Shown in pieces: positions 1-64,000 of a stretch of 64,000 nt of DNA (position 1 is the first letter of the stretch; each line of letters starts with the position of its first letter). Both the position numbers and the translations under genes were made by a program. The stretch is taken from contig NZ_CP047952.1 in assembly GCF_014279875.1 (NCBI RefSeq), forward strand, positions 1,860,001 through 1,924,000, read 5' to 3'. Under the pieces are notes generated by a model. The model was not told the origin of the DNA. It was given only the letters and a program-made list of their open reading frames with translations, and ran no database searches. This stretch comes from Synechococcus sp. MEDNS5. GTDB lineage: Bacteria > Cyanobacteriota > Cyanobacteriia > PCC-6307 > Cyanobiaceae.

Positions 1-164
1 TGCTTTGCAGACCCTGTACTGTCAAATAGCTGATCGAATATAGATGGATAAGTAATTTTCATAAAATTAAAGACTTCCTCTAAATTCGAAGCAGAAATAA
101 CTGGCTTATCCTGTAAACCAAGCTCTTGCATATAGATTTTGGGGAGGTCTATTGTGCAACTCAT
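1..164 (-). CDS. MoaD/CysO-like sulfur-carrier protein (3' end outside window)
   Basis: Reading leftward from ATG at 164 there are 54 uninterrupted codons to the window edge, so the gene is partial. The visible protein has the N-terminal half pattern of ThiS/MoaD/CysO ubiquitin-like sulfur carriers: a first strand ending in IDLPKIY, then a segment NLEEVFNFMKITYPSIFDQL followed by a short acidic turn and a glycine, as in CysO and archaeal MoaD. Family members carry sulfur as a C-terminal Gly-Gly thiocarboxylate; that end lies outside the window. It is divergent from tfuA-ycaO, which fits a dedicated sulfur donor for thioamidation. The fold assignment is by eye on about half a protein. Confidence 0.6.
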   Translation of the reverse strand, partial: MSCTIDLPKIYMQELGLQDKPVISASNLEEVFNFMKITYPSIFDQLFDSTGSAK

Positions 165-227
165 AAGATTTAAAATTTTTACTAATATAGCACACAAAGA
201 CTAGACTCAACCGTCGAAGTGCAACAC

Positions 228-255
228 TTGTATATGAATGGGCTTGTGTTAATAT
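228..255 (+). promoter_or_regulatory. possible promoter of the tfuA operon
   Basis: TTGTAT at 228-233 and TAATAT at 250-255 are separated by 16 bp and would start transcription about 20 bases before the TTG start of tfuA. The whole 165-278 gap lies between divergent genes, so it should hold promoters for both directions. In DNA this AT-rich such matches are frequent. Confidence 0.3.
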
Positions 256-278
256 AAATTTGTTTATTCCTTCATTTT

Positions 279-974
279 TTGATCAACCCAAAAACAGCGG
301 TCTACATAGAAAGTACATTTAATAAAAATTTTCTTCCTAAATTAAATGGTGTTGACTATTTACCTGCTGTAAAAAAAAATGATATTTATAGAGATGCAGA
401 AAAATATGATAGATTTCTAATAGTAGATGGAGTATTTGCAACCTCTAGAGCTGTTTGGCAACGAGAAATAATACATGCAATAACAATAGGAAAAACTGTA
501 CTGGGTTGTTCTAGTATAGGCGCACTAAGAGCTGCAGAACTAGGAGTTCATGGCATGATAGGGAGTGGATGGGTATACAAAAATGTTCTAAGTGCAACTA
601 TTGAGGGCGATGATGAGGTTTCATTGTTATATAGTGTTGATCCATCTGGCAACATTATTTCGTATTCAGTACCAATGGCAACAATAATGTGGATTTTGTC
701 TTCAATATATGGACAGCATTATTTATCTGATATCAATGCAGCAAAGTTTCTTAACCGGATCAAAAGCAAGCCTTTCAATGAACGTACTTTTTCATACATA
801 TTAAATGTAGCGAATAACATGCTACCCTTATCGGTCGTCAATTTACTGAAGTTTCGTTTGCAAAAAAAAGAATATGATATAAAGTCACTTGATTTTATTA
901 ATTTACTAGGTCGACTATATAATAGAGACTTGTCGCCACTTTTAGAGACAGTAGAGAACTTATATTATGAATGA
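279..974 (+). CDS. tfuA: TfuA-like protein, partner of YcaO
   Basis: TfuA proteins act with YcaO enzymes in peptide backbone thioamidation; a characterised member hydrolyses thiocarboxylated ThiS to deliver sulfide. The 231-aa product shows the family signature: a DVFRxA-like IYRDA near residue 37, then RFLIVDGVF (about 45-53), a W-x-x-E-I stretch, and the GCSSIGALRAAELGVHGM core (about 78-95) followed by EGDDEVSLL. No ATG is available in frame after the upstream stop at 255; TTG at 279 is the best start (ATT at 258 is the alternative). It overlaps ycaO by 8 bases, so the two are probably translationally coupled. First gene of a six-gene AT-rich operon. Confidence 0.9.
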   Translation: MINPKTAVYIESTFNKNFLPKLNGVDYLPAVKKNDIYRDAEKYDRFLIVDGVFATSRAVWQREIIHAITIGKTVLGCSSIGALRAAELGVHGMIGSGWVYKNVLSATIEGDDEVSLLYSVDPSGNIISYSVPMATIMWILSSIYGQHYLSDINAAKFLNRIKSKPFNERTFSYILNVANNMLPLSVVNLLKFRLQKKEYDIKSLDFINLLGRLYNRDLSPLLETVENLYYE

Positions 975-2085
975 GCTCAGCCAAGTAGAAAAAATACTTA
1001 AGCGGTATTTGCCAGAAAATTTAGCGAACTTATTTAATCGTGCCTGTATTAATGCAGAAATCACTAGACTCTCAAGAATAACTAAACTTGATAAAACAAA
1101 TGTAGAAATTTGGAGTGCGTGTAGACCAAAAGCATTTATGTGGCAAGTATCGGCTGGAAAAGGATTTACAAAAAAGCAAGCAATCATAACGGCAATAATG
1201 GAAGCATTAGAAGGATATGTATGTGAGTCATATTTAAATTCTTATCCTTTAGATGTAACGATAAATCCAGCAAATCCTATTTCACTGATTCATTTAAAAA
1301 GTGAGTCGAAGAAGCTGTTGGGAGTTACTCCAATAATAAATAAAGAAGAAATAACTTGGATTAAAGCAAGAGAAATTAAAAGTGGAGAAGATGTATATGT
1401 TCCACTTTATTGGGCATACCTATCAAATAATGCGTCAAAATTTGGGATGGTAACCAACGGGTTGTCAGGTGGTTTAAATAACAAATCGGCAATAAGACAT
1501 GGAATATGTGAATTAATAGAAAGACATTATATATCATCAATCTTTGAAAAAGGCGCCGCCAATAAAAATGTGGTCAAGAAGATAAATATTAGAAGTGTAA
1601 TTACACTATTAGAACAATCCTTAAACTTTCAAGACGAGAATTTATTTTGCATTAATTTTATAGTGATAACGACGTCAAAAGTACCAACAATTTGGTGTAT
1701 AATATTTGATGAATCTCCTCTTTCTCCAAATTTATCCGTGAATTTTGGAAGCAAATCATCAATATCTCTTGAAGATGCAGTCATTGGTTCCTTTACGGAA
1801 GCATGCCAACAGAGAGCATCACAAATCCAGGGTGTAAGAGAAGACCTATCTGATCACATAGCTATACCTTGCTCAGCCAAGGTAAAAAGGTTGAAAGATT
1901 TTATAAACTCTTTGCAAAGTGTGTGCATAGACGACTTAGAATATAATAGTAATTGCGATCCATTGGAAGGTCTACCTGGCCCAATTTATCAAATACCTAT
2001 ATTCTCCAAGCTCTCACATATAGAAAATATATTTTTTTACAAGCACGTTGCACCTAAAGCCACATTCAAACAGGGTTTATTTTGA
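967..2085 (+). CDS. ycaO: YcaO-domain peptide thioamidation/cyclodehydration enzyme
   Basis: YcaO enzymes activate backbone amides with ATP, then add a side chain (azolines) or sulfide (thioamides). The 372-aa protein has the first nucleotide-binding block SAGKGFTKKQAIITAIMEAL (62-81) with its paired acidic residues, a second block around residues 163-190 (NGLSGGLNNKSAIRHGICEL, then IERH), and a third acidic block near residue 278 (EACQQR). The C-terminus is not the Pro-rich tail seen in azoline-forming YcaOs. With TfuA upstream and a sulfur-carrier gene divergent, thioamide formation is the preferred prediction. The core peptides have Thr/Ser but no Cys, so azoline chemistry on Thr/Ser cannot be excluded. 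Confidence 0.92.
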   Translation: MNELSQVEKILKRYLPENLANLFNRACINAEITRLSRITKLDKTNVEIWSACRPKAFMWQVSAGKGFTKKQAIITAIMEALEGYVCESYLNSYPLDVTINPANPISLIHLKSESKKLLGVTPIINKEEITWIKAREIKSGEDVYVPLYWAYLSNNASKFGMVTNGLSGGLNNKSAIRHGICELIERHYISSIFEKGAANKNVVKKINIRSVITLLEQSLNFQDENLFCINFIVITTSKVPTIWCIIFDESPLSPNLSVNFGSKSSISLEDAVIGSFTEACQQRASQIQGVREDLSDHIAIPCSAKVKRLKDFINSLQSVCIDDLEYNSNCDPLEGLPGPIYQIPIFSKLSHIENIFFYKHVAPKATFKQGLF

Positions 2086-3239
2086 TGAAGAGAATCACGA
2101 ATTACTCCCAGTTTTATCTATCAAGCGAAAAGTATAACTTGATCAAATACTCTTCCTTATTGCAACTTAAGAATATATTAAAGGAGGCAAAGAGTAGAGG
2201 ATTAGATGTTCGACACATAGGCTCGTCCCATTCCTTGTCTACATGCAATTTGCCAATTGAAAATGAAATTTTATTGAAATCAAATATATTCAATTCAATA
2301 CAATTAATTAAAAAATCAACAATACGCGTAGATGCATCTGCTAAATTGTGGAATATTCAGAGCAAGTTATCTAAAGAAAATCTCGAACTGCCAGTAATCA
2401 ATGGTGGTGATGCATCACCAACAGTTGGGGGATTTATTTCGGCCGGAGGGATAGGCAAAACTGAACCAGGAAAAGAAATGAAAGCTGGAAGATCTTGTGT
2501 ACATGGCGGATTTTGGGAAAATGTTACACAAATCAGGTATCTTAATGGTCAAGGAAAACTCTGTACCTCAAATCCTAATTCATCAGACTTTAAGTACCTT
2601 TTTGGATCAAGGGGGCAGTTTGGTATATTTATAGATGCTGATTTGAAGATTGTGCCAACGAGTAGTAATCATTTTAATAATATGCAGTGTACAGCAGAAA
2701 AGTCAGCTAGTGAGTTTAGTGAAAACAAGATTAGAACGCTATGGGTGACTTTTTTTGTTTCTCCCGAACAGGAAGAAAAGTCATGGAATTTATTAGAGGA
2801 ATGGTATTTAAATTTCAGAAACATAATTAGACCAGTTGATAATGCTAGATGGGCAGGTCCTATTTATAATGGGGCTCCCATTGGTTTTGACTACGTTATC
2901 AGCTATAAATCCTTTAATCCACCACTAGTTTATTCAAAACAATCAGACTTTAAAGCTCTTGGAATTGCGTTTACGACTGAAACTGGTAATTTTAATACAA
3001 ATAAACTTTTAGCATATGCTATGAAAACCATTTACGACTATGCCCTCGAAAACTCAATAGAATTATATTCATCTGTTGAGAATATTGTTAGTTCTTATTC
3101 GGCACGATTAAGGTATTGCGAATCAATATTGAATAATGCATTGTTACTTAGAGAGAAAAATCATTGCTCAAATTTTTTAAACAATGGTTGGTTTGACTTT
3201 AGTAAAAAGTCAAACTCTGGCTTGGTAAGGTTCTTTTGA
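2085..3239 (+). CDS. FAD-linked oxidase (PCMH-type FAD-binding domain)
   Basis: A 384-aa protein of the vanillyl-alcohol oxidase/GlcD superfamily. Residues about 20-200 form the FAD domain: RHIGSSHSLS near residue 44 contains the His that in relatives carries covalent flavin; then GGDASPTVGGFISAGGIG (about 105-122) and a GSRGQFGIF motif near 180. The C-terminal half, the substrate domain, is divergent. ATG at 2085 overlaps the ycaO stop (TGATG). Position inside the operon suggests oxidation of the modified peptide, for example dehydrogenation of a ring or side chain; the substrate is not visible from sequence. Confidence 0.82.
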   Translation: MKRITNYSQFYLSSEKYNLIKYSSLLQLKNILKEAKSRGLDVRHIGSSHSLSTCNLPIENEILLKSNIFNSIQLIKKSTIRVDASAKLWNIQSKLSKENLELPVINGGDASPTVGGFISAGGIGKTEPGKEMKAGRSCVHGGFWENVTQIRYLNGQGKLCTSNPNSSDFKYLFGSRGQFGIFIDADLKIVPTSSNHFNNMQCTAEKSASEFSENKIRTLWVTFFVSPEQEEKSWNLLEEWYLNFRNIIRPVDNARWAGPIYNGAPIGFDYVISYKSFNPPLVYSKQSDFKALGIAFTTETGNFNTNKLLAYAMKTIYDYALENSIELYSSVENIVSSYSARLRYCESILNNALLLREKNHCSNFLNNGWFDFSKKSNSGLVRFF

Positions 3240-3240
3240 A

Positions 3241-4206
3241 ATGACAATACCTAATGCAAGAGAATTGGAGATCAAAGAATTATCTTTTTGCAATAATTAT
3301 ATTTTATCTGGCCAGGCATTTATTCAAAATGCAACTAAATTAATTAATAAACATGATGACAAAGACCATTCCTTGAGAATTTTTGTTGAAGATTGCAGGA
3401 AATTTGTTAAAAACATTCAATCTCAACGTGATTGTCAAGGCCGTCTTAAAAGTGAATTGTTATCACTATATTCAAGAGCAGAAAGCTTTGATGGAATTAA
3501 ATACCCACTTTCAAAAAGCTGGTTATATCATGCGGAATCGTTATTTTATTTCTGTAATGGGCAAGGTCAACAATCATTAAAATCAATCCATGAGTCAATT
3601 GAAAATGATTCGTATTTATACACAAAATACCATGATCTTTACTTTTTTATTGATAGTCATATGATGTTATTAAGCAGGCTGATCTCCGTATCTGCGAAGG
3701 AAAAGGATTACATGTTGTTTGAGGAGTCATGCAATTTTATGTTTAAAGCGTTCTTTACGAATAAATTTTCTATGCAATCTGAGTTTCGATGTTTTGAGAT
3801 TCAATCGAAAATAATTGATAGGACTAGCACGAAACGCTTACGTTGGATGCTATGTCTACTTACTAATCAAGCTCTATCATATGCCGTTACTTCATATACC
3901 TGTCGATTATGTCTACTCAACTCATTGCAGAAATATAAAATGAAATATAGGATTGCAAAAATCCTTGCCCAAACGTTTGAATGTCTTACCAGTAATAATT
4001 GTTTTAATTACGATATATTCTCAATTAAAAATTGTTTTCCATATAATTTATGGATTATTCCTTGTGTTGTTTATTCTAAAGAAGTCAAGCATAACCATAA
4101 AGAAAGGGTTGATTATATAAATTCAATAAATTTAAATTCGTTTCACCACCATATTATACCACGTCATTTATACTCCTTCATGGTGTCAGATGAAAAATTG
4201 TTTTAA
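3241..4206 (+). CDS. unknown 321-aa operon protein
   Basis: I do not recognise this protein. It is predicted largely alpha-helical with no obvious signal peptide, membrane span or catalytic motif. The middle (about residues 95-180) alternates amphipathic helices in a way that resembles tetratricopeptide-like scaffolds. Cysteines are scattered rather than arranged as a metal site. It begins one base after the oxidase stop and its own stop overlaps the sulfotransferase ATG (TAATG), so it is co-translated with the RiPP enzymes. A peptide-binding or scaffold role is only a guess. Confidence 0.75.
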   Translation: MTIPNARELEIKELSFCNNYILSGQAFIQNATKLINKHDDKDHSLRIFVEDCRKFVKNIQSQRDCQGRLKSELLSLYSRAESFDGIKYPLSKSWLYHAESLFYFCNGQGQQSLKSIHESIENDSYLYTKYHDLYFFIDSHMMLLSRLISVSAKEKDYMLFEESCNFMFKAFFTNKFSMQSEFRCFEIQSKIIDRTSTKRLRWMLCLLTNQALSYAVTSYTCRLCLLNSLQKYKMKYRIAKILAQTFECLTSNNCFNYDIFSIKNCFPYNLWIIPCVVYSKEVKHNHKERVDYINSINLNSFHHHIIPRHLYSFMVSDEKLF

Positions 4207-4961
4207 TGGAAAAAACTACCATTCTAGCGTTGCCACGCAGTGGAACCACCTCTATATTCTCAATACTTGAGAATTTTGGATCGAAAAATGAATATTTGGA
4301 GGAAGAATCAGTAGATATTTTTTCAAGGTATAGATTGAATGGCAATGCCAATAATTTTGATAAAATTTTAATTGATCATGTGAAGAAAAGATGGATGTTA
4401 TCTAATATGAAAGTAGATGCAGCGAGCTTTAATTTTATGTGTCCTAGTCATATTCATGAAGTTTATCCAAATATGAGATATATATATTTGCTGAGAGAAC
4501 CTATAAGCTGGATTGAATCATTTGTATCAATGCTTCTCTATTATCGAACTATCTTTGGGAGTCAAGAAATGCCAATATGGATGTCAAATTATGGAAAAAT
4601 TTATTCATTATCATTTGATTGGGAAAAATTATATGAATGCACTCTAGAAACAAGAACACCATATGCAGAACTTTTAATAAAAGATTTGATCAATTTTTGG
4701 TATACAGAACATAAAAATCTTCTTTCTTTTTGTAAAGATAAAAATACACTCTATCTTGAAACAAATATGATTTCAAATTCCTTGGGTTCAATTGGAAATT
4801 TTCTTGGCATAGATACGAGCTTATTGTCGAAAAATACACATGTAAATAAGGGTAGGGGGAAAAAATATTTTCTCTCAATTTCAGAGAAGCAGTATATTAA
4901 AAAAATAGCTAATGCTATTTTAGAACATTACTCCTTTCTTCGAGAAAATCAGAGTTTATGA
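4206..4961 (+). CDS. sulfotransferase family protein
   Basis: Sulfotransferases move a sulfonate group from PAPS to hydroxyl or amino groups. The 251-aa protein carries the 5'-phosphosulfate loop LPRSGTTSIF at residues 9-18 and the 3'-phosphate-binding segment RYIYLLREPISWIESF at 91-106, with Arg97 and Ser101 in the expected places. The C-terminus has the RGKK-type basic motif that closes over the nucleotide in this family. It overlaps the next gene by 4 bases (ATGA). In this operon it may sulfate Thr, Ser or a hydroxylated residue of the core peptide, or a carrier; the acceptor is unknown. Confidence 0.85.
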   Translation: MEKTTILALPRSGTTSIFSILENFGSKNEYLEEESVDIFSRYRLNGNANNFDKILIDHVKKRWMLSNMKVDAASFNFMCPSHIHEVYPNMRYIYLLREPISWIESFVSMLLYYRTIFGSQEMPIWMSNYGKIYSLSFDWEKLYECTLETRTPYAELLIKDLINFWYTEHKNLLSFCKDKNTLYLETNMISNSLGSIGNFLGIDTSLLSKNTHVNKGRGKKYFLSISEKQYIKKIANAILEHYSFLRENQSL

Positions 4962-6028
4962 ATTTCAAATCAATTACTGAAATTTTAGCTTCTCATAAAT
5001 TCTTAAATATTGCTGGGGATTCTAAAGATGTCTATTCATTATTTTTGTCAGGTTTTTCTCCTTCAATATTTCAGTTCTCTGGGATAGAATTAGATTTATA
5101 TGATAAAAATTTAATAGCAGACTTGCTGCTAGAGCTTAAGCCATCAACTTTAAGTTGGTCCCCACAAATATTTAAATATGGATTTAATCTCCCGCGGCAT
5201 TCAAGTGATATTATTTTAAGTATACTTTCTAGCTCACAATGCAATGTTAATATTAGAAATATTTGGTTGGAGTATGACTGGTCATCATTTAATAATAATG
5301 ATTTTGCTTTGATTACACCGTCCATATTTGTTGGAACAAAAAATATGGAAAATAATATCAGTGATGAATTTTCTGCATTAAATACCTTAAATCACATTTT
5401 TCCATCTGTCCCTTTTAAAAATATTACTTGGATATTGGAAAAAGCTAACAAATACGGTCTCAAGTTAACACAAGCTGGATATATGCAGAGTAGGAAAATA
5501 CCATCAACAAGATTAGTTTTTACTCACACTGATTTCCAGTCCATCACTTTTTTTTTAAAGTCTATTTATCTACCAATGCTACATGATAAGCATTTTGATA
5601 CCTTTTTAAGATTAGTACAGCCGACGCTTCTTGCTGTTGGATTAGATATTAATGATTCAGGTAATCTTAATTTAGTGTATGGCGTTGAAGTATATAAACC
5701 TTGGATGGATAAAGCTGAATGGTTAACTATGTTAAATGCTATCAAAGCTATCTATGGTCATTCGATAAAGTTGGATGATTTAAGCAATCTGTTTATGGAT
5801 AAGCTATCACTTCCGCCTCATGTTCACAACAATCCATACCATTATATTAAAGATGAGCACAAAGTGTTTGCAATTCAATCTTATATGTCCATTCATCATA
5901 TAAAATTTTCTTTTTCACCACATACATTTTTATCGAATGGTCCTAAAATCAAAGCATATATTGGTTTTCTTTTTCCACAATTACTTGAACACCAAGATCA
6001 ATTATATTTATCAGAATCATTTAGCTAA
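4958..6028 (+). CDS. unknown 356-aa protein, last gene of the operon
   Basis: No family name can be given. The protein has no signal peptide and reads as a mixed alpha/beta soluble enzyme. The second half repeats a beta-rich style: LLAVGLDIND (about 227-236) then LVYGVEVYKPWMDKAEW, and near the C-terminus HIKFSFSPHTF followed by KIKAYIGFLF (about 326-335). From memory the KAY segment resembles an unnamed protein family near cyanobacterial peptide clusters, but this is weak. The ATG overlaps the sulfotransferase stop, so it belongs to the same transcript. A novel tailoring enzyme or peptide-binding partner is possible. Confidence 0.75.
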   Translation: MNFKSITEILASHKFLNIAGDSKDVYSLFLSGFSPSIFQFSGIELDLYDKNLIADLLLELKPSTLSWSPQIFKYGFNLPRHSSDIILSILSSSQCNVNIRNIWLEYDWSSFNNNDFALITPSIFVGTKNMENNISDEFSALNTLNHIFPSVPFKNITWILEKANKYGLKLTQAGYMQSRKIPSTRLVFTHTDFQSITFFLKSIYLPMLHDKHFDTFLRLVQPTLLAVGLDINDSGNLNLVYGVEVYKPWMDKAEWLTMLNAIKAIYGHSIKLDDLSNLFMDKLSLPPHVHNNPYHYIKDEHKVFAIQSYMSIHHIKFSFSPHTFLSNGPKIKAYIGFLFPQLLEHQDQLYLSESFS

Positions 6029-6603
6029 TCTGCGCCTTCTTTTCTAAATTTGTTTAAATGTCATTGATATTTGATAATAACCTATATTGTTATATACGCT
6101 TTGATTCGAAAATTAATTATCTGGTTTTTCTATTCCATCATACATTATATAGCCTCTAATTCATGTTTGTTGACTTAAGAAAATTTATGATAAGCATCTT
6201 CGTTATTCTATAAAGTGTTGGCAACTGTGAATTTGATTTCACATTCGGATTGACTTATTAAATCAATTTTTTTGAAGTAAATGTTTTAAGCAATAATAAT
6301 CAATCTATGCATAACAAAATCATTAAATCTCCTACTCGTATATACTCGCATAAGAAGGTAGTATTTAACTACATATTTTAGTTGGAAAATCCAACCCAAA
6401 TCGTTTGGCTGAATTGCCATACAGTTATCTCAAAAAGATTAGTATGCTATAAAATATTATATTTATATGGTAATATGTGAAGAAACTGCTTTATGTTAAA
6501 ATGTTTAATTTAGATTTATTTATTTTTCGCAAAAAATTTAATGCGCCTTTATGCGAGCTCTGGTCAATTCCTGAGAATTAAGTATTTAAAAATACATTCG
6601 TTG
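6029..6603. other. long AT-rich intergenic stretch before the precursor genes
   Basis: About 575 bases with no convincing gene on either strand. It follows the enzyme operon and precedes the precursor promoter. I see no clear hairpin plus T-run terminator for the operon, only many AT-rich direct and inverted short repeats. A 24-codon frame from 6307 lacks a ribosome-binding site and is not called. Confidence 0.5.
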
Positions 6604-6632
6604 TTGCATGCATTGCGCAAACTCTCTATATT
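6604..6632 (+). promoter_or_regulatory. candidate sigma-70 promoter of the precursor genes
   Basis: TTGCAT at 6604-6609 and TATATT at 6627-6632 are separated by exactly 17 bp. Transcription would start near 6640, leaving a leader of about 20 bases before the ATG at 6659. No strong purine-rich ribosome-binding site precedes the ATG, which is common in cyanobacteria. Having its own promoter lets the precursors be transcribed independently of the enzymes. Confidence 0.5.
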
Positions 6633-6658
6633 GCTAGTGCTACGCTTTCATTGCAGCT

Positions 6659-6958
6659 ATGGCCTCTCAAGTACAAAGCTTTTTTGACAAAGTCAATAGC
6701 GACGCCGCGCTTATCGCAAAAGCAAAAGCTGTTGGTTTTTCTGATTTCCCTAAGATTGTTGACTTTGCTAAAGAGTTAGGTTTTACGATAACTACAAAAG
6801 AATTGGAAGATCACTTTAAAGAATCACTTGGTGATGCTGCTGATCTTTCTGAAGCTGATCTGAGTGGCGTCGCTGGCGGAACAGCAACAGCATTGGCTGC
6901 TGCTGTGGTTGGTGCCGGTGCTGGTGTTACAACAACGACTCAAGGTTCAGGCTGGTAA
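6659..6958 (+). CDS. RiPP precursor peptide 1, Nif11-type leader
   Basis: A 99-aa substrate peptide. Residues 1 to about 55 match the Nif11 leader family (FFDKVNSDAAL, then an IVDFAKELGFTITTKEL block). The leader closes with LSGVAGG, a double-glycine cleavage site ending at residue 74. The predicted 25-residue core (75-99) has no Cys: an Ala/Gly/Val-rich half, then four Thr (91-94) and the tail QGSGW. Absence of Cys excludes ordinary lanthipeptide rings. Thr/Ser and backbone amides are the available targets for the neighbouring YcaO-TfuA, epimerase, oxygenase and sulfotransferase. The second copy at 7017 differs at only two residues. Confidence 0.92.
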   Translation: MASQVQSFFDKVNSDAALIAKAKAVGFSDFPKIVDFAKELGFTITTKELEDHFKESLGDAADLSEADLSGVAGGTATALAAAVVGAGAGVTTTTQGSGW

Positions 6959-7016
6959 CCATTAATTCACTACTCAAGTACACAAGGCTCATTTTGTTCC
7001 ACTTTTTACACTAATT

Positions 7017-7316
7017 ATGGCTTCTCAGGTACAAAGCTTTTTTGACAAGGTCAATAGCGACGCCGCGCTTACCGCAAAAGCAAAAGCTGTTGGTTTTTCT
7101 GATTTCCCCAAGATTGTTGACTTTGCTAAAGAGTTAGGTTTTACGATAACTACAAAGGAATTGGAAGATCACTTTAAAGAATCACTTGGTGATGCTGCTG
7201 ATCTTTCTGAAGCTGATCTGAGTGGCGTCGCTGGCGGAACAGCAACAGCATTGGCTGCTGCTGTGGTTGGTGCCGGTGCTGGTGTTACATCAACGACTCA
7301 AGGTTCAGGCTGGTAA
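7017..7316 (+). CDS. RiPP precursor peptide 2, near-identical tandem copy
   Basis: A 99-aa paralogue of the peptide at 6659. I count seven base differences over the 300-bp gene; only two alter the protein: Ile19 to Thr in the leader and Thr92 to Ser in the core. The core change keeps a hydroxyl residue in the Thr-rich tail. The 58-bp spacer between the copies lacks a clear terminator, so both probably lie on one mRNA, which ends at the hairpin 7342-7371. Sequence just after both stop codons is also duplicated, showing the repeat unit extends beyond the gene. Confidence 0.92.
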   Translation: MASQVQSFFDKVNSDAALTAKAKAVGFSDFPKIVDFAKELGFTITTKELEDHFKESLGDAADLSEADLSGVAGGTATALAAAVVGAGAGVTSTTQGSGW

Positions 7317-7341
7317 CCATTAATTTGCAACTTAAGAACAT

Positions 7342-7371
7342 GAGGTTGATCATTATCAGCCTCTTTTTTTT
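7342..7371 (+). terminator. intrinsic terminator of the precursor transcript
   Basis: GAGGTTGAT and ATCAGCCTC pair over nine positions (one G-T wobble) around a CATT loop, followed by eight bases containing seven consecutive T. It lies 25 bases after the second precursor stop and before the broken third copy, so the third copy is outside the main transcript. Confidence 0.8.
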
Positions 7372-7379
7372 ATCTAGTC

Positions 7380-7475
7380 ATGGCTTCTCAATTACAAAGC
7401 TTTTTTGACAAAGACATTTTAGCTACTGCACTTAACAAGAAGCAAATCTGTTTGTTTTTCTGATTTTCCTTAATT
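7380..7475 (+). pseudogene. degenerate third precursor copy
   Basis: Starting at ATG 7380 the DNA repeats the first part of the precursor gene: the peptide begins MASQLQSFFDKD, matching ten of the first eleven leader residues of the intact copies. After about 16 codons a short deletion and a frameshift break the frame; the segment matching the GFSDF region is still legible in another frame around 7449-7470, but a stop occurs at 7461-7463. No GG site or core is present. It is a truncated remnant of a third tandem copy. Confidence 0.85.
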
Positions 7476-7692
7476 TGGCAGGAGTGTTTAGCAATGCAAG
7501 TATTATAAATATGAATCAATCTGTTGTTTCTGAATATTGCAAAGAGAATTATCATATAACAATGAGTCTCGCATACAAGAAATGATGCATAACACTATTG
7601 TTTAACAGACCGATGAACAGCGAACAATATCTCCTTTTCCTCATTGATTAATGATTGTTAATTAAGCAATCCTGGTCAATCAAGAAATATGG
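7476..7692. other. intergenic stretch between precursor remnant and epimerase
   Basis: About 220 AT-rich bases with no supported gene. Similarity to the precursors is lost after about 7475. The right end carries the promoter of the radical SAM gene. Confidence 0.5.
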
Positions 7693-7721
7693 TTACAGAA
7701 GCGTAAAGATGCTAGTATAAT
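7693..7721 (+). promoter_or_regulatory. candidate promoter of the epimerase gene
   Basis: A perfect TATAAT at 7716-7721 lies 33 bases before the ATG at 7754. The best -35 position, TTACAG at 7693-7698 with a 17-bp spacer, is poor. The exact -10 hexamer is the main support. Confidence 0.45.
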
Positions 7722-7753
7722 GTTATACAAATTATTTAAATCGAAGCATCATC

Positions 7754-9331
7754 ATGCAAAATAATCCGAGTCAAAACATAAATGTGACAAATTATAGACG
7801 CTCGAATGAGCCTGTGCAGTTTATTGAATCTTTGACTTTGGATCAAAAAATAATTATTGCCGAAATAAAACGCTTCCAGGAATGGTACGAAGGTTCGGCT
7901 GAATTTAGAGATCAATGTCGTACATCTCAACTATCATCCTTTTGGTTGAATCGTCTTATGAATCTGGGAGTACGAAGAGAGGTCATTGAAGTGATGAGCA
8001 CTTTGTATAGTTCTCCCAAAATACATCCAATATTTGAGGTACTGAATAATGTCGAAGAGAGCCATCAGCATTTGCTCGAAGAAATAGATCAAAAAGTTTC
8101 AAACCAAATACTTAGATTGCATTTCAAGCTAACTTTACTTAAAAATAGATCGTTGATTAAACATCAGAATTGGACTTTGAATAAATTCAATGGTGATTCT
8201 CCATATTTCACATGGCGTCAACGTAGAATTTTATCAATTCAGAGTGAACTTGGATTTTATGGAACGAGTATTGACCACCCAACATTTGCAATAGAATTAG
8301 CAGTTGGCTGTACAGTTGGCTGCACGTTCTGTGCATATGATGCACAAAAGCTCGAGTCTATTTTTGATTTCAATAATAACCATAATCTTGATCTTTTTAA
8401 AGCAGTTGCTCGGTCGTTGCAACTCATACTAGGTGATGGATGTGGTGGGGGTATGCTGTATTATGCTACAGAACCGAATGACAATCCCGACTATATTAAT
8501 TTTCTGGAAACATACTATCAAATAACAGGATATAAGCTTTGCACATCTACAGCGAGATATAATATAGACTGGTTAGAGGATTTGATTAAATTTTACTCAT
8601 TTCCAGAGCCCACATTTTGGCCACGAGTAAGTGTGTTATCACCACATATTATGGAAAAAATGCATAGGCACTTCTCTCCTCTTGAGTTCATTTATCCTTC
8701 GATTCTCGCTCAATCTATTGAAATAGAAGATGAAAGAGCCAAGGTTCCTGGTGGTCGTGAAAAGTTTGGCATGAAAGTATTGTCTCAAGTAAAAGATGCA
8801 CGTCAATACACATCTGCAGATCAAGTTGATTATTCTCTAATTCCGCAAGGATCAATTGCTTGTGTAACAGGTTTTCGAATTAATATGGTCCAAAAAACAA
8901 TCACCTTAACAAGTCCTTGTTATACATCCTATAAGTGGTCTCATGGTTATCGGAATTTTGGAACTGTTTCCTTTTCCACACCCGATTCTGTATATCCTGC
9001 ATTCATAGATTTAATTAATCGCTTTATTCCAAATTCCACCGATAATCATCTAATTTTTTCCTGGCGAGATGATCTTGATTTTCGTCTCTTTGAAGATGGT
9101 TTTGAACTCGTATCACCCTATTTATTTCATTCATTTAGAGGTTCTGAATTTTACAAGGCAATTGGTTTAATATATTCAAAACACAGACAACTTTTATTTC
9201 AAGAAATGCGTGACAAAATTACTGCCAATGTACCTGGTTCAAGCATATTAACCGCTTCATTCTTGTTGAAAAGATTTTTTGATGCTGGTCTTATCAATGA
9301 AGCAGTCTATTATGATCCTTCAACCACTTAG
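7754..9331 (+). CDS. PoyD-like radical SAM peptide epimerase
   Basis: A 525-aa radical SAM enzyme of the RiPP amino-acid epimerase family (PoyD, OspD), which converts L- to D-residues in ribosomal peptides. The cluster motif is CTVGCTFC with Cys186, Cys190 and Cys193 (CX3CX2C). Family blocks follow: YYATEPNDNPDYINF (about 236-250), CTSTARYN (263-270), WPRVSVLSPH then FSPLEF (289-312), and SIACVTGFRINMV (367-379) then SPCYTSYKWSHGYR (387-400). PoyD uses a C-terminal Cys as hydrogen donor; Cys370 and Cys389 are candidates here. The N-terminal about 150 residues are helical and probably bind leader. It sits downstream of the precursors with its own promoter. Confidence 0.9.
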   Translation: MQNNPSQNINVTNYRRSNEPVQFIESLTLDQKIIIAEIKRFQEWYEGSAEFRDQCRTSQLSSFWLNRLMNLGVRREVIEVMSTLYSSPKIHPIFEVLNNVEESHQHLLEEIDQKVSNQILRLHFKLTLLKNRSLIKHQNWTLNKFNGDSPYFTWRQRRILSIQSELGFYGTSIDHPTFAIELAVGCTVGCTFCAYDAQKLESIFDFNNNHNLDLFKAVARSLQLILGDGCGGGMLYYATEPNDNPDYINFLETYYQITGYKLCTSTARYNIDWLEDLIKFYSFPEPTFWPRVSVLSPHIMEKMHRHFSPLEFIYPSILAQSIEIEDERAKVPGGREKFGMKVLSQVKDARQYTSADQVDYSLIPQGSIACVTGFRINMVQKTITLTSPCYTSYKWSHGYRNFGTVSFSTPDSVYPAFIDLINRFIPNSTDNHLIFSWRDDLDFRLFEDGFELVSPYLFHSFRGSEFYKAIGLIYSKHRQLLFQEMRDKITANVPGSSILTASFLLKRFFDAGLINEAVYYDPSTT

Positions 9332-9512
9332 AAGCCTTTATAATAATTGTTTTTATCCCAACAAAACATATCAAGCAACATTCAAGTCTTTATTTTTCTA
9401 TATTAGAGAGCCAATCGCAATGGCCGGTGATCTCCTCTTCACCGCCAGCACACATGAATCCAAAGGTCCCCTACTTTAGGTGAAAGGGCTATCGATACAT
9501 AACAGCTCATTA
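9332..9512. other. intergenic stretch, composition changes toward GC-rich
   Basis: No gene supported. The first 90 bases are AT-rich like the island; from about 9410 the composition becomes balanced. This is the left flank of the recombinase remnant. Confidence 0.45.
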
Positions 9513-9764
9513 CTAATCGTTGGAATAGCTATCAAAGATTCGCCGCCGCAATAATGTCTGCCGTTGTGTTGAGTTTGATCCTGGCATAGCTCCCACAAGA
9601 TGCACCTTAATTGTGTGTCCCATGGCTTCGTTGAAATTGGCAACAGGGACATTCGCTGAATGCATCCCCTTGGCGTAGCGATGCCTGAATGAATAAGTCG
9701 TCATCTGTAGGCCTTGATGCTCGACTTCAACGTGGATGGCAGCCCATTCCTTGCGGCAGCGCAG
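9513..9764 (-). pseudogene. tyrosine recombinase (integrase) C-terminal remnant
   Basis: Read leftward, the frame gives TTYSFRHRYAKGMH followed by VANFNEAMGHTIKVHL, the C-terminal block of cyanobacterial tyrosine recombinases, with the R-H-R of the catalytic box and the later G-H-T. Upstream in the same frame (to about 9764) a fragment LRCRKEWAAI is still recognisable, then stops appear. The region expected to hold the catalytic Tyr is out of frame or altered after VHL. No full-length gene is possible. It is a decayed mobility gene at the island's right side, between the epimerase and the JmjC gene. Confidence 0.7.
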
Positions 9765-9945
9765 TTAGATGTTCTATGCCTGAGCGCTATCGCCCTCACG
9801 ATTCAATGCCGACATTTGCTCGCCTACCTGCAAACGCGCCTGCAGATTCCAATCGAGAGTCTGAAGAAAGGGGAGTCGATCTCGAACCGCTTGAAAATAA
9901 AAAGACTAGAAGGGTTAAAAATTACGAACTCTCAGATGATTTACT

Positions 9946-10773
9946 TTACATCTCTATCGCATTGATAAGTTCTCTTAAAGCAGCTTTTCTGCTAATGCAA
10001 GAGTTTTTGCTTATCTTATAAAGCACATCTAGCGCTTGAACTTCTTCGCCTAACATGAAAGGCTTTTGATTATATTGTGAATTATAAAAGTAATTCACTG
10101 ATACACTAATTGGGCTTGAGCATTGAGCCGAATGCCACCAATACGGTGGTATAAATAGCATATCAGACTTTTCAAGCTTAACCATTATTGCTTCGTCGCA
10201 ACAATCTGTTTCTTTTTGAATAAACTCCATACTTTCTTGCTTTGAAAAGTTAAAGTCTGTGCTTTCTTCTTTTTCTCCTCTTAGATAGATTTGCGGCTTA
10301 AATATTTTTGTCAAGCTTGGCGGCGCTAAAAATATTTCCTTCTCACCGTCTAATTGAATGATAACATTGTCAACTAAGTCATAATGCCACGGCGTGGCTG
10401 CTGATTCATTTCCAATCCAAAGGTTTATATCTGCTATCTTTTCCTTGAATCCTGGCAGGAGTTTTAATTCTGAAAGCAAGCAAGAGAATTGAGAGATTTT
10501 AACTTGCTTCAAATAATAACTGTATTTTTGCCTCCTTTGACTTCCGGCTAGTTTTATTTTTTCAAGTGCTTTTGGAATTGTTTCCTGCGATAAAATCGGT
10601 TTTTGCATACAATTTTTATCAAATTTATAAAATGTAGTTTTTTCCTGGTTGCTTTTCTCAATAAAGGTGTCTAATGACCAATCAAGCGCTTGCCAGCCTT
10701 CTGCCGCCTGTTGAGCCAAAAAAGGCTCAGAAAAATTTTCAAACAAATCACTCCCTCCAATTTGTCCCAGCAT
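9946..10773 (-). CDS. JmjC/cupin_8 Fe(II)/2-oxoglutarate oxygenase
   Basis: A 275-aa protein of the cupin-like JmjC family (FIH/asparaginyl-hydroxylase type), which hydroxylates protein or peptide side chains. The metal triad is visible: His130-x-Asp132 in TPWHYDLVDN and His214 in IPPYWWHSAQ; Lys145 in DGEKEI is a likely 2-oxoglutarate ligand. The strand NLWIGNESAATPWHYD (117-132) and the IPPYWWH strand are classic. It is AT-rich like the RiPP genes and points toward them. Peptide epimerase clusters such as polytheonamide also carry Fe(II)/2OG hydroxylases, so core hydroxylation is a reasonable inference. ATG at 10773 is the only usable start before an upstream stop. Confidence 0.82.
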   Translation of the reverse strand: MLGQIGGSDLFENFSEPFLAQQAAEGWQALDWSLDTFIEKSNQEKTTFYKFDKNCMQKPILSQETIPKALEKIKLAGSQRRQKYSYYLKQVKISQFSCLLSELKLLPGFKEKIADINLWIGNESAATPWHYDLVDNVIIQLDGEKEIFLAPPSLTKIFKPQIYLRGEKEESTDFNFSKQESMEFIQKETDCCDEAIMVKLEKSDMLFIPPYWWHSAQCSSPISVSVNYFYNSQYNQKPFMLGEEVQALDVLYKISKNSCISRKAALRELINAIEM

Positions 10774-10916
10774 ATAGAAATTATTGATTTTTTTTGAAGA
10801 GCCTTAAAAAACACTTTTGCGAGATAGACCAGATCCGCCCAAGAGAGCAATGGCATCGCATCTAAAAACGAAACACCTGCCATTAGGTCTCGTAACATGC
10901 GAAAAGCCCTTTAGCT

Positions 10917-13900
10917 TCATAAGGACGCCTCTGTTGGCATTCCCCAGCCGCCGCCTCCAGGGGTTGCGATCAACAGACGATCCCCTGGCTTCACCTCACA
11001 TCGGGCGCATCCCTGCAGTTGTTCCCGTGCCCCATCCGCACGCGTGAGAATCGCAGCCCCGCAGGCACCATCCTCCCCCCCCTCGAGTCCGAACGGTGCC
11101 ACCAACCTTGAGCCCGACAGCAAGGCCGTGGTCATCGGTTCCAGGAATCTGAACTCCCGCACCAGGCCATCCCCTCCTGGCCAACGGCCGGCACCACCAC
11201 TGCCCGGACGGAATCCAAACCGCTCCAGCCTCACGGGGAACCGTTGCTCGAGGATTTCAGGATCCGTGAGCCTGGAGTTGGTCATGTGGGTCTGCACCCC
11301 ACAGGATCCGGGGAAGCCAGGGCCAGCACCGCCGCCCCCGGCGATCGTTTCGTAGTACTGCCGTCCGGCGTCGCCGAAGGTGACGTTGTTCATGGTGCCC
11401 TGCGCTGCCGCCATGGCGCCCACGGACGCGAACAGCAGGTTGCAGAGCGCCTGGGAGGTTTCCACATTTCCTGCCACCACCGCCGCAGGGGGCCTTGGAT
11501 TGAGCAGACACCCCTCCGGCACCACCAACGTCAGGGGCTGAAAACACCCGGCATTAAGAGGAATCGGCTCCTCCAGCAGGCAACGGAGCACGTAGAGCAC
11601 GGCGGCCTTGGTCACAGCCAGCGGGGCATGGAAATTGTGATCTCCCTGCTGAGAACTGCCGCTGAAATCCAGCACCGCCTGGCGACGTTGCCGTTGCACC
11701 CGCAGCGCCAGTCGCAGCCAGGCACCGTTGTCCAGCTGCACCTCGCATTGCCGGTCCTCCAGCCGATCGATCAAACGGCGAACGCTGCTGGCAGCGTGGT
11801 CCTGCACATGCTGGAGATAACGCCCCACGCGAGCCTGACCTTCCGCCTCGAGCAGCGTGTCGAGCAGCTGCATCCCGAGGTGATTCGCGGCCACCTGAGC
11901 CTGGAGGTCCGCCCAGAGCAGATCGGGAGTCCTCGGGGGGATCGGCTGGCGGCGCAACAGCACAGCCCAGCCGTCCTGATCCAGAACGCCCTGCCGCACC
12001 AGCCACCAGTTGCGCACCAGCAGCCCTTCCTCGCCGATCTGCCTGCTGAAGGGCGGCATCGATCCCGGGGTGAGTCCCCCCACATCCGCATGGTGCCCGC
12101 GGCAGGCCACAAAAGCGAACGGCACGTCGTTGCATTCGCTGAACACCGGAGTGATGGCCGTGACATCGGGCAAGTGGGTTCCGCCGTGGAAGGGGTCATT
12201 GCTGATGATCGTGTCGCCGGCCTGCAGAGCGGGGCGTTCGCCCCGGCGCACCTGCTGCAGCAGATCCGCCACCGCATCCCCCATGGAACCCAGATGAACG
12301 GGAATATGCGGAGCATTGGCCACCAGAGCCCCCTCCCCGTCGAACAGGGCACAGGAAAAATCAAGCCGTTCGCGAATGTTCACCGAGCGGCTGGTCTGCC
12401 GCAGCCGCTCTCCCATCCGTTCCGCGATCTGCATGAAACGGTGATGGAACAGGCTCAGATCCACGGGATCGGGGCTCTCCGCTGCAGCCAGGGCCGCAGA
12501 CCCCGGCAGGGTCTGCTCCATCTCCAGCAACAGACAGCTGTTCTGCAGCCTCCGGGCTGACCAACCGGGCTCCAGCACGGTTCCAGCCGTTGGATCCAGA
12601 ATCAGGGCCGGGCCCTCCAGGCGCTGCTCCAAGGGAACCTGCTCCCGTTGCACCACCGGAACGGCACACCAGCCACGCTGCGGCCAGTGCACCATGGCCG
12701 CCTCGGGGGCAGCGAAGCTCTGAGCAGCAGGTCCGGGGCGCCCGTCCCCGCTCTGCGCCTGGGGGTCCACCGCCGCCAGCACTTCCACCTCGATCCGCTC
12801 GAGCACCAACCGGGTGCGAGGGGATGGCGCATACCCGAAACGCTGCTGATGCGCCTGGGCAAACGCTGCCTGCAGCGCCTCCAGGGACGGTTGTTGCGGG
12901 GGAGGCGCCAGGGTGATGAGCAGTCCCTGTTCCGCCGCCACGTCCCGGAGTTCCAGACGGACCCGCTGCTCTCCCAGCGTCAGGGAACGGCCGCCCACCT
13001 GCTCGAGGGCGGCGTGGGCCAGGGCCAGCTCCGCTGCCACCCGTGACGGCAACCGGGTCAAACAGGAATGATCCAGAGGCTCGCGGACCGCAGCCTGACG
13101 CAGCTGACGCTGCCGTGCCTGCCCGATCCCATAGGCCGACAGCACCCCCGCCAGGGGGTGCAACAGCACCTGGCGCAGCCCGAGGGCTGATGCCATGCGG
13201 CAGGCCAGCTGGCCAGCCGCACCGCCGTAGGCCACCAGGACGCCCCCTCGGATGTCATGACCGCGATGCAGAGACACCTGACGGATGGCCGCCGCCATGG
13301 CTTCAACCGCGAGGTCGAGGGCCCCTTCCGCCAGTGCTTCCGGTGATCGCCGCAGCGAGTCAGCCAGCACCGCGAACTGCTGCCGGGTGGTGGAGAGGCA
13401 GGGATGCGCATCCCGATTCGGCCCGAACACGGCTGGGAAAGCCTGGGCCTGCAACCGGCCCAGCAGCAGATGGGCATCGGTGATGGTGAGGGGGCCACCC
13501 CTGCCGTAACAGGCGGGGCCAGGATCCGCTCCAGCCGAGCGGGGTCCCACCAGCACCCGGCCGCCATCGTGATCAATGATCGAGCCTCCACCGGCAGCCA
13601 CCGTGTGAATCGGCAATCGGGATGCCGACAGCTGCAACCCCGCGATCTCCGTTTCAGGGCTGCGGTCCCAGTCGCGATCGGCCGCCCCAGCGGGCAGGCA
13701 GAACACATCGGTGCTCGTGCCTCCCATATCCACGCCCACCATCGGGAGATGCCCCACACCGGCCTGTTGAGCCGCGGCCACGGCACCGACCATGCCGCCC
13801 GCCGGGCCGGAGAGGATCGTGTCTTTGGCCAGCAATGACGCAGGTGCCTGCAGGCTTCCGCTGGAGGTCATCACCCGCAGCCGGGGGTGTCCCTTCAGAG

Positions 13901-14579
13901 CGGCCTGCACCTGGTGGAGATAGGTCTCCAGCACCGGCCGGACGGCAGCCTCCACCAGGGTGGTCTGCCCCCTGGGAACCAGTCGGGGAAGAGGGCTCAC
14001 CTGATGGGAGCAGACCACCGTTTCAAAACCGGCGGCAAGCACCGCCTCCGCCAGAACCAGTTCATGGGCAGGCTCCCGCCACGCATGCATCAGCGCGATG
14101 GCACAGCTGCGCAGACCCTCCCGGCGATGGTCTCGCAACCGGCTGGTGAGCACGGCATCAATCACCAGAGGCTCCACCGCATCCCCCTTCGCATCGAGGC
14201 GCCCGGACACCTCCTCAACCGCCGCGATCAGCGAGGGGGGACGGGGGATCTCCAGAGCGAACAGATCCCGTCTGTGCTGATCACCAATGCGCAGCAGGTC
14301 GGCCAGACCCTTGTTCGTGAGCAGCAGAACGGGCTCGCCCTGGCTCTCGAGCAGGGCATTGGTGGCCACGGTTGTGCCCAGTCGCAGCTCCTCGATTGCT
14401 GATGGGGAGGGTGGGCCTTCCATCTCGAGGAGTGCGTGGATCGCCTCCACCGCCGGATCACCCTCCCGATCGGGCTGGACCGACAGCACCTTGCGAACGA
14501 TCAGCCCTCCGTCAGGCCTGCGGGCCACCACATCGGTGAAGGTGCCGCCGCGATCGATCGAAAACTGCCAGCGGGTCAA
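10917..14579 (-). CDS. oplaH: 5-oxoprolinase / hydantoinase A-B fusion
   Basis: A 1220-aa ATP-dependent cyclic-amide hydrolase, most likely 5-oxoprolinase opening 5-oxoproline to glutamate. Domains in order: hydantoinase A N-terminal domain ([11 protein letters not shown] at about 8-18, [14 protein letters not shown]), hydantoinase A ([13 protein letters not shown] near 280, then the GGGSI segment), a linker domain, and hydantoinase B from about residue 690 ([26 protein letters not shown], and the C-terminal [14 protein letters not shown]). Length fits the single-chain form. The TTG start overlaps the nagB stop (TTGA), so the two are coupled. Composition is GC-rich; this gene marks the return to core chromosome. 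Confidence 0.9.
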
Positions 14580-15385
14580 GATGCCGATAGACGGGCGTGG
14601 GCCGCATCATCCACCCACAGGTGCACCCGCGGATGCCGTTGAAGCCAGCTGGCGGGCACCAGACCGGTGGGGGGCTCCAACAGGGCCCGGCGCAGAATCT
14701 CCGCCTTGGCGCTGCCCGTCACGATCAGATGAATCACCTCGGCACTGAGAATCTCCTGCAGCCCGAGCGTGATCGCCTGCTTGGGCACGGCCTCGGAGTC
14801 ACCGCCGAAGGCGTCAGCGTTCTGAATCCTGGTCGCTGCCTGCAAGGTCACAACGCGGCACGGGCTGTCGAACCCTGAGGGCGGCTCGTTGAAGCCCACA
14901 TGGCCGTTGCTGCCAAGGCCGAGAAGCTGAAGCCCGATCCCCCCCGCCTGACGCAGAGCCGTGCTGTAGCGACGGGCCTCCAAGCTTGGATCGCAGGCCA
15001 TACCGTCAGGAATCATGACCTGGTCGGACGGCAGATCAAGGGGCCCCGCGAGGTGGGTCTGCATATAGGCCGCGAAACGACGCGGATCATCGGCCGGCAG
15101 ACCGACGTATTCATCGAGATTAAAACTGCACCAATGGTCCCGCAGCCACTGCAGATGCGATGCAGGCCAGGCCCTGAGCCGCTCACACAGCGCCGCATAC
15201 AGGGGCTCCATGGTGCGGCCGGTGGCCAGTCCCAGAGGGCGGAACTGTTGCTGCTGAACACGCGTTTGCAGGAAAGCGTCCAGAGCATCTACCACCGCCG
15301 CCATCAGCGCAGCGGGATCCTGGCGGCGCTGAACCAAAATGGATGAGGGAAGCTGCGGCACAGATGGGGCGGGGATCAACCCCAC
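14576..15385 (-). CDS. nagB: glucosamine-6-phosphate deaminase
   Basis: A 269-aa sugar-phosphate isomerase/deaminase converting glucosamine-6-phosphate to fructose-6-phosphate and ammonia. Seen: LGLATGRTMEPLY near residue 52 (phosphate loop), CSFNLDEYVGL near 88 (catalytic Asp of NLDEY), and LGLGSNGHVGFNEP near 175 (His/Glu pair). 6-phosphogluconolactonase is a fold relative, but the NLDEY and NGHVGFNEP motifs favour NagB. GTG start at 15385 overlaps the end of the SpoIID-like gene by 10 bases, making a three-gene run spoIID-nagB-oplaH. Confidence 0.85.
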   Translation of the reverse strand: MGLIPAPSVPQLPSSILVQRRQDPAALMAAVVDALDAFLQTRVQQQQFRPLGLATGRTMEPLYAALCERLRAWPASHLQWLRDHWCSFNLDEYVGLPADDPRRFAAYMQTHLAGPLDLPSDQVMIPDGMACDPSLEARRYSTALRQAGGIGLQLLGLGSNGHVGFNEPPSGFDSPCRVVTLQAATRIQNADAFGGDSEAVPKQAITLGLQEILSAEVIHLIVTGSAKAEILRRALLEPPTGLVPASWLQRHPRVHLWVDDAAHARLSAS

Positions 15386-16785
15386 CAGGCTGGCTCCGAT
15401 CCAGGGCTGAATGCCAGCGATGGATCATCGCCAGGCCGGTAGGGACGAATCTGCACCCCTCGGTAGTAGTGAAGAAGGATCTGGCGGAAATCAGCCCCTT
15501 GCTCAGCCAGACCGTGGGCTCCCCACTGGCTCATGCCAACGCCGTGCCCATACCCCTGTCCCCGCGCTTCGAGCACACGGCTGCTCGAACGAACACGGCT
15601 GCTCGAGTGAACAAGGCTGCTCGGTCGGTCGAGGCTGATACCAGGCGACGGCACAGGTGGTGGTGGTGGTGGTATCGGTGGTGCAAACCCCGGATCCGCA
15701 GCTTCACTGGAGCCGCTGGCCGAATCGCTCCAAAGGCCGATCAGTGCCGGCGGCTCGCGGGACGGCTCGGAATCCAACGGGATCCCTGGAGAGGTTTCCA
15801 TGTCGCCATCACGCAGCATGTCGAAGCGCACCATCGTGCTTTTGAGCCCAAGGCGCTGACGCAGCTCGCGCCCTGACAGCACCAATGCACCCCTCGGCCC
15901 CTGGATGCGAGCCGAGCGCACCCGGCCTGTGGAACTTGTGCTCAGGACACGCACCCCCTCCACACCACCGATCTCCTTGAAGAGCCGTTGAAGATCGCTG
16001 ACGTCGAAGCGCTTGTTCCAACGATGAACAGGGCTGTGGTCATCGTGATCACGGACGCTGACCAGGTAGGGAAGTTGTTGACGCCACACCTCGCCGCTGG
16101 GCTCCGTGGCTCCCCCCGAGCTGCTGTGGAACACCGCATTGATCAGGCGCCCCCCATGCACCAAGACCAAGGATCGGGTGGTATCAACGGCCTCCCGGGT
16201 GCGTGGCGTCTCCGATTCGATGCCCTTGTACACCTGGCTGGCAACGGTGGCTTTCACATCGAAATCGCCCTTCTTGCCCCGCTGCCGTAGGGCGTAGGTG
16301 CGAGCGGCGACCGCCTGGGCCTGCAGTGCGGCGAGAGGCCAGCTAGCCGGCATCTCGCTGCCCACCACACTGGGTAGATAGGTCTCGATCCCCAGCCGGT
16401 TGATGGCCATCACGCGACCGCCCCGGGGCAGAAGCACTACATCCCCGCGGTAGCGCCGCTTGCCAAGCCAGAGCCCCCGCGGATCATCCGTGGACACGCG
16501 GACCGATGGCGCCTGGCCCAGGCCATCGAGCAGCAGTGAGCCGCCATGGAGGCTGACCGACAGCCGCCGCAAAGAGCGTTCCTGTCCACCGAACCCGCGC
16601 ACCCGAAGCGGCAGCGCGTCGTCGGCCCTCAACTGCAGCGCCTGCCCTTCGGCCACGAGAACCCGCATCATCGGCTCCTGAGCGGTCACAGCGACCCGCG
16701 GCTCGCTCACGAGGGCGACCATGGCAAGGGGAGCCAGCGATGCCGCCCTTATCCCTGGCCGAAGGATGGAGACGAGCGTCGGCAC
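15376..16785 (-). CDS. SpoIID/LytB-domain protein, exported
   Basis: SpoIID-type proteins act on peptidoglycan (lytic transglycosylase in Bacillus; role in cyanobacteria unclear). With the GTG at 16785 the product has 469 aa and begins with a hydrophobic signal-like segment ending near AVTA; ATG at 16722 is the alternative. The frame stays open to 16995 but that would overlap rnz. The domain shows QAVAARTYAL, the SSSGGATEP stretch, and YGHGVGMSQWGAHGLAEQG near the C-terminus. Just before the last motif is a low-complexity insert: a run of prolines (PPIPPPPPPVP) and Ser/Arg-rich hexapeptide repeats encoded by 18-bp tandem repeats. Confidence 0.85.
   Translation of the reverse strand: MPTLVSILRPGIRAASLAPLAMVALVSEPRVAVTAQEPMMRVLVAEGQALQLRADDALPLRVRGFGGQERSLRRLSVSLHGGSLLLDGLGQAPSVRVSTDDPRGLWLGKRRYRGDVVLLPRGGRVMAINRLGIETYLPSVVGSEMPASWPLAALQAQAVAARTYALRQRGKKGDFDVKATVASQVYKGIESETPRTREAVDTTRSLVLVHGGRLINAVFHSSSGGATEPSGEVWRQQLPYLVSVRDHDDHSPVHRWNKRFDVSDLQRLFKEIGGVEGVRVLSTSSTGRVRSARIQGPRGALVLSGRELRQRLGLKSTMVRFDMLRDGDMETSPGIPLDSEPSREPPALIGLWSDSASGSSEAADPGFAPPIPPPPPPVPSPGISLDRPSSLVHSSSRVRSSSRVLEARGQGYGHGVGMSQWGAHGLAEQGADFRQILLHYYRGVQIRPYRPGDDPSLAFSPGSEPAWWG
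15566..15619. repeat. 18-bp tandem repeats inside the SpoIID-like gene
   Basis: Three consecutive 18-bp units, each ending in GGCTG, at 15566-15583, 15584-15601 and 15602-15619, with a partial fourth. They are in frame and encode SLVHSS-, SRVRSS- and SRVLEA-like hexapeptides, next to a run of GGT triplets (15657-15675) that encodes the polyproline tract. Confidence 0.75.
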
Positions 16786-16873
16786 TCCAGAAACAGATGG
16801 GCGCCCAGTGTGCCCCTCCCATCGCGAGAGAGCCAGGCCTCCGTGGCAGATTGGCCATTGAGCCCACCCCGCC

Positions 16874-17845
16874 GTGCAGGTCACCTTTCTCGGCACCAGT
16901 TCCGGAGTTCCGACCCGCGCCCGCAATGTGTCTGCCGTGGCGCTTCGACTGCCGCAACGGTCAGAGCTGTGGTTGTTTGACTGTGGGGAAGGCACCCAGC
17001 ATCAGTTTCTGCGCAGCGATCTGCGCCTCTCTCAGCTGCGCAGAGTGTTCATCACACACATGCACGGCGATCACGTTTTCGGGCTGCCGGGGCTCCTGGC
17101 CAGCCTGGGCCTGAGCGGCAGCAGCGCCGGGGTGGATCTCTACGGCCCCGATCCCCTGGATGCCTACCTACACGGCGTTCTGCGCACCAGCTCCACCCGG
17201 ATTGGCTACCCGCTGGCCGTGCATCCAGTGCGCGGAGCCGCCGAAGCACGACGGATTGTCTTCGAAGACGACGATCTGCAGGTGCGAGCCACCCCCTTGG
17301 ATCACCGGGTGCCCGCCTATGCCTACCGGGTGGATCAGAAGCCGCGGGCCGGCCGGTTCGACGTGGCCAAAGCCCGGGATCTGAACATCCCGCCGGGGCC
17401 TGTCTATGCCGCGCTGAAGCGCGGCGAAACCGTCACCCTCGATGATGGCCGCAGCATTAACGGCCGCGACCTCTGCGGCCCTCCGCGTCGCGGAGCCAGC
17501 GTGGTGTATTGCACCGACACAGTGTTCTGCGAAGCCGCCGTGGAGCTGGCGCGAGGGGCGGATCTCCTGATTCACGAATCCACCTTTTCCCATGCCGAGG
17601 CGGAGATGGCATTCCAACGCCAGCACTCCACCAGCACCATGGCGGCACAAACGGCAGCGGAAGCGGGTGTCAGCCAGCTGGTGCTGACCCACCTCAGCCC
17701 CCGTTATGCCCCTGGGAATGCGGTCACTGCAGACGATCTACTGGCCGAAGCCCAGGCGATCTTTCCAGCCACGGTGCTCGCCAAAGACTTCCTCTCCATC
17801 GAGGTAACCCCGCAAATGCAGCCGTTGTGCTGCAACAGTTCGTGA
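16874..17845 (+). CDS. rnz: ribonuclease Z (tRNA 3' endonuclease)
   Basis: A 323-aa metallo-beta-lactamase nuclease that trims tRNA 3' ends. Motif I is [11 protein letters not shown] (about 36-46), the zinc motif [12 protein letters not shown] about 61-72, further ligands in the [10 protein letters not shown] segment, and LLIHESTF and LTHLSPRY toward the C-terminus. Start is GTG at 16874. Divergent from the SpoIID-like gene with about 90 bp between them. The only tRNA gene in the window lacks an encoded CCA, so tRNase Z processing is needed here. Confidence 0.93.
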
Positions 17846-17931
17846 TCGCCTGAGCGAGATCACCCACGGGGGGATCCCACCCCGTGATACAAGAGCGTTG
17901 TGCGCTGTCTTCATCAGTCTCTGGCATTTTT

Positions 17932-18444
17932 ATGGCCTCTTTTCTCCCCAACCTGCGTCGCTCCCTGAGCCGACTGCTGATCGTGCTGTCGGCCTTCGCC
18001 GTCCTGGTGATCGGCACCCCTGCCCAGGCCGCTTCTTGGGATGCGGAGACCTTGACGGTTCCCGCCGACGCGGAAGGCATTCCTGTCACGTTTACGGAGC
18101 AGCAGGTCAAGGCTGGTCGCAAGGTGTTTAATACCAGCTGCGGCACCTGCCATGCCGGCGGCATCACCAAGACCAACCACAACGTTGGCCTCGACCCCGA
18201 AACCCTGGCCCTGGCCACACCAGCCCGCGACAATGTGGCAGCCCTGGTGGACTACCTCCAGGACCCCACCTCCTATGACGGTGAGTACAGCATTGCCGAC
18301 TTGCACCCCAGCATGCGCAGCCGCGATCTGTATCCCGCCATGCGTGACCTCACCGATGAGGATCTCCGCTTGATGTCTGCCTACATCCTCGTGGCACCGA
18401 AAGTGCTGGGTCAGGAATGGGGCGGCGGCAAGATCTACTTCTGA
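17932..18444 (+). CDS. psbV: photosystem II cytochrome c-550
   Basis: A 170-aa extrinsic PSII subunit on the lumenal side that stabilises the oxygen-evolving complex. Signal peptide: RSLSRLL, a hydrophobic stretch, then TPAQAA near residue 34. The haem site is CGTCH with Cys70, Cys73 and His74; a second His in DLHPSMRSRDLYP (about 125) is the expected distal ligand. The frame opens earlier, but ATG at 17932 (MASF) gives the proper signal peptide. Followed by a strong terminator. Confidence 0.95.
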   Translation: MASFLPNLRRSLSRLLIVLSAFAVLVIGTPAQAASWDAETLTVPADAEGIPVTFTEQQVKAGRKVFNTSCGTCHAGGITKTNHNVGLDPETLALATPARDNVAALVDYLQDPTSYDGEYSIADLHPSMRSRDLYPAMRDLTDEDLRLMSAYILVAPKVLGQEWGGGKIYF

Positions 18445-18480
18445 TTAGCCCAGCAGGCATTCACGGTGAATGCTTCAGGG

Positions 18481-18506
18481 AAGCCCGCCATCCGGCGGGC
18501 TTTTTT
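18481..18506 (+). terminator. intrinsic terminator after psbV
   Basis: AAGCCCGCC and GGCGGGCTT form a perfect 9-bp stem around ATCC, followed by a T-run to 18506. Confidence 0.9.
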
Positions 18507-18537
18507 AATGGTGATGGCTTGCGATGGCCGGGCTTGA

Positions 18538-18927
18538 TCAAGGCTGTTGATTGGTCGCATCAAAGGAGCGGGGATGACGGCTGTACCACCACTCTTGAAG
18601 CTCAGGCGTGAAGCGCATGGAAAAAAGCGTCAGCACGGTGGCAGTAGGCCTGGAGCCTGGCTGGAGCAGCTCGACCGCGTAGGAGGGGCAACGACGGGAG
18701 GCAAGGTCGGGAACAAAACGACGGCCCACCCGACGCCAACTCGGCTCCTTGCTGCGCCACACAAGGCGACAGCAGGGCCAGGGAAGCTCATTGCGATCGA
18801 ACAGCCGGCAGCAGGGACCGATCACCCTGAAGCTGTACTGGCCGCCAGGACTGGTGTGCACCGTGCCGTGAGCAAGAAGCCCATCAACCTCAGGTCGCAG
18901 GGGAGTAGCAGCGGTGGCGGAGGACAT
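18538..18927 (-). CDS. conserved hypothetical protein, about 129 aa
   Basis: I do not recognise a domain. The protein (start MSSATAATPL at 18927; the frame is open to 18972) has a central GGQYSFRVIGPCCRLF segment and an Arg/Trp-rich middle, with Cys pairs near residues 39 and 52 and a C-terminal MRFTPELQEWWYS block. No signal peptide or membrane span. It is convergent with psbV and lies downstream of petF, from which the hairpin at 18963-18985 separates it. Its coding potential on the minus strand is better than that of the overlapping plus-strand frame. Confidence 0.6.
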   Translation of the reverse strand: MSSATAATPLRPEVDGLLAHGTVHTSPGGQYSFRVIGPCCRLFDRNELPWPCCRLVWRSKEPSWRRVGRRFVPDLASRRCPSYAVELLQPGSRPTATVLTLFSMRFTPELQEWWYSRHPRSFDATNQQP

Positions 18928-18962
18928 CCTTCGATCGGCCAGACACACACCACCCTGCCAAC

Positions 18963-18985
18963 AAAAAGCCACCCCTGGGGGTGGC
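18963..18985 (-). terminator. intrinsic terminator after petF
   Basis: On the minus strand GCCACCCC and GGGGTGGC pair around a short loop and are followed by TTTTTGT. It lies about 45 bases past the petF stop. Confidence 0.75.
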
Positions 18986-19028
18986 CGATGGCTCTCCCGT
19001 CAGAGAGAGCTGATGTTTGCGGAGGGGC

Positions 19029-19328
19029 TCAATAGAGCTCTTCCTCGGCGTGGGTCTTGATGGTGCAGTCAGAGGTGGGGTAAGCCACGCAGGTCAGCAC
19101 GAAACCAGCTTCGATCTGATCGTCGTCGAGGAAGCTTTGATCGGACTGGTCAACGGTGCCAGCAGTGATCTTGCCTGCACAGGTGGAGCATGCGCCGGCG
19201 CGGCAGGAGTAGGGCAGGTCGATGCCCTGCTCTTCAGCGGCATCGAGGATGTACTGATCGTCGGGAACCTCGATGGTCTTGTTGAGACCTTCGCTCTCGC
19301 TGACCAGAGTGACCTTGTAAGAAGCCAT
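19029..19328 (-). CDS. petF: plant-type [2Fe-2S] ferredoxin
   Basis: A 99-aa soluble electron carrier accepting electrons from photosystem I. Cluster ligands are Cys42, Cys47, Cys50 ([10 protein letters not shown]) and Cys80 (FVLTC), the classic plant-type spacing, and the C-terminus EEELY is typical of cyanobacterial ferredoxin I. The frame is open upstream to 19460, but [10 protein letters not shown] at 19328 is the family start. It is transcribed alone, ending at the hairpin 18963-18985. It likely feeds ferredoxin-thioredoxin reductase, whose variable chain is at 30237. Confidence 0.95.
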
Positions 19329-19472
19329 GGATGGATGAAGTGTGCAGAGACCCGAATCAATCGGGCTCGCAGGACCGCACCCTTCTACATCGGACAGGCC
19401 TCCACCCACACGCTTCAACCGAGCATTGGGGCCAAGGCCAATCAAACCCGATACTTGCATAAGCTCTACTTA

Positions 19473-20363
19473 TCAAACTTGTCGGCGAATCTCCAGGAGT
19501 CCCCAGCGTCCCTGGCTGTCGAGATGCTGCACCGACCAGCCCAGTGCCTCCAGCACATTCGTAAGGCGCGGAGCTTGCTCCACGAGAAGCCCACTGAGAA
19601 GTCCACGCCCCTGGGCGCTGAGGATGGATTGGAAGCCAGGTGCCAGGGCTTCGATCACCGGCGCCAGGATGTTGCAGAGCAGAAGATCGGCAGGCTTGCC
19701 GGCAAGGAGGGGCTCCAGGGTCTCGAGAGACCCTTGATGGACGCGCAGCGCACCGGAGGCCAGGTTGTTGAGGGCAGCGTTCTCGGAGGTGGCTCGCACG
19801 GCCAGGGAATCGGTGTCCACAGCCAGCACCTCGCGGGCCCCCAGACCCAGTGCCGCCAAACCGAGCACTCCGCTGCCACAACCGAGATCAGCCACCCGCA
19901 GCCCCTGGGGAGGTGCTGCTTCGAGAGCCTCCAAGCACAATCGCGTCGTGGGGTGGCTGCCGGTCCCGAAGGCACTGCCGGGATCCATTTTCAGCACCAG
20001 ACGCTGGGCATGCTCCTCGGGAACGCTGAGCCAGGCGGGAAGGATCAGCAACCCTTTCCCCACAGGATCCGGCTGCCAATGCTGCTTCCAGCTGCGGCTC
20101 CAATCTTCATCAGCCAGCTCGTCCCATCGCGGGGTGGCCAGCTGAAGGCCGAATGTTTCAGCGAGGGGAGAGAGACTCGCAATCAGCTGAAGGCGCTGGT
20201 CTTCCGGCCACTCATGGGCAGGCAGCCAGGCCAGCAGCGTGCGTTGATCAGGGGCCTCAGGAGCATGCTGAACCGCCACCCGGTGGAGTCCCATGGCCGT
20301 GAGCTTCCAGAGCAGGGATTCCTCCAGCTCTGGCTGCAGAGGCAGAGACAGGCGCCACCACAT
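19473..20363 (-). CDS. prmA: ribosomal protein L11 methyltransferase
   Basis: A 296-aa SAM-dependent enzyme that trimethylates ribosomal protein L11. The SAM-binding motif RVADLGCGSGVLGLAALGLG (about 157-176) and ADLLLCNILAPVI (about 230-242), the PrmA signature, are present; GSAFGTGSHPTTRLCLEAL precedes them. ATG at 20363 overlaps the serA stop (TGATG), so prmA is coupled to serA. GTG one codon earlier is an alternative start. Confidence 0.92.
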   Translation of the reverse strand: MWWRLSLPLQPELEESLLWKLTAMGLHRVAVQHAPEAPDQRTLLAWLPAHEWPEDQRLQLIASLSPLAETFGLQLATPRWDELADEDWSRSWKQHWQPDPVGKGLLILPAWLSVPEEHAQRLVLKMDPGSAFGTGSHPTTRLCLEALEAAPPQGLRVADLGCGSGVLGLAALGLGAREVLAVDTDSLAVRATSENAALNNLASGALRVHQGSLETLEPLLAGKPADLLLCNILAPVIEALAPGFQSILSAQGRGLLSGLLVEQAPRLTNVLEALGWSVQHLDSQGRWGLLEIRRQV

Positions 20364-21949
20364 CACAAGGTGACGGGATGAGCTTCCTGGATCCCGTTGA
20401 TCCCGTGAATCGTTGCCAGCAACGCCGGCGGAATCGGATCGTCGATGCTCAGGACCATCACGGCATCCCCGCGCACGATCCGCCGCCCAACCTGCATGGA
20501 GGCAATGTTCACGTTGTGCTCACCCAGCAGTGAGCCAAGGTGGCCAATGATCCCGGGCATATCCCGGTGGCGAGTGAAGAGCATGTGACGGCTGGGGGGC
20601 ACGTTCACAGGGAACTCATCGATGTTGGTCACCCGCAGCTCACCATCGGCGAACACAGCGCCGGTCACGCTGTGCCCCCCCTGACCGCCGCGGGTGGTCA
20701 GCTGAAGCGATCCACCGGCGAAGTCGCGGCTGGCGTCATCCTTAACCTCCAGCACGTGAATGCCACGTCCCTTGGCTTCCAGAGAGGCATTCACATAGTT
20801 GATGCGGTCGCCGAGAGCACTGGTCAGCAGCCCCTTCAGCGCTGCCACCATCAGAGGCTGGGACGGATGGAGAGCGAATTCACCCTGAAGCCTCACCTCA
20901 AGCTCCTGCACCTGCCCGCCACTGAGCTGACTCACCAGCAGTCCAAGCGTCTCAGCGAGCTGTAGATGGGGCTTGAGCTGCTCCATGATCTCCGCGCTCA
21001 GCCCGGGGATATTCACTGCACTGCGTGCGGGAAGACCGAGCAGCACATCACGAATCTGCTCTGCCACATCCGTCGCCACATTTTCCTGGGCTTCCTCGGT
21101 GGAGGCGCCGAGATGAGGGGTCAGAACCAATCCGCGTTCCACGCTCCTCAACGGAGAATCCTCAGCCAGCGGCTCTGAGGCAAATACATCCAACCCTGCT
21201 CCAGCGATGACACCGTTCTCGATCGCTTCGGCCAGAGCCGCTTCATCCACGATTCCGCCTCTCGCGCAGTTCACGATGCGAGCCGTGGACTTCATCGAGC
21301 GGAGCAGCTCGGCATTGACGAGATTTTCGGTATCCGGCGTGCGGGGGATATGAAGCGTGATGTAATCCGCCTGACGGAACAGATCCTCGAGCGTGGTGAG
21401 CCGCACCTGCATCTGCTGGGCGCGATCAGCAGAAATGAAGGGATCGAAGGCGATCACCTCCATTCCCATCGCCTTGGCGACCCGAGCCACATGGGAGCCG
21501 ATCTTTCCCAGACCGACAACGCCGAGAACCTTCTTGTAGAGCTCATTTCCCACGTATTTCTTGCGGTCCCAGGCACCGGCACGCATGGATCCATGGGCCT
21601 GGGGCACATGACGCGACAGGGACAGAAGAAGCGCGAGGGCATGCTCAGCCGCCGCGATCGTGTTGCCTTCGGGAGAGTTAACAACAAGCACGCCGCGCTG
21701 GGTCGCAGCGGGAACATCCACGTTGTCAACACCCACGCCAGCCCGGCCGATAATGCGTAAGCGATCAGCAGCAGCGATCACATCCGCCGTCACCTGTGTG
21801 CCTGAGCGGATCATCAGGGCGTCGTATTCACCGATCACGGCCTTCAGCTCTTCGGCCGACAGGCCCGTTCGCTGATCCACCTGAGCCACCTGCCCGAGGA
21901 TGTCGATCCCCGCCTGATCAATGGGGTCTGAAACGAGAACTTTGGTCAT
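20363..21949 (-). CDS. serA: D-3-phosphoglycerate dehydrogenase
   Basis: A 528-aa long-form enzyme for the first step of serine synthesis. N-terminal substrate/NAD domains: [15 protein letters not shown] near 74, the Rossmann [19 protein letters not shown] near 145-163, [13 protein letters not shown] near 228 and LTPHLGAST near 278 (catalytic His). Then an intervening ASB domain (about 330-450) and a C-terminal ACT domain ([26 protein letters not shown]) for serine feedback. Frame is open further upstream, but [10 protein letters not shown] at 21949 matches the family start. Confidence 0.93.
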
Positions 21950-22047
21950 CCAGCGGCGGGAGAAAGCCGTTATCCACTCTAGAGATTGATCCGATCGCCC
22001 TCTGCGGATCAAACCATGGAGAATGAAACGGTGCACCGAGTCCGTCC

Positions 22048-22578
22048 ATGCCCGTCTGTGTCCTGGTGCTGAGTCAACGCGACACCGCTGAAAGCCTGGT
22101 GACGTCATTGCGGGATGCAGGCACCCATTTGCTGCGGGTGGCCCTGGTGGCCCCCGACGGTGAACCCACCTCGTCCGGTGGCCTCACAGCCGAGCGTATG
22201 GACGACGTCGACCTCTTGAATCCGAACCTGGCTAGAAACAGGCGTCAGCGTTCCATGTCGCGCTGGCTGATGCCCTTTGGCTTCCTGGCCGGAGCAACGT
22301 TTACTCAGATCACAACGCTCGACACCTTTGCCCGCTTCGGAACGATCGGCGAAGTAGTGATTGGCGGACTGCTTGGTCTTGGATCCGGTCTGATGGGCAG
22401 CTATGCCGCTGCCGCCAGCGTTCCTTCTGACAATGAAGACGGAGTGCGGATTCTGCGCAACCGTCACAAAGAGAATGCCTGGTTACTCCTGCTCGAGACC
22501 CGGCCAGGCGTGGAGCTTCCCTGGACGCTCGTTCAGAAGGTCCGCCCGCAGCAGGTCGTGCGACTGAGTGAGTTATGA
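22048..22578 (+). CDS. cyanobacterial conserved membrane protein
   Basis: A 176-aa protein without a functional name. Residues 1-35 form a soluble beta-alpha start, and about 72-118 hold two hydrophobic helices rich in Gly (WLMPFGFLAGATFTQ, GGLLGLGSGLMGSYAAAA), resembling glycine-zipper membrane segments. The rest is soluble. It overlaps the next gene by 4 bases (ATGA), so it is co-translated with the PSII S4 protein. Confidence 0.75.
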   Translation: MPVCVLVLSQRDTAESLVTSLRDAGTHLLRVALVAPDGEPTSSGGLTAERMDDVDLLNPNLARNRRQRSMSRWLMPFGFLAGATFTQITTLDTFARFGTIGEVVIGGLLGLGSGLMGSYAAAASVPSDNEDGVRILRNRHKENAWLLLLETRPGVELPWTLVQKVRPQQVVRLSEL

Positions 22579-23354
22579 CACTTCCCAGGGATGCGCTCCT
22601 CGCTGGCTCCTGCCATCGGCCGGTGATGGCTGGGCTGCTCGATCAGGCTGAGGAGGTGCTGCGCACCTGGCAACCGAGCTGGAGCCCCTTTCTCAGTGGT
22701 CCTGAACTGGAGGATGCCGCAAAGCTCGAAGCCCTCTCGGAGTTGCGGATGGTGCGCGATGGAGGACGGGAAGGCGCCGAGCGCTGCCGACTTCAGCTGA
22801 GCCGCCGCGACCAGGAGACGGACTCGGAATCAGCCCCGCTGTGTGGTCTCCGCCTGGAAGGCAACTTTCTCTTTGACCGCGCCGAACCCGATGACATGCG
22901 CCAGGCACTGATGCACCTCGATGTGCGCGCGGATGCCATCGGTGATCTCTGGCTACGGGGTGACCGGGGAGCGCAAGCCGTCTGTACTCCAGAAGCAGGG
23001 GAGCATCTCAACGGATTGACCGGACAGGTCCGCGATGTGCCGCTCCTGCTGGAAACGGTTCCTCTCGAAGCCCTGCAGTGGCCAGCCCAACGAACTCCCC
23101 GACTGCTGCGCAGCGTGGAGGCATCATGCCGCTTGGATGCCATCGCTTCAGCTGGCTTCGGACTCTCCCGTTCCAAAATGACGCGCGAGATCAGGGAAGG
23201 ACGTCTCAGGCTCAATTGGGGAGCGATCCGTCAGGCCAGTCGTGACGTCAACGTGGGTGATCAACTGCAACTTCAAGACCGAGGAAGCGTGGAGGTGCTG
23301 AGCCTGACGCTGACCAAGCGAGAGCGATGGCGAGTCGAAATGATGCGCCGGTGA
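22575..23354 (+). CDS. photosystem II S4-domain RNA-binding protein
   Basis: A 259-aa protein of the cyanobacterial/plastid 'photosystem II S4 domain' family (YlmH relatives). The N-terminal domain holds AELRMVRDGGREGAERCR-like and FLFDRAEPDDMRQAL segments; the S4 RNA-binding domain is at about 185-240 (RLDAIASAGFGLSRSKMTRE, then LRLNWGAIRQAS). Its exact RNA target is unknown; mutants of plant relatives have PSII defects. Coupled to the upstream membrane protein gene. Confidence 0.85.
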   Translation: MTLPRDALLAGSCHRPVMAGLLDQAEEVLRTWQPSWSPFLSGPELEDAAKLEALSELRMVRDGGREGAERCRLQLSRRDQETDSESAPLCGLRLEGNFLFDRAEPDDMRQALMHLDVRADAIGDLWLRGDRGAQAVCTPEAGEHLNGLTGQVRDVPLLLETVPLEALQWPAQRTPRLLRSVEASCRLDAIASAGFGLSRSKMTREIREGRLRLNWGAIRQASRDVNVGDQLQLQDRGSVEVLSLTLTKRERWRVEMMRR

Positions 23355-23428
23355 GCTGCTAACTTCAATCCCACCCGGTGGAATTCGATCCATCCGATCA
23401 CCGCAGATTCTCTGAAGGGTGACAATGC

Positions 23429-23500
23429 GGGCGATTAGCTCAGAGGTAGAGCACTACCTTGACACGGTAGGAGTCACTGGTTCGATTCCAGTATCGCCCA
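23429..23500 (+). tRNA. tRNA-Val (GAC)
   Basis: A complete 72-nt cloverleaf: acceptor stem GGGCGAT / ATCGCCC, D-arm with AGCTCAGAGGTAGAGC, anticodon stem CTACC/GGTAG with loop TTGACAC giving anticodon GAC, and T-arm CTGGTTCGATTCCAG. Discriminator A at 23500; no CCA encoded. It sits 28 bases before murD. Confidence 0.95.
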
Positions 23501-23528
23501 TTTCCCTTGGTGGGAGAGGAGTTTCTTG

Positions 23529-24917
23529 ATGGCACGGTCCGTGGTCGTGGGCCTGGGGCGTTCCGGCTCAGGTGCGGCTCGGCTGCTGCAGGCTCAGGGG
23601 TACGACGTCGTCGTGCTCGAACGGGGCGATGAACCAGCGTTGCGAGACAAAGCCCATGCCCTGCGCCAACAGAACATCACCATCCAACTGGGATGTCCCC
23701 TGGAGCTCGACAGCTTCGCCCCCTGGCTCGACAGTGCCGGGGAGGTGGTGATCAGTCCTGGAATTGCATGGGATCACCCCACCCTCAAGGCCCTGCGTGC
23801 CCATGGCCTCCGGGTCCGAGGTGAGATGTCTGTGGCCTGGGATGCCCTCCGAGACATTCCCTGGATTGGCATCACCGGAACCAACGGCAAAACCACGGTG
23901 ACCCATCTTCTCCAGCACGTGCTGGCCTATGCCGGCCTGGAAGCACCCATGGCCGGCAACGTGGGCCATTCCGCAGCCGAACTGGCCCTCGAAGTGCTGC
24001 AAGGCACCAGGCCCAAGCCCGACTGGGTCGTGATGGAGATGAGCAGCTATCAGATCGAAGCCGCTTTGGAGGTGTCGCCGCGCATCGGAATCTGGACAAC
24101 CCTCACACCTGATCACCTCGAAAGGCACGGAACCATCGAGGCTTACCGATCCATCAAGCGGGGGCTCCTCGAACGCGCAGCGATCCCCGTGTTGAATGCG
24201 GATGACCCCGACATCCACCGCCACTGCGGCCAGTGGTCACGGTCAGGTCTTCGCTGGGTGTCCTGCGGAGATCACAGCCCGGAAGCGGGAATCCCCCCGA
24301 TCACCGTGAACGCGCAGGGCTGGGTGAGCCAGGGAGAGCAACCTCTTTTCCCTGCTGATTCCTTGCCTTTACCCGGCGATCACAACCGCCAAAACATGCT
24401 CTTGGTGACCGCTGCTGCTCTGGAAGCGGGTGTATCTGCTTCCAGCATCGAGGCGGCACTGAGCTGCTTCACCGGGGTACCGCACAGGCTCGAACCTCTG
24501 GGATTCGTAGGCGGCATTCCCGTGTTCAATGACAGCAAGGCCACGAATTACGACGCCGCCGCCGTGGGTTTGCGGTCCGTGCCGGCACCTGTAGTTCTCC
24601 TGGCCGGCGGTCAGACGAAGCAGGGCGATGCAGGTCCATGGCTGGAACTGTTCCAATCCCAGGTGGGCGGTGTGGTGCTGTTTGGAGAAGGAGCCGGAGA
24701 GCTTGCCAATCTGATCGAGACCGCAGGCTTCGCAGGTCCTGTGATTCATCGCGCCGACCTGGACGCAGCCGTGCCGCAGGCTCTAAGCCTTGCTAGGGAC
24801 TGCCAGGCCAACAGCGTGCTTCTGTCACCGGCTTGTGCCAGTTTCGACCAATACCCGAACTTTGAGGCAAGAGGCGATCATTTCCGGCAGTTAATCAATG
24901 CGGTAAAAGATCCCTAG
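23529..24917 (+). CDS. murD: UDP-N-acetylmuramoylalanine--D-glutamate ligase
   Basis: A 462-aa cytoplasmic Mur ligase adding D-Glu to the peptidoglycan precursor. N-terminal Rossmann-like VVVGLGRSGSGAARLL, the ATP loop GITGTNGKTTVTHLL (about 115-129), EMSSYQIE near 173, LTPDHLERHG near 195, and the C-terminal domain with FNDSKATNYDAA near 336 and the final SPACASFDQYPNFEARG. GGAGAGGAG stands 9 bases before the ATG at 23529; an in-frame TTG one codon earlier is less likely. Confidence 0.95.
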   Translation: MARSVVVGLGRSGSGAARLLQAQGYDVVVLERGDEPALRDKAHALRQQNITIQLGCPLELDSFAPWLDSAGEVVISPGIAWDHPTLKALRAHGLRVRGEMSVAWDALRDIPWIGITGTNGKTTVTHLLQHVLAYAGLEAPMAGNVGHSAAELALEVLQGTRPKPDWVVMEMSSYQIEAALEVSPRIGIWTTLTPDHLERHGTIEAYRSIKRGLLERAAIPVLNADDPDIHRHCGQWSRSGLRWVSCGDHSPEAGIPPITVNAQGWVSQGEQPLFPADSLPLPGDHNRQNMLLVTAAALEAGVSASSIEAALSCFTGVPHRLEPLGFVGGIPVFNDSKATNYDAAAVGLRSVPAPVVLLAGGQTKQGDAGPWLELFQSQVGGVVLFGEGAGELANLIETAGFAGPVIHRADLDAAVPQALSLARDCQANSVLLSPACASFDQYPNFEARGDHFRQLINAVKDP

Positions 24918-24941
24918 GCTGCTGAAAACCTTTCGAAAACC

Positions 24942-25403
24942 GTGGCCTACTGGTTGATGAAAAGTGAGCCCGATGTGTACGGGATTGACCACCTCCAACA
25001 GGAGCACACCACCCTTTGGGATGGAATTCGCAATTACCAGGCCCGAAATTTCATGCGCACGATGGCCGTCGGGGATCAGGCTTTTTTTTATCACTCCAAC
25101 TGCAAACCCCCAGGAATCGTTGGCCTGATGGAGGTCATCGAAACGGGTCTTGTTGATCCCACCCAGTTTGATCCTTCCTCCAAATACCACGATCCAGCAT
25201 CAAAGCCGGATACGCCCCGCTGGGACTGCGTTCGACTCACCTACAAAGGCCGATTTCAAAGCCTTTTAAGCCTCGATGTTCTGCGCGAGTCTTACCAACC
25301 CGAAGAACTGGCCGTCGTGAGGCGTGGCAATCGGCTGTCGATCCTCCCTGTCGACGAGCCCATCGCCCGCGATCTACTGAAGCGACTTGGCCCTCTCCAG
25401 TGA
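24942..25403 (+). CDS. EVE-domain protein
   Basis: A 153-aa single-domain EVE protein (PUA-like fold, related to YTH domains that bind modified bases). Signature: YWLMKSEPDVYGIDHL at the start, LWDGIRNYQARNFMR and VGDQAFFYHSN (about 26-52), then GIVGLMEVIE. Target nucleic acid is unknown. Start is GTG at 24942, 24 bases after murD; overlaps the following membrane-protein frame by 17 bases. Confidence 0.88.
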   Translation: MAYWLMKSEPDVYGIDHLQQEHTTLWDGIRNYQARNFMRTMAVGDQAFFYHSNCKPPGIVGLMEVIETGLVDPTQFDPSSKYHDPASKPDTPRWDCVRLTYKGRFQSLLSLDVLRESYQPEELAVVRRGNRLSILPVDEPIARDLLKRLGPLQ

Positions 25404-26160
25404 CCCTGATCAGGCGGCCAGCGCCGAGCGCTTGCCCCTGACCACCATCATTCCGAGAGCCTGGATCGGGTTCGGGAAAGCTCCCTGGAAATGCGTCGGG
25501 CTGACCGCACTCACCCTGATCGTCCTGACTGGTCTTGGCGTGCTGGCTCGGGACCTGCAGGAGAGCGGTCAAAGAGGCTTTGAAATGACAGGCAATGCCT
25601 TGCTGGTGCTGACCATCCCTGCATCACTTGGCCCGCTGGTGTCGCTGCTGCGTCTGGCCGATCAGCTTCTACCGTCGGGCGCTGGCTCCGAAGCTGAGGC
25701 AAGTCCCGGCAAGGGGCGACCTCTTCGCTGGCTGTTGCGCCAAACCACAGCGCTCGTCCTGCTCGAGGGGGTGGTGTTCATCGGTGGCTTGAATGTGATC
25801 CGCATCCTCAGCGGGCTCATCGCGTCCTACAGCGGAGTTCTATCCACAGCGGTACTTCTCATCGGACTCCTGGCGCTGGCGGCCTGGGCCCTCAGCCAGA
25901 TCCTGGCCCTTCCCTTGCTGGTGCATCACGGGCATCACCCCCTGGCAGCGATGGAGCACAGTCGAAAAATTGTTCAAGCCAACCGCATCAAGGTGCTTGC
26001 CTTGCTGGGACTTCTGCTGGGCGTCAACCTGATCGGCCTAATGGGCGCCTGCCTAGGGCTTTTGCTGAGCATTCCGCTCTCAGCCTTGCTCTTGATGGCA
26101 AGCTGCCGGACTCAGACCCCCTGGGACAGGGATTCACGCCGAAACATGCTTCCTACATAA
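25387..26160 (+). CDS. conserved integral membrane protein
   Basis: A 257-aa membrane protein, function unknown. About five or six hydrophobic helices: 37-54, 70-88, 119-140, 150-180, 200-230 and 230-243. A cytosolic loop rich in Gly/Ser/Glu (about 96-110) separates the second and third. The overall pattern recalls the membrane domain of glycerophosphodiesterases and other DUF-type helical bundles, without catalytic residues. Start TTG at 25387 overlaps the EVE gene by 17 bases, suggesting coupling; a later start is possible. Confidence 0.7.
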   Translation: MALSSDPDQAASAERLPLTTIIPRAWIGFGKAPWKCVGLTALTLIVLTGLGVLARDLQESGQRGFEMTGNALLVLTIPASLGPLVSLLRLADQLLPSGAGSEAEASPGKGRPLRWLLRQTTALVLLEGVVFIGGLNVIRILSGLIASYSGVLSTAVLLIGLLALAAWALSQILALPLLVHHGHHPLAAMEHSRKIVQANRIKVLALLGLLLGVNLIGLMGACLGLLLSIPLSALLLMASCRTQTPWDRDSRRNMLPT

Positions 26161-26393
26161 AGACGGGTGATCTCGCGGGACTCGACACCGTTCTGAATCA
26201 GAAAACCGGCGATTGCAGCCTGAACAAGTCGGTACTGATCCCAGTTGGGACAGCGCTCAACAAACCCCACCATGGCCTGCTGAAGCGGCTGGGGGAGCTG
26301 CGTTTGAAAGCTCACGGTCCCTGATTCATCCAATCCGGCAGAAGCCAGAACCCGCTGCTCCACCGTCGCAACAGCCTTGTCAACCAAATGCAT
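26112..26393 (-). CDS. DUF2811 cyanobacterial protein
   Basis: A 93-aa protein starting MHLVDKAVATVEQ, matching a small cyanobacteria-only family of unknown function (DUF2811 as I recall it). It is a single helical domain with FVERCPNWDQYRLVQAAIAG as its most conserved block and LYVGSMF near the C-terminus. The 3' end overlaps the convergent membrane-protein gene by 49 bases. Its upstream gap contains DnaA-box-like sites. Confidence 0.75.
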   Translation of the reverse strand: MHLVDKAVATVEQRVLASAGLDESGTVSFQTQLPQPLQQAMVGFVERCPNWDQYRLVQAAIAGFLIQNGVESREITRLYVGSMFRRESLSQGV

Positions 26394-26691
26394 GCAATCC
26401 CCTCCAATGGCTACTAGTTCTCCACATGAACGACGCCGCGTCAAGGCAGTGCTGTTCGAGCGATCCCAACAACTCTCCCGATGAGATTTCAGTGGCAGAC
26501 AGCATTCACAGCGGGGGATTTGCCTGGATGAACGACAGGCCGGCCACAAGGACCTTCGTCAACCCGCTCGCGCCGATTGGCTGAAGTTTTCCACAGAGCA
26601 TGGCCACAAGAGCGATACCGCGCTCAGCGCTGTGGAAAACATCGAAATAAGCGCGGAAAAGCCTCGGGAAAATTCGTCGCATCTCCATTGA
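26394..26691. other. 298-bp gap upstream of the DUF2811 gene
   Basis: No gene supported. It contains an inverted pair of TTTTCCACA boxes (listed separately) and a third near-match TTCTCCACA at 26418-26426. Its right end runs into the 16-bp inverted repeat at 26680-26716. Confidence 0.5.
26586..26640. promoter_or_regulatory. inverted pair of cyanobacterial DnaA boxes
   Basis: TTTTCCACA at 26587-26595 and its exact complement TGTGGAAAA at 26631-26639 form a 10-bp inverted repeat (TTTTCCACAG / CTGTGGAAAA) with about 34 bp between. TTTTCCACA is the DnaA-box form I recall from Synechococcus origins. They lie in the 5' gap of the DUF2811 gene. Confidence 0.5.
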
Positions 26692-26716
26692 TCAGTTCAG
26701 CTGATCAATGGAGATG
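26680..26716. repeat. perfect 16-bp inverted repeat over a gene end
   Basis: CATCTCCATTGATCAG at 26680-26695, a 5-base loop, and its exact complement at 26701-26716. It spans the stop codon and last codons of the DUF1818 gene. On the minus strand a short T-run follows about 7 bases later, so a terminator is possible but the T-tract is not adjacent. Confidence 0.8.
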
Positions 26717-27081
26717 TCCCAAAGCGTTCTCATGGCTGCGGCCGCTGCTTCTGCCGCTGGAGCTGGCCAAGACACCTCCACCCCCCGCTCGCAGACATCG
26801 ACAGGTCTCAGAATCAACTGCAAGGACCAGGCTCGACTGTCCCCCTCAAGACATCCCCACCAGGGAGAGCGTTCAAGCTCGAGAGTGATCTGCTCCTCTT
26901 CCATCAACTGCCCACGCTGCGCAGCGTGGTGAGCGACAAGATCCTCGATCAGAGAGGCCAACGCGCCTGCCTCGGACTCGGTGAGCTCAATGGCCCAGGT
27001 TTCCCCACCGATCAGTGCGCCGTAGGGATGGCGCTGAGGATCCCTGGCCAGTCTCCAGCCGGGACCCTCCTGTTGAATCAT
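26692..27081 (-). CDS. DUF1818 cyanobacterial protein
   Basis: A 129-aa protein of the cyanobacterial DUF1818 family, of known fold but unknown function. Conserved blocks: GWRLARDP (about 8-15), [20 protein letters not shown] (about 20-39), [21 protein letters not shown] (about 67-87). No signal peptide. The ATG overlaps the rpoZ stop (ATGA), so it is translated with RNA polymerase omega. The stop codon lies inside the long inverted repeat. Confidence 0.82.
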
Positions 27082-27305
27082 CCCGGGAGGAGATCGGGTT
27101 GATCCTGCTCGTCACTGAGCTCCACAATGGCTCGCTGCACAGGCTTCACACTGGATTCCTCGAGCAACCCATCGAAGTCATCAAAGCGACGCTGCTTGGC
27201 ACGAAACGCAATGCGAACCGTGGTCAGATAGCGATTGCTGGACTGACGAATCAGGCTTTCTCCCCGCTTGGCAAGATCCTGATGGTCAACACCGGCCGTG
27301 AGCAT
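27078..27305 (-). CDS. rpoZ: RNA polymerase omega subunit
   Basis: A 75-aa cyanobacterial omega subunit that helps assemble RNA polymerase and recruit sigma factors. The family core is [20 protein letters not shown] followed by [20 protein letters not shown] and the C-terminal [15 protein letters not shown]. In cyanobacteria the omega start has this GVDxxDLAKRGE form. Coupled to the downstream DUF1818 gene. Confidence 0.88.
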
Positions 27306-27330
27306 GCCCAGTTCCTAGGAATCTCTAATC

Positions 27331-27615
27331 CTAGGTGAACAGGTCGCTGTGGAAAGGAACGTGCATCGGATAGCAACGTTGCGGTCGGCCTGGCACACGC
27401 AACACAATCTGACGCCCCAGTCCCATGGCCACCAGCGGGCGCCGCAAGTGGCTGAGCAATGCACTCACCTCCTCAAGATGACCGGCATCAACACACTCCA
27501 CGCGGATGGTTCCCCAGCTCCGCGACATCCGGCAGTCCCGGAGGGGTTCCAGCTCCGCCTCGATCTCAGGCTCCTCCCGATAAAAGGAGAACACCAGTCG
27601 ACGTAACCGATCCAT
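27331..27615 (-). CDS. small conserved cyanobacterial protein, 94 aa
   Basis: Function unknown. The frame is open to 27978, but the part upstream of MDRLRRLVF at 27615 lies antisense to the Hsp70-like gene and looks like shadow. The protein is small and mixed alpha/beta, with WGTIRVECVDAGHLEEVSAL in the middle and a basic C-terminal half ending HVPFHSDLF. It is divergent from the Hsp70-like gene and 25 bases upstream of rpoZ, so may share its transcript. Confidence 0.7.
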   Translation of the reverse strand: MDRLRRLVFSFYREEPEIEAELEPLRDCRMSRSWGTIRVECVDAGHLEEVSALLSHLRRPLVAMGLGRQIVLRVPGRPQRCYPMHVPFHSDLFT

Positions 27616-27654
27616 TTCAGATCCCCGTAGCCTCATCCTTCTTCCAAACTGCCC

Positions 27655-29283
27655 ATGGGGATGGCGAAGCCCCTCGCTGGCGAACAAAACCTTCATCTTT
27701 CCGGACGCGGGACCCTGGCGATCGATCTGGGGAGCACCACCACCATGGTGGCCTTTCAGGCCTGCAACGATGCGCGCATCAAGCTGATTGACCTCGCGCC
27801 GATCAGCCGGAAAGAGGGAGAGGTGCCCTCGATGCTTTGGCTTGATGATCGAAACTCTCCCAGCGTTCTGGTGGGCCGCCAGGTGCTGGAAAGCGGTCTC
27901 GGCGACCGTGATCTCCCCCAGCTTCACCGTGACTTCAAGCGTTGGATCGGCCTTCCCATCCCCTCGCCATGGCGTCAACTGCTCAGTCCTGATCAGGCGG
28001 GGGCTCGCTTGCTTCAGGAAATCTGGAAGCGAATTCCCCAGGATCTAACCATTGAGCGCCTCGTGCTCACCGCACCGGTGGAGACTGGATCGGCCTACCG
28101 CCAGTGGCTTCTGGAAGCCTGTGAGTCGCTGCAGATTCCTGAAATCGCCCTGGTGGATGAACCCACGGCCGCTGCGCTTGGTGCGGGGTTACCGGCTGGA
28201 TCGAAATTGCTGGTTGTTGACCTCGGCGGAGGCACGCTTGATCTGTCCCTTGTGGCTCTAGAGGGAGGCGAAGGACGCGCCGCACCTCTGGCGCAGCTGC
28301 TGCGCTTCCAGAGCCGAAACCTCACAAAAAGTCGCCAGGCCCTCCGCCAGGCGCGCGTTCTTGGAAAAACAGGGATCGCGCTAGGGGGGAGAGATCTGGA
28401 CCGATGGATCCTTGACGCGCTCCAGCCGCAAGGCCTCCCATCGGAGGGCGATGGATACACCGCTCTTCTCGATGCGGCCGAGCGGCTCAAATGCCGGCTT
28501 TCAAACACCGAAATCAACGATGAACAAGAACTGACGGAACTGGCCAGTAGTCCGGAAATGACAACACCCACAACCTTGCGGATGAACCGCAAACGCTTCA
28601 CTCAGCTGTTGGAGGAACGGGGACTGTTCCAGCTTCTGGAAGAGCTTCTCAACCAGACCCTGCGGTCTGCCGAGGTTCACGGCTGTCGCCGCAGCGACCT
28701 CAACGCTGTTGTGATGGTGGGTGGAGGCGCTCATCTTCCCCAGTTGCGCGCGTGGCTCACCAGCTTCATGAGTCCAGTTCCTCTGCGCACACCGCCTCCG
28801 ATGGAAGCCGTCGCCTGCGGTGCCCTCAGCCTCACACCTGGAGTTCGGATTCTCGATCTTCTGCAACGGGGCATTTCGTTGCGCTGCTGGGACCGCCGCA
28901 GCAACCGACATCACTGGCATCCACTCTTTGTAGCCGGACAGCCCTGGCCATCAAGCCAACCTTTTGAGCTGGTGCTGAGTGCCAGTGCGGTAGAGCAAAC
29001 CACCATTGAGTTCGTCCTTGGCGAGCCTGAGCTCGAGGCTCGCCATGAGGTGAGACTCATCGATGGACTTCCGCAAGTGATCGAACGTAATCCCAACGCA
29101 GCAGAGGTGAAGGAGCGTCCTTCGCCCTGCTTCAAGCTCATGCTCAATCCACCGGGTCAGCCGGGAGAGGATTGCCTGAAACTGCACTTTCACCTTGATG
29201 AACTTGCAGAGCTGATCATGGAGGGCGAAGACCTTCGGAACGGTTCACGCCTGGAGAGAGTCAGCCTCGGGACCGTGCGGTAA
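27655..29283 (+). CDS. divergent Hsp70-family protein
   Basis: A 542-aa actin-fold ATPase related to DnaK. The nucleotide domain is clear: LAIDLGSTTTMVAFQ (about 21-35), ALVDEPTAAALGAG (about 168-181), LLVVDLGGGTLDLSLV (about 187-202) and VVMVGGGAHLPQLRAWL (about 352-368). The C-terminal part (about 385-542) is a short beta domain and lacks the usual DnaK lid and EEVD-like tail. Not the housekeeping DnaK. Start ATG 27655 or 27661. A TTG-started helical membrane protein follows. Confidence 0.82.
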   Translation: MGMAKPLAGEQNLHLSGRGTLAIDLGSTTTMVAFQACNDARIKLIDLAPISRKEGEVPSMLWLDDRNSPSVLVGRQVLESGLGDRDLPQLHRDFKRWIGLPIPSPWRQLLSPDQAGARLLQEIWKRIPQDLTIERLVLTAPVETGSAYRQWLLEACESLQIPEIALVDEPTAAALGAGLPAGSKLLVVDLGGGTLDLSLVALEGGEGRAAPLAQLLRFQSRNLTKSRQALRQARVLGKTGIALGGRDLDRWILDALQPQGLPSEGDGYTALLDAAERLKCRLSNTEINDEQELTELASSPEMTTPTTLRMNRKRFTQLLEERGLFQLLEELLNQTLRSAEVHGCRRSDLNAVVMVGGGAHLPQLRAWLTSFMSPVPLRTPPPMEAVACGALSLTPGVRILDLLQRGISLRCWDRRSNRHHWHPLFVAGQPWPSSQPFELVLSASAVEQTTIEFVLGEPELEARHEVRLIDGLPQVIERNPNAAEVKERPSPCFKLMLNPPGQPGEDCLKLHFHLDELAELIMEGEDLRNGSRLERVSLGTVR

Positions 29284-29360
29284 ACGGTCTGTCTTCAAGG
29301 GCGTATACGGCGTCATCAGAACCAGTTAGCAATAGACTTCCCTTAACAAAAGTTCCTTCC

Positions 29361-30206
29361 TTGGCGCTTCGACGCCCTCTTCCCCGCTTCTGGCTGATCG
29401 CCACGCTGGGTGGTGTGGTTGCTCTTTGCGGAGCCGCCTACTTGTGGGAGCAGCAGCTGCCCAAACGCCTTGAGGATGCAGCTGACGCTGGCGACCTGGA
29501 CGCGTGCCTTCGCTACGGAGAGCAGCTGGCCGCCCTGCGTTGGCTAGGGAAAGAAGCTCCTCTGGAGCAGGCTTTCTGCAGACGCCGCCAGGCCCAGCGC
29601 ACCTGGGAAGCCGGAGACACGACCAGAGCGCTGGAACTGCAAACTCAGCTCGTGAATTCGGCAGTCGGCAGTGAAGCGGAGCAAATCAGCGATCGCCAGC
29701 GGCTGCAGGATTGGCGCTCTGAGGTGCGCGACAAGGCACTGGACCAGTTCCGTGCTGGAGATCTCGACGCAGCGTTGGCCACGCTGTCTCCCCTTGAAAC
29801 CAGGGGGCAACGCACGGGGAGCCAACTCAGCGACAGCTTGAAAGAAACCTGGAACCGCAATCGCGTCGATCACGAGCGCCTACAGGAGCGCGTACAGCGC
29901 CAGCAGTGGTGGGAAGCCTTGAGTGTGCTGAACCAACTAGACCATCCCTGGTGGCAACGCCATGCCCTGCCGCTTCGACGTCAGATCGAAACCGCTATCA
30001 AGAACCTTCGCGACCAGCAAAGCCACACCAGTCACGGTGATCTCCCTGATCACACCGTGGACACGGAGCAATTGAACAATGCCGTTGAACAGCGCATTGG
30101 CGAAGGCATGGATCCTTGGAGCGCTTTCGTTGCAGGGTGCTCGGATCTTGGTGGTGTCCTGGTGGAAGAGGGGCCTGAAAGCCTCTGCAAAGCGAAGGGG
30201 CCATGA
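29361..30206 (+). CDS. membrane-anchored helical protein, unknown
   Basis: A 281-aa protein with one N-terminal membrane helix (about 10-27, FWLIATLGGVVALCGAAYLW) and a long charged helical remainder (Gln/Arg/Leu-rich, TPR-like spacing of AGDLDA motifs near 41 and 131). A C-terminal short globular part includes DPWSAFVAGCSDLGG. Start is TTG at 29361. It follows the Hsp70-like gene and may be its partner; this is inferred from position only. Confidence 0.65.
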   Translation: MALRRPLPRFWLIATLGGVVALCGAAYLWEQQLPKRLEDAADAGDLDACLRYGEQLAALRWLGKEAPLEQAFCRRRQAQRTWEAGDTTRALELQTQLVNSAVGSEAEQISDRQRLQDWRSEVRDKALDQFRAGDLDAALATLSPLETRGQRTGSQLSDSLKETWNRNRVDHERLQERVQRQQWWEALSVLNQLDHPWWQRHALPLRRQIETAIKNLRDQQSHTSHGDLPDHTVDTEQLNNAVEQRIGEGMDPWSAFVAGCSDLGGVLVEEGPESLCKAKGP

Positions 30207-30236
30207 GACAATTCGCCCCATTGGACTCGTGATTTC

Positions 30237-30458
30237 ATGCAGCCTGGTGACAAGGTCGTCGTCGCCTCATCAGTGGTGGTCTACAACCATCCGGAACATC
30301 GAGGCACATCCTTCGATCTCCAGGGCAGTGAGGGAGAGGTGGTGACTGTGCTGACGGAGTGGAAAGGGCGCCCGATCAGCCCGACCCTTCCGGTGATCGT
30401 GGCCTTCGGTCGCTACAAGGCGCATTTCCGCAGTGATGAACTTCAGGCTTCGTCCTGA
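30237..30458 (+). CDS. ftrV: ferredoxin-thioredoxin reductase variable chain
   Basis: A 73-aa SH3-like beta-barrel subunit of FTR, which passes electrons from ferredoxin to thioredoxin for light regulation. Seen: VGDKV-like QPGDKVVVAS at the start, YNHPEHRG, the LQGSEGEVVTVLTEWKGRPI block and VAFGRYKAHFRSDEL. Its 3' end overlaps the convergent pyrR by 16 bases. Confidence 0.92.
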   Translation: MQPGDKVVVASSVVVYNHPEHRGTSFDLQGSEGEVVTVLTEWKGRPISPTLPVIVAFGRYKAHFRSDELQASS

Positions 30459-31003
30459 GTTCTGCGCAGAAACACCCCCTCTTCACCATCCACGTCCAGC
30501 AGACGCAGTTCGATGGTTTCACTGCGACGCGTTGGAACCATTCGCCCGCAGAAATCTGGCTGGATGGGCAGTTCTCGATGGCCTCGATCCACCATCACCA
30601 GCAGCAGAACTCTGCGGGGACGTCCCCAGGCCTGAATGGCTTCAAGGGCGGCCCTCACCGTACGACCGGTAAAAATCACATCGTCCACAAGCACCACGTC
30701 ACGCCCCTCAACTCCCACCGGCAGGTCGGTGCCTTTCACCGGTCGCATCGCCACGCGCTCGAGATCGTCCCTGTGAAAGGTCGGATCAAGGGTTCCTCGG
30801 GCCACTGGGCGGCCGGCCTGCTCTTCCAGTGAGCGCGCCAGAACCGAGGCCAGCTGCACGCCACGCGTCGGGATTCCAAGCAGGACGAGATCATCAAGCC
30901 CGCCAACCCTCTCAAGCACTTGAGAAGCGAGGCGCATCAACGTTCTTCTCAGTTCATCGGACGAGAGAATCTCGACCCGTTCATCCTGGGCGCCCGATCC
31001 CAT
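30443..31003 (-). CDS. pyrR: PyrR uracil phosphoribosyltransferase / pyr regulator
   Basis: A 186-aa PRTase-fold protein, bifunctional in Bacillus (RNA-binding attenuation plus UPRTase). Seen: LGIPTRGVQLASVLA (about 42-56), the PRPP loop VVLVDDVIFTGRTVRAAL (about 104-121), and LVMVDRGHRELPIQPDFCG. No pyrimidine gene is next to it here, so RNA-based control of a local operon is not supported; UPRTase activity is the safe prediction. Confidence 0.9.
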   Translation of the reverse strand: MGSGAQDERVEILSSDELRRTLMRLASQVLERVGGLDDLVLLGIPTRGVQLASVLARSLEEQAGRPVARGTLDPTFHRDDLERVAMRPVKGTDLPVGVEGRDVVLVDDVIFTGRTVRAALEAIQAWGRPRRVLLLVMVDRGHRELPIQPDFCGRMVPTRRSETIELRLLDVDGEEGVFLRRTQDEA

Positions 31004-31153
31004 GGATTCAATGTCTGTGAGGCTGAGTGTATGTGTTTTGGGCGGCGAAGCGTCCGAGAAAGCTGACCATTCAGCTGCAGCGGATTCGCCTCAGGAGGGA
31101 TGCGGAGGTAGCTTGTGATTCTGGAGAAGTCCTTAAGAAGGGAGAAACGCTGC

Positions 31154-32785
31154 GTGAACCCGGTTGATCGCGAGGATGGACATCCCAAGCAGAGGTCGTC
31201 GGTGGCGCCTGTGGTGCTGGCGATCCTGGATGGATGGGGTGATCGTGACGGCAGCGACTTCAACGCCATCCGATCCGCTGATACCCCGGTGATGGATGCC
31301 TTGAGGCATGCCTATCCGAACACCTTGATCCACGCCAGCGGCTCCCACGTGGGACTCCCAGACGGGCAAATGGGGAATTCAGAGGTCGGCCATCTGACCA
31401 TCGGCGCAGGACGCATCATTCGCCAGGAATTGGTTCGTATTGGAGACACTGTGCGCGGGAATCAGCTCCCCGGGGTGTCGACGCTCAGCAGGCTGGCTGC
31501 GCGTCTACGTGAGAGCGGCCGGACCCTGCACCTCCTTGGGCTCTGCTCCGATGGCGGGGTGCACAGCCACGTTGATCACCTCTGTGGACTTCTGCACTGG
31601 GCCGCAGCGGAAGGCATCCAGACCGTGGCCATTCACGCGATCACCGATGGGAGGGACACACCCACCCAGAGTGCACCGCGCTTCGTCCACACGATCGAAG
31701 AAGCCATCCGCTCCAGCGGTGTGGGTGAGATCGCCAGCCTGTGCGGCCGCTACTGGGCCATGGACCGCGACCAGCGCTGGGAACGAACCTCACGCGCCTA
31801 CGCCCTGCTCACAGACCCTGCGTATCCCTGCGGCAGCAGCACCCCCACCGCGGTTCTCGAAGCCAGTTACGCCGCTGGAACCACCGATGAATTTCTAGAG
31901 CCCACCCGGCTGAGCAGCAGCCACCTCCAAGACGGTGATGCCCTGCTCGTTTTCAATTTCCGTCCGGACCGCGCACGCCAGATCATCCAGAGTCTCACCC
32001 TTGATGGTTTCGAGGGATTTCCGCGTCCGCACCATCCGAAACTGGATGTCGTGACCTTTACGCAGTACGAGAGCGGACTGCCCGTGGAGGTCGCCTTCCC
32101 CCCCGAATCCCTCGACGACCTCCTCGGCCAGGTGGTGGCTGCCGAGGGACTGAAGCAGTACCGCACGGCGGAAACCGAGAAATACCCCCACGTGACCTAT
32201 TTCATGAATGGCGGTATAGAGCAGCCCCTCGCGGGAGAAGACCGACATCTGGTTCCATCTCCCCGTGTTGCCACCTATGACCAAGCCCCAGCCATGGCGG
32301 CGGACACCCTCACGGACAGCTGCATCGCCGCCATCGAAAAGGGGATCTATTCCCTGGTGGTGATTAATTACGCCAATCCCGACATGGTGGGCCACACGGG
32401 AGTCATGGAGGCAGCCACCGAAGCGATCCAGAAGGTGGACCACTGCATCGGTCGCCTGCTCGATGCGGTGGGACGCATGGGCGGCACCTTGATGATCACC
32501 GCAGACCACGGCAACGCTGAGTGCATGCGCGGTGAGGACGGAGAGGCCTGGACAGCGCACACCACCAATCCAGTGCCGGTGATTCTTGTGGAGGGTGAAA
32601 AGCGCAAGATGGTTGGCATGGGCAATGCCCTGCGCTTGCGCGATGAAGGGGGGCTTGCAGACATCGCCCCAACCTTGCTGCAGCTGCTTGGCCTCGAGAA
32701 ACCTGCCGCCATGACTGGTCACAGCTTGATCGAAGCGATTGACACGGCAGCCCCGTCCAGCGCCAGATTGCCCCAGCCTGTTTGA
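31154..32785 (+). CDS. gpmI: cofactor-independent phosphoglycerate mutase
   Basis: A 543-aa Mn-dependent enzyme interconverting 3- and 2-phosphoglycerate. Alkaline-phosphatase fold motifs: [11 protein letters not shown] near 22, [20 protein letters not shown] near 70 with the phosphorylated Ser of [15 protein letters not shown] and [25 protein letters not shown] near 410, and ITADHGNAE near 457. GTG at 31154 has GGGAG ten bases upstream and is preferred to the upstream in-frame ATG at 31115. Confidence 0.93.
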
Positions 32786-32809
32786 CCCGGCCCGCCATAG
32801 GATCAGCTG

Positions 32810-33040
32810 ATGATTACAACCGTTCTTTCCTGGATCTGGATCGGCAGCGGCCTTCTGCTGATTCTGTTTGTCCTTCTCCACAGCCCCAAGGGCGACGGCA
32901 TGGGAGGACTGGCCGCCAGTGGCAGTTCAACGTTCACCAGCTCAAGTAGCGCTGAGGCAACACTGAACCGCATCACCTGGACCACGTTGGCGGTCTTTCT
33001 CACCCTCGCGATCATCCTCAGCGCTGGCTGGCTGAAGTAA
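32810..33040 (+). CDS. secG: preprotein translocase subunit SecG
   Basis: A 76-aa membrane subunit of the Sec channel. Two hydrophobic helices (about 3-22 and 55-72) flank the conserved loop with HSPKGDGMGGLAASG and a Ser/Thr-rich TSSSSAEATLNRIT. It follows gpmI by 24 bases, an arrangement common in marine cyanobacteria. Confidence 0.92.
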   Translation: MITTVLSWIWIGSGLLLILFVLLHSPKGDGMGGLAASGSSTFTSSSSAEATLNRITWTTLAVFLTLAIILSAGWLK

Positions 33041-33041
33041 G

Positions 33042-33413
33042 TCAGTCCCCGTCGTTGTCCTGCATCGGCTTAACCGAGTGTTTGATCGTCTTCACGCCAC
33101 TCTCAAGGGTGCGTTGTGATCGGTTGATGGCTTTGATGATGAAGAACAGTGCCCAACCAACAATCAGGGAGTTGAGCATGACATCGAGAATCTTCCCGAT
33201 CGCCAAGTTTCCTCCGTAATAAGGAATCACGAGGTTTTGCCAGTCCCCTCCACGCACCAGAGGGTTGAGGAGAGGCATCAACAGATCCTTGCTGATGGCA
33301 TCCACAATCTGTTGGAACTGCGTGCCAACCACCACAGCGATGGCCAGATTGAGGGCATTGCCTTTTTGAAAGAAGAACTCAGTGAATTCGCGCAACCAAC
33401 GACGCAGAATCAT
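33042..33413 (-). CDS. mscL: large-conductance mechanosensitive channel
   Basis: A 123-aa homopentameric pressure-relief channel of the inner membrane. The N-terminus REFTEFFFQKGNALNLAIAV and the first helix VVVGTQFQQIVDAISKDLLM match MscL; a periplasmic loop and second helix (about 80-100) follow. A frame-open start at 33437 is possible, but ATG at 33413 gives the family length. Convergent with secG (1 base apart). Confidence 0.88.
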   Translation of the reverse strand: MILRRWLREFTEFFFQKGNALNLAIAVVVGTQFQQIVDAISKDLLMPLLNPLVRGGDWQNLVIPYYGGNLAIGKILDVMLNSLIVGWALFFIIKAINRSQRTLESGVKTIKHSVKPMQDNDGD

Positions 33414-33456
33414 TACAAGCCAACAGCTGTCTGCCATTAAAGCTTGCAGGTATCCA

Positions 33457-33487
33457 CAAAAAGACCCCCGCCGAAGCAGGGGTCTTG
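33457..33487 (-). terminator. intrinsic terminator after groL
   Basis: Minus strand: AAGACCCC and GGGGTCTT pair around CTGCTTCGGC-like loop sequence and are followed by TTTTTG. It ends the groS-groL transcript 47 bases past groL. Confidence 0.88.
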
Positions 33488-33533
33488 AGATTGACCAGAG
33501 TCGATTGCGATCGACGCAACTGATGCGTGCTGA

Positions 33534-35180
<1,647 letters not shown>

Positions 35181-35221
35181 TCAGAAGAGATGGAGTGATG
35201 TTCAGCCGAAGCGGTGCTGTC

Positions 35222-35533
35222 TCAGTTGACGACAGCGAGGATGTCCTTCTCGGACAGAAGCACGTACTCGTCACTGCCGAGTTTGATGTCGGTTCCGGCG
35301 TACTTGCTGTAGAGAACCTTGTCGCCGACTCCGACTTCTGGAGCCTGACGGGAGCCGTCTTCGTTGGGCTTGCCGGGGCCGACCTGAACCACCTCACCCA
35401 CCTGGGGCTTTTCCTTGGCGGTGTCGGGGAGAAGGATGCCGCCAGCGGTCTTTTCCTCGGATTCGGAGACCTTGACGAAGACGCGATCGCCGAGGGGCTT
35501 GACGGTGGAGACGCTGAGAGAAACAGCTGCCAT
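35222..35533 (-). CDS. groS: co-chaperonin GroES
   Basis: A 103-aa cap for GroEL. Seen: [20 protein letters not shown] at about 9-28, the mobile loop [28 protein letters not shown] and [29 protein letters not shown] at 35533 (MAAVSL) is the family start. First gene of groSL; the operator-like CIRCE sequence is 53 bases upstream. Confidence 0.96.
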
Positions 35534-35585
35534 GGGGGACTTGCGGGAGCAGGGACAGGGCGCCGAAGCGCGAAAGCGACCCGAG

Positions 35586-35612
35586 CTGGCACTCAAGGTC
35601 ACTGATTGCCAA
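35586..35612 (-). promoter_or_regulatory. degenerate CIRCE operator of groSL
   Basis: On the minus strand TTGGCAATC-N9-GAGTGCCAG matches the CIRCE consensus TTAGCACTC-N9-GAGTGCTAA at 7 of 9 positions in each arm with exact spacing. It sits 53 bases before the groS ATG. CIRCE binds HrcA repressor in cyanobacterial groESL promoters. Confidence 0.65.
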
Positions 35613-35660
35613 CCTATGCGTGCTCACCACCCTCAGACCATGAATTGAGCGTGCGGGTGA

Positions 35661-37214
<1,554 letters not shown>

Positions 37215-37296
37215 CGCTTCCGGGGACCACCATCCACGGTCGGTCCCCCCAACCACGATTCAGCTCCAACGCTCCGACCCCAAGTCTTCCCTTTCC

Positions 37297-37707
37297 ATGT
37301 CCCTCACCCTCCGCGTGCTGGCACCCGACCAGAGTGTGTTCGACGGTTCAGCTGACGAGGTGATTCTTCCAAGTACCACTGGTCAGCTTGGAATCCTCCC
37401 CGGCCATGTGTCCTTGCTCGCAGCACTGGATGTTGGTGTTTTGCGAGTACGCGCCGAAGGCGGTTGGAAGTCCATCGCCCTCATGGGTGGCTTCGCGGAA
37501 GTGGATGCCGATGACGTCACCGTTCTGGTGAATTCTGCTGAGCTCGGCAGTTCCATTGATGCCTCAAGTGCCGAATCGGACTTGAAAGCTGCAAGAAACG
37601 AAGTCTCCAAAATGGAGGGGCAGCCTGCTTCAGTCGACAAAGTCAAAGCCCAGCAATCCCTTGACCGTGCTCGCGCTCGCGTACAGGCAGCAAAAAACCA
37701 GGATTAA
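37297..37707 (+). CDS. atpC: ATP synthase epsilon subunit
   Basis: A 136-aa F1 stalk subunit coupling rotation and inhibiting ATPase. N-terminal beta-barrel TLRVLAPDQSVFDGSADEVILPSTTGQLGILPGH and a C-terminal helical hairpin rich in Ala/Lys. ATG at 37297; 82 bases after atpD, and the operon ends at the hairpin 37735-37767. Confidence 0.95.
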   Translation: MSLTLRVLAPDQSVFDGSADEVILPSTTGQLGILPGHVSLLAALDVGVLRVRAEGGWKSIALMGGFAEVDADDVTVLVNSAELGSSIDASSAESDLKAARNEVSKMEGQPASVDKVKAQQSLDRARARVQAAKNQD

Positions 37708-37734
37708 CGGTTTCAACCATTTGAATTCTTAACA

Positions 37735-37767
37735 AAGCCGGGGTCAAAAAGATCCCGGCTTTTTTTG
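37735..37767 (+). terminator. intrinsic terminator after atpDC
   Basis: AAGCCGGG and CCCGGCTT stem (extended by GTC/GAT pairing) followed by seven T. Confidence 0.9.
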
Positions 37768-37782
37768 TCTGAACCGCTGGGC

Positions 37783-37811
37783 AAAAAAAACGACCTGCAG
37801 TTGCAGGTCGT
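37783..37811 (-). terminator. intrinsic terminator after ycf65
   Basis: Minus strand: ACGACCTGCA and TGCAGGTCGT form a perfect 10-bp stem with a 2-base centre, followed by an eight-base T-run. It is convergent with the atpDC terminator 16 bases away. Confidence 0.88.
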
Positions 37812-37837
37812 ACTGAGAACACGAATGAGCGCTGGCT

Positions 37838-38359
<522 letters not shown>

Positions 38360-38405
38360 TTAAGGACAAACAACTAACCTAACAGCCGCCTTCACCCCGC
38401 CTCAC

Positions 38406-39179
38406 CTGAGCCTCTCCAGCGATCCTCGCCAACTCCTGCTGTTCGATATTGACGGCGTCATTCGGGATGTAGCCGGAAGCTACCGCCGTGCCCTGCAAGC
38501 AACGGTTGAGCACTACAGCGGCTGGCGACCAAGCCCTGCGCAGATCGATGCTCTCAAGGGAGAGGGGCGATGGAACAACGATTGGGATGCCAGCCTCGAA
38601 CTGCTGAAACGGCATGGTTCACCCTTGCCGGAACGCCAGGCCCTGATCGATCGCTTCAGCGACTTTTATTTCGGTGGCGATCCTGGGGCTTCACCCGAAA
38701 GCTGGAGCGGTTACATCGGCGATGAGCCGCTGCTTGTGAATGCCTCCCTTTTTGAGACCATTCACACCCTCGGATGGACCTGGGGGTTCGTCAGCGGAGC
38801 CGAACCCCCCTCCGCCCGCTACGTGCTTGAGCAGCGCCTGAGACTCAAAGCGCCGCCTCTGATCGCCATGGGAGATGCTCCCGACAAACCGGACCCCACC
38901 GGACTGCTGCAGCTGAGTGAGGCCCTTCTCACCAGCAGCGAAGCAACCACCGTTGCCTATCTCGGCGACACCGTGGCAGACGTTCAAACCGTCATCCGTG
39001 CCAGGGCGGAGCAACCGGGACGAACCTGGATCAGCCTGGCAGTCGCCCCTCCTCACCTTCACCCTCACCCAGCTGAGCGCCGTGCCTATGAACAGCGGTT
39101 GAAGGATGCCGGTGCTGACCACATCTTGATCAGCACCATGGCCGTGACTGAATGGCTGCAATCCTCTGCACAGCCATGA
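38406..39179 (+). CDS. HAD-superfamily hydrolase with apparent CTG start
   Basis: A 257-aa HAD phosphatase of the TIGR01548-like family. Motif I is LLLFDIDGVIRD (about 11-22, nucleophile Asp of DxD), motif II FVSGAEPPSA, motif III/IV KPDPTGLLQL and AYLGDTVADVQTV. The DxD motif is at 38445-38453, but between the upstream stop at 38361 and this motif there is no ATG, GTG or TTG; the first later one (TTG 38625) would remove the active site. CTG at 38406 is the best start. Only 49 bp from the divergent ycf65. Confidence 0.82.
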   Translation: MSLSSDPRQLLLFDIDGVIRDVAGSYRRALQATVEHYSGWRPSPAQIDALKGEGRWNNDWDASLELLKRHGSPLPERQALIDRFSDFYFGGDPGASPESWSGYIGDEPLLVNASLFETIHTLGWTWGFVSGAEPPSARYVLEQRLRLKAPPLIAMGDAPDKPDPTGLLQLSEALLTSSEATTVAYLGDTVADVQTVIRARAEQPGRTWISLAVAPPHLHPHPAERRAYEQRLKDAGADHILISTMAVTEWLQSSAQP

Positions 39180-39221
39180 AGGGACTGCCAACGTGTGCCC
39201 TGTGAGCACCCCCAGGCGTCC

Positions 39222-40391
39222 ATGAGCAGCCGACCGGCGTTGTCCTCCTCGATCATGGAGATCCGCAACGAACTGTCGACCCTCGGCCTGGGAGGCGGGG
39301 TTTTGGCCCTGCTCAGTTTCAGCGGACTTCTGGAGTGGCTGCTGGCCAGCGACGCAGGATTGATCATTGCTGGATTGCTGATCTTGGGAGCCGTAGTGGT
39401 GCTTCTCTCCCAGCAAGTGGCCAATCAGGCGGAACTGCTGGCCGAGGCACTCGGAGAGCCCTACGGGACCCTGGTGCTCACGGGATCTGTGATTGTGATC
39501 GAGCTGGCCCTGATCGGCAGCACCATGATCACGGGCGAGCAGAACCCCACGCTCGCCCGTGACTCGATGTTCTCGGTGCTGATGATCGCCCTCACCGGCA
39601 TCACCGGGTTATGCATGGCGCTCACCTCCAGGCAATCGAGGCAGAGGCTCGAGTCTGACGAAGCAATGAGTGAGGAAGACCTCTCGGGCCCGAACATGGC
39701 CGGATCGATGGTGTTTTACAACCTCATCAGCACGATGAGCGTGCTCGTTCTCATCATCCCCAACTTCAGCACTGACTCTCCAGAGGGTGAATTCAGCCTG
39801 CCGATCGAGGTGGTGCTGTCCGTAGTCGCCGTGGGCGTTTACGTGATCTTTCTGATCAACCAGATGGGGCCTTACCGCTGTTTCTTCATGGATGCTCAGG
39901 AGCGAGCGGCCCTCAACAGCGAACACAACCCTGAGGGCTTCATCCAGAAGCCCCGACCATGGCGAGCAGGCGGCCTGCTGGTCGCCAGTCTCGGGGTGGT
40001 GGTGCTGATCGCTGAGTCCATGGGTCAGCTGATCGAACGGGGCGTGAACGAACTGCAACTCCCTGGCGCTCTGGCTGGAATCCTCGTGGCCATGTTGATC
40101 TTGATCCCTGAAGCGCTGAACGCCATTCAGGCCACGCGCCGCGGCCAGCTGCAGCGCGCCCTCAACACCCTCTTCGGGTCGGTACTGGCCACGATCAGCC
40201 TCACCGTTCCTGCGGTGCTGCTCATCGGTCAGATCATTGGCTCTGAGGTGATCCTGGGCCTCGAGCCCGCCTCCATGGTGCTGCTGGCCCTCACCCTGTT
40301 TCTGCTTCGCCCCCATCCCAAGGTGCTCGGGAGCGAAGGGTTGATGCTTCTGGTGGTGTTCCTGTTCTGGCTGATGCTGGATCTGGTCTGA
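39222..40391 (+). CDS. cation/proton exchanger-like membrane protein
   Basis: A 389-aa integral membrane protein with about ten helices, resembling the CaCA calcium/cation antiporters. Two halves are visible: LTGSVIVIELALIGSTMITG (about 85-104) and the repeat-like LAGILVAMLILIPEALNAIQ with GQLQRALNTLFGSVLATISLT (about 280-325). The second half carries the acidic IPEALN position typical of these transporters. Ion specificity is not visible. Start ATG 39222 or 39255. Confidence 0.78.
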   Translation: MSSRPALSSSIMEIRNELSTLGLGGGVLALLSFSGLLEWLLASDAGLIIAGLLILGAVVVLLSQQVANQAELLAEALGEPYGTLVLTGSVIVIELALIGSTMITGEQNPTLARDSMFSVLMIALTGITGLCMALTSRQSRQRLESDEAMSEEDLSGPNMAGSMVFYNLISTMSVLVLIIPNFSTDSPEGEFSLPIEVVLSVVAVGVYVIFLINQMGPYRCFFMDAQERAALNSEHNPEGFIQKPRPWRAGGLLVASLGVVVLIAESMGQLIERGVNELQLPGALAGILVAMLILIPEALNAIQATRRGQLQRALNTLFGSVLATISLTVPAVLLIGQIIGSEVILGLEPASMVLLALTLFLLRPHPKVLGSEGLMLLVVFLFWLMLDLV

Positions 40392-40393
40392 GT

Positions 40394-41746
40394 TCAGCGC
40401 TCCATGGCCTGAACCGACTTGAGGGCGTCAGCGCTGAGCACCTCATGGCCTTCGGGCACCTCATCGAGATCCCTCACGGCCACATCATCCTCGATGCGAA
40501 TGCCGATGCCCTTCCAGCGCTCGTCGATGCTGGGTTGCCCTTCCGGAACCGGCAGACGATCGCTCACATAGAGCCCAGGCTCCACGGTGAGCACCATGCC
40601 AGGTTCTAACTCCACGTGATGCTCACCAAGCCGGTAAGCACCCACATCGTGAACATCCAGGCCAAGCCAATGGCCGGTGCGGTGCATGTAGAGATGGCGA
40701 TAAGCACCCTTTTCAATCAGGCCATCCACATCCCCCTGCAGGAGACCAAGGCTCACGAGCCCCTCCACCAGAACGCGCACTGCCGTGTCATGAACACCCT
40801 CAGCAGTCTGCCCTGGCCGGACGCTGTCAATCGCGGACTGCTGCGCAGCAAGCACAAGGCTGTAGAGCTCTCGCTGCTCACCGCTGAAGCGACCGTTAAC
40901 CGGGAACGTTCGCGTGATGTCTCCGTTGTAGTAGTCAGGCAGCGAACAGCCGGCATCGATCAGCAGCAGATCGCCATCCTGAAGCACGGCATTGTTCTCG
41001 ATGTAGTGGAGAACGCAGGCGTTATCACCACCCGCCACGATTGAGCCATAGGCCACACCACGGGCCCCTTGATCGAGGAAATGCTCCTCGATCAAGGCCT
41101 GAACCTGACGTTCCCGCATCCCAGGTTTCACAACGGAGCGGGCCAGCTCATGGGCGGCTGCGGAAATCCGTCCGGCCTCACGCAGTCGCTCCAGCTCTTC
41201 CGGCTCCTTACGCAGACGCATGCGATGCAGCACTGAACAGGGAGCCACCAAGGCCAGGGCTGCGCTGCCGGTTCGCGACGCTCGATCGAGCTGCCCCGCC
41301 CAGGCGGCCACCACGAGGGGCTCGACTGCGGGATGGCGACCGACGCGGAAGGCGATTCCCTCAGCGCCTTGCAGATAGTCCGGCAGTCGCTGCTCAAGCT
41401 CGGAGCGGGGGTGGGCGATATCGGCACCGAAACACTCCACAGCCCCCTCACACCCCCAGCGTCGTCCGGTCCAGACCTCGGCGGCCGGTTCGCGCGGGTT
41501 CACGAACAGCACAAAACGTTCTCCCTCCGGTCGATGGGGAAGGAACAGGGCGACCGCGTCGGGCTCGTCAAAACCGGTGAGGTACCAGAAATCACTGTCC
41601 TGACGGAACGGCCATTCCGTATCGGCATGATGGGTCACCAGGGTTGCTGCAGGGATCACCGCAGCAGCACGTCCCAAATCCTGCATGAACCGCTGACGAC
41701 GATCCGCATGACAAGCAAAATCAACGATGGGGGTGCAATCAGCCAC
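40394..41746 (-). CDS. pepP: Xaa-Pro aminopeptidase P
   Basis: A 450-aa dimetal pita-bread peptidase removing N-terminal residues before Pro. N-terminal creatinase-like domain (about 1-165), then the catalytic domain: LLLIDAGCSLPDYYNGDITRTF (Asp ligands, about 257-278), HRTGHWLGLDVHDVG (about 350-364, His), LTVEPGLY (Glu) and GIRIEDDVAV (Glu). GTG start at 41746. Convergent with the exchanger gene. Confidence 0.92.
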   Translation of the reverse strand: MADCTPIVDFACHADRRQRFMQDLGRAAAVIPAATLVTHHADTEWPFRQDSDFWYLTGFDEPDAVALFLPHRPEGERFVLFVNPREPAAEVWTGRRWGCEGAVECFGADIAHPRSELEQRLPDYLQGAEGIAFRVGRHPAVEPLVVAAWAGQLDRASRTGSAALALVAPCSVLHRMRLRKEPEELERLREAGRISAAAHELARSVVKPGMRERQVQALIEEHFLDQGARGVAYGSIVAGGDNACVLHYIENNAVLQDGDLLLIDAGCSLPDYYNGDITRTFPVNGRFSGEQRELYSLVLAAQQSAIDSVRPGQTAEGVHDTAVRVLVEGLVSLGLLQGDVDGLIEKGAYRHLYMHRTGHWLGLDVHDVGAYRLGEHHVELEPGMVLTVEPGLYVSDRLPVPEGQPSIDERWKGIGIRIEDDVAVRDLDEVPEGHEVLSADALKSVQAMER

Positions 41747-41799
41747 GAAAGAGACAGGTCGCCGAGTAACCGTCAGGATGGCAGGGAAAGCACACCCCC

Positions 41800-42807
41800 A
41801 TGACCTCCGACCTGCTGATCCTGCTGATCCTGGTGGTGGTGGTGCTGGCTGGATCAGCCCTCTGCTCGGGTGTGGAGGCAGCGCTGCTCACGGTCAATCC
41901 CATCCGCGTCCATGAGCTCGCAGCACGTCCGCGTCCGGTCGCTGGTGCTCGCAGGCTTGCTCAGTTGCGACAGCGCCTGGGACGCACCCTGTCCGTGCTG
42001 GTGATTGCCAACAACGGCTTCAACATCTTTGGCAGCCTGATGCTTGGTGGTTATGCCGCCTGGCTGTTCAAACGCATGGACAGCAGCAGCGTGGCGCTGC
42101 CGCTGTTTTCCATCAGCCTCACCGTTCTGGTGATTCTGCTGGGCGAGATCCTGCCCAAAGCGATCGGCAGTCGCCTGGCTCTGCCTGTGGCTCTGGCCAG
42201 TGCCCCTGTGCTGCACTGGCTCGGCGTCATGATGCGTCCCCTGGTTCTGCTGCTTGAGCGACTGTTGCCGGCCATCACGGAGGAGAGCGAGATCAGCACC
42301 GATGAGGAAGAGATCCGGCTTCTCGCCAGACTCGGTTCTCAGAAAGGTCAGATCGAAGCGGACGAGGCCGCCATGATCGCCAAGGTGTTTCAGCTCAACG
42401 ATCTCACCGCCCGCGACCTGATGATCCCGCGTGTGGCAGCGCCCACCCTTGATGGCGCTACCTGCCTGGATGAACTGCGGGACGCGCTGGTCGAGAATGA
42501 AGCCCAGTGGTGGGTCGTGCTCGGCGACGCGGTGGACAAGGTTCTGGGGGTGGCCAACCGGGACAGCCTCTTGAGTGCGCTGGTTCAGAACCGCGGTCAG
42601 CTCACACCTTTGGATCTGAGCGAACCAGCCGAATTCGTTCCGGAGATGATCCGCGCTGATCGACTGTTAACCGCGTTTCGTCGTGACAATGCCGGCGTGC
42701 GCGTCGTGGTGGATGAATTCGGTGGCTTCGTCGGTGTGATCGGCCCCGATGCCGTCCTGGCCGTCCTGGCTGGGTGGTGGCGCAAGGGAGGCAGCGCTAC
42801 CCCATGA
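41800..42807 (+). CDS. CNNM/CorC-type transmembrane protein
   Basis: A 335-aa DUF21 (CNNM) membrane protein with a CBS-like pair; relatives export Mg/Co or are called hemolysin-like. DUF21 helices run from residue 4 to about 140 with LGEILPKAIGSRLA; a helical linker (EEEIRLLARLGSQKGQIEADEAAMIAKVFQ) leads to DLMIPRV and a degenerate CBS region (ending VVVDEFGGFVGVIGPDAV). Coupled to the GTPase (ATGA). Confidence 0.83.
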   Translation: MTSDLLILLILVVVVLAGSALCSGVEAALLTVNPIRVHELAARPRPVAGARRLAQLRQRLGRTLSVLVIANNGFNIFGSLMLGGYAAWLFKRMDSSSVALPLFSISLTVLVILLGEILPKAIGSRLALPVALASAPVLHWLGVMMRPLVLLLERLLPAITEESEISTDEEEIRLLARLGSQKGQIEADEAAMIAKVFQLNDLTARDLMIPRVAAPTLDGATCLDELRDALVENEAQWWVVLGDAVDKVLGVANRDSLLSALVQNRGQLTPLDLSEPAEFVPEMIRADRLLTAFRRDNAGVRVVVDEFGGFVGVIGPDAVLAVLAGWWRKGGSATP

Positions 42808-44120
42808 CCATCTCCACTGCGATGGCATCCAAGGCACAGGTGTTGCGGCTGTGGAAAGACCAGCTCAACCTGACCGCCCTTGAGCAGGGTCTGCTGAGCG
42901 GTGCCCTCAAAACGCTGGATCACCAGCTGCATCGCCTGGAGAAGAGCAGGATTCGGATCGCCGTGTTCGGCAGAGTCGGCGTCGGCAAGTCGAGCTTGGT
43001 CAATGCGCTTGTAGGCCAGTCGCTGATGGCCACGGATGTGGCCCATGGCTGCACGAGACAACAGCAGAGCACTCCCTGGCCGACGCCAGTCCCAGGTCTG
43101 CAAGCCGTCGACCTGGTGGACACACCCGGGATCGACGAGGTCGATGGCCCAGCTCGGGCTCGCCTGGCGGGCCGCGTGGCCTTGAACGCCGACCTGGTGT
43201 TGCTAGTGCTGGATGGGGACATCACCCAGGTTGAGCTCGATGCACTCGCCACCCTCCAGAAGAAGGGAAAACCGGTGGTCACCGTTTTGAATCGCAGCGA
43301 TTGCTGGCCAGGCGAAGAGCTGGCTCCTTTGCTCGCCAGCATCAAACGCCGCCTGCCGCGAGGGCTCCCGGGGCCAGTTGTCGCGGCGGCGGCGCCACGG
43401 CAGGCTGTGCAGCTCAGCGACGGACGCATCCGCAGCCAGCAGCAGCCGGCCGATGTGGCGCGTCTGCAGACCCACCTGACATCACTGCTGGCTGAGCATG
43501 GCGAAGGCCTGCTGCTCTTGAACAGCCTGCGGCAGGCAACGAGCATTCAGCAGCAGCTCGAAACCGGCCGCCTGCTGCGGCGCCGTCGGGAAGCGCAGGG
43601 GCTGATCGGTCGCTACGCCGCCCTCAAGGCGGCGGCGCTGGCCGCCAACCCTTTAATGCTGCTCGATCTTGCGGGAGGCATGGCCTGTGATGCCGCCTTG
43701 GTGAGCCAGCTCTGTGCGCTGTATGACCTTCCCCTGGGAGGCCCGGCAGCCCGCCGACTGCTCCGTCAGCTTGGTGGCCAGAATGCCCTGATCGGGGGAG
43801 CACAGCTGGGGCTGCAGATGAGTCTGGGAGTGATACGCCAGCTGCTGCTTCTAGCGGCACCCTTCAGTGCTGGGCTCAGCTTGGCCCCGGCGGCCCCGGT
43901 GGCGGTGGCCCAGGCGGCTCTGGCGGTTCATACCACCCGCCGCACCGGTCGACTGACAGCCCGCTGGCTGCTGGAGGAACGCGGTCGCGGTCGCCGCAAC
44001 CAGCCGATTCCCATCAGCCTGATGCGCCGTCTGTGCCGCACAGACCGCGGTCTGATCGGATTGATGCATCGCTGGCCTGATGCGCCGACGCGTCCGGCAC
44101 TGAAATCCCTGCTGCCATGA
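42804..44120 (+). CDS. Era-like GTPase with C-terminal DUF697-like domain
   Basis: A 438-aa GTPase. G1 is GRVGVGKSSL (56-65), G3 LVDTPGID (about 104-111), G4 LNRSD (about 157-161). The C-terminal about 220-400 is hydrophobic and helical, resembling DUF697-type domains that contact membranes. ATG 42804 overlaps the CNNM gene stop; the stop overlaps nadD (ATGA). Cellular target unknown; linkage to nadD-nadE may be only operonic. Confidence 0.82.
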   Translation: MTISTAMASKAQVLRLWKDQLNLTALEQGLLSGALKTLDHQLHRLEKSRIRIAVFGRVGVGKSSLVNALVGQSLMATDVAHGCTRQQQSTPWPTPVPGLQAVDLVDTPGIDEVDGPARARLAGRVALNADLVLLVLDGDITQVELDALATLQKKGKPVVTVLNRSDCWPGEELAPLLASIKRRLPRGLPGPVVAAAAPRQAVQLSDGRIRSQQQPADVARLQTHLTSLLAEHGEGLLLLNSLRQATSIQQQLETGRLLRRRREAQGLIGRYAALKAAALAANPLMLLDLAGGMACDAALVSQLCALYDLPLGGPAARRLLRQLGGQNALIGGAQLGLQMSLGVIRQLLLLAAPFSAGLSLAPAAPVAVAQAALAVHTTRRTGRLTARWLLEERGRGRRNQPIPISLMRRLCRTDRGLIGLMHRWPDAPTRPALKSLLP

Positions 44121-44698
44121 GCAGAGACACGATTGCACTTCTGGGAACCAGCGCGGATCCCCCCACCATTGGACATCAGGCCCTGCTTGAGGGTCTTCTC
44201 GGGGAGTTCCAGAGAGTGGTGACGTGGGCTAGTGACAACCCGTCCAAACGCCATGGTGCCGGGCTCAAGCAGCGCAGCTACCTGCTCGATCGTGTCGTTC
44301 AGACGATCGGTAACCCTCGCCTGCAACTGGCTCAGGATCTCAGCAGTCCCTATGCCATCACCACTCTGGAGCGAGCGCGACAGCGCTGGCCTGAATCCCC
44401 TCTCTGCTTCGTGGTGGGGAGCGATCTGGCCACCCAGATCCCTCGATGGAAGCACTGCGATCAGTGGCTTGGTCTCTGTGAATTGGGCATTGTTCCGCGC
44501 AAAGGTTGGCCCATCGAGGATGGCGACTTGCAGGGCCTCGAACGCCTCGGTGCCCGTCCAAGGATTCTGTCCCTTGATATCCCAGCCACCGCCAGCTCAG
44601 CAGTCCGCCAGGCCACTGGAGATGACCAGATCCCCGACACACTCTGGCCTCTGCTTCTGGAGCACAATCTTTACGGCTACCACTCCTCCTCCGCCTGA
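44117..44698 (+). CDS. nadD: nicotinate-nucleotide adenylyltransferase
   Basis: A 193-aa nucleotidyltransferase making deamido-NAD. The N-terminal loop is ALLGTSADPPTIGHQALL; in most NadD proteins this reads GxFDPxHxGH, so the first His is replaced by Thr here, which I believe is shared by marine cyanobacterial copies. Later motifs: SDNPSKRHGAG, CFVVGSDLATQIPRWK and ATASSAVR (for ISSTxIR). Coupled to the GTPase upstream and 6 bases before nadE. Confidence 0.85.
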   Translation: MSRDTIALLGTSADPPTIGHQALLEGLLGEFQRVVTWASDNPSKRHGAGLKQRSYLLDRVVQTIGNPRLQLAQDLSSPYAITTLERARQRWPESPLCFVVGSDLATQIPRWKHCDQWLGLCELGIVPRKGWPIEDGDLQGLERLGARPRILSLDIPATASSAVRQATGDDQIPDTLWPLLLEHNLYGYHSSSA

Positions 44699-44704
44699 GT
44701 GCTG

Positions 44705-46438
44705 ATGCGTATCGCCCTGGCCCAGATCAATCCCTTTGTGGGGGACCTTCTGGGAAATGCCGATCGCATTCACGCGGCCTTGGACGCCACCATGGTGGAC
44801 GGCAAGGTGGGTGCGGATCTCCTGGTCACGCCGGAGCTGTCTCTCTGGGGCTACCCACCGAGGGATCTGCTCTTCAGCTCCACTCACCTTGCGCAGCAAC
44901 AACAGGCCTTAGACAAACTGCAGCAACGCTTGCACGCCGAACAACTGGATGTGGCCCTCCTCGTTGGTGTGGCCGAGGTTGCCCCTGATCAGCAACACCC
45001 CAGGCTCTACAACGCGATGGCGCTGGTGCAGGCGGGGGGATGGCGGGTCGTCGCCCGCAAGCAGCTGTTGCCCAGCTACGACGTCTTTGACGAAACCCGT
45101 TATTTCCGCCCCAGCGGAAGTCCGTCCACCATCAGCCTGCGCGTGAACCACCACGACTGGCGCCTGGGCCTCACCATCTGCGAAGACCTCTGGGTGGACC
45201 AGGAGCTCCAGGAGCGACGCCTGGTAGGCCCGGATCCCATCGCAGCCTTGATGCCCGAACGCATTGACGCCTTGATCAACTGCTCGGCATCCCCTTTCAG
45301 CCGCGGCAAGGCGACCCTCCGCCGTGAGCTTGCGGCCCGTGCAGCTAGACGCCTGCAATGTCCTGTGGTGTACGTGAACCAGGTGGGCGGGAACGATGAA
45401 TTGATCTTCGATGGCGCCAGCTTCGTGATGGCTCCCGGTAACAGCACCCCGCTGCTGCAGCTGCCCGACTTCTGCGTCAGCACAGCGGTGTGGACTGCGC
45501 AATTACCAGTCAGTCCAAGCGATCAGAATCCCCATCCCCATCAACGCAGGCAAGACCAAGACGCCAGCCTCGAGCCGCTGTTCCGCGCACTGGTGGCCGG
45601 AGTCAAGGACTATGCAGCCAAATGCGGATTCAAACAAGCACTTCTTGGACTTAGTGGCGGCATTGATTCGGCCTTGGTGGCGGTGATCGCCGCCGCTGCC
45701 CTGGGCCCTGAACAGATTCAGACCCTGCTGATGCCCTCTCCCTGGAGCTCCTCCGGATCGCTCGAAGATGCCCTAGCCCTGGCGTCACGCCTGGGCATCT
45801 CTTCAAGGATCGTGCCGATTCAGACCCTGATGGACGGCTTTGAAGCCACGCTCACACCAGCCCTCGACGCCGAGCCATCCGGGATCACAGCCGAAAATCT
45901 GCAATCACGCATCCGCGGAACCCTGCTGATGGCCATGGCCAATCAGCAGGGGCAGCTTCTGCTCTCCACGGGCAACAAATCCGAACTGGCCGTGGGCTAC
46001 TGCACCCTCTACGGCGACATGAACGGCGGTTTGGCGGTGATCGGCGATCTCTACAAATCAACAGTGTTCGCCCTCTGCCACTGGCTAGACAGCCCAGATG
46101 CTGGTGCCTGTCGATCCGAACTGGGGCTGGCCATTGAGGGGCCGTTGATCGGCCAGGCCATTCTTGAAAAACCACCGAGCGCCGAACTGCGACCAGACCA
46201 GAAAGACAGTGATTCACTGCCTGACTACGGGCGGCTGGACCCATTGCTGGTGGATCTGATCGAACACCGAATGAGTGGTGTGCAACTGATCAGCGCCGGG
46301 CATGATCCCGATGACGTGAATCGGATTGAACGTTTGTTCCGTCGGGCTGAATTCAAGCGGCGACAGGCCCCTCCGCTTCTGAAAGTGAGCAATCAAGCCT
46401 TCGGCAGCGGCTGGCGGCTGCCGATTGCAGCCATCTGA
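44705..46438 (+). CDS. nadE: glutamine-dependent NAD synthetase
   Basis: A 577-aa two-domain enzyme. Nitrilase-type glutaminase domain (about 1-270): VTPELSLWGYPP with catalytic Glu, RKQLLPSYDVFDE with Lys, LTICEDLW with the Cys nucleophile. Synthetase domain: LLGLSGGIDSALVAVIA (about 316-332, ATP-pyrophosphatase loop) and LLSTGNKSELAVGYCTLYGD. ATG at 44705 (MRIALAQ). Works directly after NadD. Confidence 0.94.
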   Translation: MRIALAQINPFVGDLLGNADRIHAALDATMVDGKVGADLLVTPELSLWGYPPRDLLFSSTHLAQQQQALDKLQQRLHAEQLDVALLVGVAEVAPDQQHPRLYNAMALVQAGGWRVVARKQLLPSYDVFDETRYFRPSGSPSTISLRVNHHDWRLGLTICEDLWVDQELQERRLVGPDPIAALMPERIDALINCSASPFSRGKATLRRELAARAARRLQCPVVYVNQVGGNDELIFDGASFVMAPGNSTPLLQLPDFCVSTAVWTAQLPVSPSDQNPHPHQRRQDQDASLEPLFRALVAGVKDYAAKCGFKQALLGLSGGIDSALVAVIAAAALGPEQIQTLLMPSPWSSSGSLEDALALASRLGISSRIVPIQTLMDGFEATLTPALDAEPSGITAENLQSRIRGTLLMAMANQQGQLLLSTGNKSELAVGYCTLYGDMNGGLAVIGDLYKSTVFALCHWLDSPDAGACRSELGLAIEGPLIGQAILEKPPSAELRPDQKDSDSLPDYGRLDPLLVDLIEHRMSGVQLISAGHDPDDVNRIERLFRRAEFKRRQAPPLLKVSNQAFGSGWRLPIAAI

Positions 46439-46467
46439 GCCAGATTGAGAACACATCTCTGCCTCCC

Positions 46468-47607
46468 ATGGCTCATTCCGTTCTGACGGCCCCGATGGCC
46501 AGTATCGGGGTGCCCACTGAGATCAAAGCTGATGAGCAGCGGGTCGCCCTGACACCGGATGGCGTCAGGGAGTTGGTGACCCAAGGGCTGGAGGTGCGCA
46601 TCCAGCATGGTGCGGGAGCCGGTGCTGGCATCGGCGATGACGCGTTTGCAGCAGCTGGTGCACGCATGGTCGACCGGGACGACGCCTGGGCCGCTCACCT
46701 GGTGGTGAAAGTGAAAGAGCCGCAGCAAGAGGAATTCGGTCTTTTGCGCGATGACATGGTGCTCTTCACGTATCTGCACCTCGCGGCCTATCCCCAAGTG
46801 GGCCAGGCGCTGCTGGATGCAGGCACAACGGGTGTGGCCTACGAGACGGTGCAACTGGAAAACGGCAGCCTGCCGCTGCTCGCGCCGATGAGTGAAATTG
46901 CAGGCCGTCTCGCTGCTCAGGTCGGTGCGCGATTGCTGGAACGCCCTAACGGCGGCCGTGGTGTGCTGATCGGTGGCTGCACCGGTGTTCAACCGGCACG
47001 GGTGGTGGTGCTTGGGGCTGGCACCGTCGGCTGGAATGCGGCACGGCTTGCAGCAGCCATGGATGCCGAGGTGATGCTCCTGGATCGATCACCGGAGCGT
47101 TTGCGCAGCCTGGAGGCCGACCGGCGAGGGCGATTGATGAGTGTGGTGAGCAGCAGGGGACTGCTGGAGCGACTCGTGCCTACCGCCGACTTGCTCATTG
47201 GTGCCGTGCTCACCCCAGGAGGGCGGGCCCCGACACTGGTCGACGAGGACATGGTGAAACAGATGAAACCCGGTTCAGCCATCGTGGATGTGGCGATCGA
47301 CCAGGGCGGATGCATCGCCACGAGTCGAGAGACCACCCACACCAATCCCACGATCAGCATCCATGGAGTGCAGCACTACGCCGTCGGGAACATGCCTGGA
47401 GCCGTACCGTTCACGTCCACGGAAGCCCTGGTGAGTGTCACGCTGCCATACATCCTTGGCATCGCTGGACGAGGACTGGAAGAAGCCGTCACGGAGCGGC
47501 CCGAATTGCTGTCTGGCTTGAACACCGTGAAAGGATCGGTCTGCCATCCAGGTGTCGCGAAGGCCTTAAACGTTCCGCCACGCCATCCCATGGCATGCCT
47601 GCGCTGA
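46468..47607 (+). CDS. ald: alanine dehydrogenase
   Basis: A 379-aa NAD-dependent enzyme interconverting alanine and pyruvate plus ammonia. N-terminal GVPTEIKADEQRVALTPDGV, VKVKEPQQEEF, the Rossmann VVVLGAGTVGWNAARLA (about 177-193), and IVDVAIDQGGC near 271. Other side of the window has no clear link; it may be a nitrogen/alanine branch following nadE. 29 bases after nadE. Confidence 0.93.
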   Translation: MAHSVLTAPMASIGVPTEIKADEQRVALTPDGVRELVTQGLEVRIQHGAGAGAGIGDDAFAAAGARMVDRDDAWAAHLVVKVKEPQQEEFGLLRDDMVLFTYLHLAAYPQVGQALLDAGTTGVAYETVQLENGSLPLLAPMSEIAGRLAAQVGARLLERPNGGRGVLIGGCTGVQPARVVVLGAGTVGWNAARLAAAMDAEVMLLDRSPERLRSLEADRRGRLMSVVSSRGLLERLVPTADLLIGAVLTPGGRAPTLVDEDMVKQMKPGSAIVDVAIDQGGCIATSRETTHTNPTISIHGVQHYAVGNMPGAVPFTSTEALVSVTLPYILGIAGRGLEEAVTERPELLSGLNTVKGSVCHPGVAKALNVPPRHPMACLR

Positions 47608-47768
47608 GCTGCCCATCCCGTCTCTGAAACAACGAGATTTCCTGAAGACACTGCGCCGTCCAGATGCGACGGAATGCGCTGCAAGCCATTCGGGCCTTCG
47701 CCAGTCCCCGATGACAAGGACCGCAACATGACGCCAACGTGGCACCAGCAAATCCCCTGGCCATGCGC

Positions 47769-48833
47769 TCAGTCTTGAGCGAGAGTCAACACATCCAAAC
47801 CAGGAAGGGGTCTCTGCAGCGATGGCAACGCCACCCCCTCCCGCATCGCCAGCACCAACCCGGCGGCTTCGGCGTAGGTCGCAGCCGCAACCACCCGACC
47901 CTCAAGTCCCATGGAATAGGACGACACCTGCAGCACCGAAGGGTTGGTGACAGCAATCACTGGGACGTTCTGCTCCAAACAGGCCAGAACGGCCTCACCC
48001 CCTAAGGCACCCTCAGGCACCACAAGGGCCCCGAGTCCGGTGGCCAGCAGATCTCCAGGCTGCGCCGATGCCGACTGAATCAGATCGGGTGCGCGACTGA
48101 GCCCCACGAGAACGCAGGGAAGGAAGGTATGCGCCAGCTCTTCAGCTGCCGCCCGCGGGTCCAGCTGGGGATCCAGGGGCAAGGGAGCCAGAGCCGGTGC
48201 ATGGGCACAGGGGATCTGAAGATGCCGCACGAGCAGATGGCTGATCACCGCCTCTGCACCAGCCAACCCATCCACACCGCTTCCGTGGCGATAGGCCTGC
48301 AACGCTTCGCTGCCGGAATCATCCGGGAATCGAGCCACCACGGCGATCGCTGAGGCACCCCCGTCACGCAGCTTCTCCCCAGCGCGAAGCAACGCATCAG
48401 GGCGCTCGAGCGAGCCCCAGCTCACCCCACTCTCCCCCTGCCGTAGCGTGACTCCGAGAGCGACATCCGTGGTGACCACCGGGCCAATCTCCAGGCCGAG
48501 CGTGGCGCGACAGGCATCCGCTACCTGCAGGTGGCGGTCCCGAAGAGACTGTTCGATCGCAGCATCGAGCAGCAAGCCAACACGCTGTCGCCGTCCTCCC
48601 CGAAGCGCCAGCTCCCCGGCTGCAAATCGATCAAGCCCCCATCCCTCCACATAAAAGATGCGTTCGTCGCTCCAGTAAAGGGCGGCCCCATTCATCACAT
48701 TGGGGTGGGTCACCAGGCAGCCCGAGGCTGCCGCGAGGACCCGCGCAGCCGGAAGGGCATCGCCGGCGAAGCCTCCGATCTCGCAGCCAATCCCTGTAGG
48801 CACAATCATCAGTGTGGGGAAGACAGCAGCCAT
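47769..48833 (-). CDS. DUF3326 cyanobacterial protein
   Basis: A 354-aa cyanobacterial protein of the DUF3326 family, function unknown. Conserved: MIVPTGIGCEIGGFAGDALPA (about 9-29), THPNVMNGAALYWSDERIFYVEGWGLD, a central VVARFPDD block and VPVIAVTNPSVLQV near the C-terminus. It is the third gene of a tight ferredoxin–small protein–DUF3326 run, 5 bases behind the small gene, which suggests redox function. ATG 48833 or GTG 48836. Confidence 0.8.
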   Translation of the reverse strand: MAAVFPTLMIVPTGIGCEIGGFAGDALPAARVLAAASGCLVTHPNVMNGAALYWSDERIFYVEGWGLDRFAAGELALRGGRRQRVGLLLDAAIEQSLRDRHLQVADACRATLGLEIGPVVTTDVALGVTLRQGESGVSWGSLERPDALLRAGEKLRDGGASAIAVVARFPDDSGSEALQAYRHGSGVDGLAGAEAVISHLLVRHLQIPCAHAPALAPLPLDPQLDPRAAAEELAHTFLPCVLVGLSRAPDLIQSASAQPGDLLATGLGALVVPEGALGGEAVLACLEQNVPVIAVTNPSVLQVSSYSMGLEGRVVAAATYAEAAGLVLAMREGVALPSLQRPLPGLDVLTLAQD

Positions 48834-48837
48834 CACG

Positions 48838-49032
48838 TCACCCCCCGTGCTGAAGCATCACCGCTTCGATCACCACCTCAGAACCACCCTCTGGCAAGTC
48901 CATCACCGACGTGATCGCCCAGCGCAGCGGCTCGCCATGCACGCGCAGATGGTCCAGGATCCTGCGACGCCAATCCGAGGCCGCTCGGTGGGCTGGAAGC
49001 GCCAGCTGCAGCTGAAGCGACTCAATCCTCAC
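48838..49032 (-). CDS. 64-aa conserved small protein
   Basis: A small protein starting at GTG 49032, whose TGA-overlap (GTGA) with the ferredoxin gene and 5-base gap to the DUF3326 gene indicate coupling. Sequence: a basic N-terminal strand (RIESLQLQLALPAHR), a DWRRRILDHLRVHGEPLRWA helix and ITSVMDLPEGGSEVVIEAVML strand. The long frame open to 49230 is upstream shadow of the ferredoxin gene. Function unknown. Confidence 0.7.
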   Translation of the reverse strand: MRIESLQLQLALPAHRAASDWRRRILDHLRVHGEPLRWAITSVMDLPEGGSEVVIEAVMLQHGG

Positions 49033-49364
49033 TTCTGATACTGACCAAACTGCGCTTCGTAGAGAGCATCCTCCTGACCCGCGAGAACCTTGAGATCTGA
49101 GCGTGGATAACTCACACACAGGAGTGCAAAGCCGTCTTGGCGGAGCTCCTCCTTCACTCCCATGGCATCCGGTTGATGCACGGTTCCATCGAGGATGCGG
49201 GCGGCACAGGTCGTGCACACGCCGGCACAACAGGAGCTGGGCACCGCCACTCCCGCTGCTTCAGCGGCTGAAAGCACGGTCTGATCGGCGCTGCACTGGA
49301 ACTGATGGGTCTGCCCATCCAGCTCAACGCTGATGGCGAAGGTCGCTGCCGTGGAGTCGCTCAT
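49029..49364 (-). CDS. [2Fe-2S] ferredoxin
   Basis: A 111-aa plant-type ferredoxin paralogue of petF. Ligands: Cys45, Cys50, Cys53 (SCCAGVCTTC) and Cys83 (LLCVSY), with an unusual extra Cys46 beside the first. Longer N- and C-termini than petF. It heads the ferredoxin–small protein–DUF3326 operon and probably serves a specific redox partner rather than bulk photosynthetic flow. Confidence 0.88.
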   Translation of the reverse strand: MSDSTAATFAISVELDGQTHQFQCSADQTVLSAAEAAGVAVPSSCCAGVCTTCAARILDGTVHQPDAMGVKEELRQDGFALLCVSYPRSDLKVLAGQEDALYEAQFGQYQK

Positions 49365-49397
49365 CCGTTCGAGATTGTCCTGGAAGACCGCATCCTC

Positions 49398-50126
49398 TCA
49401 GGACAACGGGCGCTCACAGCGATGCCACTGATGGGGATGGGGCGCCAGGTACTCCGCAGGCGAAGACGAAGCCAGGGCCGTGAGCACGAAGTCGAAACTG
49501 ATCGACACCCGCAGTGACTCCTCATCGTTGTTGTCGCCAACACTGTGATCCAACCGGGAAGGAAAGATCACCAGAAGACCAGGTTCAGGGTTCAGTGTCC
49601 AGAGCCTCTGATTGTGGGGGTGATGCTCTCGAATCGGCCCCCCATGGCCCACGGCAAGCCCTGGCACCAGCTCATTCAGTTGATGCCTTGCATGAAGACA
49701 GAGAGCTCCCTCCTGACCCTGACCATCACCACTCAAATACACAACGGCACTGACATGGGCGTTGGGATGGTGATGCCGACCCACCACTTGCCCGGCCATG
49801 CTGAGCACAGGCCAACTCCGTTGGAGGTGCAAGGCGATCTGGTCAAGATCAAATCCTGTACGTTCCAGATAGATCCAAACCCGTGCAATCACTTCATCCG
49901 CCAGGGATCGGAAGTCGTGATGTTGATGCAGCTGCCAGAGGCCATGGAGATCCCCGGTCCATGCACAACCTTCATCGGGATTGCTGACCGCCTCGCCCCG
50001 CAGGCTCAGAAGTGTCTGCAGCTGCCCCGCCAGCGTGAGGGGGTCCATCGCCATCCGATCGGTGGCCACCACCGTTGGGAAAAGGGCGTGAAGCTCCACA
50101 TCGAAGGGGCAGCAGACCTCCAGCAT
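49398..50126 (-). CDS. 2OG-Fe(II) oxygenase, TIGR02466-like
   Basis: A 242-aa double-stranded beta-helix protein resembling the phage/cyanobacterial TIGR02466 putative oxygenases. The motif is RHHHPNAHVSAVVYLSG (about 115-131; metal His within HHHPNAH), then a loop, LLVIFPSRLDHSV (about 184-196, distal His) and RVSISFDF with Arg for 2-oxoglutarate. Substrate unknown. It follows the fdx operon on the same strand after a short gap. Confidence 0.8.
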   Translation of the reverse strand: MLEVCCPFDVELHALFPTVVATDRMAMDPLTLAGQLQTLLSLRGEAVSNPDEGCAWTGDLHGLWQLHQHHDFRSLADEVIARVWIYLERTGFDLDQIALHLQRSWPVLSMAGQVVGRHHHPNAHVSAVVYLSGDGQGQEGALCLHARHQLNELVPGLAVGHGGPIREHHPHNQRLWTLNPEPGLLVIFPSRLDHSVGDNNDEESLRVSISFDFVLTALASSSPAEYLAPHPHQWHRCERPLS

Positions 50127-50163
50127 CGGTCATGCACCACGCTGAAGGGGACCTTGGATTGCA

Positions 50164-50191
50164 ACAAAAAAGCCGGCACTGAGGCCGGCTT
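50164..50191 (-). terminator. intrinsic terminator of the atp operon
   Basis: Minus strand: AAGCCGGC and GCCGGCTT pair around a 6-base loop, followed by TTTTTT. It ends the atp1-BEG'FHAG transcript 28 bases after atpG. Confidence 0.9.
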
Positions 50192-50218
50192 GAGACAATC
50201 AGGTTGATGAGTTTCTCA

Positions 50219-51169
50219 TCAACCAACAGCAGCTGCGCCTCCTGCCACTTCCAGAATCTCCTGGGTAATCGCAGCCTGACGGGCTTTGTTGTAGTCAAGA
50301 GTCAGGGTTTTGGCCAAAGCCTTGGCGTTGTCGCTGGCGTTGTTCATGGCCGTCATTCGGCTCGCCAGTTCCGAGGCAGCAGCCTCCTGAAGTGAACGCA
50401 ACACCTGATTCTGCAAATAGAGAGGCAAGAGTGCGTTCAGAAGCTGATCTGGACTTTGCTCAAACACGATCTCGGAGGAGAGCTCCGGTTGTGTGTTGGC
50501 AGGAGCCGAACCTGTTTCCACCCTGAGATCGCCGTCTTTGGTGGTGAGGCGGAAGATCTCATCTTCAGCATCAGCAATTCCCTGAGGATCGAGCGGAAGA
50601 AGGGTCTGAACTACGGGCTTGCAACTCACCAGGTTAATGAATTTGGTGAAAATAATTTCAACCCGGTCGGTGGTTTCAGAGAGAAACTCCGCAAACACCT
50701 CGTTCGCCACGGATCCAGCTTCATCAGCCGTTGGCACCTGCTCAAGCCCAGTAAATGTGGCCTGAATCGGGTAACTGCGATTGGTGAAATAGCTGATGGC
50801 CTTTCGACCAATCAACAAAAGATTCACCTTGTAGCCCTGGCCTTGCAATTCAGCGAAACGCTGCTCAGTGCGCTTGATGATGTTGGCGTTGTAGCCACCG
50901 CAGAGGCCACGATCGCCTGTCACCGCCATAAGGGTGACCGTTTCAAGGGAACGTTCCTCTAGCAGGGGAGCGTCGGCATCCTCAAAACGCATACGCGCCT
51001 GCAGATTTTCCAGAAGCCTGGCCAGACGATCCGCAAAAGGACGGCTGCGCAGAACTTGCTCCTGGGCACGACGCACCTTGGCTGCCGCCACAAGGCGCAT
51101 GGCCTCGGTGATCTTGCGGGTGTTCTTAACTGATTTGATCCGATCGCGGATCTCTTTGAGATTTGCCAT
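50219..51169 (-). CDS. atpG: ATP synthase gamma subunit
   Basis: A 316-aa rotor shaft. N-terminal [29 protein letters not shown] and C-terminal [20 protein letters not shown] helices form the coiled coil; the middle has [15 protein letters not shown]. Last gene of the operon, 11 bases after atpA. Confidence 0.96.
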
Positions 51170-51180
51170 GTCTCAGGACC

Positions 51181-52761
<1,581 letters not shown>

Positions 52762-53310
52762 TCAGCTCGCCTTCGCGAGCGAAAGCCCAAGGCGACGAAC
52801 CTGACCAGACAGGCTGGCGTCGATAACCTGAGAGCCGATATTGATCACGAAGCCACCGATCAGGCTGGCGTCGATGGTGAGATCAATCTCAACGGAACCG
52901 GTTCCGACCATGGACTGAACCTTTGCCGTGAGGGCTGCGGTCTGCTCGTCAGACAGAGCTTGAGCGCTGCGGACGTGAGCCAGGGAGATGTTGCGGGATT
53001 CGCGATACAGCTCCAGATAGCGGCGCAAAACAGCATCGAGAGCGGTCAAGCGCTGCCGATCAGCGAGAACCTTGAGAAGGTTCATCAGTGACGGCTTGAT
53101 CTGCTCTGCAAGAAGTTGTCCGAGGGCCTTTTTCTTGGCAGCAGGCTCAAGCACCGGCGATGTCATGGCTTCGCGCAAGGCGGTGCTGGAGTCCCAGACC
53201 GTAAGGAGTTCCTTGCACTGAGCGGCGACGTCATCTGATTCGCTGCGACCGTCAGTGACCTGCAGAAGAGCTTCGGCGTACGGAGTCGCCAGGGTGTTCA
53301 GGAGTGGCAT
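52762..53310 (-). CDS. atpH: ATP synthase delta subunit
   Basis: A 182-aa peripheral stalk cap (OSCP-like). N-terminal helical domain (LATPYAEALLQV) and a C-terminal LIGGFVINIGSQVIDASLSGQ segment. ATG overlaps the atpF stop by one base. Confidence 0.93.
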   Translation of the reverse strand: MPLLNTLATPYAEALLQVTDGRSESDDVAAQCKELLTVWDSSTALREAMTSPVLEPAAKKKALGQLLAEQIKPSLMNLLKVLADRQRLTALDAVLRRYLELYRESRNISLAHVRSAQALSDEQTAALTAKVQSMVGTGSVEIDLTIDASLIGGFVINIGSQVIDASLSGQVRRLGLSLAKAS

Positions 53311-53831
53311 CAGGCGTCCTCCAGGTTGCTGATGGAGGCATCGATCAATCGGGACTGGCCCGCTGCATCAAGACGTCCGGGAAGTTCTGTCATCGCCTTG
53401 TCGATGGCAGCCAGTGCAGCCTCGCGGCGCAGTTGTTCGGTGAGGCGAGCACCTTCAGCATTCAGATCAGCCAGTGCATCCTGCTTGACAGCAGCCATGG
53501 CATTGATCGTTCGCATCTCACCATCCTTGCGGATGGCTTCAGCCCTGGCTTTGCCGTCGACACGGATCTTCTCTGCTTTCTGCTGAGCAGCAGCAAGATC
53601 CTCCTGGGCACGGGCCAAATCGTTTGTGGCCTGACGCAGCCGGCCCTCGGAATCCTCAAGGTCCTTCAGAATCGCCTGCCGGCGACGCTCAAGGATGCCC
53701 CCTAGGAAGCCCTTCAGGAACCAGTACAGAACCCCGATCACAATGACGAGGTTGATGAGGTTGGTCTCGAAAAGGTTGAGGTTCAGGCCGAACCCGCCTT
53801 CCGAGGCAAACAGTGGGAAAGACATGGTCAT
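53310..53831 (-). CDS. atpF: ATP synthase b subunit
   Basis: A 173-aa stator. N-terminal membrane helix (NLINLVIVIGVLYWFLKGFLG, about 24-44) and a long charged coiled coil. ATG 53831 (or 53825). Two bases after the b' gene. Confidence 0.93.
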   Translation of the reverse strand: MTMSFPLFASEGGFGLNLNLFETNLINLVIVIGVLYWFLKGFLGGILERRRQAILKDLEDSEGRLRQATNDLARAQEDLAAAQQKAEKIRVDGKARAEAIRKDGEMRTINAMAAVKQDALADLNAEGARLTEQLRREAALAAIDKAMTELPGRLDAAGQSRLIDASISNLEDA

Positions 53832-53833
53832 CG

Positions 53834-54298
53834 TCAGGCGGCCAGAAGTCTGTTGATGATCTGGGCACTGAGCTGATCCACCTGGCTCATGAGCTGAGCC
53901 TGGGCGGATTCTCGTTGGGTCTCGATCTCACGCCGTGATTTCTCGCGAATGCGATTGGCTTCGGCCTCCGCTTCGGCAAGAGCCTCGCGGTACAGACGAT
54001 CAACTTCCTGTTCAGCCTCGACAATGGCGGCCTGAGCGGCCTGACGGGCTCCACGGAGTTGATCTTGGAGATCGGCTTCCAGTCGTTTGATTTGCTCAAG
54101 CTTTTGCTTGGCGTCAGCACGACTGGTCGCGATGTAACCCTCGCGATCCTCCACGACCTTGCCGACCGGCCGGAAGAACAGGGAATTGAGCAGGAAGGTG
54201 AGGAGAACCACCTGAACCGCCATCAGCGGAAGGGTGGCATCGAGGTCAAAAAGACCTCCCTCCGGAACACCTGCTTCAGCGAGCAGAAGCCAGGTCAT
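53834..54298 (-). CDS. atpG': ATP synthase b' subunit
   Basis: A 154-aa second stator subunit typical of photosynthetic bacteria (also called AtpF2). N-terminal helix [17 protein letters not shown] (about 26-42) then a coiled coil. Its pair is atpF just downstream. Confidence 0.92.
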
Positions 54299-54378
54299 GG
54301 AAGGATGCGATTGGGTAAGTCAAATCGAGCAGATCAGAGGAGTGGGGTGACGGAAAGTCACCCTTATTCCGAATCTGA

Positions 54379-54741
<363 letters not shown>

Positions 54742-54781
54742 TTAGCAGATCACGGGGGACCTGCGAAAGGCACGACGAGAC

Positions 54782-55510
54782 CTAGTGGGCCTCTTCGTGC
54801 ACAGCCTCGCCGATGTAGTTCGCGGCGAGGGTGGCGAAAATCAGAGCCTGGATGGCACTGGTGAACAGGCCGAGGAACATGGCGGGAAGCGGTACCAGCA
54901 CAGGCACAAGGAAGGCAAGAACGGCCACCACCAGTTCGTCAGCAAGAATGTTTCCGAAAAGACGGAACGAGAGCGAAAGAGGCTTGGTGAAATCCTCGAT
55001 GATCTTGAACGGGAGCATGATCGGAGTCGGCTCCACGTAGTACTCGAAGTAACGCAGCCCTTTGCGGCTCAGCCCCGCATAGAAGTAAGAGAGAGACACC
55101 AGCAGAGCCATGGCAACGGTGGTGTTGATGTCGGCTGTTGGGGCACCGAGCTCTCCATTGGGAAGCTCGACCAGGCGCCAGGGAATCAAAGCACCGCCCC
55201 AGTTGCAAACAAAGATGAACAGAAACAGGGTTCCCACGAAAGGAAGCCAGTCTCTGTAAGCCTTCTCGCCGATCTGTTCCCGTGCGAGCTCCCGCAGGTA
55301 ATCCCAAAGGTATTCCAGCAGGTTCTGAACCCCCTTGGGATCGCGTTCCATCTTGCGGGTTCCGCTCACAACGAGCAGAAGCAGCAAGCCGATCACGACC
55401 CAAGAACTGAGGAAAACCTGGCCATGCAGGTTCAGATTGCCGATCTGCCAATAGAGATGCTGACCAACCTCGAGTTCGGCGAAAGGCAGATTAAGGAGCG
55501 ACGGAACCAT
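54782..55510 (-). CDS. atpB: ATP synthase a subunit
   Basis: A 242-aa membrane stator with five or six helices. Markers: [32 protein letters not shown], and [17 protein letters not shown] with the essential Arg of this helix (about 182-198). 21 bases after atp1. Confidence 0.95.
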
Positions 55511-55531
55511 GACGGTGATGAGTGCGCGAAT

Positions 55532-55957
55532 TCAGGCGTCGATGACGGTCTGAAGAATCAAAGCGGGCTTGTAGAGAAGAAATCCGATGAAGGCGGGGAG
55601 AAGTTCGAGTTGGGGAAGTTTGGCCGCCGCAACGATGAGAAGCATTGGCACCACCAACTGAAATCGCCCAACCTGACGGGAGCCTCCGCCGAGCCTGGCC
55701 ACGCTGCGGGCGAGTAAGCGCAGGTACAGAAGACCAGCACACGAGCCCACCAGCAGGCTGCGGGCCACCAGAACATCGAATCGAACAAGGGCGACAAGAG
55801 CCGCAGCCAAGGAAACGATGAGGGTGGCCAGCATCAGACGCCGCTGAAGCCTGGCGTACTCCCCCATACCCGAATCGGTCGCAACTGATGCTGCACTTGA
55901 TTCGATCGGAGTGGTAGCCAGCAAACAACGCCTGAGAAAGCGCGCGGAATCTATCAC
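55532..55957 (-). CDS. atp1: ATP synthase protein I
   Basis: A 141-aa AtpI-like membrane protein that helps c-ring assembly. Four hydrophobic segments (LMLATLIVSLAAALVALV, LLVGSCAGLLYLRLLARSV, LVVPMLLIVAA, LLPAFIGFLLYKPALILQ). GTG start overlaps the methyltransferase stop (GTGA), so the enzyme gene ahead may be in the same transcript. Confidence 0.85.
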   Translation of the reverse strand: MIDSARFLRRCLLATTPIESSAASVATDSGMGEYARLQRRLMLATLIVSLAAALVALVRFDVLVARSLLVGSCAGLLYLRLLARSVARLGGGSRQVGRFQLVVPMLLIVAAAKLPQLELLPAFIGFLLYKPALILQTVIDA

Positions 55958-57174
55958 GCGTTTTCCCCGCCCCCCCCTGCTTCAGCAAGGGGCAAAAGCA
56001 GACGACGTTGGATCAGAGTCCTTGCCACATCAGCAGTCCAGGGGCCGAGACCAAGCTCACCAAGGGAATGCTCAGGATGGGCGTCCACGGCCTCGAGCAG
56101 CTGCTTTTCCTGCGCAGACAAAGCAATCGGCTCAAGATCAGGACCCAGCAAGCTGGCGGAAGGCCACCCCCACACACAGGACTGGCGGCGGGTCCGCGCT
56201 CTTAACAGGTCTCCATCGTCTTCCCAGCGCCGCTCTTGAAGAGGCTTCCGCGCAACAAAAAACTCGAAATGACTGATCTCCGTGTCGAGATCCTCGATCA
56301 GAAACCACTGATCCTCGACAGGGAGTGCTTGGGCCCGTGCGAGGAGGTCACCGTTCAGAAGTCGAGCCGGATCCCAGACCGAAGGATTGGAGAAACCAAC
56401 GAAATGAAGCCCGGAGGCCTCGATCAGGGCAAACAGGGTTTCGAGGTCATAGCTGGTCTCCTGGGGATGCAGATACATATCTGCGAAGTTGGCGTCAGCA
56501 GCGGTGTCGATTAGCCACCGCTGTTCATAGTTACGGCGAAGGCGATTGGATTCAGGGAGCACATCCAACAGCTCCCGGCCAAGACGCAGAGCCTCACTGT
56601 CCTGTCCCACTCCAAGCCTGGTTAGGGCCTTCTGCGTGCGATGGATCTCCCAACGCCCAGCATTGGCGTAAAGGAAGAGATGCATCAAGCCGTCGTCGTC
56701 CAGCAGCGCAGCAAGCGCCTTAAGACCAGCCAGAGGCTCACGCAAATGATGCAACACACCAACGGAATTGATGTAATCGAACGGCCCCTCACCGTTCAGA
56801 TCTAGAAGGCTCCGCTGCTCCTGACGCAGTGATCGAACCTGCATCGCTCCTCTGGAGCGATGCAACCGCTCTCTGGCCACGTCTAGAGCACCGGCGCTGA
56901 TGTCGACGGCCAGCACCTCGGCTCCAGGGTTGAGATGGCAGAGATAGTCGGTGCTCACGCCAGTCCCACAGCCCGCATCAAGGATTCGAAGAGGCGTCGC
57001 TGCATGATCACGCTCAGGGATCTCTCCCCTCACTGCGCCATCGACGCTCTCCAGACACCACCGCCAGTTGTACCCAGGAGGTGGGCCGTCCTGGATGGGG
57101 TCACCCGGATAGGGGAAACGGTCGTAGAAATCACTCACCACCGGGGTGGCTGCGTCGGATGGGGTTGGATTCAT
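55954..57174 (-). CDS. SAM-dependent class I methyltransferase
   Basis: A 406-aa protein. The Rossmann methyltransferase domain (about 15-190) has RILDAGCGTGVSTDYLCHLNP (about 62-82) and the FDYINSVGVLHHL strand; it opens with a FYDRFPYPGDP substrate element typical of a cyanobacterial family. The C-terminal 200 residues are a separate helical domain of unknown role. It overlaps atp1 and is divergent from apcE. Substrate unknown. Confidence 0.82.
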   Translation of the reverse strand: MNPTPSDAATPVVSDFYDRFPYPGDPIQDGPPPGYNWRWCLESVDGAVRGEIPERDHAATPLRILDAGCGTGVSTDYLCHLNPGAEVLAVDISAGALDVARERLHRSRGAMQVRSLRQEQRSLLDLNGEGPFDYINSVGVLHHLREPLAGLKALAALLDDDGLMHLFLYANAGRWEIHRTQKALTRLGVGQDSEALRLGRELLDVLPESNRLRRNYEQRWLIDTAADANFADMYLHPQETSYDLETLFALIEASGLHFVGFSNPSVWDPARLLNGDLLARAQALPVEDQWFLIEDLDTEISHFEFFVARKPLQERRWEDDGDLLRARTRRQSCVWGWPSASLLGPDLEPIALSAQEKQLLEAVDAHPEHSLGELGLGPWTADVARTLIQRRLLLPLAEAGGGGENA

Positions 57175-57334
57175 CAGCTACGGGCTCCAGGGGCCGATCG
57201 GCTTGCGATGGAGCATTTCATGCGCCCTCGCAATGCGTCACTTCCGACAGCAACCCCTGCAAACATTTGTTCATGGCACTCCAAGTGCTCTGGGCACGAG
57301 CCGTAACCTGGCCGGATCCGGCTTGCTTCCGTTC

Positions 57335-60274
57335 ATGACCGTGACCGCCAGCAGCGGCAGCCCCAGGGTCTCCCCCCAGCTGTACGACACACTGCCGCTC
57401 TCCAGCGTTCGCCAAGCGGAGCAGCAGGATCGTTTCCCCGATGGTGGGGAGCTGGACTCGCTAATCACTTTTTTCCGGAGCGGCAACGACAGGCTCGAGG
57501 CCTCGCGGATCATTGCGGCCAACGCTGAGTCGATCGTGGCTCGAGCGGCCAACAGAATCTTCGTGGGCGGCACACCCCTCTCCTTCCTCGAAAGCCCTCT
57601 CACAACCGGAGAGGATCGGAAGGTGGGTGATGACACACCCCTGGCAGCGGATCAAGTCGCCTTCGAACAATCGGTCCGCACCTTCACAGGAGAAAGCGGA
57701 ACCACCAAGCGCGGCAACTTCCTCACCAGATTTCTGGATGGAACGAGCGGAGATGCCGATGTCCGTGTGGTGCTTCCCACCGGGTTCAACGCCATCAGCG
57801 TGGCCAAATACGGTCCGGCGTTCATGCGCAAATCCGTGCGCGACATGGGCTGGTTTCTCCGTTACGTGGGCTATGCCCTTGTCGCCGGAGACCCAAGCAT
57901 TCTCTCGGTGAACACCCGAGGACTTCGGGACATTCTTCTGAAGAACTGTTCATTGACGGCGACCAACGTGGCGCTGCAGGAAATGCGTGCGGCCTCGGCC
58001 CAGCTGCTTCGTGAGCTGCCTGAAGCGCGCCGTCTCACGATCGACTGCTTCAACGTTCTTCTCCAGGAACTGGCTGTCGCCACCCCATCCACACGGCAGA
58101 AGCCTGGGAGCGCCGTCCGCCAGGGCCTGCAGCTGCCAGCGATCTATGCCTTAGCCGCCGAGTCAGCCCAGCGCTTTGAAATGCGTCCCGGTCTCTCCGG
58201 CGCCGAGAAAGCTGAGGTCGTGAAAGCCGCCTATCGACAGGTCTTCGAGAGAGACATCGCCAAGGGCTACTCCCAAACCCCCTGTCGCACCGAGGCAAGC
58301 CAGCTCTTGCAGGGCAAGATCTCCATGCGCGAGTTCATTCGCGCTCTGGGCCGGAGCAAGGAGTATCGAACCCAGTTTTACGGTCGCTTCGTCAACAGTC
58401 GAGTCGTGGAACTGGCCTACCGACATTTCCTCGGCCGTGGCATCAGCTCCCTCGAAGAATTCCGCAAAGCGTTCTCGATCGTGAGCGAGCAGGGCCTGAA
58501 CGGACTGGTTGATGTACTCGTGAACGGCAGTGAGTACGCCCAGACTTTTGGGGAGGAAACGGTTCCCTACCTGCGCGATCTTGGTGAAGAAGCCCAGGAG
58601 AGTGCCGGCTGGGGTTCAAACCGTCGTTTGTTCCGGTTCAGCGCACCCTTCGAGGGGGCTCCTCAGTACGTCACGCTCTACGCCTCCTACCGCCAGCCGC
58701 TCGGGGATCAGCATGTCTATGGCGGAGGCAATGATCCCGTCGGCAACCAATACGGCGCGATCTTCCCCTCGTCGACGGCGGCGGTCGCAACGCGACCGGC
58801 GCCGTTCGGCTACGACACCCGCCGACTGCTGGTTAGCAACGGCATGGCCCAACCCGGCCAGATGGACAGTCCTCAGTTCCGAGGCAGCCGCCCCCGCAAG
58901 GTCGGCCCGAGAGTGTTGCGTCTTCAGCAGATCGCGACAGGTGGCGCCGCCGTGCCTCGCCGAGGTGGCCAGCCCAGCATTCGCAACACCGAATCCTCCA
59001 CCCAGGCAGTGATCAAAGCGGTTTACGTGCAGGTTCTCGGAACAGCCGGCTACGCAGGAGAGCGGCTCAGCTCAGAGGAGGCTCGACTCGAAAACGGAGA
59101 CATCAGTCTTCGCGACTTCGTGCGTTCCGTTGCCCGCTCCAATGCGTTCCGTCGTCGCTACTGGGAAGGTCTCTACATCACCAAAGCCATCGAAGTGATG
59201 CATCGCAGACTTCTGGGGCGACCCACCTTTGGTCGCTGGGAAATTGATGCTCTTTTCGACACCGCTGCCCGCCAAGGCTTCTACGGACTGGTTGATGCGT
59301 TGATCAACGGACAGGATTACAAGGATTGCTTTGGTGAGGACACCGTTCCCTACGAGCGGTTCATCACGCCAGCTGATCTGAACACGCGCCGGGCACCCGC
59401 CCTGCGACGCCCCATCGATCTCACAGCTGTTGTCGACTTGACCATGGGACGTCGTCCCGACCCGGTTCGCAACGATCGCATGCGCACAACCAGCGATGTC
59501 ACCAATAGGAATCTGAAGGGTCAAACGCAAACCGCTGCCGGTCAGTGGCGCGCTGAGGTGAGCTCCATGCCGGCATCCCAGTGGACGGCGCTGATGCGTC
59601 GGCGTCCGCAGAGAACAGCAGCCCCAACAGCATCTCCCGAGGAAGCGGCAAAAACCTGGAGCCGAACGATCGACTCCCGGTTCACCCGAACCACCCAGCA
59701 GGACCCACGCAAGGAGGGGATGCAGTCGGCTTTGACCCTGGGAGACGCCTCTGGTTATCAGCGTCGATCAGGACTGCCAGTGAAGCGTTCACTTCCACGC
59801 AACCCCAGCGAATCAGAGCTGAGAGAGGTTGTTGATGCCACCTATCGGCAACTTCTCAACCGGGTCCCACTGGAAAGCGAACGGCTCATCACCAGCGAAT
59901 CCCGACTGCGAGATGGCCAGATCGACCTCGAGGGGTTTGTCGCTGCAGTCGCCACCAGCGAAGCCTTCCTGGAGAGACTCTCCAGAATGGCGCCGTTACG
60001 CGCTGCCACCGCAGCCACGATGGCACTGGTTGGCAGAGCATCCACTCCAGCAGAAACGAGTCGTTTTTTGGTCTTGAGAGCGGAGTCAGGGCAAAGTGCA
60101 GCTGTTCAGGAGTTACTGAAACTTCGTTCCAAGCTCGGATTCGAACCCTCTGAGGTTCCTGACTTCCAGGGTCTGAACTCCCAGCCAGGCGTGGCCCAGT
60201 CAACGCTGACCCGCACAGCGTCCCTCTACAGCGGCAACGCCGGACTGACACCACCACCAAGCCAATCCCTGTAA
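57335..60274 (+). CDS. apcE: phycobilisome core-membrane linker ApcE
   Basis: A 979-aa L-CM protein anchoring the phycobilisome to photosystem II and acting as terminal emitter. N-terminal allophycocyanin-like domain (about 20-260, with an inserted loop near 85-160 and a Cys near 205 as bilin candidate, KNCSLTATN); then three linker REP repeats at about 280-420 (SGAEKAEVVKAAYRQVFERD), about 560-700 (STQAVIKAVYVQVLG) and about 830-930 (SELREVVDATYRQLLNRV). Three repeats suit a tricylindrical core. The frame is open to 57146 but MTVTASSGSP at 57335 is the family start. Confidence 0.95.
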   Translation: MTVTASSGSPRVSPQLYDTLPLSSVRQAEQQDRFPDGGELDSLITFFRSGNDRLEASRIIAANAESIVARAANRIFVGGTPLSFLESPLTTGEDRKVGDDTPLAADQVAFEQSVRTFTGESGTTKRGNFLTRFLDGTSGDADVRVVLPTGFNAISVAKYGPAFMRKSVRDMGWFLRYVGYALVAGDPSILSVNTRGLRDILLKNCSLTATNVALQEMRAASAQLLRELPEARRLTIDCFNVLLQELAVATPSTRQKPGSAVRQGLQLPAIYALAAESAQRFEMRPGLSGAEKAEVVKAAYRQVFERDIAKGYSQTPCRTEASQLLQGKISMREFIRALGRSKEYRTQFYGRFVNSRVVELAYRHFLGRGISSLEEFRKAFSIVSEQGLNGLVDVLVNGSEYAQTFGEETVPYLRDLGEEAQESAGWGSNRRLFRFSAPFEGAPQYVTLYASYRQPLGDQHVYGGGNDPVGNQYGAIFPSSTAAVATRPAPFGYDTRRLLVSNGMAQPGQMDSPQFRGSRPRKVGPRVLRLQQIATGGAAVPRRGGQPSIRNTESSTQAVIKAVYVQVLGTAGYAGERLSSEEARLENGDISLRDFVRSVARSNAFRRRYWEGLYITKAIEVMHRRLLGRPTFGRWEIDALFDTAARQGFYGLVDALINGQDYKDCFGEDTVPYERFITPADLNTRRAPALRRPIDLTAVVDLTMGRRPDPVRNDRMRTTSDVTNRNLKGQTQTAAGQWRAEVSSMPASQWTALMRRRPQRTAAPTASPEEAAKTWSRTIDSRFTRTTQQDPRKEGMQSALTLGDASGYQRRSGLPVKRSLPRNPSESELREVVDATYRQLLNRVPLESERLITSESRLRDGQIDLEGFVAAVATSEAFLERLSRMAPLRAATAATMALVGRASTPAETSRFLVLRAESGQSAAVQELLKLRSKLGFEPSEVPDFQGLNSQPGVAQSTLTRTASLYSGNAGLTPPPSQSL

Positions 60275-60652
60275 GCACTCCTCAACCGTCACCGCACTCT
60301 TTATTTCGGATTACGACAACTCGCAAATAACAACGCCAGAGGTATCTCAACCGCTGGCTTTTTAATGCCTGATTATCAAAACCTGAGTCCGGAATGAAGA
60401 TCTGTTACCAGCACCAAACCCTGCCTGGAAGCTGCCTGAGAATCACACTCGATCGGCCTCACCTTTCGGGTGATGCCCGACGGCATCCCCGAAGGTCAAC
60501 AGATACAACATCTGACGGCCCTCAAGCTCGAATCTCCACGATCTGAGCACCAGCGGCCCTTAAGCTGCTTACCGATCTCTGTCGAGATCACCACCACCAC
60601 ACACCGGATATCGGTCTCCTACGGGCGGCCGCTTGCTTCGAGGTAGAACTGC
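60275..60652. other. gap between apcE and apcA
   Basis: 378 bases with no gene. The first 90 contain the apcE terminator; the rest is balanced composition and should hold the apcABC promoter, but I see no exact -10/-35 pair. Confidence 0.5.
60335..60363 (+). terminator. weak intrinsic terminator after apcE
   Basis: GCCAG at 60335-60339 pairs with CTGGC at 60354-60358, extended by GG/CC with one mismatch, and five T follow. Separates apcE from apcABC partially. Confidence 0.6.
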
Positions 60653-61138
60653 ATGAGCATCGTCTCCAACTCGATCATCAACGCGGACGCCGAAGCCCGC
60701 TATCTCAGTCCAGGAGAACTGGACCAGATCAAGGCCTTCGTCGGCGGCGGACAGCGTCGTCTTCGAGTCGCTCAGGTTCTCAGCGAGAGTCGTGAGCGCA
60801 TCGTCAAAACGGCTGGCGGTCAGCTGTTTCAGAAACGTCCCGACGTGATCTCTCCCGGAGGCAATGCCTACGGCGAGGAAATGACCGCGACCTGTCTTCG
60901 TGACATGGATTACTACCTGCGTCTCGTGACCTACGGGGTCGTCGCAGGTGATGTGACCCCCATCGAAGAAATCGGAGTGATCGGCGCCCGTGAGCTCTAT
61001 CGCTCCCTGGGCACCCCCCTTGAAGCCATGGCTGAAGCGGTCCGTGAAATGAAGACCGTCGCCATGGGCCTCCTCAGTGGCGCCGACGCCGAGGAAGCTG
61101 GTTTCTACTTCGACTACGTGGTCGGCGCCCTCGCCTGA
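60653..61138 (+). CDS. apcA: allophycocyanin alpha chain
   Basis: A 161-aa phycobiliprotein of the phycobilisome core. Phycocyanobilin binds Cys81 in [12 protein letters not shown]. Typical start [20 protein letters not shown]. First of apcABC, with apcB 39 bases later. Confidence 0.97.
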
Positions 61139-61177
61139 ATCACCGGACTTCACGCCCCTTTCCGTCACCTCTGATCC

Positions 61178-61666
61178 ATGCAAGACGCGATCACCAACGT
61201 CATCAACAAGTCCGATGTTCAGGGTCTCTACCTGGACACGTCGTCCATGAGCAGCCTTGAGAGCTATTTCGCCAGCGGTGAGCTGCGCGTGAAGGCTGCT
61301 GCCACCATCAGTGCCAATGCATCCTCGATCATTCGTGATGCAGTGGCCAAGGCTCTGCTGTACTCGGACATCACCCGTCCGGGCGGCAACATGTACACCA
61401 CCCGTCGCTACGCAGCCTGCATCCGCGATCTGGATTACTACCTGCGTTATTCCACTTACGCCATGCTGGCTGGTGATACGTCCATTCTCGATGAGCGGGT
61501 GCTGAACGGCCTTAAGGAGACCTACAACTCCCTCGGGGTGCCCATCGGTGCCACGGTCCAAGCCATTCAAGCCATGAAAGAAGTCACCGCTTCCCTCGTC
61601 GGCCCGGATGCAGGCAAGGAGATGGGTGTCTACTTCGACTACATCTGTTCCGGTCTCGGCAACTGA
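61178..61666 (+). CDS. apcB: allophycocyanin beta chain
   Basis: A 162-aa partner of ApcA. Bilin Cys81 in [13 protein letters not shown], and Asn71 in [13 protein letters not shown], the residue methylated in this family. Forms the alpha-beta monomer of core trimers. apcC follows 5 bases later. Confidence 0.97.
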
Positions 61667-61671
61667 GACCG

Positions 61672-61872
61672 ATGCGGTTGTTCAAAGTCACCGCCTGCAT
61701 TCCGAGCCCTGAAAAGGTTCGGACCCAGCGCGAATTGCAGAACACCTTCTTCACGAAGTGGGTTCCGTACGACAGCTGGTTTGCTGAACAACAGCGAATC
61801 CAGAAGCAGGGAGGACGAATCATCAAGGTTGAACTCTGCACTGGCTCACGCCAGGTGAATGTCGGAAATTGA
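61672..61872 (+). CDS. apcC: phycobilisome small core linker
   Basis: A 66-aa L-C linker capping core cylinders: MRLFKVTACIPSPEKVRTQR with FFTKWVPYDSWFAEQQRI. Basic. The operon ends at the hairpin 61893-61918. Confidence 0.96.
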   Translation: MRLFKVTACIPSPEKVRTQRELQNTFFTKWVPYDSWFAEQQRIQKQGGRIIKVELCTGSRQVNVGN

Positions 61873-61892
61873 AGGCAGTACAAACGCTTGCG

Positions 61893-61918
61893 AACCCGGC
61901 CAAGGCCGGGTTTTTTTT
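61893..61918 (+). terminator. intrinsic terminator after apcABC
   Basis: AACCCGGCC and GGCCGGGTT form a perfect 9-bp stem around AA, followed by T-run. Strong. Confidence 0.93.
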
Positions 61919-61999
61919 ATGACCAATGCCTTGGCAAATCGTGGTTGAGACGGCTCAATACACTTATTCCCTTTTGCACTCTTGAGCAGCCCGTCCGTG

Positions 62000-63235
62000 A
62001 TGTCCAGGAGGAGTCGATCCTCACGGTCGGGCACCGTGAGGACTCGCACGAATCCTGAAAAAGATTCGAGGCCGTTCTGGGAACGTCACCTCCCCCTCGA
62101 TTGGTCATTGTGGCCCGCGGAAGCACGACTGTTGCTCACGCTCACAGCCATTTGGAGCCTTGCAGGCTTGCTGGTACTGGCCTCTGCCAGCTGGTGGGTT
62201 GCAGCGCGTGAGCAGGGTGAGGGTGCTTACTACCTCAAGCGGCAACTGGTGTGGATGGCCGCAAGCTGGAGTTTGATGGCGTTCACGGCGTCCACCAATC
62301 TGAGGCGCTGGCTGAAACTGGCTGGCCCTGCTCTCTGGATTGGATGCCTGCTCATTGCCGCCACACTGGTGATGGGAACCACGGTGAACGGTGCCAGTCG
62401 TTGGCTCGTGATCGGACCGATCCAGATCCAGCCATCCGAGCTCGTAAAACCGTTTGTGGTGCTGCAAGCAGCCAACCTCTTCGCGCACTGGAAACGCACC
62501 GGCCTGGATCAGAAGCTTTTGTGGCTCGGCAGTTTTGGGCTGTTGGTTCTCCTGATCCTGAAGCAACCCAACCTGAGCACCGCAGCTTTGAGTGGATTGT
62601 TGATCTGGTTGATGGCCTTTTCGGCGGGCTTGCCCCTCGTTTCACTGTTCGGAACGGCGATCGGAGGTGCTGTTCTGGGCACGGCGAGCATTTTGATCAA
62701 TGAATATCAACGCCTCAGGGTGATTTCCTTCCTGAACCCCTGGAAAGACCCTCAGGGTGATGGCTATCAGCTGATTCAAAGCCTTCTGGCCATTGGCTCG
62801 GGAGGTGTGTTCGGAGAGGGATTCGGGCTTTCAACTCAGAAATTGCAATATCTGCCGATCCAAAGCACCGACTTCATTTTTGCGGTGTATGCCGAGGAAT
62901 TTGGACTCGTGGGCTCTCTGCTTCTACTGCTCTTCTTGATGCTGATTGGCTACCTGGGCCTGCGCGTGGCGCTGCGCTGCCGCAGCAATCAGGCGCGCCT
63001 TGTTGCCATTGGCTGTTCCACACTGCTGGTTGGCCAATCCATCATGAATGTGGCCGTGGCCTCCGGGGCCATGCCTACAACAGGTCTGCCCCTACCCCTG
63101 ATGAGTTACGGGGGAAACTCTCTACTCTCCAGCCTGATGATTGTGGGACTACTAATCCGCTGCTCTCTGGAATCCACCGGACTGATTGGAGGCCGTGGCC
63201 AAAGAACATCGAGCAGGCCTCTTCGGCGGCACTGA
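62000..63235 (+). CDS. ftsW: FtsW/RodA/SpoVE-family protein (likely FtsW)
   Basis: A 411-aa peptidoglycan polymerase of the divisome (SEDS). About ten helices; family motifs NGASRWLVIGPIQIQPSELVK (about 131-151), RVISFLNPWKDPQGDGYQ and the C-terminal TTGLPLPLMSYGGNSLLSS. TTG at 61982 is also in frame; ATG 62000 is preferred. A hairpin with 9-bp stem CCTCACGGT/ACCGTGAGG lies just inside the gene (62019-62041), near a purine-rich AGGAGGAG (62006-62013) that would be oddly internal; a start further down, such as GTG 62036, cannot be excluded. Confidence 0.9.
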   Translation: MSRRSRSSRSGTVRTRTNPEKDSRPFWERHLPLDWSLWPAEARLLLTLTAIWSLAGLLVLASASWWVAAREQGEGAYYLKRQLVWMAASWSLMAFTASTNLRRWLKLAGPALWIGCLLIAATLVMGTTVNGASRWLVIGPIQIQPSELVKPFVVLQAANLFAHWKRTGLDQKLLWLGSFGLLVLLILKQPNLSTAALSGLLIWLMAFSAGLPLVSLFGTAIGGAVLGTASILINEYQRLRVISFLNPWKDPQGDGYQLIQSLLAIGSGGVFGEGFGLSTQKLQYLPIQSTDFIFAVYAEEFGLVGSLLLLLFLMLIGYLGLRVALRCRSNQARLVAIGCSTLLVGQSIMNVAVASGAMPTTGLPLPLMSYGGNSLLSSLMIVGLLIRCSLESTGLIGGRGQRTSSRPLRRH

Positions 63236-64000
63236 GGCTCTGATCGATAGGCTTGAGCTCTGTGATTTCCGGCCGACCGGCACGACCATCGCCTTCCTCG
63301 ACCTAGCGCTTTCGGATCTGGCACGAAGCGGCGAGCAGCTGCTGAATCACGCTTTGGCACAACCAGGACCCCTCAGTCTCGGCGTGGTTCTGATTGGAGG
63401 AGCCTTGACCAGCCTTGGGCCCTGCTCCCTCTCCCTTCTTCCGGTCACCCTGGCTTATCTGGCCGGTTTTGAAGGTCGGCAGGCCCCCTGGCAACGCAGC
63501 CTGGCATTTTCAGCCGGAATCGTTGGCGCGCTGGTGATGCTGGGAAGTCTCAGCGGTTTGCTGGGCGGAATCTACGGCCAGGTGCCAGGGCTGATCCCAA
63601 CCCTGGTGGCAGGACTCGCCATTGTGATGGGCCTCAATCTTCTGGGTGTGGTTCGAATCCCCCTGCCGGCGGGCCCAGACCCCAAAGCCTGGAGCACCCG
63701 AGTGCCGGCACCGCTCGCTCCCCTGGCAGCTGGTCTGGCTTTTGGCTTGGCGGCCTCGCCCTGCACAACCCCAGTACTGGCCGTTCTGCTCGGCTGGATC
63801 GCCAGTACAGGCAATGTTGTTGTTGGAGTTCTATTTCTGAGCAGCTTCGGGATCGGCCAGGTCCTGCCCTTGCTCTTGGCGGGCAGCATGGCTGCTTCCC
63901 TGCCGAAATTGATGGCGCTCCGCCCCGTGAGCCAATGGATCCCCAGCATCAGCGGAGCCGTGCTGATCACGGTGGGATCACTCACGCTGCTTGCGCGGCT
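63195..64000 (+). CDS. ccdA: cytochrome c biogenesis protein CcdA (3' end outside window)
   Basis: The frame runs uninterrupted from GTG 63195 to the window edge. The protein has several membrane helices with GGALTSLGPCSLSLLPVTLAYLAGF and, in the second half, GLAASPCTTPVLAVLLGW. Each holds one of the two cysteines CcdA uses to pass electrons across the thylakoid or plasma membrane for c-type cytochrome maturation, as needed for PsbV. The start is uncertain: GTG 63195 overlaps ftsW by 41 bases, and no ATG is available near the predicted N-terminus. Confidence 0.85.
   Translation, partial: MAKEHRAGLFGGTEALIDRLELCDFRPTGTTIAFLDLALSDLARSGEQLLNHALAQPGPLSLGVVLIGGALTSLGPCSLSLLPVTLAYLAGFEGRQAPWQRSLAFSAGIVGALVMLGSLSGLLGGIYGQVPGLIPTLVAGLAIVMGLNLLGVVRIPLPAGPDPKAWSTRVPAPLAPLAAGLAFGLAASPCTTPVLAVLLGWIASTGNVVVGVLFLSSFGIGQVLPLLLAGSMAASLPKLMALRPVSQWIPSISGAVLITVGSLTLLAR

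Follow-up and report, generated by a model that had tools for sequence, protein, structure and literature searches.

What peptide does the cluster of TfuA, YcaO and Nif11-type genes in Synechococcus sp. MEDNS5 make, and from where would its sulfur come? The cluster was noticed in a window of 64,000 nucleotides (the whole stretch of DNA analysed), and a preliminary description made from the letters alone had the locus begin at position 1. That start was wrong: about 12 kb of the locus lies upstream of the window and holds an exporter, an E1-type enzyme, a carrier protein, a second epimerase and a DUF4135 protein. The genes then listed (TfuA, YcaO, FAD_binding_4, sulfotransferase, Nif11 precursors, PoyD-like epimerase and JmjC/cupin) were all recovered, and the proposed six-gene operon corresponds to six plus-strand genes, TfuA through a 356-aa protein (279-6028), that overlap or abut. 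Together the genes occupy a 23,095-bp island (approximately 1847822-1870916 of the genome) with 34.7% GC inside and 60-61% around it. Synteny with 15 same-genus loci places yebC on the left flank and oplA on the right, where an oplA-like host gene (10917..14579, minus strand) forms the border, and the island is absent from the yebC-oplA site in all 15 same-genus genomes examined. All 18 listed island genes are uninterrupted frames. The best explanation, which we consider fairly probable, is a horizontally acquired, self-contained RiPP island. A presumed tyrosine-recombinase remnant at 9513-9704 was dropped after a Pfam search gave no match.

Two plus-strand genes at 6659..6958 and 7017..7316 encode precursors of 99 aa each, scoring 42.9 and 44.2 bits against TIGR03798 (cut-off 32.3). 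In precursor 1 the leader carries L63(X)4L68 and runs to G74 (Gly-Gly at 73-74), followed by a 25-aa core, TATALAAAVVGAGAGVTTTTQGSGW. This core is rich in Thr (VTTTTQGS), and its only aromatic residue is Trp, which is the C-terminal residue of both precursors. Precursor 2 differs by I19T and T92S (98% identity), and five of the seven nucleotide differences are silent. A third copy on the same strand (~7380..7480) has decayed, leaving stretches of 82% identity at 7366-7416 and 7444-7477 in a broken frame. The earlier count of two precursor genes thus stands, as does the absence of Cys from both products. The TIGR03798 matches, the double-Gly end of the leader and the C39 peptidase-ABC exporter of the island identify these as Nif11-leader RiPP precursors.

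The genes for a stand-alone TfuA of 231 aa (279..974, plus strand; PF07812, 94.9 bits, cut-off 30) and a YcaO of 372 aa (967..2085, plus strand; PF02624, 114.8 bits, cut-off 25.7) are adjacent. TfuA matches the PDB sequence 6xp8 (E 6e-17) with its GxSxGALRA stretch aligned, and YcaO matches 6pe3, MJ1094 (E 9.5e-12). The best NCBIfam model for YcaO is TIGR03266, for McrA thioamidation, at 127.1 bits under a cut-off of 365, and the McrA-type equivalog NF033432 gives 122.5 bits against a cut-off of 235.2; scores under the McrA equivalog cut-offs indicate that the pair is related to the McrA enzymes and is not McrA-modifying. The TfuA, YcaO, PoyD, E1 and transporter matches all lie under curated NCBIfam equivalog cut-offs, the sole NCBIfam pass among these proteins being that of the E1 with the broad MoeB subfamily model PRK05690. 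These assignments support the prediction that TfuA-YcaO would thioamidate the Cys-free Nif11 precursors. Bacterial TfuA RiPPs are known in the thioamitides and thiovarsolins (PMC6511847), and earlier genome mining had revealed clusters that combine TfuA with Nif11 precursors (PMC8120280), so that the pairing of Nif11 with TfuA is not itself new. A YcaO search of genome contigs by exact patterns found no related loci, a weak negative.

Just upstream of TfuA-YcaO lies what appears to be a dedicated sulfur relay. Divergently oriented and starting 82 bp from TfuA is a gene for a ThiS/MoaD-like carrier of 102 aa ending in PIAGG (window 1..197, whole gene at genome positions 1859889-1860197, minus strand). 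The carrier is itself divergent in sequence: it scores 24.0 bits with PF02597, just over the cut-off of 22.5, and 32.3 bits with TIGR01687, under the cut-off of 49.5, and it matches the PDB sequences 2g1e, 3dwg_C and 1v8c. A genome-wide PF02597 search overlooked it, so that this search, too, under-reports it. The E1 is MoeB/MoeZ-like, with a ThiF domain (256.4 bits) and a rhodanese domain (46.7 bits) whose loop reads CKTGVRS, the Cys being C341. At the level of sequence, then, the island has both parts of a protein sulfur donor, a carrier with a C-terminal Gly-Gly and an activating E1. In archaea such an E1/carrier relay feeds TfuA-YcaO thioamidation, with ThiS-COSH as donor for McrA (Liu et al., 2021, as cited in PMC8153245 and PMC13063428); thioamide YcaOs outside high-sulfide settings tend toward a thiocarboxylated ThiS homologue and TfuA (PMC13063428), and in methanogens moaD, moeB and thiF occur near ycaO-tfuA (PMC5589413). 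Because this relay sits just upstream of TfuA-YcaO, predicted thioamidation is a stronger reading than it was in the preliminary description.

Two further enzymes would act on the stereochemistry of the core. PoyD-like radical SAM peptide epimerases of 55% mutual identity are encoded within the window (epimerase 2, 525 aa, 7754..9331, plus strand; TIGR04517, 253.8 bits, E 3e-75) and upstream of it (genome 1857008-1858609; 255.1 bits). By their sequences both are PoyD-like and match TIGR04517 over its full length (E about 1e-75), falling short of membership at its cut-off of 325. In epimerase 2 the CX3CX2C motif is at 186-193, and C370 and C389 are invariant in five homologues; a conserved Cys of this kind is a candidate hydrogen donor. 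An exact-pattern search of genome contigs with the epimerase alignment gave no related loci, again a weak negative.

Several other genes of the island may contribute to tailoring. A VAO-type FAD_binding_4 oxidoreductase of 385 aa (2082..3239, plus strand; PF01565, 43.3 bits, cut-off 26.4) is followed by a 321-aa protein (3241..4206, plus strand) without a Pfam, NCBIfam or PHROGs match. The latter is probably all-helical, as its single-sequence model is (pLDDT 49); it has no plasmid homologue at E 0.01, and a fold search with this poor model gave no result. A sulfotransferase of 251 aa (4206..4961, plus strand) matches PF13469 (33.2 bits, cut-off 27) and PF17784 (29.1 bits) and has a PAPS-loop-like PRSGTT at residue 10. 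On the minus strand (9946..10773) is a cupin_8/JmjC oxygenase of the Fe(II)/2-oxoglutarate type (275 aa; PF13621, 104.5 bits), with HYD...WWH and with PDB matches to FIH and JMJD7-type proteins in which the HxD and distal His align. Co-location suggests a shared peptide substrate for the FAD protein, the sulfotransferase and the JmjC protein; this peptide would likely be oxidised, sulfated and hydroxylated at sites that we leave unplaced. The 390-aa DUF4135 protein resembles a fragment of a LanM dehydratase (36 bits against a TIGR03897 cut-off of 304), and the island has no full class II LanM with cyclase and no core Cys. Export would be provided for by a C39-ABC/ABC/HlyD/OMF set of C39/NHLM type (PF03412, 110.9 bits).

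The 356-aa protein (4958..6028, plus strand) belongs to no Pfam or NCBIfam family. An oxygenase and a HopA1-type protein were rejected for want of a Pfam match, and neither it nor the 321-aa protein matches PHROGs. Our comparisons instead place it, as a divergent member, in a family linked to RiPPs. With a profile of 13 other members it is the sole match among 480 ORFs (E 1.8e-9), scoring 35.3 bits where the best of 2,000 shuffles reached 6.7 bits, and hhalign gives it a probability of 94.9%. Its identity to the members is 16-21%, and pairwise comparison with putative MppC falls short of significance (E 0.12). The 15 family members scanned are covered by no Pfam or NCBIfam model, and the A2 profile had no match among PDB sequences. 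A direct search of plasmids had no match, which is a false negative, since family members do occur on plasmids; an exact-pattern search of viral contigs also had none, a weak negative. The prenyltransferase reading was set down before the outcome of the fold search. The structure model is poor (pLDDT 41), and 14 of the 50 Foldseek matches listed were ABBA prenyltransferases, none significant; with the same poor model VIA-align listed such entries in 39 of 50, with a best Z of 6.2 over residues 133-267 only. A check search with the 321-aa model had no prenyltransferase among the 50 matches listed. A cyanobactin-type prenyltransferase (TIGR04445) was rejected at an hhalign probability of 0.2% in a limited test that took frames from 6 of 11 full-length loci, and the model has no match in the Synechococcus sp. 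MEDNS5 genome.

What the family does is suggested by its neighbours, which include PoyD-like, Nif11/NHLP, NHLM-exporter and TfuA-YcaO genes, and by MppC, a proven Nif11-leader-dependent Trp prenyltransferase (PMC12715784). We infer that the family contains MppC: in locus L060 the precursor matches MppE (77-aa leader, ACWRWSG, L66, L71, W80 and W82), and the family ORF, the only MppC candidate there, has Phe at residue 340 as published, with Leu and not Trp at residue 336. A terminal Trp is found in 23 of 35 precursors in family loci (7 of the 12 loci with precursors; 36 matches, one left out for want of Gly-Gly/Gly-Ala), against 4 of 31 (1 of 30 loci) in a Nif11 background sample, in counts whose loci are not independent, as L059 and L061 come from one genus and L160 contributes seven. 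One locus of the background sample, L151, is part of a family locus, and L062 was left out for its overlap with L019. Family loci without a terminal Trp are L056 (five ORFs) and L064 (three). The previously unknown 356-aa protein thus gains a family. It is probably a peptide prenyltransferase, a candidate for leader-dependent action on Trp, and this modification was not foreseen in the preliminary description.

Taken together, the genes are best read, with somewhat better than even confidence, as encoding an exported peptide with backbone thioamides, D-residues and a prenylated C-terminal Trp; the reactions, their order and their sites are projected from gene families, conserved motifs, co-location and the empty site in relatives. 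The Nif11 leader would recruit the modifying enzymes. The E1-rhodanese would adenylate the C-terminal Gly of the carrier and load sulfur to give a thiocarboxylate, from which TfuA would free the sulfur for YcaO, and YcaO with ATP would activate backbone amides of the core and convert them to thioamides, most likely in its Ala/Val/Gly stretch. The two PoyD-like epimerases would introduce D-residues and the MppC-like 356-aa protein would prenylate the C-terminal Trp. For the DUF4135 protein, dehydration or phosphorylation of Thr/Ser is a possible role, and a hydroxyl (JmjC protein), an oxidation (FAD protein) and a sulfate (sulfotransferase) may be added at places not assigned here. The exporter set would then cleave past Gly-Gly and release the product.

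The Thr-rich core could instead point to an azoline or azole peptide, in which YcaO cyclises Thr/Ser to (methyl)oxazolines, the FAD protein oxidises them and the E1-like protein is the usual YcaO partner. Clusters that join YcaO, dehydrogenase, epimerase and DUF4135 genes with NHLP leaders are indeed known, in nostatin A (PMC11583998) and carnazolamide (PMC10676384). We nevertheless regard this as quite unlikely, given the TfuA of the island, a YcaO score of 70.3 bits against the SagD azoline model (cut-off 219) and no match to a SagB-type FMN dehydrogenase among the 18 island proteins scanned, so that the SagD-SagB pairing of TOMM/LAP pathways is not found. Nor is the E1 an ocin-ThiF partner: its rhodanese domain and MoeZ-like match led us to reject it as an azoline partner, and the Gly-Gly-ending carrier is a separate protein. 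If YcaO does make thioamides, the E1 and carrier could still serve another role, for example in making additional molybdopterin or cysteine, with free sulfide or host proteins supplying the sulfur. Both genes lie in transcription units separate from TfuA-YcaO, and nine other TfuA loci (ORFs from 40 aa; three of the loci short, at 5.6-12.5 kb) showed no E1/carrier relay genes, their TfuA-YcaO pairs doing without them; there a two-sequence carrier profile that finds the host ThiS (E 0.002) had as its sole other match a 57-aa frame (E 0.22). A carrier inside the cluster is therefore not the rule. A search of 26 loci with seven island proteins found no homologue among ORFs of at least 100 aa, a limit too long for ThiS, and overlooked LanM genes that were present; we do not count it as a sign of absence. 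Against another role, which we judge unlikely, stand the divergent carrier gene so close to TfuA and the position of both genes in a foreign island otherwise made up of RiPP genes. The host, moreover, retains its own E1 (45% identical to that of the island), ThiS and MoaD, of which ThiS adjoins a ThiE-like ORF and MoaD adjoins molybdopterin-type ORFs, by our reading of the neighbours.

Supply of YcaO by the relay accordingly remains our preferred reading; prenylation is open to a doubt of its own. The 356-aa protein is strongly divergent, does not have an insertion that is conserved in the family, and apparently has Val, in a poorly aligned region, at the position of MppC Phe340, a residue reported to bind the leader (PMC12715784). 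It may belong to the same fold family but have lost its catalytic activity, serving instead to bind the leader or in a structural role; we hold this alternative less likely than not, though one to be taken seriously. It keeps, however, the residues of all 12 columns that show no variation across the 15 rows of the family alignment, including R185, K316, K332 and Y334 (they count as invariant because it shares them), and both precursors offer the terminal Trp. As to whether the prenylated thioamide peptide is made at all, the broken third precursor copy and the foreign, AT-rich nature of the island might suggest a silent or decaying cluster without a product. With every listed gene uninterrupted and two intact precursors separated largely by silent changes, this seems very unlikely.

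Each kind of enzyme in the island is already known. The preliminary description knew of no pathway with its combination of enzymes, and we likewise found no such cluster in the literature searched; none of the other genomes and papers that we searched showed the full island gene set. Of the thioamidated, D-amino-acid-containing Nif11 peptide proposed in that description, both modifications are predicted by the enzyme families, whereas the Nif11-TfuA pairing had precedent (PMC8120280). The main text of that paper does not mention "epimerase" or "PoyD", though MoeB and an indole prenyltransferase appear among the TfuA-cluster neighbours named in the legend of its Figure 4. Whether bacterial RiPP TfuA proteins draw sulfur from a thiocarboxylated carrier, as in archaea, is posed as an open question in PMC8153245; with carrier, E1, TfuA, YcaO and precursor together in one foreign island, that question becomes testable with five genes. 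More tentatively, since we give it somewhat less than an even chance, the island may be a portable bacterial pathway in which RiPP thioamidation is fed by its own ubiquitin-like carrier and E1-rhodanese, derived from MoeZ/CysO-type housekeeping, and joined, within a single 25-residue peptide, to D-amino acids and a C-terminal Trp prenyl group (plus hydroxyl and sulfate), making a new class of hypermodified peptide.

Known systems share parts of this design. In the methanogen McrA system, the source of the best PDB sequence matches of the island pair, YcaO likewise overlaps a short TfuA, and MoeB-like E1, rhodanese and MoaD/ThiS-like genes lie nearby; the island differs in its exported bacterial Nif11 RiPP substrate and in adding an exporter, epimerases and further tailoring genes. 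Thioamitides and thiovarsolins have TfuA-YcaO and a RiPP precursor in common with the island, and the thioviridamide type has a similarly Ala-rich core (PMC10676384); to these bacterial TfuA RiPPs the island adds a sulfur relay of its own and a pair of PoyD-like epimerases. The proteusins nostatin A and carnazolamide also unite a PoyD-like epimerase, YcaO and LanM-like dehydratase in one cluster, but carry azoles, whereas the island has TfuA, a sulfur relay, a candidate prenyltransferase and a Nif11 leader. The Moorena producens mpp cluster (PMC12715784, PMC11791876) shares the Nif11 leader with L(X)4L and a C-terminal or nearly C-terminal Trp, and, as in the island, a same-family protein adjoins the precursor (L060). 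It makes a lanthionine macrocycle, whereas the island has no LanM cyclase and no Cys, is predicted to thioamidate and epimerise, and has only a distant family protein. The island ties an unnamed protein family to Trp prenylation, widens that family to thioamide and epimerase clusters, and points to terminal-Trp peptides as its substrate signature. A cluster on plasmid pAB510a of Azospirillum sp. B510 (L160) differs from the island in having no E1/carrier, no PoyD match, a long TfuA frame and NHLP-type leaders, but resembles it in its TfuA, YcaO, family prenyltransferase, C39/HlyD-type exporter and LanM-like gene, and seven of its eight precursor-like ORFs end in Trp.

The locus lies within an island of 23,095 bp on a complete chromosome of 2.44 Mb, of which the window is positions 1860001-1924000. 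The island comprises window 1-10916 and the 12.2 kb preceding it, with a GC content of 34.7% vs 60-61% outside. In genome coordinates, its exporter genes OMF (1848228-1849937, minus strand), HlyD (1849908-1851311), C39-ABC (1851308-1853485) and ABC2 (1853482-1855626), for which NHLM models scored 76, 631 and 522 bits, all under curated cut-offs, are followed by an E1-rhodanese gene (1855707-1856855), PoyD-like 1 (1857008-1858609), a DUF4135 protein (1858655-1859827, minus strand) and a MoaD-like carrier (1859889-1860197, minus strand). Rightward of the carrier come TfuA, YcaO, an FAD protein, a 321-aa protein, a sulfotransferase, a 356-aa protein (window 4958-6028, plus strand), two Nif11 precursors, PoyD-like 2 and a JmjC protein (minus strand). 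Elsewhere the window holds a tRNA-Val (23429-23500) and an ATPC RNA motif (54677-54767, minus strand; RF01067, 65.4 bits).

We compared the insertion site, between yebC and oplA, in 15 of the 31 same-genus genomes with yebC. Across the 15-16 kb taken per site, tblastn at E 1e-5 gave zero matches to island proteins in all 15. The yebC gene and an oplA-like gene shared one stretch in 11 of the 15, oplA being missing in four; protein-match spacing was at most about 0.6 kb in seven genomes and 0.7-5.7 kb in four. In G096, the closest of the 15, with a YebC 94% identical, the two genes are separated by 27 bp. The left island edge carries 51 bp (L005:5831-5881, numbered from genome position 1842000) that resemble the 3' end of oplA (window 10966-11016; 40/51 identical, E 4e-6) and share 88% identity over 52 bp with the corresponding part of oplA in G096. 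By this resemblance, the stretch appears to be an insertion scar beside oplA. Both island edges carry the oplA 3' end sequence, as an imperfect repeat of 51 bp. The yebC-oplA gap varies among relatives, up to 5.7 kb in locus L109, and is perhaps an insertion hotspot.

TfuA is rare among cyanobacterial genomes: counting the source genome, its Pfam model matched 7 of 386, and a protein search matched 3 of 200 genomes of the order. The island E1 has ThiF (256 bits) and rhodanese (46.7 bits) domains, the latter with loop CKTGVRS and C341. Its best models, MoeB with rhodanese (445 bits, cut-off 633) and MoeZ (423, cut-off 647), stay under cut-off, and it clears the MoeB subfamily model (300 bits vs 266). 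The 102-aa carrier ends in IAGG, scores 24.0 bits with PF02597 (cut-off 22.5) and weakly matches PDB sequences (E 2e-4 to 2e-3), among them 3dwg_C, which we take to be CysO, the partner of MoeZ. Because the host owns another E1 with rhodanese (45% identical to the island E1 over 381 residues), its own ThiS and its own MoaD, the island E1 and carrier look like a dedicated pair. Nine other TfuA loci had no E1 and no convincing carrier. In PMC8153245, a citing paper, archaeal TfuA is said to hydrolyse ThiS-COSH for its YcaO, and whether bacterial RiPP TfuA does likewise is posed as an open question. According to PMC13063428, such a thiocarboxylated carrier tends to serve those thioamide YcaOs that come from habitats other than high-sulfide ones. 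In methanogens, moaD, moeB and thiF lie close to ycaO-tfuA (PMC5589413).

Among the other tailoring enzymes, the epimerases have CX3CX2C, C370 and C389 invariant across five homologues; relatives of PoyD-like 2 occur in 2 of 201 family genomes including the source, the other being 33% identical. The JmjC protein has HYD and WWH, matching FIH, and the sulfotransferase has PRSGTT close to its N terminus. The DUF4135 protein matches LanM only briefly, around the D-C-H motif (E 4e-4), and may be a remnant.

A search of 386 genomes with the 356-aa protein gave two weak matches, leading to a 363-aa protein that adjoins a Nif11 ORF and a P450 and has relatives in 15 of the 386. Sixteen members and the 356-aa protein have in common WLE(F/Y)D, an MLSR..R-like hairpin, G.E, HIK and KAY. 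Of 480 ORFs, the 356-aa protein was the only one matched by a 13-member profile built without it (35.3 bits, E 1.8e-9 at Z 5000; top score in 2,000 shuffles, 6.7 bits), and hhalign against the family gave it 94.9% and nine other island proteins at most 0.7%. Within the 20-kb neighborhoods inspected, PoyD-like genes lie near family members at L054 (two) and L056, linking the family to epimerase clusters; exporter genes occur at L054, L055, L057, L060 and L064, and at L019 TfuA-YcaO lies about 7 kb away. At L054:9853-15104, an NHLP-type precursor comes after the family protein and precedes two consecutive PoyD-like genes.

Several observations bear on a probable prenyltransferase role for the 356-aa protein. 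The mpp cluster has a single alpha-beta-beta-alpha (ABBA) prenyltransferase, MppC, whose geranylation of Trp82 requires an attached Nif11 leader (PMC12715784; PMC11791876). At L060, a family member (9035-10228) sits after an 84-aa precursor (core ACWRWSG; L66, L71, W80, W82) that matches MppE in its published features (PMC12715784; PMC11791876). Once the L060 ORFs that resemble LanM, arginases (UPF0489) and FAD/terpene-cyclase-like, halogenase-like and DUF6445 proteins are set aside, this member and a helical 356-aa ORF remain as MppC candidates. The member's residue 340 is Phe, as in published MppC; residue 336 is Leu, not Trp, so a different strain, or a wrong match to MppC, is possible. Five beta-hairpins in the family read as an ABBA pattern independently of fold search. 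With a poor model of the 356-aa protein (pLDDT 41), 14 of the 50 fold-search matches listed were ABBA prenyltransferases, none significant (best E 0.52); with VIA-align, 39 of the 50 entries listed were, the best being CymD (Z 6.2, residues 133-267 only); a Z below 8 may reflect no more than a common arrangement. Profile comparison with cyanobactin prenyltransferases found no similarity, which counts against the prenyltransferase reading. Family members in longer frames, at L059:9057-10766 (569 aa) and L061:9011-10780 (589 aa), are possible fusions.

Precursor-like ORFs accompany the family in 12 of 18 loci. Trp is C-terminal in 23 of 35 such ORFs, spread over 7 of the 12 loci, which are partly non-independent and include exceptions, and it occurs past the last GG in 26 of the 35; among 31 ORFs of 30 background Nif11 loci, four have a terminal Trp, and these share a single locus. 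Both window precursors end GSGW. L059 and L061 have six Trp-ending precursors each. Window 7366-7480 holds a decayed third Nif11 copy in register with the intact two, suggesting a formerly larger tandem array. The source genome has nine Nif11-leader matches, seven of them off-island (for example L130, L146, L154 and L158).

The preliminary description knew of no described pathway in which its enzyme combination acts on a Cys-free Nif11 precursor. Full-text searches, covering mostly papers outside subscription, turned up no paper on a cluster that joins TfuA-YcaO and a dedicated carrier and E1 to PoyD-like epimerases and a prenyltransferase of this family. The pairing of TfuA with Nif11 precursors is not new: PMC8120280 reports such clusters and, in its Figure 4 legend, MoeB and an indole prenyltransferase as neighbors in TfuA clusters. 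Nif11/cupin/epimerase clusters and YcaO clusters both appear in a survey of marine Synechococcus (PMC10783134), whose main text lacks the term TfuA. In two genomes of the same family (L017, L018), TfuA-YcaO lies next to exporters of the NHLM type and to Nif11-like ORFs (..AAAACV, ..VAALF); neither locus has relay genes. Azospirillum sp. B510 (locus L160, plasmid pAB510a) has TfuA-YcaO, the 356-aa protein's putative prenyltransferase family and Trp-ending precursors, so the pairing of TfuA-YcaO with that family predates the island. L160 also carries a LanM-like gene and seven precursor-like ORFs with terminal Trp.
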